Shown here piece after piece: positions 1 through 21,938 of a DNA stretch of 21,938 nucleotides. Origin of the DNA: a bacterium (GTDB lineage: Bacteria; Blakebacterota; Blakebacteria; Blakebacterales; Blakebacteraceae); NCBI GenBank assembly GCA_025774615.1, contig JALGVQ010000026.1, positions 1 through 21,938 on the forward strand, in the 5' to 3' direction. Each line of letters starts with the position of its first letter. Position 1 is the stretch's first letter. The notes under the pieces are model-generated. The model saw nothing but the letters and a program-made list of their open reading frames with translations. It did no database searches and had not been told where the DNA came from. The position numbers were made by a program, and so were the translations under genes.

Positions 1-306
1 ATGGGTGATCCCCCGCTCCCATCCGACCCAGGTGCCGTATTGCTCGTTCTCAGCCGAGATACCCCATTCGGTGAACGTATCGACCGCCCACTGGTGGGCT
101 GCCTGATACTGCCGGCTCCCCGTCAGTCGCGTTCCATATCCGTCGATCAACTCATGGGCGAGCTGCTCGAGCTGGGAGTTCTCCATCGCCTCGGTCCATA
201 TCTGCTGCAGGATGGGATCATCGACCGCCAGGGTCTGCGCCGAGATCGACGCAGAGGTGGTGACGATCATTCCACAGAATGCAATCGCGAATACAATGCG
301 TTTCAT
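1..306 (-). CDS. M28-family secreted peptidase, N-terminal part (gene runs off the window)
   Basis: This is the first 102 codons of a minus-strand gene that leaves the window at base 1. Its ATG (306-304) follows a GGAGGA ribosome site six bases upstream. The translation begins with a signal peptide (MKRIVFAIAFCGMIVTTSA, cleavage probably after SISAQ), then a segment ending in HELIDGYGTRLTGSRQY and an A..W....F..WG pattern. That is the usual entry into M28/carboxypeptidase Q-like zinc aminopeptidases, where the 'G-x-R-L-T-G-S' stretch precedes the protease-associated and catalytic domains. The metal-binding residues lie outside the window, so the class call rests only on the N-terminal signature. 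The gene is divergent from the tricorn-like protease; both are predicted to be exported, which suggests a shared role in peptide breakdown outside the cytoplasm. Confidence 0.7.
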   Translation of the reverse strand, partial: MKRIVFAIAFCGMIVTTSASISAQTLAVDDPILQQIWTEAMENSQLEQLAHELIDGYGTRLTGSRQYQAAHQWAVDTFTEWGISAENEQYGTWVGWERGITH

Positions 307-363
307 CGGTTCCTCCGGGATGTGACTGTCAATTGTGTTCATTACGGAAGTTCGCAAGCGGGC

Positions 364-393
364 ATTATGCACCACAACCTGCATTGGCTACAA
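364..393 (-). promoter_or_regulatory. Candidate sigma-70 promoter for the M28 peptidase gene
   Basis: Read on the minus strand there is TTGTAG (393-388), an 18-base spacer and CATAAT (369-364). The -10 matches five of six consensus bases and the -35 three of six. It would leave a leader of about 50-57 bases before the ATG at 306. The rest of the 220-base divergent gap shows no comparably good plus-strand promoter for the tricorn gene. Confidence 0.35.
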
Positions 394-526
394 ACAGAGA
401 GCAGTAATCCTCATTCCATTTGACTGGTACCTCCGGAAACGGGGATGCTGACCAGTTGATGGATATCAGGTACCTGGCTGTTCATATGACAGGAGATCAT
501 TCACTCAATCAATCCGGAGCCGACTG

Positions 527-3500
527 ATGAAACGGACCTCTTTCTCACTGCTGCTGTCACTGGTGCTTCTGCTCGGAATCGCAGATGCCGCCAAGGCCGA
601 TCCGATCAAGTTTGCGCGTTACCCGCACATCTGTAACGGCAGGATCGCCTTCTCCTACCATGGAGACATCTGGGTGGCGAATGAGGACGGTTCCAGCCCC
701 TACCGGCTGACCGCTCATGTTGCGATGGACCAGTTTCCACGGTTCTCACCCGACGGAGAGTGGATCGCGTTCACATCGAACCGCTTGGGCAACAATGATA
801 TCTGGGTGGTGCCGACAGGCGGAGGGGTTCCGCGTCAGGTGACATTTCATACCACCGGTGACAACGTCCTCTACTGGACTCCTGATGGAGAACGGATCGT
901 CTTCTCCACCAGTCGTGGTGATGATGGTTGGGGAACACCGCTCTACACGGTCTCGGCTGAGGGGGATCTGCCGGTGAAGATGGAGATGGATCGGGCCGCG
1001 GCCGGCATGATCCGGCAGGATGGCAGCATGATCGCCTTCAACCGGCTCGGTTTCCGTTACTGGCGGAAAGGGTACCGGGGGAACAACAACACCGATATCT
1101 GGGTGCAGGATCTCGGTACCGGGGAGATCACCCAGCTTACCGACCTCGACATCCAGGACTACCGCCAGCACACCCAGGACGCCTATCCGATGTGGGGCGC
1201 TGACGGGATGATCTACTTCATGAGTGAGCGGGACGGGATCTTCAACATCTGGAAGATCGCTCCCACTGGTGGACAGCCGGTGCAGGTCACCCGGCACAGT
1301 GCCGACGGGGTGCAGTACCCGGCGATCAGTCCTGACGGCAGCACCATCATCTACGAGAATGAGTTCGAACTGTGGAAGATCTCGATTCCCGATGGCAGGT
1401 CGCAGAAGATATCGGTGAGTCTCGACTTCGATCCGAAATACAACCTTGTCGAATATCTCTCGACGACGAACGAGGCGGATGGATTCGCCCCTTCTCCCGA
1501 CGGCGACTTTCTCGCGGTCGATTTCCACGGGGAGATATTCATCGTGCCGACTGATGACGAGGTGGGGGAGAAGACCCAGGTCACGACTTCCGGGTGGCGT
1601 GACCGGTATGAGTCGTGGTCACCTGATGGAGCCTGGATCGCCCATGTCTCGGATGAGGGGGGCGATGACGAGCAGATATGGCTCTATGAAGTGGCCACGG
1701 GCGAGCGCCGGCAGGTCTCTGACCACGAATCATTGAAATCGGCCATCCTCTGGTCGCACGACTCGGCACAGCTGGCTTTCGTCGGCTCCAATCGACTCTT
1801 CCTTACCGATGTAGAGCGCGGCCGCAGCCGTGAGATCGAGTACAACGAGGCTGGTGGATTCCGTCTTCAGTCTTTCAGTGCCGATGATGAATGGATCCTC
1901 TACACCCGGGGTGACGAGCACCAGAACACCGATCTCTATCTCTACAACATCGGGGAAGGAGAGGAATACGATGTCACCCCCAATCCCTGGCGGGAGAGTG
2001 GCGGTGAGCTGACTCCGAACGGCAAGACCCTCGTCTTCACCTCCAATCGATCCGGCGGCACCACCCATCTCTTCGCCGTTCCACTGGGCCGGCTTACCGA
2101 AGATCCCGATGATCCGCTGGTGAAGGCACGAAAGCAGGAGAGCGGGGAGGAAGGAGGCGGTGAACGGGGCGAGCGAAGTGGTCGGACCGACCGCGAGGCT
2201 CAGGGCGAAGAGGAAGCCGAAGGAACCGAACCCCTGCAGATCGACATCGATGGTATCGATCGCCGGGCGCGTCAGTTGACCAGCGGTGAGAACGGAGTCT
2301 CCGGCTTCTTCCTCTCGGCTGACGGCGAGACGATCTACTTCGTCTCGACCGATGACAGCGGTCGGGGGCTCTTCTCGATCGGTATCGACGGTGAGGGGCA
2401 GCGCAAGGTGACCGACGGGGCCTTCTCGGGACTGACTCCTTCGGTCGACCGCAAGAGTGTCTACTACCGGCAGAGCTCGAATATATATCACATGCCTCTC
2501 AATAACCGGCAGAAGGAGCGGATCGATTTCTCCTTCACCGTCACCGTCGACAAGCCGGCCGAATGGCGCCAGGTGTTCTTCGAGGCGTGGCGGATCATGA
2601 AATACCGCTTCTACGATGAGAACATGCACGGGGTGGACTGGGCCGCGATGCGGGATAAATATGAGCCGCTACTGCCTTACGTGGGGATGAAACAGGACGT
2701 GCACGACCTGGCCAACGAGATGATCGGGGAGCTGAACGCCTCTCACACGGGTGTGAGTGGTGGTCCCCCGGACTTCGCGAGACCCAACACGTACAGTACG
2801 ACCTATCTCGGATTCGAGGTGGAGCCGGACGGGAATGCTCTCAAGATCTCCCACATCTACCAGGATGGTCCAGCCGATAAAGAATGGATCGACATGAACG
2901 TCGGTGAGTACATCCTGGCCATCGATGGTGTGGAGGTGGATGCGGCCGGCAATTACTGGAAGCTCCTCAACCACACCCTGAACGACTACGTCACTGTCCG
3001 TGTTGCTTCCGCACCACGAGCGAACGATGCCCGCGATATCCGTATCCAGACGGTCAGTTCCCTGAGGAACATCCAGTACCAGGAGTGGGTCAAGAGTCGC
3101 AGGAAGATGGTCGAGGAGTGGTCGGATGGGCAGATCGCCTACGTTCACATCCGTTCGATGAACCAGTCATCCCTGACCATCTTCGAGAACGAGATCAACC
3201 AGTACTGGGACGCGAAGGGGATCGTCGTCGATATCCGGTACAACGGTGGCGGGAACACCGACCAGCAGATACTCGACATCCTTGAACGACGTCCCTACGA
3301 GTTCTGGAACAACCGCTGGGGAGCCCGTTCCTGGGGTCGACGACCGCGTCAGGCGATCGCCGGGCCCAAGGTGATGCTCATCAACGCGCGATCCGGATCT
3401 GACAGCGAGGTCACTCCGCTCGGATTCCGGGATCTGGAACTGGGGAGTATCGTGGGCACTCCCACCTATGGGGCGGTGATCGCGACCGGGTCGTACCGGT

Positions 3501-3736
3501 TGATCCATGGTGGCTCGATCCGGACTCCCGGTTCGCTGGTGGTGACCTGGGACCCGACGAAACCGAACAACTACGGCATCAACCTCGAGAACTACGGCGT
3601 TCCGCCCGATGTGTGGGCAGAGAACACTCCTGATGACGAACTGAACGGTTTCGACCGTGAACTGAAAGCCGCGGTGGATGAAGCGCTCAGGATGCTCAGG
3701 GAAGGCACCTGGCAGTACGATCCACCGGGACGGTAA
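527..3736 (+). CDS. Tricorn-like S41 serine protease, exported
   Basis: A 1069-residue homologue of the tricorn protease (peptidase family S41), which degrades oligopeptides. A signal peptide (residues 1-24, ending AAKA before DPIKF) places it in the periplasm or outside, unlike the cytosolic archaeal enzyme. Residues about 25-310 and 310-660 carry repeated beta-propeller motifs such as SPDGEWIAF, SPDGAWIAH and TPDGERIVF. A charged Glu/Gly/Arg linker sits at about 535-590. A helical domain follows (about 680-760) with ELNASH. Next come a PDZ domain (about 760-845) and the S41 core. By family comparison H740 (in NASHTG), S958 (in RSGSDSE) and E1021 (in NLENYGVPPD) line up with tricorn H746, S965 and E1023, so it should be active. 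The start ATG follows a GGAG site seven bases upstream. The length is as expected and the gene looks intact. Confidence 0.9.
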   Translation: MKRTSFSLLLSLVLLLGIADAAKADPIKFARYPHICNGRIAFSYHGDIWVANEDGSSPYRLTAHVAMDQFPRFSPDGEWIAFTSNRLGNNDIWVVPTGGGVPRQVTFHTTGDNVLYWTPDGERIVFSTSRGDDGWGTPLYTVSAEGDLPVKMEMDRAAAGMIRQDGSMIAFNRLGFRYWRKGYRGNNNTDIWVQDLGTGEITQLTDLDIQDYRQHTQDAYPMWGADGMIYFMSERDGIFNIWKIAPTGGQPVQVTRHSADGVQYPAISPDGSTIIYENEFELWKISIPDGRSQKISVSLDFDPKYNLVEYLSTTNEADGFAPSPDGDFLAVDFHGEIFIVPTDDEVGEKTQVTTSGWRDRYESWSPDGAWIAHVSDEGGDDEQIWLYEVATGERRQVSDHESLKSAILWSHDSAQLAFVGSNRLFLTDVERGRSREIEYNEAGGFRLQSFSADDEWILYTRGDEHQNTDLYLYNIGEGEEYDVTPNPWRESGGELTPNGKTLVFTSNRSGGTTHLFAVPLGRLTEDPDDPLVKARKQESGEEGGGERGERSGRTDREAQGEEEAEGTEPLQIDIDGIDRRARQLTSGENGVSGFFLSADGETIYFVSTDDSGRGLFSIGIDGEGQRKVTDGAFSGLTPSVDRKSVYYRQSSNIYHMPLNNRQKERIDFSFTVTVDKPAEWRQVFFEAWRIMKYRFYDENMHGVDWAAMRDKYEPLLPYVGMKQDVHDLANEMIGELNASHTGVSGGPPDFARPNTYSTTYLGFEVEPDGNALKISHIYQDGPADKEWIDMNVGEYILAIDGVEVDAAGNYWKLLNHTLNDYVTVRVASAPRANDARDIRIQTVSSLRNIQYQEWVKSRRKMVEEWSDGQIAYVHIRSMNQSSLTIFENEINQYWDAKGIVVDIRYNGGGNTDQQILDILERRPYEFWNNRWGARSWGRRPRQAIAGPKVMLINARSGSDSEVTPLGFRDLELGSIVGTPTYGAVIATGSYRLIHGGSIRTPGSLVVTWDPTKPNNYGINLENYGVPPDVWAENTPDDELNGFDRELKAAVDEALRMLREGTWQYDPPGR

Positions 3737-3776
3737 GCATCAGGAAGATATCAGTCCGTTCGACCGGAATATTCAG

Positions 3777-3809
3777 AAGGCCGCGTTCCATGGAAGGGAA
3801 CGCGGCCTT
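3777..3809. terminator. Hairpin between convergent genes (bidirectional terminator-like)
   Basis: A perfect 13-bp stem (AAGGCCGCGTTCC at 3777-3789, complement at 3797-3809) closes a 7-base loop. It lies 40 bases after the tricorn stop and 3 bases after the stop of the opposing hydrolase gene. Neither side has a T-tract, so it departs from the classical intrinsic terminator. It may still stop or stabilise both converging transcripts. Confidence 0.6.
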
Positions 3810-3812
3810 CCA

Positions 3813-4766
3813 TCAGTACACGTCAAGATCCCTGCCATAGACCACCCTCCCGGGGTAGCGGGAGGTGATCTCCAACAGCAGTTCCTCCGGTGTCGATCCC
3901 CAGAGCAGCTGGTGGGTGAGCACCAGCAGGCCGGGCTGGACCTGCCGGGCGATCTCGGCCAGTTCGACGGTCGATGTATGGGAAGCAGCGTGATATTGCT
4001 GCCAGATGGGCACCCGCCCCTCGAATCCGGCCTGGGAATACACTTCATGCACCAGGATGTCACAACCACGGGCATGCTTGATGAGTGAGTCGGTCGGAGT
4101 GGTATCCCCGGAGATGACGATCACCCGGTCGGGAGTATCGAACCGGTATCCGAAAACGTGCTCCCAGGCTCCATGCCGTACACTGAACGCCGTTACGCGT
4201 ACCAGTTCATCCTCGTAAATGACACCCGGCTCGATTTCATGGGTATTCACCTGATACCCACGGGGATTAGCCGGTTCCAGGCCGGTCAGACGGGTCCGGA
4301 TATCCTCCTGCCAGGCCGCGAGGATGTGCCGGGTCATCAGCTCGATCCCGGGAGGGCCATACACTTCGAGGGGTTCCTTCCGTTCCAGCACCCATGGAGT
4401 GAAGATGAGATCGGGATACCCCAGTGTGTGGTCTGAATGCAGATGGGTGATGAAGAGCGTCTTCAGGTTCGAGGGAGCAAGGGGCGTGATCCCCATCTGA
4501 CCGGCTGCATTCACCCGTCTGACGATCCCCGGGCCTGCATCCACGATATACACCGTACTGTCGACGATGACGGCGACTGACGAACCTGCTCTTTCCGGCT
4601 CGGCATTCGGGGTTCCGGTGCCCAGCAGCACAACGTGGGTTCTGAGACCGTCATGACCGTACGTTGTCTCAGATGTTCCTGATGTACATCCGAAGATCGT
4701 TATCGCTACCAGAACAGCCAGCACTGCAATGGTTCCTGTCAGCCTGCAGAATCGTGCTCTGTTCAT
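3813..4766 (-). CDS. Metallo-beta-lactamase-fold hydrolase, lipoprotein, RNase Z-like
   Basis: A 317-residue protein using the ATG at 4766, which has GGGAG nine bases upstream; an in-frame ATG at 4820 lacks a ribosome site. The N-terminus is a lipoprotein signal (TIAVLAVLVAITIFGC, lipid-carrying Cys at residue 27), so the enzyme should be anchored in the envelope. The metal site THLHSDH (about residues 107-113) is followed later by SGDTTPTD and an AASHTSTVELAEIA segment carrying another ligand histidine. This layout matches the ElaC/RNase Z-like and arylsulfatase-like branch of the superfamily. The exported location argues against tRNA processing and for hydrolysis of a small ester or phosphodiester, but the substrate cannot be read from sequence. 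It converges with the tricorn gene and appears to be transcribed alone. Confidence 0.82.
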   Translation of the reverse strand: MNRARFCRLTGTIAVLAVLVAITIFGCTSGTSETTYGHDGLRTHVVLLGTGTPNAEPERAGSSVAVIVDSTVYIVDAGPGIVRRVNAAGQMGITPLAPSNLKTLFITHLHSDHTLGYPDLIFTPWVLERKEPLEVYGPPGIELMTRHILAAWQEDIRTRLTGLEPANPRGYQVNTHEIEPGVIYEDELVRVTAFSVRHGAWEHVFGYRFDTPDRVIVISGDTTPTDSLIKHARGCDILVHEVYSQAGFEGRVPIWQQYHAASHTSTVELAEIARQVQPGLLVLTHQLLWGSTPEELLLEITSRYPGRVVYGRDLDVY

Positions 4767-4820
4767 GTCAAATCGCTCCCTCAGGTACCTGATGCCGCTT
4801 TCATCGGTCCTCATGTTCAA

Positions 4821-5120
4821 CTGTTCAGCATAGGCGATTTCTGCAGGTCTGGCAGGCGGAATAACCGTGAAACAGCACCACAGCTCAGACGTTTTAAAAG
4901 AGAGGTAGTAGCAGATGTGGATTTCTGCTACAATTAACTCGTGACTGCAACCTCCTCAGCCAGGTGAGATCAGTATGCCCACGATCCCCGGCCGGAAGAC
5001 AGTCATTCCGAGACGTTCAGCTTTGCCTATTGTGTGAATGGTGGAGTTCGTCTGAAGACACGAGAAGGGGTCGGCCTCTCTGCTTGCCCTTTGGGCTCGT
5101 GTTTGCCCTTTTACCAGGAG
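4821..5120. other. Non-coding interval between divergent genes
   Basis: About 300 bases (355 counting from the preferred ATG at 4766) separate the hydrolase from the KamA gene. Two overlapping short open frames (4956-5180 minus, 4964-5182 plus) lack ribosome sites and known motifs, so I do not call them. The interval holds a candidate extended -10 promoter with an inverted repeat (4908-4934). A TTGCCCTTT word occurs twice just before the KamA ribosome site. Nothing else stands out. Confidence 0.5.
4908..4934 (+). promoter_or_regulatory. Extended -10 promoter overlapped by an 8-bp inverted repeat
   Basis: TGCTACAAT (4926-4934) matches an extended -10 element (TGnTATAAT) with one mismatch in the hexamer; no good -35 is visible. 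A perfect inverted repeat, GTAGCAGA (4908-4915) and TCTGCTAC (4924-4931) with an 8-base spacer, overlaps it. It could be an operator controlling the downstream KamA gene, or a chance hairpin. Confidence 0.3.
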
Positions 5121-5126
5121 ATGCCT

Positions 5127-6548
5127 GTGATAGAAAGTTCCTCGCAATCCGGAGTACGCTACCGGGCTATTCTGAGGCATGAACTGCCTTCATTACCTCA
5201 GATCCAGGCTCTGGATGCCGACGAGCGGCTGGCGATGATGGCCGTGAGCGCGGTTCTGCCGTTCCGGGTCAATCAGTATGTGATCGAGGAACTGATCGAC
5301 TGGGATGACATTCCCGACGATCCGATATATCAGCTCACCTTTCCACAGCACGATATGCTGTCACCGGAAGATCTCTCTGTGATGCAGGACCTGGTGCGAA
5401 GGGACGCGCCTCAGGATGAATTGCAGACGGCTGCCAGGAAGATCCGATTCAGGATGAATCCTCAGCCGGACGGGCAGAAAGAGTACAATGTGCCCTGCTA
5501 TCAGGGCGAACCGATCCAGGGTATGCAGCATAAATACGATGATACCGTGCTCTACTTCCCGAGACAGGGACAGACCTGCCACGCCTTCTGTACGTACTGT
5601 TTCCGGTGGGCTCAATTCATAGGTGAGAAGGATCTCAGATTTCGAAGTGGTGAGACAGACCTGTTCCATGCCTATCTGAGTGAACATCCGGAAGTAAGCG
5701 ATGTGCTGTTCACTGGTGGTGATCCCATGGTCATGCGTTCGAAACACCTGCGCGCCTGTATTGAGCCGCTTCTCAGTCCCGGATTCGAGCATGTCAGGCA
5801 GATAAGGATCGGCACGAAAGCCATCTCCTGGTGGCCGCACCGGTTCGTACATGGGGAGGAGGCTGACAGTTTCCTGCGGTTGCTGGAAGAGATTCGCGCT
5901 GCCGGAAAACTGCCAGCGATCATGGCACATTTCTCTCATCCTGTGGAGTTGTCCACTCCGGTTGCTCAGGAAGCGATCAGAAGGATCCAGGATGCGGGGG
6001 GGGTGATCCGTACCCAGGCTCCACTGATACGACACGTCAATGATTCCGCGTCGATCTGGGCTGAGATGTGGACCAGACAGGTCGCTCTCGGCTGCATTCC
6101 GTACTACATGTTTGTCGCACGGGATACAGGACCGAAGGAGTATTTCAGGGTTCCCCTGGCACGGGCTCTGCGGATCTATCAGCGAGCTGCTCGAAGAGTA
6201 AGCGGGCTGGCCCGAACGGTTCGGGGGCCGGTCATGAGTGCTCTGCCCGGAAAGGCACATCTGACCGGAACTGTGGAGATCCAGGGAAGAAAACTCTTCT
6301 CACTTCAACTGCTCCGGGGTCGGAATCCTGCATGGGAGAGACGTCCCTTCTTCTCAAAATATGATGAAGAATCTGCCTGGTTGACTGATCTTGAACCGGC
6401 CTTCGGTGAGCGGGAGTTCTTCTACCGGAAGGAATTGCTGAAGATGCTGGCGCCGGGTGGAGGAAAGGATCGTTTACCTGTCAGGGCAGAGAGGGATAAC
6501 ACAATCCGCAATTCACATGAGTTGCAGGAACAACAGAAAAACCGGTAG
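5127..6548 (+). CDS. KamA-family (lysine 2,3-aminomutase-like) radical SAM protein
   Basis: A radical SAM enzyme of the lysine 2,3-aminomutase family, about 473 residues. The iron-sulfur motif is CHAFCTYCF (Cys 151, 155, 158), preceded by the family stretch YFPRQGQTCHAFC and followed by FTGGDPMVM, the SAM-binding GGDP loop. MAHFSHPVEL, IRTQAPLIRHVND and YYMFVARDTG are also typical of KamA. A Lys in SALPGKAHLTG is the candidate pyridoxal-phosphate lysine. Known relatives move an amino group from the alpha to the beta position of lysine (KamA) or of an EF-P lysine (EpmB); the substrate here is unknown. Start: AGGAG at 5116-5120 abuts an in-frame ATG at 5121 but lies six bases before GTG 5127, so I prefer the GTG. 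An upstream ATG at 5034 has no ribosome site and an unlikely N-terminus. The gene may share a transcript with the phosphatase 72 bases on. Confidence 0.85.
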   Translation: MIESSSQSGVRYRAILRHELPSLPQIQALDADERLAMMAVSAVLPFRVNQYVIEELIDWDDIPDDPIYQLTFPQHDMLSPEDLSVMQDLVRRDAPQDELQTAARKIRFRMNPQPDGQKEYNVPCYQGEPIQGMQHKYDDTVLYFPRQGQTCHAFCTYCFRWAQFIGEKDLRFRSGETDLFHAYLSEHPEVSDVLFTGGDPMVMRSKHLRACIEPLLSPGFEHVRQIRIGTKAISWWPHRFVHGEEADSFLRLLEEIRAAGKLPAIMAHFSHPVELSTPVAQEAIRRIQDAGGVIRTQAPLIRHVNDSASIWAEMWTRQVALGCIPYYMFVARDTGPKEYFRVPLARALRIYQRAARRVSGLARTVRGPVMSALPGKAHLTGTVEIQGRKLFSLQLLRGRNPAWERRPFFSKYDEESAWLTDLEPAFGEREFFYRKELLKMLAPGGGKDRLPVRAERDNTIRNSHELQEQQKNR

Positions 6549-6620
6549 AATCGGACGTATCCAACCCGGTAGAAAACATATCTGCCGATAGCGGTATCTG
6601 GTCCATATCTGGAGTCTCTT

Positions 6621-7970
6621 ATGGTAGCTTTTTCCCGGAAGAAGGCGAGCAAGGAACCTGCCGACGTGGTTCCGCCCTCACCCTCAGAAGCGTCATCGCC
6701 AACCCCATCCTCGATCTCTACGGGACATCTCCTGATTCTGAACAGAATCCTCTCTGCTACCCGGGGTCCTTATGATGTGCAGGAACTTCTCGATCTGCTG
6801 GTAAAGGAGATCGTGGACGCTGTCGGAGCGCGGTGGGGAACGATCAAATTGAAGGCGGAGGAAGAGGACACGGTCCATACCATGATCCGTCGTCCGGGGA
6901 TCCGTGCCGGTACGGTTCCCAGGGCCATGGAGAACACCGCTTTCTTCCTGGTGATGGGTACCGGTGATACCCTGGTCATCGATGACCTGGAGGCCGATTC
7001 CCGCTTTCCTGATTCGACACAGGAAGCAAAACCGGCAAAATCGCTTCTTGCGGTTCCCATCCAGCACCAGGGAGAGGTGATAGGTGTTCTGGCACTTGTC
7101 GATTCAAAGGAAGGCCGCCCCTTCAGAGACGAGGATATCGGGCTGACAACTCTCCTGGCGACTGAGGCCGGTCCGTTGATAGAAAATGCCCGTCTTGTCC
7201 AGGAAGCGCTGGCTCAGCGTGCCATGGAACGGGAACGGGAACTGGCTGAAGATGTCTGGAAACGTTTTCTGCCGTCGGTGTTGCCTGAAGTCGAAGGGTT
7301 CGATATCGCCGCGAACTGCCTTCCTGCCCAGCGTATCGGAGGGGACTACTACGACGTCATCAGTCTTCCGGATGGAAGAACCCTCGTGGCATTGGGAGAT
7401 GTCTCAGGCTCAGGGATGCCGGCCGCACTGCTTATGAGCAATCTGCAGGCAGCTCTGAGGGTGAGTCTGGGCGCCAGTACCGATCTCCCGACGCTTGCTG
7501 CCGCGGTGAACAGACATATCTGTTCCACTACCGACGCGGAACGGTACGCAACACTCTTCATGGGGATCATGGACCCCGGCAGGTGCGTCTTTTCTTTCGT
7601 GAACGCCGGGCACAATCCACCGGTGATCTTCCGGAGTGATGGAAGCTATCAGGAACTCGCGGCAACCGGCATACCGGTCGGGTTTCTTCCCGATGCGCAA
7701 TATGAGTCCGCCGAAATCAACCTTTCGGACGGTGACAGGCTTATGATCCACTCTGACGGGATCCCGGAGGCATTCTCGGTTCAGGATGAGATGTTCGGTG
7801 ATGATCGTCTGATTGAACTGGTGGCCGGAAAGAGTGGTCTATCGGCTCAGGAACTTCTGGAATCGATCCTCACTGCGGTTGATGAGTGGAGTATGGGATC
7901 AGACGCCTATACCGACGATCGAACGCTGGTCATTCTGAACTGCTGCAAGGATCCGACCTGTCAGGAATAG
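6621..7970 (+). CDS. GAF-domain SpoIIE/RsbU-type serine phosphatase (PP2C)
   Basis: A 449-residue protein phosphatase of the partner-switching type. A Ser/Pro-rich leader (1-35) precedes a GAF sensor domain (about 36-195, including LLAVPIQHQGEVIGVLALVD), a short helical linker (195-215) and the SpoIIE-type PP2C domain (about 225-441). The metal-binding acidic residues are present: GGDYYD (D242), GDVSG (D260), SDG (D379) and DDRT (432-435). SDGIPEA replaces the commoner TDGVTEA. There are no membrane segments, so it is cytosolic. Family members dephosphorylate STAS antagonists and thereby release a sigma factor or another target from a kinase. The neighbouring STAS gene (8005-8358) is an obvious candidate substrate, although it is on the other strand. 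ATG 6621 has GGAG six bases upstream. Confidence 0.9.
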   Translation: MVAFSRKKASKEPADVVPPSPSEASSPTPSSISTGHLLILNRILSATRGPYDVQELLDLLVKEIVDAVGARWGTIKLKAEEEDTVHTMIRRPGIRAGTVPRAMENTAFFLVMGTGDTLVIDDLEADSRFPDSTQEAKPAKSLLAVPIQHQGEVIGVLALVDSKEGRPFRDEDIGLTTLLATEAGPLIENARLVQEALAQRAMERERELAEDVWKRFLPSVLPEVEGFDIAANCLPAQRIGGDYYDVISLPDGRTLVALGDVSGSGMPAALLMSNLQAALRVSLGASTDLPTLAAAVNRHICSTTDAERYATLFMGIMDPGRCVFSFVNAGHNPPVIFRSDGSYQELAATGIPVGFLPDAQYESAEINLSDGDRLMIHSDGIPEAFSVQDEMFGDDRLIELVAGKSGLSAQELLESILTAVDEWSMGSDAYTDDRTLVILNCCKDPTCQE

Positions 7971-7990
7971 CGCGGGTCGGATCAGCAGTT
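7938..7990. terminator. Long bulged hairpin over the phosphatase stop codon, between convergent genes
   Basis: AACTGCT (7938-7944) and GATCCGACC (7950-7958) pair with GGTCGGATC (7975-7983) and AGCAGTT (7984-7990). That makes 16 pairs with a five-base bulge and a 16-base loop. The stop codon of the phosphatase lies in the loop. There is no immediate T-tract, although a TTTTT run follows at 8002. It is the second T-less hairpin between convergent genes in this window. Confidence 0.5.
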
Positions 7991-8004
7991 CCTCAGGGCC
8001 ATTT

Positions 8005-8358
8005 TTAGCCCCCCTTTTTCTCCTTCAACACCTCGACTGCCTCATCAATCGATTCGTACGTGTCGAAGACCTTCACGACCTGCGTCAGCATGAAGAGGGA
8101 GTTCACTTTCTTCCCCGCCCGGGCTACTACCATCTCTCCACCGGCATTCCGGCAACTGGTGAGACAGCCCATAAGGAGTCCCAGGCCAGATGAATTGAGC
8201 CATTCCACCTTGCCCATATCCAGGACTACCCATGGGAGGTTGTCTTCGATCAGTTCCTTGACCCGGTTATGACATTCCTGCTGATCCGGTCCACCCATCA
8301 TCTTCCCGGAAACGCTGATGACGACGACCCCTTCCCTGATATTCTCTTTCACTTTCAT
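8005..8358 (-). CDS. STAS-domain anti-sigma factor antagonist
   Basis: A 117-residue single STAS domain. VISVSGKM is the first strand, VVLDMGKVEWLNSSGLGLLMGC holds the phosphorylation loop (Ser 56/57 in NSSG), and VVKVFDTYESIDEAV is the C-terminal helix. Proteins of the SpoIIAA/RsbV type bind an HPK-like kinase and release its partner when their serine is unphosphorylated. This gene is the last in the minus-strand export operon, whose first gene is an RsbW-like kinase. A GAF-PP2C phosphatase lies next door, so all three partner-switch components are at hand. ATG 8358 has a strong AGGAGG site. The gap of 116 bases to the upstream gene and a TATATA element before the ribosome site leave room for its own promoter. 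Confidence 0.9.
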   Translation of the reverse strand: MKVKENIREGVVVISVSGKMMGGPDQQECHNRVKELIEDNLPWVVLDMGKVEWLNSSGLGLLMGCLTSCRNAGGEMVVARAGKKVNSLFMLTQVVKVFDTYESIDEAVEVLKEKKGG

Positions 8359-8385
8359 GGTGGTACCCTCCTTGTATATACACGC

Positions 8386-8404
8386 CAGGCGCAGGGTGCG
8401 CCTG
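8386..8404. repeat. GC-rich hairpin in the gap before the STAS gene
   Basis: CAGGCGCA and TGCGCCTG (8386-8393 and 8397-8404) form a perfect 8-bp stem with a GGG loop on the plus strand. Just beyond it are TCCGGCCGGA and a repeat of GGCCGGATA. The structure lies in the 116-base gap between the GAF-HlyD gene and the STAS gene, so it could attenuate or process the operon transcript. There is no T-tract. Confidence 0.35.
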
Positions 8405-8474
8405 TCCGGCCGGATAACGGGCCGGATACAGCATCCGAAAATGGGACGGCCGTGATACGGAGGTGTTTAGTCGC

Positions 8475-10385
8475 TCACGACCACCATCGGAGCGCGACAA
8501 ACCTGACAAATGGTCTGGCCACGAACCAGAAGAGGCTCCTGCGGCCCAGTTGGACCTTGCCGACACCGGTCATTCCGGGTCTGACGCCGTCTGGAGCGCT
8601 TATCCGGGACGTGGCGATCAGTACCCGCTTGCCATCCCGGGTGTTCAAAGCGGTCGGCGCAAGGATATCCACCTCTCCATCGAACGTCTGTTCGACATAG
8701 GCGTAGAATTTCATCTTCACCGACTGGCCGAGTTCGACCCGGTACCAGTCCCGCTCGGGAAGCGCGATCTCCACCCTGAACTCATCGAGTGTCCCCACTT
8801 CACAGAAGACATCTCCTGAAGCAAGGAAATCTCCTTCCCGTTCTTCGACATGCGGTGTGATGACGATGGCAGGGAAGGGTGGGGCGATTGTTGTGGCTGC
8901 CAGGTCTGCGCTGAGGAGATTGAGCTGCTCCTGCAATGCGGCCCGGTCGGCGGCGGCCTGCTGGGCAGCGTAGTGATCACTGCGAGCCCGCGCGGCAGCC
9001 TCATCGCGGATCGCTTTGTCGAGAGCGCCCTCGACATCGCGGTACCGCATCTCGGTCTCGAGACTGCGCAATTTGCCGACCGGATTGTCAGGATCGACAA
9101 CATCACCTTCTCTCGCGAAGACCTCGTCCACTATCCCGGCGACGGGAGCCCGCAACTGGAGCCGCTCACCCGGGTACACTACCGCAGTTCCTCCGGTCCG
9201 ATACGGGACCTTCACCAGGAGAAGAGCCGCCAGTACCAGAGCCACCGGGATACCGGTGGTTTTCATCCTCTTCCTGCCCGCTTCCCATAACTTGCGACGC
9301 TTCTCCATCAACGGTTCGAGAAAACTGATGAAGGGTACCTGGTGGTAGAGTTCAGCGTTCCGGATGGCGACCGAGGCCTGGTTGGTCATGATCCGCAGCA
9401 GTTCGATCTCCTCGTCGCCGGGCAGACCGCTGGTGCCGAGCTGGCAGTAAGCGCCCATGATTCCCTGATCGTCCTTGAGCGGAACGCCCCAGAAGCTCGT
9501 TGTTCCCGTGGCCTCGAAATGCTCGCGGAAGAGGTCCCGTCCCTCCCCTTCAGGAAGATCCTTCAGGGTGGTTGCGATCTCGGTGTCGGCCAGAACGATG
9601 TACTCCATCAGACGCTGGAGGGATTCCCGCTCCTGCTTCTCCGGTTTCTCTCCGCCGATCTCATCGATGTTGAAGGCGCTCCCCTTCTGCATGCCGATGG
9701 CACAGTATTTCAGTTCGGCCAGCGCCGAAGCCATGGTCACCATCGTCTTGAGGATGCGGTCGAGATCGAGGGTGGAAGTGATTTCCTGACTGATCTTGAG
9801 CAGAGTGTCAAGGTCGCGGAGCCGTTTCTCCAGCTGGTTGTAGAGCAGGGCGTGGTTCAGGGCTACCGCGGTGTGATGCCCGAGACTCGCGAGAAACGCC
9901 AGTTCACCGTCGTCGAACGACTCACCGGTGGACTTGTCTCCCACAACGAGCGCACCGGTTAGCTCCTCCTCGATGAAGAGCGGTACGTAGACGGCATAGC
10001 CCGGATCGGTCAATCCCGATTCCCACTCCTCGGCATCGAGAATGGTCTGCCGCGTGACCGGCACCTTCCGTAACGATGCGATCCAGAGGGCGGTGACATC
10101 GGACTCACTCCGCTTGAAGGCGTCCAGTTCCTCCTCCTCGAGACCCTGGTTGGCCAGGATGTCGAACACTGCACCGCCCTGTGAATAAGTGATCACCAGA
10201 CCGCGGGAGGCGAAGACGCTGTCAAGGACGCTCTCCAATAGCTCACGTCCGATCACGCGTTCTTCATGGGTGGACGCAGTCAGCATCCCCGCCTGATTGA
10301 TCAGAAGCAGCCGACTGGCGGTTTGCTCCAGCTGGCGATAGGCCGCGTCCAATTCCTGTCGAATGTTCTCAATTTCGTTTGTCAT
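8475..10385 (-). CDS. GAF-GAF-TM-HlyD fusion: cytoplasmic sensor joined to a periplasmic adaptor
   Basis: A 636-residue fusion of unusual build. After a coiled coil (1-30), two GAF-like domains follow. The first is about 30-180, with YAVYVPLFIEEELTGALVVGD. The second is about 195-345, with FWGVPLKDDQGIMGAYCQLG, joined by a KRLRDLDTLLKISQEI helix. A basic stretch (KRRKLWEAGRKRMK) leads into one membrane helix (about 378-392). The rest is an HlyD/RND-type adaptor: lipoyl-like LRAPVAGIVDEVFAREGDVV (about 411-430), a short Ala/Arg-rich hairpin, a second lipoyl half, and a beta-barrel with VRPGMTGVGKVQLG near the end. GAF domains would be cytosolic and the adaptor periplasmic, so ligand or redox sensing may be passed to the export machine. 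Its ATG lies one base after the stop of the preceding gene with no ribosome site, so translation is probably coupled. Confidence 0.85.
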   Translation of the reverse strand: MTNEIENIRQELDAAYRQLEQTASRLLLINQAGMLTASTHEERVIGRELLESVLDSVFASRGLVITYSQGGAVFDILANQGLEEEELDAFKRSESDVTALWIASLRKVPVTRQTILDAEEWESGLTDPGYAVYVPLFIEEELTGALVVGDKSTGESFDDGELAFLASLGHHTAVALNHALLYNQLEKRLRDLDTLLKISQEITSTLDLDRILKTMVTMASALAELKYCAIGMQKGSAFNIDEIGGEKPEKQERESLQRLMEYIVLADTEIATTLKDLPEGEGRDLFREHFEATGTTSFWGVPLKDDQGIMGAYCQLGTSGLPGDEEIELLRIMTNQASVAIRNAELYHQVPFISFLEPLMEKRRKLWEAGRKRMKTTGIPVALVLAALLLVKVPYRTGGTAVVYPGERLQLRAPVAGIVDEVFAREGDVVDPDNPVGKLRSLETEMRYRDVEGALDKAIRDEAAARARSDHYAAQQAAADRAALQEQLNLLSADLAATTIAPPFPAIVITPHVEEREGDFLASGDVFCEVGTLDEFRVEIALPERDWYRVELGQSVKMKFYAYVEQTFDGEVDILAPTALNTRDGKRVLIATSRISAPDGVRPGMTGVGKVQLGRRSLFWFVARPFVRFVALRWWS

Positions 10386-10386
10386 A

Positions 10387-12447
10387 TCAGAAGAAGAAAT
10401 CCAGGCGAAGGGTCTGAAAGCCGTTCCGCACCAACTGTGCCCACAGGGATCGGCGCTTACCGAAGAGACGCACCTTGCCCCGCTGACCCGGAACCAGGGC
10501 CAGATCGGTGTTGTCGATCACCAGCTCAACTCCATACCACGATTCGCCGTCCTCGACACGCTCACCCACGAGGTCCATGACGACGATCCTTCCTTCAACA
10601 ACCTCCCATGCCCGTGAAGCAGGTTTGAACTTCACGAGTGAACCATACTCGACATCCGCCATCTCCCGTTCGGGGACCTCCAGACGCACCCTGAGGGAGT
10701 CGGTGATCCCGACCTGGAAGAGTAATTCTCCCTGTCGGACCCAGCGGTGTTCCAGCTCACCCACGTGAGCGTTCAGCACCCGGCCCGAAAGGGGAGACCT
10801 CATGGTCAATCGCCCCTTCCGCTCCAGGATGAGTTCTCTGCTCTCTTCGAGTCTGCGCACCTGTGTGAGACAGCGGTTCGCCTCGGTATTATTTCCCCGG
10901 GCGAATGCTTCTCCAGCCATTGTCTGGAGAGTGGTGATCTCCTGCTCAACACCATTCAGTTCGAGATCGAGAGTGTTGCTCTCGACCACGGCGAGCAGCT
11001 GTCCCTTTTCGATGTATTCACCGGTCTCCACCCGGAGGTCGGTCACCTGACCAGATGCGGCCGCTTCCATGTTTACCTGGTAGTACGGCTCGAGGATACC
11101 GAGACGTTTATCCACCGTCGGCGTGCGTATGAACGCTGGTAAGATGAGCAGCACCAGCAGCACCGAGACGAAAATGGGTATGTTCCTGCGGATGGATCCC
11201 GATCGATCCATGGCTGCCAGTTTCACGAACCCGGCCCCTTTCTTGATGAATCTTCTGAGCAGGATGTACATCAGGAATGCCAGCACGACCCAGCCCATTG
11301 CGGCCCCCCCACTGCCTACCAGCCACTTCTTGAGCAGTCCGAATATGAGAGAGAATATGAAGAGGGAGTAGCAGAAGGCCATGATGGCAAAGGTCAGATA
11401 GATCCGTTTTTCCCTGCGCCCTCCGACGGGCATATCCCCTGGCAGACCGAGAAGGCGCTTCCAGAGATAGCCGAGATAATCGAAGGATCGTTTCCGCAGA
11501 TTCGGAACATCCACGAACTCACTGAGGGCATAGTAGCCGTCGTACTTGAGCAGGGGATTCATGTTGAAGATCCACGAGCTGATGCTTGAGAAGATGATGA
11601 TCTTGAAAGCGAAATCGTGGATGTGAAGAGTGGGGTCGGTAAGCCACCAGATATAGACGAAGATCGCGCCGACGAAAAGTTCCACCAGCGGTCCCCCGAA
11701 AACGACCATCACCCGGGAATATTTCTTCGGAAAGCGGTAACTGTCACTCACGTTACAGAAGAGGGCCGGATTGATCAGGTAGATGATCAGGAGACCCATC
11801 TGGTGGACCTCGCCGCCATAATACTTGCACATGAGTCCGTGTCCGAATTCATGGATCACGATGATCAACAGGATCAGAAGGTAGAGCCCGACGATCTGGA
11901 TCAGCGACCAGCCCTCGAAAACGTAGAAGGAGGAAAGACCGGCCCAGGTCGCTTCCAGGTCCCCGATCAGGATCACATACGAACCGATCACGAAGATCCA
12001 GAAGAAGGTCTGGAACGATTTTGACGCGATCCACTGGAGTCGCTTGATCATCCAGTTGAAAAGGTTGTCGGGATCGATGGCGGACCAGCTCATGTGGAGG
12101 AGGGTATTGTGCTTCTCCCGTTCCCGCCGGACCTTCTCCATCAGGAGGATGTTGTATTCGATCCGATCGCGGAAGATGAGCTTCATCCCGATCAGGTTTT
12201 CGAGGTACTCGTTGATGTACTCCAGATCGAAATCGAACTGGGTGAACTCTTTGCCCAGCTGGTCTGCGATCTCCTGGTGGGAGTGAGCCCCGTCACACAA
12301 CTCGCAGAAGCGTTTTCCCAGTTCGTCGAACTGCATGTATTTGCGCCGCACCGGATCCTTCGCGATGAAGATCTCTTCACCACGCATCACCACCTTCGAG
12401 AAGGTGATGTCCTCACGAAGCTTCGGATATCCGGGAGCGTCCGACAT
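10387..12447 (-). CDS. PqqD-M50-HlyD fusion: membrane metalloprotease and adaptor of a peptide system
   Basis: A 686-residue three-part protein. Residues about 10-95 are PqqD-like (YMQFDELGKRFCELCDGAHSHQEIADQL), a fold that binds substrate peptides in RiPP pathways. The central part (about 140-445) is a polytopic M50 site-2-type protease. It has zinc motif HEFGH (199-203), a cytosol-facing loop, NPLLKYDGYY (297-306) with the third ligand D303, and about seven or eight hydrophobic helices. The last helix (428-445) leads into a periplasmic HlyD-like adaptor (about 446-686) with VNMEAAASGQVTDLRVETGEYIEKGQ and a short coiled coil. Such proteins are often annotated 'putative peptide zinc metalloprotease', the class of B. 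subtilis YydH, which is linked to a secreted modified peptide. Start ATG 12447 has AGGGG eight bases upstream. I infer a role in processing and export of the repeat peptide. Confidence 0.87.
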   Translation of the reverse strand: MSDAPGYPKLREDITFSKVVMRGEEIFIAKDPVRRKYMQFDELGKRFCELCDGAHSHQEIADQLGKEFTQFDFDLEYINEYLENLIGMKLIFRDRIEYNILLMEKVRREREKHNTLLHMSWSAIDPDNLFNWMIKRLQWIASKSFQTFFWIFVIGSYVILIGDLEATWAGLSSFYVFEGWSLIQIVGLYLLILLIIVIHEFGHGLMCKYYGGEVHQMGLLIIYLINPALFCNVSDSYRFPKKYSRVMVVFGGPLVELFVGAIFVYIWWLTDPTLHIHDFAFKIIIFSSISSWIFNMNPLLKYDGYYALSEFVDVPNLRKRSFDYLGYLWKRLLGLPGDMPVGGRREKRIYLTFAIMAFCYSLFIFSLIFGLLKKWLVGSGGAAMGWVVLAFLMYILLRRFIKKGAGFVKLAAMDRSGSIRRNIPIFVSVLLVLLILPAFIRTPTVDKRLGILEPYYQVNMEAAASGQVTDLRVETGEYIEKGQLLAVVESNTLDLELNGVEQEITTLQTMAGEAFARGNNTEANRCLTQVRRLEESRELILERKGRLTMRSPLSGRVLNAHVGELEHRWVRQGELLFQVGITDSLRVRLEVPEREMADVEYGSLVKFKPASRAWEVVEGRIVVMDLVGERVEDGESWYGVELVIDNTDLALVPGQRGKVRLFGKRRSLWAQLVRNGFQTLRLDFFF

Positions 12448-12483
12448 CAGGTGCCCCTGCTGTCCTGGTGTATCGGCATTCCG

Positions 12484-13407
12484 TTACTCCTGCTCCTGCC
12501 TCAGCTCTACAGGCATTCCCACCCGCAATGTGCTGAACGAACTCGTTCTCCTTACTTCGACGGTGATCTTGATGCCGCCACCAGGATCCACCACCGGGCT
12601 GATCAATTTGATGGTTCCTGAAATAGTGAAGTTACTGCCATCCGGATCGACCAGCAGCGTGACCTCATCGCCAACTTCCGGCGGCTGCGACCAGGAGTCC
12701 CGGGGGACCATGAACACAGCCCAGAGGATGTCGAGGTCGGCGACCGTGAAGCACTCTTCCTGTGTGCCGATCCACTGGCCCTGTTGGATCCTTCGTTCGA
12801 TAACATGGCCGGAGATCGGTGCGGTGATGTCGGTGTAACCCAGTTCGATAGCCGCCAGCGCGGAATCGGCCTGCGCCTGCAGATATTCGGCCCGGCTGAC
12901 TTCGAGTTCAAGTTCGGAGACGATCCTGATCCTCGCCTCTTCCGCGAACGCTTCGAGGTTCCGGAGGTAGATGGCCCGGGTGCGTCCGGCCTCTGCCGCA
13001 GCTATGGCTGCTCTCAGTTTGTGTGTTTCACGGTCGAGCGAGGCGAGTACATCTCCCTCTGCAACCCGATCACCTTCCTCGACATGAAGTGAGTTCACCA
13101 TTCCGGAAACGCGGTTGAGCACGATCACCCGTGACCTGGCCGTAAGGATGGTCATGTGCCGACGCCCATCCTCCGGATTGAATCTGTACCGACCCGGTTC
13201 TTGCTGGCGAAATGCCAGGCGCTCCTCCACCGATGGTGCTCGCAGTGGTGTTCGTACAGGTTCTGGAACCGGCGGGTCGGCAGCAGATATGGGCTGTACC
13301 GCTTCTTCAACGGCGGTGTTATCCGAAGCAGAACCATTGCCGCATGCCGCGACAGTGGCAGTGACCAGGATCGCAGCCATCATGATCAGGAACGCATTCT
13401 TCTTCAC
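12484..13407 (-). CDS. HlyD/RND-type periplasmic adaptor lipoprotein
   Basis: A 307-residue membrane fusion protein with a lipoprotein signal (MKKNAFLIMMAAILVTATVAAC, Cys22). An acidic, Pro-rich linker follows. Next come a lipoyl half (VIVLNRVSGMVNSLHVEEGDRVAEGDVLASLD, about 95-125), a helical hairpin (about 126-185), a second lipoyl half (DITAPISGHVIERRIQQGQWI) and a beta-barrel (AVFMVPRDSW to VGMPVELRQEQE). Adaptors of this type link an inner-membrane component to a TolC channel; the TolC partner is probably the 15665-17332 product. No RND or ABC pump gene is in the window. The start is GTG 13407 with AGGAG eight bases upstream. The gene lies in the middle of the export operon, 28 bases after the M50 gene and 36 before the PqqD-M50-HlyD gene. 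Confidence 0.88.
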   Translation of the reverse strand: MKKNAFLIMMAAILVTATVAACGNGSASDNTAVEEAVQPISAADPPVPEPVRTPLRAPSVEERLAFRQQEPGRYRFNPEDGRRHMTILTARSRVIVLNRVSGMVNSLHVEEGDRVAEGDVLASLDRETHKLRAAIAAAEAGRTRAIYLRNLEAFAEEARIRIVSELELEVSRAEYLQAQADSALAAIELGYTDITAPISGHVIERRIQQGQWIGTQEECFTVADLDILWAVFMVPRDSWSQPPEVGDEVTLLVDPDGSNFTISGTIKLISPVVDPGGGIKITVEVRRTSSFSTLRVGMPVELRQEQE

Positions 13408-13435
13408 GAGTGTTGCTCCTTGCAGGAACAGAGTC

Positions 13436-14485
13436 TCACAGTCGATTCAGCCCTTTCCGGGCTATCCGGTAGATCACGTACAGAACCAGCAGCAGCCAGT
13501 CAGCCACCGCTGTGAACACGAGCAGGAACAGGGCCAGACCCAGCCGGGTGACCTCGAGAGCCACCTGGGTGAATGGCGCGGCTTTCCACCGTTCGCGCCA
13601 GTCTGGTGCTTTCCTCATCCTCACGAGAGGCTTCCAGCTGACGGCCTCCCGCAGGATCATCGCCATATCGCTGCTGCCCGAAGGGGCAAACGCGTAGACC
13701 AGGAAGTAGACTGTCTGAGGAAGGAGCAGGAAGAGGGGAACAGGGCCGGGTGCCAGAATCCACCATATCCAGGCTCCCACCCACCAGACCGTATCGCTCA
13801 ACAGTCCGCCAGCATAGTACCAGATTCTGTCACCGGGTGTCAGGAGGATATCCCGGTTTGAAAGCACATAGAAATTGAAGTTCCGCTGGATGCCGATCTC
13901 AGGGACTTCTCCGTCGAACCGGCGGATAGCCAGCGCATGCCCCAGCTCATGGAAGAACGCCGTGACCGAGTAACCCAGGTAGTAACCGAGGATGACGATC
14001 AGTGGTCCGCCGATCAGATGGAGGCGGGCCAGATCACCGATACCGGCGATGATCTCCGAACCGATCGCGAACGTCAGTACGAACCCGGTGACCGCCAGCA
14101 GAAGGGCCGAGATTCCCACCCACCGTTTGCCATAAAGATGTTGCAGTGGCTTCAGAAGTCGCAGGAGTCCCGCCGGATCGAACTTGACCATCCGGCGCGA
14201 TTTCACTTCGGAACCATCCAGGTACCCGTAGGTGACCCAGCGCTTGAGGATGTCCTGTACGTCCTTCTCTTCGAGATCCCACCCGTACCGGCTGTTTATC
14301 TCTTCACACAGGTCGTGCAGGGACCTTCCATCGCAGGCCTGAAGGACCGTAGCGGTCCCATCGTCGATGATGAACGCATCCAGGCCGGGACCTGTGATGT
14401 AGACAGCACCCTCCTTCAGCGTCTGGTATTCGACGCCCTCCCTGACGAGGGGATTGTCGAGCGGGGAGACGGATTCAGACTGCAT
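13436..14485 (-). CDS. PqqD-domain M50 membrane metalloprotease without an adaptor domain
   Basis: A 349-residue protein resembling the front two-thirds of the PqqD-M50-HlyD fusion. A PqqD-like domain (about 15-92; FIIDDGTATVLQACDGRSLHDLCEEI) precedes a membrane domain with HELGH (179-183) in a hydrophobic helix. SSDMAMI (D273) is the likely third zinc ligand. There are about six helices, the last near 325-343. The NPLL.YDGYY motif of the larger protein is replaced, so the two M50 proteins are divergent paralogues and may form a pair. The ATG follows GGAG by seven bases and overlaps the end of the kinase gene by 11 bases, which suggests coupled translation. I infer it cleaves or conducts a peptide substrate; the substrate is not proven. 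Confidence 0.85.
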   Translation of the reverse strand: MQSESVSPLDNPLVREGVEYQTLKEGAVYITGPGLDAFIIDDGTATVLQACDGRSLHDLCEEINSRYGWDLEEKDVQDILKRWVTYGYLDGSEVKSRRMVKFDPAGLLRLLKPLQHLYGKRWVGISALLLAVTGFVLTFAIGSEIIAGIGDLARLHLIGGPLIVILGYYLGYSVTAFFHELGHALAIRRFDGEVPEIGIQRNFNFYVLSNRDILLTPGDRIWYYAGGLLSDTVWWVGAWIWWILAPGPVPLFLLLPQTVYFLVYAFAPSGSSDMAMILREAVSWKPLVRMRKAPDWRERWKAAPFTQVALEVTRLGLALFLLVFTAVADWLLLVLYVIYRIARKGLNRL

Positions 14486-14930
14486 GGGAGTCTCCGGAGG
14501 CCGGTAGTACGATGGTGAGGATGTTCCAGCCGTCTTCAGAGTATTCGTATGCTGTCGAACGGGCCATCCGGATCACCAGCGGCAGGCCCCGCTTTCCCTC
14601 CATCAACTGGATCTCCGGCTGCTCGACCTGAAGGGGATCGAACGCCGGTGACCGGTCTCTGATGATAAGCGTGGTTTGTACCGCGTCCGTTTCCAGGGAG
14701 AGTTCTATCGGTCCTTCCCTTTCCCCATACCCATGGTTGAGGATGTTCAGCACGATCTCTTCGACAACCAGTTCGATGGTAAGAATGAGATCCTGATTAC
14801 CCGAAATACCGGGAGATGACCGGCAGAACTGAAGCAGGGTCTCAAGCGCTTCAGGTCCGGATGTGACACTGATCTGCCGGGAGGGGTTCACCATGGCTTT
14901 ATCGGCTGTTCCTCTCACATCGGTCGTCAT
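14475..14930 (-). CDS. RsbW-like anti-sigma kinase (HATPase domain)
   Basis: A small GHKL-type ATPase of the RsbW/SpoIIAB class, about 151 residues. The N-box is ILTIELVVEEIVLNILNHGY, the G1 region is IIRDRSPAFDP, and the lid/G2 region is MEGKRGLPLVIRMA. Family members phosphorylate a STAS antagonist and sequester a sigma factor or other partner. Here the kinase gene heads the operon that ends with a STAS gene. The start is uncertain: ATGs at 15011, 14930 and 14894 are in frame and none has a good ribosome site. I choose 14930 because the stretch 14931-15011 is AT-rich, unlike the neighbouring coding DNA, and holds repeated TTCCACA words that look regulatory. Confidence 0.82.
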   Translation of the reverse strand: MTTDVRGTADKAMVNPSRQISVTSGPEALETLLQFCRSSPGISGNQDLILTIELVVEEIVLNILNHGYGEREGPIELSLETDAVQTTLIIRDRSPAFDPLQVEQPEIQLMEGKRGLPLVIRMARSTAYEYSEDGWNILTIVLPASGDSHAV

Positions 14931-14957
14931 TGTTACGAACAATCCCGGAAAAGGCAG

Positions 14958-15013
14958 GAATTCCACATTTTCTGCGGATTTTTCTTCCACACTGACAGGA
15001 GAATTCCACATTT
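14958..15013. repeat. 13-bp direct repeat and three TTCCACA words upstream of the export operon
   Basis: GAATTCCACATTT occurs exactly at 14958-14970 and again at 15001-15013, 43 bases apart. The core TTCCACA occurs a third time at 14985-14991. The set lies just upstream of the preferred kinase start, where promoter and regulator sites for the minus-strand operon are expected. The protein that might bind is unknown. Confidence 0.4.
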
Positions 15014-15079
15014 CGGTGAGGAAGTGCAGCGCAGTCGTTCTGATAGAGATCGGGCCGGAAAGCAGTGTGTCTGTTGTCA

Positions 15080-15105
15080 GTCAACGAGTTACGGGAATCG
15101 TTGAC
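15080..15105. promoter_or_regulatory. Dyad upstream of the sigma-54 promoter, candidate activator site
   Basis: GTCAACGA (15080-15087) and TCGTTGAC (15098-15105) are a perfect 8-bp inverted repeat with a 10-base spacer. The dyad ends 15 bases before the -24 element of the sigma-54 promoter, so its centre is near -54. This is a plausible upstream site for the sigma-54 activator encoded at 18641-20386. It also lies between the two divergent transcripts and could affect both. Confidence 0.5.
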
Positions 15106-15120
15106 AAACATCTTACTAGT

Positions 15121-15136
15121 TGGCACAGCCTTTGCA
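15121..15136 (+). promoter_or_regulatory. Sigma-54 (RpoN) promoter of the repeat-peptide gene
   Basis: TGGCACAGCCTTTGCA matches the -24/-12 consensus TGGCAC-N5-TTGCA fully. The GG (15122-15123) and GC (15134-15135) pairs are the required 12 bases apart. Transcription should begin near 15147, leaving a leader of about 35 bases before the ATG at 15182. A cognate AAA+ activator is encoded nearby at 18641-20386. Confidence 0.85.
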
Positions 15137-15181
15137 TCTACAACGGGCCATGAACTATTCACCATACAAGGGGGTATCAGG

Positions 15182-15553
15182 ATGACTGACGAACCACGTA
15201 AGCCGGTATTCAAGGACAACGAAGAGCTCGAGGAGAAGGAAGCTCCCCGTCGGGCCCCGATGGGTGAGGAACTGCAGGAGAAGGAAGCACCGAGGCGCGC
15301 TCCGATAGGTGAGGAGCTGCAGGAGAAGGAAGCCCCGCGTCGGGCTCCGATCGGTGAAGAGCTGCAGGAGAAGGAAGCTCCCAGGCGCGCTCCGCTCGGT
15401 GAGGAACTGCAGGAGAAGGAAGCCCCGCGTCGGGCCCCGCTCGGCGAAGAGCTGCAGGAGAAGGAAGCTCCCAGGCGCGCTCCGATGGGTGAGGAACTCC
15501 AGGAGAAAGAAGCACCGCGTCGGGCACCCATGGGTGAGGAACTGCAGGAGTAG
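15182..15553 (+). CDS. Tandem-repeat peptide, seven 15-residue repeats, candidate export substrate
   Basis: A 123-residue protein that I do not recognise. A 13-residue start (MTDEPRKPVFKDN) is followed by seven 15-residue units, EELQEKEAPRRAP[M/I/L]G (the first has EELEE), and a final EELQE. It has no Cys or Ser, one Thr, one Phe, no signal peptide or membrane helix, and net charge near -11. Differences between units are mostly third-position changes or Met/Ile/Leu swaps, so this frame has been under protein-level selection. ATG 15182 has GGGGG seven to eight bases upstream. A longer in-frame start at 15065 lies upstream of the sigma-54 promoter and is rejected. The gene stands alone between that promoter and a strong terminator. 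It is divergent from the PqqD/M50/HlyD operon and convergent with the TolC group. I infer that it is the substrate of that machinery; a structural or stress role is an alternative. Confidence 0.85.
   Translation: MTDEPRKPVFKDNEELEEKEAPRRAPMGEELQEKEAPRRAPIGEELQEKEAPRRAPIGEELQEKEAPRRAPLGEELQEKEAPRRAPLGEELQEKEAPRRAPMGEELQEKEAPRRAPMGEELQE
15221..15550 (+). repeat. 45-bp tandem repeats, seven full units and a partial eighth
   Basis: Units begin at 15221, 15266, 15311, 15356, 15401, 15446 and 15491; a 15-base partial copy starts at 15536. The Arg-Arg codons alternate strictly, CGT CGG in units 1, 3, 5 and 7 and AGG CGC in units 2, 4 and 6. The array has therefore grown, at least in part, by copying a 90-bp double unit. 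Confidence 0.95.
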
Positions 15554-15624
15554 GGGTACTCGCGCTCACAGGTTGCAGTACCCGAAGCCTTGCTTACACC
15601 TTGGTAGGGTAAACCGACCCGTGG

Positions 15625-15666
15625 CGGGGGTGTTGGACCGAGCATGGTTCAGCACCCCCGTTTTTT
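15625..15666 (+). terminator. Intrinsic terminator of the repeat-peptide gene
   Basis: A 15-bp stem (15625-15639 with 15646-15660, two G-T wobbles) has a 6-base loop (GAGCAT) and is followed directly by six T residues (15661-15666). It lies 71 bases after the peptide stop and touches the stop codon of the opposing TolC gene. Confidence 0.9.
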
Positions 15667-17332
15667 ATCTGCCACGTTCGAATGGCTCGGGTGGTGTGGT
15701 CTGCCGTCTGATCATTTGATCCGTTTCCCAATCCCACATGGTGATTTCCCGCAGTTCGGCCTTGGCCATCTCGAAATCGATCAATGCTCTGATGAACAGT
15801 GATTCGGTCTCGAGATATCGGCCCTGGACTGAAAGCAGCACCGTGTAATCGATCTCACCCTTTTCGAAGAGTTCCTGGCTGACTTCGTATGCGGTTCGGG
15901 CGAGTTCCCGATTGCCGGACTGCATCTCCATCCGCTGCATGGAGCTGCTGACTTCGTTCACCCGTTCGATGACATCCCGGTGCAGGTCGTCCTGGACCTC
16001 TTCGACCTCACGCTCCAGAACGGCCCTCTCCGAGAGAAGCCGCTGTACCCGTGTCTGGTTGGTTCTGTAATCGAAGACAGGGACGTTCAGGGAAATGGAG
16101 ATGTTTGTGTTGGAGCGGAAATTCTCGGTGGCCATTCCAGCGCTGAGATGAGTGCCCCAATCGGACCGGATATCATAGCCGGGGATTGTCGAATTACCCG
16201 AGAGATCGTAACCGAGGTTCAGCTGCAGGTCAGGTCGACTCCGGGCGGCGACCTGCTCGATCTCAAGGTCGGCCTTCTCAACCTCGATAGTTGCCCGACG
16301 CATATCCGAACGATTCTGGAGGGCCCGTTCAACCGCCAGGTCGGGATTCACCTCAAGAGGGACGAATCGGTCACTGGCATTTGCCCACACCCGCTCGGAA
16401 AGAGCCAGACCAAGATGACGGTTGAAATCGAGTCGGGTACTGAGCAACGAGCTCCTGGTGCGTTCCAGCTGGTCGCGGCTGTTCACCATCACTACTTCCA
16501 GGTTCAGTTTCTCCATCTCGGAGATGAGACCCAGTTCGTATTTCCTCAGTCCTGCCCGGTGATTGACCATATTCTGGCGGTGGATCTCAGAGACAATCTC
16601 CAGCTCCTGCTGCTCCTCGTAAAGAGCGTAGAAGGCTCGTGTTACATCATTGAGTCGGCTCAACTCGACCTCGCCATAGCTCAACTGCAGGGCTTCCAGA
16701 TCGAGTGTCGCTCCCTTCAATTCACCCTTGATGGTGTTGTATTGCAGAAGGGGTTGATTGAACTGGATCCGGAACTGAGGAGAGATGTACCGGAGATCAG
16801 CCGCTGGACCCGGAATCATCTGCAGGTCACGTTCATAGCCTCGCAATCGGCTGCTGAACGTGATCGATCCATTGGTGATCAGAGGCTGAACCACGTTCAG
16901 GGTCGCGCCGAAGTCGAGGATGTCATCCTTGAAGAGTGCCAGGTCCAGAGTGCCGTCATAATCGGTGAACAGCCTGTTAGCGAATCCCTGAGTGATCCTC
17001 GGGAGCGTGGAATTCAGATGCACACGGGTTTTCAGGCTTCGCCTGACCGTCTCGAGACTATATGAAAGCTGCAGATACCGCTGCTTGAGCCGGTAGATGT
17101 CGTACGATTCATCCAGGGCGATCCTGATGGCATCATGCAGTGTCATCACAACCGTGACATCCGACCGGGTGTTCTGCCCGGCATTCTGGATGGCGGCTGA
17201 CAACATATCTCCTGTGGATGGAGTCTCCATTGATGCTCCCTGCGCTCCGGCTGAATTAAGTGGGATCATCAGCAGGAGTAATGCGATCGCAGCGAAAGAA
17301 TGGATGGTCGTGCTTCCGTTTCTCAGGCGCAT
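15665..17332 (-). CDS. TolC-family outer-membrane efflux protein
   Basis: A 555-residue outer-membrane channel with a signal peptide (FAAIALLLLMIPLNSAGAQG). Two related halves follow, about 60-290 and 330-540. They carry the long helices and short strands of TolC: LHDAIRIALDESYDIYRLKQRY opens the first half and AVERALQNRSDMRRATIEVEKADLEIEQV the second. Strand-like LNLGYDLSG and ISISLNVPVFDY precede the final helices. As a trimer it would form a tunnel through the outer membrane, docked to the HlyD-type adaptors of the divergent operon. It is the last gene of the activator/Kelch group; ATG 17332 has GGGAG nine bases upstream. Its stop abuts the T-tract of the peptide gene terminator, so the two transcripts meet end to end. 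Confidence 0.9.
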   Translation of the reverse strand: MRLRNGSTTIHSFAAIALLLLMIPLNSAGAQGASMETPSTGDMLSAAIQNAGQNTRSDVTVVMTLHDAIRIALDESYDIYRLKQRYLQLSYSLETVRRSLKTRVHLNSTLPRITQGFANRLFTDYDGTLDLALFKDDILDFGATLNVVQPLITNGSITFSSRLRGYERDLQMIPGPAADLRYISPQFRIQFNQPLLQYNTIKGELKGATLDLEALQLSYGEVELSRLNDVTRAFYALYEEQQELEIVSEIHRQNMVNHRAGLRKYELGLISEMEKLNLEVVMVNSRDQLERTRSSLLSTRLDFNRHLGLALSERVWANASDRFVPLEVNPDLAVERALQNRSDMRRATIEVEKADLEIEQVAARSRPDLQLNLGYDLSGNSTIPGYDIRSDWGTHLSAGMATENFRSNTNISISLNVPVFDYRTNQTRVQRLLSERAVLEREVEEVQDDLHRDVIERVNEVSSSMQRMEMQSGNRELARTAYEVSQELFEKGEIDYTVLLSVQGRYLETESLFIRALIDFEMAKAELREITMWDWETDQMIRRQTTPPEPFERGR

Positions 17333-17394
17333 GGTGAGCGCTCCCTTGAGAGGACTATTATTCAGTTATTACGGGCTGGCGAGAGCCGGTCAGG

Positions 17395-18402
17395 CTATCG
17401 CTCATATCCGCCGATGACATAGAAAATTCCGTTGATGACACCTGACGCTGCTTCAGCCCGCGCAGTAGGCATGGATGGGCCGGTTGACCAGGTGTTGGTA
17501 GCAGGATCGTAGATCTCCAGTACCGAGGTATCACTCCCCGAGCCGAGCAGGCCGCCGACAACGTACAGCTTGCCGCTGATGACCCCGGCTTCCATCTCTC
17601 CCCGTGCGGTCGGCATGGCGATCAGGGTGTTCCATGAACCACCCGATATGGTCGACTCCAGGGTTCCAGTGACCGTCTCGCCACCCAGGTATCCGCCGAC
17701 GACATAGATCGTGCCGTTGATGACACCGGCCGCTCCCTGTCCCCGGCCGGTCGGCATCGTACCGATTGTCAGCCAGTTGTTCAGGACCGGGTCGAATACC
17801 ATGACGGTCGCGACATCATCCCGTTCTTCTGCCGGAGTGAACTCCAGTCCTCCAGCCACATAGATCTTGTTGTTCACTACTGTGACAGCGGGACCGAAGA
17901 GCTTGATGGGCATGGAGGGACCGGTAGACCAGGAGTTCGTGGCGGGATCGTAGATCTCCAGAATGTCGAAGAAAACCGCACTCGATTGCGCCCCGCCGAA
18001 GACATAGAGTTTGCCGTTAAGTGCTGCGGCTCCCGGTCCCCAGCGCGCGGTCGGCATCGATGCCTTTGAAGCCCAGGTGTCAGTAGCCGGATCGTAGACC
18101 TCAAGCACGTTGTATACCGGTTTGCTTCTGAGCTTCCGGTCATTTCCACCCACGACGTACAGTTTGCCGTCGATCACAGCTGCCCCGGCGGTGCTTCGAG
18201 GGGTGATCATGGAGGAGTCGGCCGTGGCCCAGGTCCCGGTGACGGGGTTGTAGTATTCCACGACACTCAGTTCCGGAACGGGAGGCGGTGGCGGCTCGGT
18301 TGGTCCGCTGCAGTTTCCCAATACAAAGATCACGGCGACCGCGCTGGTCAACATGGCGGTGATCCTGATTTTCCGGAATCGGGAGTGTAGGGATCTGGGC
18401 AT
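17395..18402 (-). CDS. Kelch-repeat lipoprotein, six-bladed propeller
   Basis: A 335-residue lipoprotein. The start is ATG 18402, with AGGAGG seven bases upstream; an in-frame start at 18504 would overlap the upstream small gene and bury the signal. The signal (TAMLTSAVAVIFVLGNC) is followed by a Pro-rich spacer (TEPPPPPVPE). Six Kelch motifs follow, each with a YVVGG-like strand (VVGGN, VFGGA, VAGGL, VVGGY, VVGGL, VIGGY) and most with YDPATNTWSTGPSMPTAR-like strands. Kelch propellers bind proteins or sugars; an enzymatic role is not indicated. It sits between the 60-residue gene and TolC, so a periplasmic or surface role tied to the export system is plausible. The binding partner is unknown. 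The blades are also similar at the DNA level, for instance around 17483-17520 and 17930-17965. Confidence 0.88.
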   Translation of the reverse strand: MPRSLHSRFRKIRITAMLTSAVAVIFVLGNCSGPTEPPPPPVPELSVVEYYNPVTGTWATADSSMITPRSTAGAAVIDGKLYVVGGNDRKLRSKPVYNVLEVYDPATDTWASKASMPTARWGPGAAALNGKLYVFGGAQSSAVFFDILEIYDPATNSWSTGPSMPIKLFGPAVTVVNNKIYVAGGLEFTPAEERDDVATVMVFDPVLNNWLTIGTMPTGRGQGAAGVINGTIYVVGGYLGGETVTGTLESTISGGSWNTLIAMPTARGEMEAGVISGKLYVVGGLLGSGSDTSVLEIYDPATNTWSTGPSMPTARAEAASGVINGIFYVIGGYER

Positions 18403-18461
18403 GGTACAACCTCCTCCAACGTGCTGAGTGTGATATGTCGACATCGACTGATCCAGTCTGT

Positions 18462-18644
18462 TCACCCGCTCTCTGAACTCTGTTCCGGATCGGTCTGCTC
18501 CCACAGATAGTCCGAAAGGCGGTCCAGGATCGCGAGATAGTCTTCAGGCAATTTCAGGAACTTCTCTCTCAAGGTCTTCCGTGCTTCGTCCCGGTCAGCA
18601 CAGTCCCGGAGCACGATCGATGCCGATTCCAGGTATCCGGTCAT
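18462..18644 (-). CDS. Small 60-residue protein coupled to the sigma-54 activator
   Basis: A short, mainly helical and acidic protein (LREKFLKLPEDYLAILDRLSDYLWEQ) that I do not recognise. Its ATG overlaps the activator's TGA in an ATGA junction (18644-18641), a common sign of coupled translation, so it is probably a real gene. It has no signal peptide or membrane helix. Its position directly after the activator suggests a modulator or partner of it, but that is inference only. Confidence 0.6.
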   Translation of the reverse strand: MTGYLESASIVLRDCADRDEARKTLREKFLKLPEDYLAILDRLSDYLWEQTDPEQSSESG

Positions 18645-20386
18645 TTCCCGACGATGACCGCGGCAGCCTCAGGGATCACACCATCATGCTCCAGGAAGAG
18701 CCGGAAACACTCCACCTGGAAGTAGTAGGTGAGACTGCTCCGGTCGGTCAGGGGCGGGGGATTGTCGGGGTCGGTCCTGGACTGTGAGGTCAGGGTCTCG
18801 GCAGTGGCTTTGACGTTGAATCGATGACGCTGGAGCAGGTCGACGACCCAGATACCCCTCTCAATGCCGGCTCTGCGCGGAAAGACCATCTCTTCCGGGG
18901 CAGATGCAACAGGCGGTATGGCATCAGGCGGAATGGCCTCAGGGGAAGGTGTCAGTTCGATCTCAATGCCGTTGTCCCCGGAGCGCTGGCCGAGAGCTTC
19001 GTCGATCGCCTCGATCGATATCTCGTCCTTCCCCGTCGACCTGAGAAGCGCCCATTCCACCAGGTGCCGGAATTCACGGATATTCCCCGGGAAATCATGC
19101 TGCATCAGTCGCTGGATGAAGTCTTCAGTCATGAGTGGTACCGGCAGCCCGTTCTCGGTCGCGCAGAATTTCAGGTAGTGTGCCGCAAGGCGCGGGATGT
19201 CCTCCTTGCGTTCCCGCAGCGGGGCGATACGGATCGGGTACACATAGAGGCGGTAGAAGAGATCTTCCCGTAACGATCCATCTTCCACCGCTTCCCTGAG
19301 ATCCCGGTTCGAGGCAGCGATGACCCGCACATCCACCTCGGTACTCTGTTCCCCTCCGATGGGGCGGAATCGCCGTTCCTGGAGCACCCTCAGCAGCCGG
19401 TTCTGGGTCTGCAGGGGCAGGTTGGCCACCTCATCCAGGAAGAGCGTGCCTCCGCTGGCGAGTTCGAACACTCCTTTTCGTGACTGAGTGGCCCCGGTGA
19501 ATGAGCCTTTCGTGTGCCCGAAGAGTTCACTCTCGATCAGGCTCTCGGGAACCGCGCCGCAATCCAGTTCTATGAATGGTCCTTCCTGACGCGAACTCAG
19601 CCGGTGCAGCACTTTGGCGGCGAGTTCCTTACCACTTCCGGTTTCCCCTTCGAACAGGACTGTGCAGGAGGATTGGGCTACGGCGGTCAGCCGTTCGTAG
19701 AGATCGAGAACAGCGTGACTTTCACCCACGATCTCGCTTAAAATCGGGTATCGCTGTCGGAATTCCTGTATCGATGGGGGGGCCGGTTGCAGGTCAGATC
19801 CCATTTCTCCGCTAAAGCGTCCGAGCGCGACAGCTATGAGATAGCCAACCGATCCGAGAAGCCCGAGAAGGAACGGTTCATAGGGACGGTTGAGAGGATT
19901 GGTTCCCAGGGCGATCAGGCCGAGCAGTTTTCCCCGTTCCGAAAGCGGTAGTATCATTTCAGGATGCAGTGACTCGAGCCATGCCGGAGCTGGTGAGCTG
20001 ACTGGATCACTGTCAGACAGGTCGATCGATTGTATCTCGCTCCAGAGCAGGGGCTGGGAGTGGTCGGCAAGGAAGGTGAGCCACTCCTCGGGTAGATCAG
20101 CCGGGCCGATAGTCTGGTCGGGTTGACCGCAGGCGCTCAGGAGCCGCAGTGAAGAACCGGCATCCGATAAGGCCCAGAGAAAGCCCCATTCGGAGCCGGC
20201 AAGCCCCATGGCAGCGGTCAGGGCGTCGAATGCCAGGTGCCCGGGTGTCCGGGAACCAAGGAGAACACGACTGACCTCATAGAGGGTAGTCAATTCGTAG
20301 ATGCGTTGAGTCGAATCTACAGAGGATTCCAGATCAGAAGTGTCCACAGTGCATCCATCGTATGCGTGCGAGGCTTGAAGTGTCAA
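18641..20386 (-). CDS. Sigma-54-dependent activator, GAF plus AAA+ domains
   Basis: An enhancer-binding protein of up to 581 residues. A GAF-like input domain (about 25-195) precedes the AAA+ domain (about 212-450). The AAA+ domain has Walker A GETGSGKE (247-254), GSFTGA (294-299; Ser for the usual Ala in the loop that contacts sigma-54), Walker B TLFLDE (314-319) and FPGNIREFRHL. A Pro-rich linker (about 478-505) leads to a C-terminal region (IWVVDLLQRHRFNVKATAETL to SSLTYYFQVECFRLFLE) that fits a Fis-like helix-turn-helix with an insert. There is no receiver domain, so the signal is probably a ligand sensed by GAF. It should act at the sigma-54 promoter at 15121. The start is uncertain: TTG 20386 and GTG 20347 both lack a ribosome site, and a promoter-like element covers the first. 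Downstream genes, to TolC, follow closely. Confidence 0.9.
   Translation of the reverse strand: MTLQASHAYDGCTVDTSDLESSVDSTQRIYELTTLYEVSRVLLGSRTPGHLAFDALTAAMGLAGSEWGFLWALSDAGSSLRLLSACGQPDQTIGPADLPEEWLTFLADHSQPLLWSEIQSIDLSDSDPVSSPAPAWLESLHPEMILPLSERGKLLGLIALGTNPLNRPYEPFLLGLLGSVGYLIAVALGRFSGEMGSDLQPAPPSIQEFRQRYPILSEIVGESHAVLDLYERLTAVAQSSCTVLFEGETGSGKELAAKVLHRLSSRQEGPFIELDCGAVPESLIESELFGHTKGSFTGATQSRKGVFELASGGTLFLDEVANLPLQTQNRLLRVLQERRFRPIGGEQSTEVDVRVIAASNRDLREAVEDGSLREDLFYRLYVYPIRIAPLRERKEDIPRLAAHYLKFCATENGLPVPLMTEDFIQRLMQHDFPGNIREFRHLVEWALLRSTGKDEISIEAIDEALGQRSGDNGIEIELTPSPEAIPPDAIPPVASAPEEMVFPRRAGIERGIWVVDLLQRHRFNVKATAETLTSQSRTDPDNPPPLTDRSSLTYYFQVECFRLFLEHDGVIPEAAAVIVGK
20357..20386 (-). promoter_or_regulatory. 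Candidate sigma-70 promoter at the start of the activator gene
   Basis: On the minus strand TTGACA (20386-20381) is a perfect -35, followed by 18 bases and TACGAT (20362-20357), a four-of-six -10. It overlaps the TTG start of the longest frame. If used, transcription would begin near 20350 and the protein would start at GTG 20347 (nearly leaderless) or further in. Confidence 0.45.
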
Positions 20387-20408
20387 GAGATGGGGTCGTA
20401 AGAGAGCA

Positions 20409-20759
20409 ATGAACGTACCCGTGACCGCCTATGGGACTGTACTGGTTCTGGCACCGACGGGTCCGTTATATGAAGGGAGGACCGCTGAGACCCTGTATGA
20501 GAGGGTCAGGCAGGTTACCTCTGAAGGCGATACCGCGATCATCATCGACCTCGGTCTGGTGCCCTGGGTCAGATCATCGGGTATCGGTACACTGATGGGA
20601 TGCAGGACGGAGTGCCTGGCCGCTGGTGGTTCACTCGTCCTCACCGGACTGAATGAGCGGATAATGGAGTTGCTCAGTTCCCTTCAGCTGGACAAAGTAT
20701 TTGACTGTTATGGCACTCTGGAGGAGGCTGTGATTGCTTCGGGTGGTACATTTGAGTAG
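20409..20759 (+). CDS. STAS-domain protein (anti-sigma antagonist-like)
   Basis: A 116-residue single STAS domain, divergent from the sigma-54 activator with only 22 bases between the longest frames. TAIIIDLGLVPWVRSSGIGTLMGCRTECLAAGG carries the phosphorylation loop (Ser 56/57 in RSSG), and LDKVFDCYGTLEEAV is the C-terminal part. The LMGC...C..AGG stretch strongly resembles that of the STAS protein at 8005-8358, so the two are probably paralogues. ATG 20409 has a weak AGAG site. The partner could be the RsbW-like kinase at 14475-14930. Confidence 0.88.
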   Translation: MNVPVTAYGTVLVLAPTGPLYEGRTAETLYERVRQVTSEGDTAIIIDLGLVPWVRSSGIGTLMGCRTECLAAGGSLVLTGLNERIMELLSSLQLDKVFDCYGTLEEAVIASGGTFE

Positions 20760-20836
20760 GTATGGAATGAACAGCGGGAAGTTCGATCGATCTGATAACG
20801 GGCAGACAGCACTGAACCGCGTGAGAGGTTGCGAGC

Positions 20837-21175
20837 ATGGCGCTTGAAATCACCTATACCGAGCATGAGTCGGATGTCGTTGTGTTTCACATGGCGGGCA
20901 GGCTGGATGCCACCGCGGCACCGATAGCATACGACCAGATGATCAAGGACCTGGGAGTCAAGAACCGGGTGATCCTCGATCTTGCCGAGGTCGACTACGT
21001 CTCTTCGGGTGGGTTGAGCATTATTATCCGGCTTGTGCATCACCTCCGCAATGAAGGTGGAGATCTTCACCTGGCTTCACCGCAGCCGTTCGTCCAGAAG
21101 GTATTCGACATCATCTCCTTCAATGCGATCCTGAAGGTCTTTGATGATGTGGAGGCCGCTCTGGCAGCCTTCTAA
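20837..21175 (+). CDS. STAS-domain anti-sigma factor antagonist (RsbV/SpoIIAA-like)
   Basis: A 112-residue STAS domain of the classical type: VVVFHMAGRLDATAAP, VILDLAEVDYVSSGGLSIIIRLVHHL (phosphorylation loop at Ser 56/57), then LHLASPQPFVQKVFDIISFNAILKVFDDVEAAL. It is less like the other two STAS proteins in the window than they are like each other. It follows the STAS gene at 20409 by 77 bases and may share its transcript; AGAGG lies eight bases before ATG. Its stop overlaps the end of the opposing deacylase gene by four bases. Confidence 0.9.
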   Translation: MALEITYTEHESDVVVFHMAGRLDATAAPIAYDQMIKDLGVKNRVILDLAEVDYVSSGGLSIIIRLVHHLRNEGGDLHLASPQPFVQKVFDIISFNAILKVFDDVEAALAAF

Positions 21176-21660
21176 CCTTCCTCTTTCCCCGGCAACTCTT
21201 TAAAAGAAAACTTCACGATCTTCGGCTGAACCAGACTCGCATACGTGGCGTAATCCATTTTCAGCAATTTTTTGTGTGAGCCGGCGTTGAAAGCGATCTC
21301 CTCGTTCTCCGTGAGACTCTCGGCAACATAAGTGTCCATATCGTAGAGATTGCCGAAGGGAGGCATCGCACCCAGTTCCGATTCGGGGAAAAATTCCTGG
21401 AACTCCTTCTCACTGGCCAGTTCACAATCCTTTATGCCGGCGGCTTCCTTTAATTCGGCGAAATCCACTTTGTACGAGGCAGGGAGCACGCACATGGCCA
21501 TCTTCCCCTCCACCTTGACCATGACCGTCTTGGCAAGAGCCTTCCCGGGTACGTGTGCCGCTGCCGCTATCTCCTGAGCGGTATATGCGGGGGAGTGCTT
21601 GATCGAGACGTACTTCACTTTGTTCTCTTTGAGATACTTTTTCAGTCTCTTGATCGGCAT
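21172..21660 (-). CDS. YbaK/EbsC-type aminoacyl-tRNA deacylase
   Basis: A 162-residue protein of the YbaK/ProRS-editing superfamily, which hydrolyses mischarged tRNAs (for example Cys-tRNA-Pro or Ala-tRNA-Pro). The family pattern is visible: YTAQEIAAAAHVPGKALAKTVMVKVEGKMAMCVLPASYKVD, with Lys44 in AKTV as the likely catalytic lysine, then GAMPPFGNLYDMDTYV and EEIAFNAGSHKKLLKMDYATY. It is cytosolic and of usual length. ATG 21660 has an AGGAGG site. The gene is 15 bases after the RidA-family gene and probably in one operon; which tRNA it edits is not clear. It has more AAA/AAG lysine codons than its neighbours. Confidence 0.9.
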   Translation of the reverse strand: MPIKRLKKYLKENKVKYVSIKHSPAYTAQEIAAAAHVPGKALAKTVMVKVEGKMAMCVLPASYKVDFAELKEAAGIKDCELASEKEFQEFFPESELGAMPPFGNLYDMDTYVAESLTENEEIAFNAGSHKKLLKMDYATYASLVQPKIVKFSFKELPGKEEG

Positions 21661-21675
21661 GTCGTCCTCCTGTTG

Positions 21676-21938
21676 TTACAGAGCTGCGATAGCGTCTATC
21701 TCAACGAGAAAGCCGAAATGGAGTTCCTTTGTCGGAACCACCGCCCGTGCCGGGCGATGGTCTCCGAAGAAGGCAGCGTATACCTGGTTGATCCGGCCCC
21801 AGAGGGCGATATCCGAGACATACACCGTCATTTTCAGGATCTGATCGATGGATGAACCTGCCGCCTCCACAACGGCGGCAATATTCTTCAGGACCTGTTC
21901 GGTCTGCTCTTCCACACTGCCCTGGACCTTTTCACCGG
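21676..21938 (-). CDS. ridA: RidA-family (YjgF/YER057c) protein, 3' part
   Basis: The last 87 codons of a minus-strand gene whose 5' end is beyond the window. The frame is open to the edge (GEKVQGSVEEQTEQVLKNIAAVV), and the GTG at 21915 is an internal valine, not a start. The sequence includes KMTVYVSDIALWGRINQVYAAFFGDHRPARAVVPTKELHFGFLVEIDAIA, the RidA pattern with the substrate-binding Arg in ARAVV. RidA proteins hydrolyse reactive enamine/imine intermediates from amino-acid metabolism. The usual length is about 125 residues, so about 40 N-terminal residues are missing. It probably forms an operon with the deacylase gene. Confidence 0.9.
   Translation of the reverse strand, partial: GEKVQGSVEEQTEQVLKNIAAVVEAAGSSIDQILKMTVYVSDIALWGRINQVYAAFFGDHRPARAVVPTKELHFGFLVEIDAIAAL

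Follow-up and report, generated by a model that had tools for sequence, protein, structure and literature searches.

What is the function of a lone gene that encodes little more than seven tandem copies of one 15-residue unit, if its neighbours encode two predicted membrane peptidases and the parts of an exporter? Such a locus was found in the genome of an uncultured bacterium, a family-level relative of which is filed under Latescibacterota. The first-pass annotation of the 21,938-nt stretch of contig JALGVQ010000026.1 (hereafter the window) described a repeat gene with its own sigma-54 promoter and terminator between an operon coding for two PqqD-domain M50 proteases and three HlyD-type adaptors and a group ending in TolC. 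It proposed that the repeat peptide is recognised, perhaps cut between units, and exported by this machinery, and stated that no described system is known to have this combination.

To determine whether this arrangement is real, we first re-examined the window, and the observation was confirmed. The features are:

6621..7970 (+), GAF-SpoIIE phosphatase, probable partner-switch regulator of the STAS/HATPase pair
8005..8358 (-), STAS protein of the anti-sigma-antagonist type, last gene of the operon
8475..10385 (-), GAF-GAF-TM-HlyD adaptor, 636 aa
10387..12447 (-), RRE-M50-HlyD fusion, 686 aa, with HEFGH and NPLLKYDG intact
12484..13407 (-), HlyD/RND-type periplasmic adaptor, 307 aa, with a lipobox-like TVAACG (TIGR01730 above cut-off)
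13436..14485 (-), RRE (PqqD-like)-M50 membrane peptidase, 349 aa, with HELGH
14475..15011 (-), RsbW-like HATPase_c_2 protein (PF13581), first gene of the operon
14961..15010 (+), three TTCCACA elements at -221, -197 and -178 from the ATG of the repeat gene, candidate enhancer sites for the activator
15121..15136 (+), sigma-54 -24/-12 promoter of the repeat gene
15182..15553 (+), repeat peptide gene, 123 aa
15623..15662 (+), intrinsic terminator of the repeat gene
15665..17332 (-), TolC-type outer membrane channel (OEP, 2e-35)
18641..20386 (-), sigma-54 activator (GAF-AAA+, GSFTGA loop read in the sequence), probable regulator of the peptide promoter

The 123-residue protein consists of a 13-residue lead-in, MTDEPRKPVFKDN, followed by unit 1, EELEEKEAPRRAPMG, six further units EELQEKEAPRRAP(I/I/L/L/M/M)G and a partial unit EELQE. 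The seven full units thus share the form EEL(E/Q)EKEAPRRAP(M/I/L)G, and the protein has neither a Sec signal nor a hydrophobic segment. Comparison of all pairs of units displayed 119 synonymous and 22 nonsynonymous codon differences (mean dN 0.05, mean dS 0.87), so the protein sequence is kept by purifying selection. The sigma-54 box TGGCACAGCCTTTGCA is the only exact match in the window, and the terminator is strong, the stretch holding it (15600-15680) folding with a z-score of -4.4. Two details of the first description had to be corrected. The peptide gene is divergent from the operon, with which it shares an intergenic region, and convergent with TolC, with a kelch protein gene and the activator gene following further beyond the peptide. 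Furthermore, the PqqD matches fall below the Pfam cut-off (E 0.002-0.005; 0.0021 for the 349-aa protein).

To examine whether the repeat gene is conserved, we searched ninety-eight genomes. Clear relatives of the peptide were found in only two others, one of the same genus (G001) and one of the same family (G002). A single scan of genome contigs likewise found only these two near relatives, the matching contigs being filed under MAG bacterium Meg22_46_Bin_213 and Candidatus Latescibacterota bacterium RS_11_2, whereas searches of viral contigs with the 349-aa protein and with the peptide gave no relative. A fourth family member (G003, 63% complete) showed none. The G001 homologue (L010:11659) has ten units, while G002 (L011/L012) keeps the core LEEKEAPR(R/K) but spaces it by 21 or 12 residues with different linkers. 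In the window's own genome (G000), G001 and G002 the sigma-54 box stands 45 nt before the ATG, and rpoN is present. Genome-wide, the box pattern is no commoner than its reversed control, and a generic sigma-54 regulon was therefore rejected as support; the evidence is conservation of the site and not the pattern alone. The three TTCCACA elements are at identical positions in G000 and G001, with one copy in G002; their function is inferred. The synteny of the GAF-SpoIIE gene is kept in G001 and G002, and in G002 a contig that starts inside the repeats runs straight into the activator gene.

Which kind of machinery lies beside the repeat gene? In a profile search, the 686-aa protein matched the NCBIfam model of the daptide intramembrane metalloprotease (NF041824) at 1.1e-51 (176 bits) and the 349-aa protein at 5.9e-9 (35.5 bits), against a cut-off of 300 bits, while a genuine daptide enzyme in another genome, G111, scores 405. 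Both proteins of the window are homologous to this family but do not fall within the equivalog, and both keep HExxH. The structure model of the 349-aa protein is of low confidence (mean pLDDT 51), yet its ten best Foldseek hits are proteins with RRE domains, led by TbiB1 in complex with its leader peptides (probability 0.80-1.0, but E 0.07 or worse). A sequence search against solved structures gave no relative of the 349-aa protein, and the model of the 686-aa fusion (mean pLDDT 37) was unusable. The M50 domain of the 686-aa protein also resembles the YydH/LiaK epipeptide maturation metalloproteases (NF058609; 2e-13). This score is far below the model cut-off, and neither an epimerase nor a YydF-like precursor was recognised.

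Relatives of the 686-aa protein on plasmids of Thalassospira, Pseudosulfitobacter and Methylosinus lie in loci with giant LEPR-XLL proteins (NCBIfam NF012209), HlyD adaptors and, where the record reaches it, TolC. The same set occurs in part in three other genomes, G262, G231 and G267, of which G262 and G231 also count among the LEPR-XLL loci. The window shares with the LEPR-XLL loci the GAF-HlyD, RRE-M50-HlyD, HlyD and TolC genes, but contains no giant LEPR-XLL ORF, the candidate substrate being the 123-aa repeat. In addition, it has an extra 349-aa RRE-M50 protein and putative control by sigma-54 and a partner switch. SecA-like proteins are present beside the peptidase in G262, G267, Pseudosulfitobacter, Methylosinus and Rhizobium, and in G231, but were not seen in the Thalassospira stretch. 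Only one SecA was found in G000 to G003, in assemblies 63-85% complete (82% for G000), which gives no support to an accessory SecA as motor. Compared with type I secretion and RND efflux, the window has periplasmic adaptors and an outer membrane channel, but no ABC, RND or MFS pump was recognised among its main ORFs. ABC-type secretion was rejected on this ground.

To find out what the repeat is, we compared the unit with published leader motifs. Daptide precursors (MpaA/MpaP, TfDap), found next to RRE-site-2-protease fusions, carry the leader motif ELExMEAP (PMC10036551), after which daptides are cut: TfDapA1 QELEAMEAP-GFW and SaDapA1 EELETLDAL-WNW (PMC12338566). The unit EELEEKEAP-RRAPMG reads as the same motif with Lys for Met, in tandem instead of as a single leader. 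Unit 1 (ELEEKEAP) matches 6 of the 7 fixed positions, as do 352 of 100,000 shuffled units (0.35%) and none of 738 background ORFs; units 2-7 (ELQEKEAP) match 5 of 7, which 2.5% of shuffles reach. One-copy versions of the tag (LEERIAP, LDEIVAP, ELETMEAP) head proteins beside related RRE-M50 genes in six other genomes: EELEERIAP-ARL in G345, ETLEERIAP-TLV in G087, KLDEIVAP-GAL in G178 and G031, and daptides in G111 and G247. Some of these comparisons were chosen after the motif had been seen, but the G087 peptide was found after it was fixed. Other RRE-M50-HlyD loci show no tagged neighbour. The giant proteins carry N-termini reading TLEPRVLLNAD (Methylosinus), PIEPRILLSAD (Thalassospira), ALEPRFLLSAD (Pseudosulfitobacter) and SLEPRVLLSID (G262). 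These cargo proteins lack an obvious Sec signal, and their LEPRxLL tag can be aligned with LEExEAP and may be the same signal. On the peptidase tree the tag classes are clustered. The LEPR-type enzymes form one supported group, and the window's enzyme lies outside it next to those of G031 and G178 (SH-aLRT 92), although the group of all AP-type enzymes is only weakly supported (33).

Could the likeness to the daptide motif be chance in a Glu/Ala/Pro-rich repeat, and the protein an unrelated, sigma-54-controlled disordered protein? The low-complexity composition, the comparison after the fact and the shuffle rates given above speak for this view. In contrast, the core is conserved between genera while the linkers drift in length and sequence, as expected for a bound site, the peptide stays next to the RRE-M50 operon in both genera, and independent tagged neighbours of RRE-M50 genes exist. 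We therefore regard chance as very unlikely.

All these results are best explained, with about even confidence, by a tandem array of the recognition and cleavage tag of RRE-fused M50 peptidases. In this view, the GAF-AAA+ activator turns on the sigma-54 promoter, the RRE (PqqD-like) domains of the 349-aa and 686-aa membrane proteins bind the L(E/Q)EKEAP tag, and an M50 site cuts after each EKEAP, as daptides are cut after ELExMEAP. This would give a 22-residue N-terminal piece (2630.25 Da), six 15-mers RRAP(M/I/L)GEELQEKEAP and an 11-residue tail, the calculated masses of the unmodified 15-mers being 1739.86 Da for RRAPMGEELQEKEAP and 1721.91 Da for the I/L forms. The pieces would leave through the RRE-M50-HlyD, GAF-HlyD, HlyD and TolC assembly. 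The sequences themselves demonstrate the tag, the peptidase and exporter families and the promoter conservation, whereas binding, cutting, export and the target of the activator are inferred, cutting by analogy with daptides and export from gene order and from the relatives beside giant LEPR-XLL proteins. Several points weigh against this model. No hydrophobic core follows the tag, although daptide cores are hydrophobic and M50 enzymes usually cut in the membrane. No ATPase pump or ABC transporter was recognised with the adaptors in the window, leaving the predicted export without an identified energy source, and the 15-mers would keep the tag at their C-terminus, unlike known cores. Moreover, the PqqD scores are weak and both structure models are poor.

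The same evidence bears on three further readings. First, the tags might be only export signals, with the whole protein recognised several times over and secreted uncut as a charged, disordered surface or matrix polymer. This is unlikely but possible, as the same exporter set lies beside giant proteins with one N-terminal LEPRxLL motif, and unit number changes freely (7 versus 10), as in repeat polymers. However, the same tag is a cleavage site in daptides, a secretion signal would not need seven copies, and both M50 proteins keep HExxH. Second, the peptide might be a cytoplasmic multivalent ligand, a decoy or regulator, which occupies or clusters the RRE domains and so controls the peptidase/exporter, the true cargo being encoded elsewhere in the genome. 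The absence of a core sequence beyond the tag, the sigma-54 control separate from the operon, and the partner-switch proteins (STAS, HATPase, SpoIIE), which suggest that the machine is regulated, are consistent with this somewhat less likely reading. Against it, no other convincing LEEK/LEER-x-AP protein was found in G000 or G001 (assemblies 82-85% complete), where the few other matches to the LEE(R/K)xAP pattern are in other reading frames, internal or have another residue in the Arg/Lys place. Elsewhere, tagged neighbours look like cargo. Third, the units might be cores of a modified peptide (RiPP) changed by an enzyme such as the nearby KamA-like radical SAM protein (5034-6548) and then cut and exported. 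RRE domains are typical of RiPP pathways (PMC10036551), and a KamA-like gene lies upstream of the SpoIIE gene in G000 and G001. In G002, however, it is missing from the corresponding place, no other modifying enzyme was recognised among the main ORFs of the window, and the units lack Cys, Ser and Thr. We consider this reading improbable.

The locus resembles a daptide pathway in its inferred recognition step but fails membership in the daptide clusters, as the peptide ends in EELQE instead of the invariant C-terminal Thr, has no hydrophobic stretch, and no DapB/C/D/M enzymes or ABC transporter were recognised in the window, in which one peptidase is moreover fused to HlyD. The exporter is of the LEPR-XLL-associated kind, but the locus fails membership in that group on the substrate and, as far as seen in these incomplete assemblies, on SecA. 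The interpretation offered by the first-pass annotation was partly supported. Recognition by the RRE-M50 proteins is well supported by the motif, although binding remains inferred, and cutting between units has an exact predicted site but no direct evidence. The claim that no such system has been described is only half right, as the peptidase with the leader motif is described for daptides and the exporter set is annotated in public records beside LEPR-XLL proteins. Their combination and the tandem array without a core were found nowhere in the literature searched, from which subscription journals are mostly missing and in which the term LEPR-XLL occurred once in each of two papers. Whether related clusters lack a repeat peptide had been named beforehand as a refuting condition, and the outcome is mixed. 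Repeats occur only in this family, in three of its four sampled genomes, the fourth being 63% complete, while the recognition motif, once per protein, recurs in other lineages.

Taken together, the analysis provides a testable reading for a peptide family and for an exporter set whose workings we found described nowhere in the literature searched. Furthermore, it links two things that we found only apart: the daptide leader motif with its RRE-M50 peptidase, and the LEPR-XLL tag of giant proteins with its RRE-M50-HlyD/TolC genes. In its most far-reaching form, which remains tentative and less likely than not, the locus would encode a bacterial peptide polyprotein made only of repeated peptidase-recognition tags, cut by RRE-M50 peptidases into many copies of one 15-mer that a pump-less RRE-M50-HlyD/GAF-HlyD/HlyD/TolC assembly exports under sigma-54 control. 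The same tag logic (LE-x-x-x-A/L-P/L read by an RRE-M50) would then unite daptides, small LEERIAP peptides and the giant LEPR-XLL proteins in one secretion principle. If the tag is what the RRE domain reads, substrates of such clusters could be predicted from a short N-terminal motif, and the window would be a natural array of cleavable tags.

Inspection of the region upstream of the repeat peptide gene revealed three TTCCACA elements at positions 14961-15010 of the window, spaced 24 and 19 bases. The elements are located at the same distances from the peptide ATG in G001, a genome of the same genus, and are candidate enhancer sites. They overlap the first codons of the HATPase ORF as called from its first ATG, so that the real start of this ORF may lie further in. 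In G002, a genome of the related genus within the family, the HATPase gene is replaced by a gene for a MATCAP/QEGLA-type metallopeptidase (L011:1984-3249), which is situated between the RRE-M50 gene and the repeat peptide. A KamA-family radical SAM protein (window 5034-6548), scoring below every curated cut-off, is encoded upstream of the SpoIIE gene in the genus of the window.

A kelch-repeat protein with a lipobox-like start (window 17395-18504) lies beside the exporter genes, and a similar protein (L034:5311-6819) is found beside the exporter genes of the LEPR-XLL locus in genome G262. Furthermore, DUF3467 and SapC-family genes (L052:6466-6759 and L053:10209-11030) lie inside LEPR-XLL export loci. 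Comparison with Pfam showed that the genes annotated as 'prepilin peptidase' at L053:11023-13047 and L054:10090-12084 are SecA-like ATPases.

Tagged proteins were also observed next to RRE-M50 genes in other genomes. In G087, a small peptide containing FTLSVETLEERIAPTLVVGVGAGVGVGVGAG and, further on, GGCDCEEEDSCD is encoded directly upstream of an RRE-M50 gene (L031:9217-9486). It combines a daptide-like leader with a Gly/Val-rich, Cys/acidic tail. In the genomes G178 (L092:217-3360) and G031 (L090:1471-4872), proteins of 1048 and 1134 aa, respectively, are headed by KLDEIVAPGALG and encoded divergently to RRE-M50-HlyD; they are possible large cargo with the AP-type tag.
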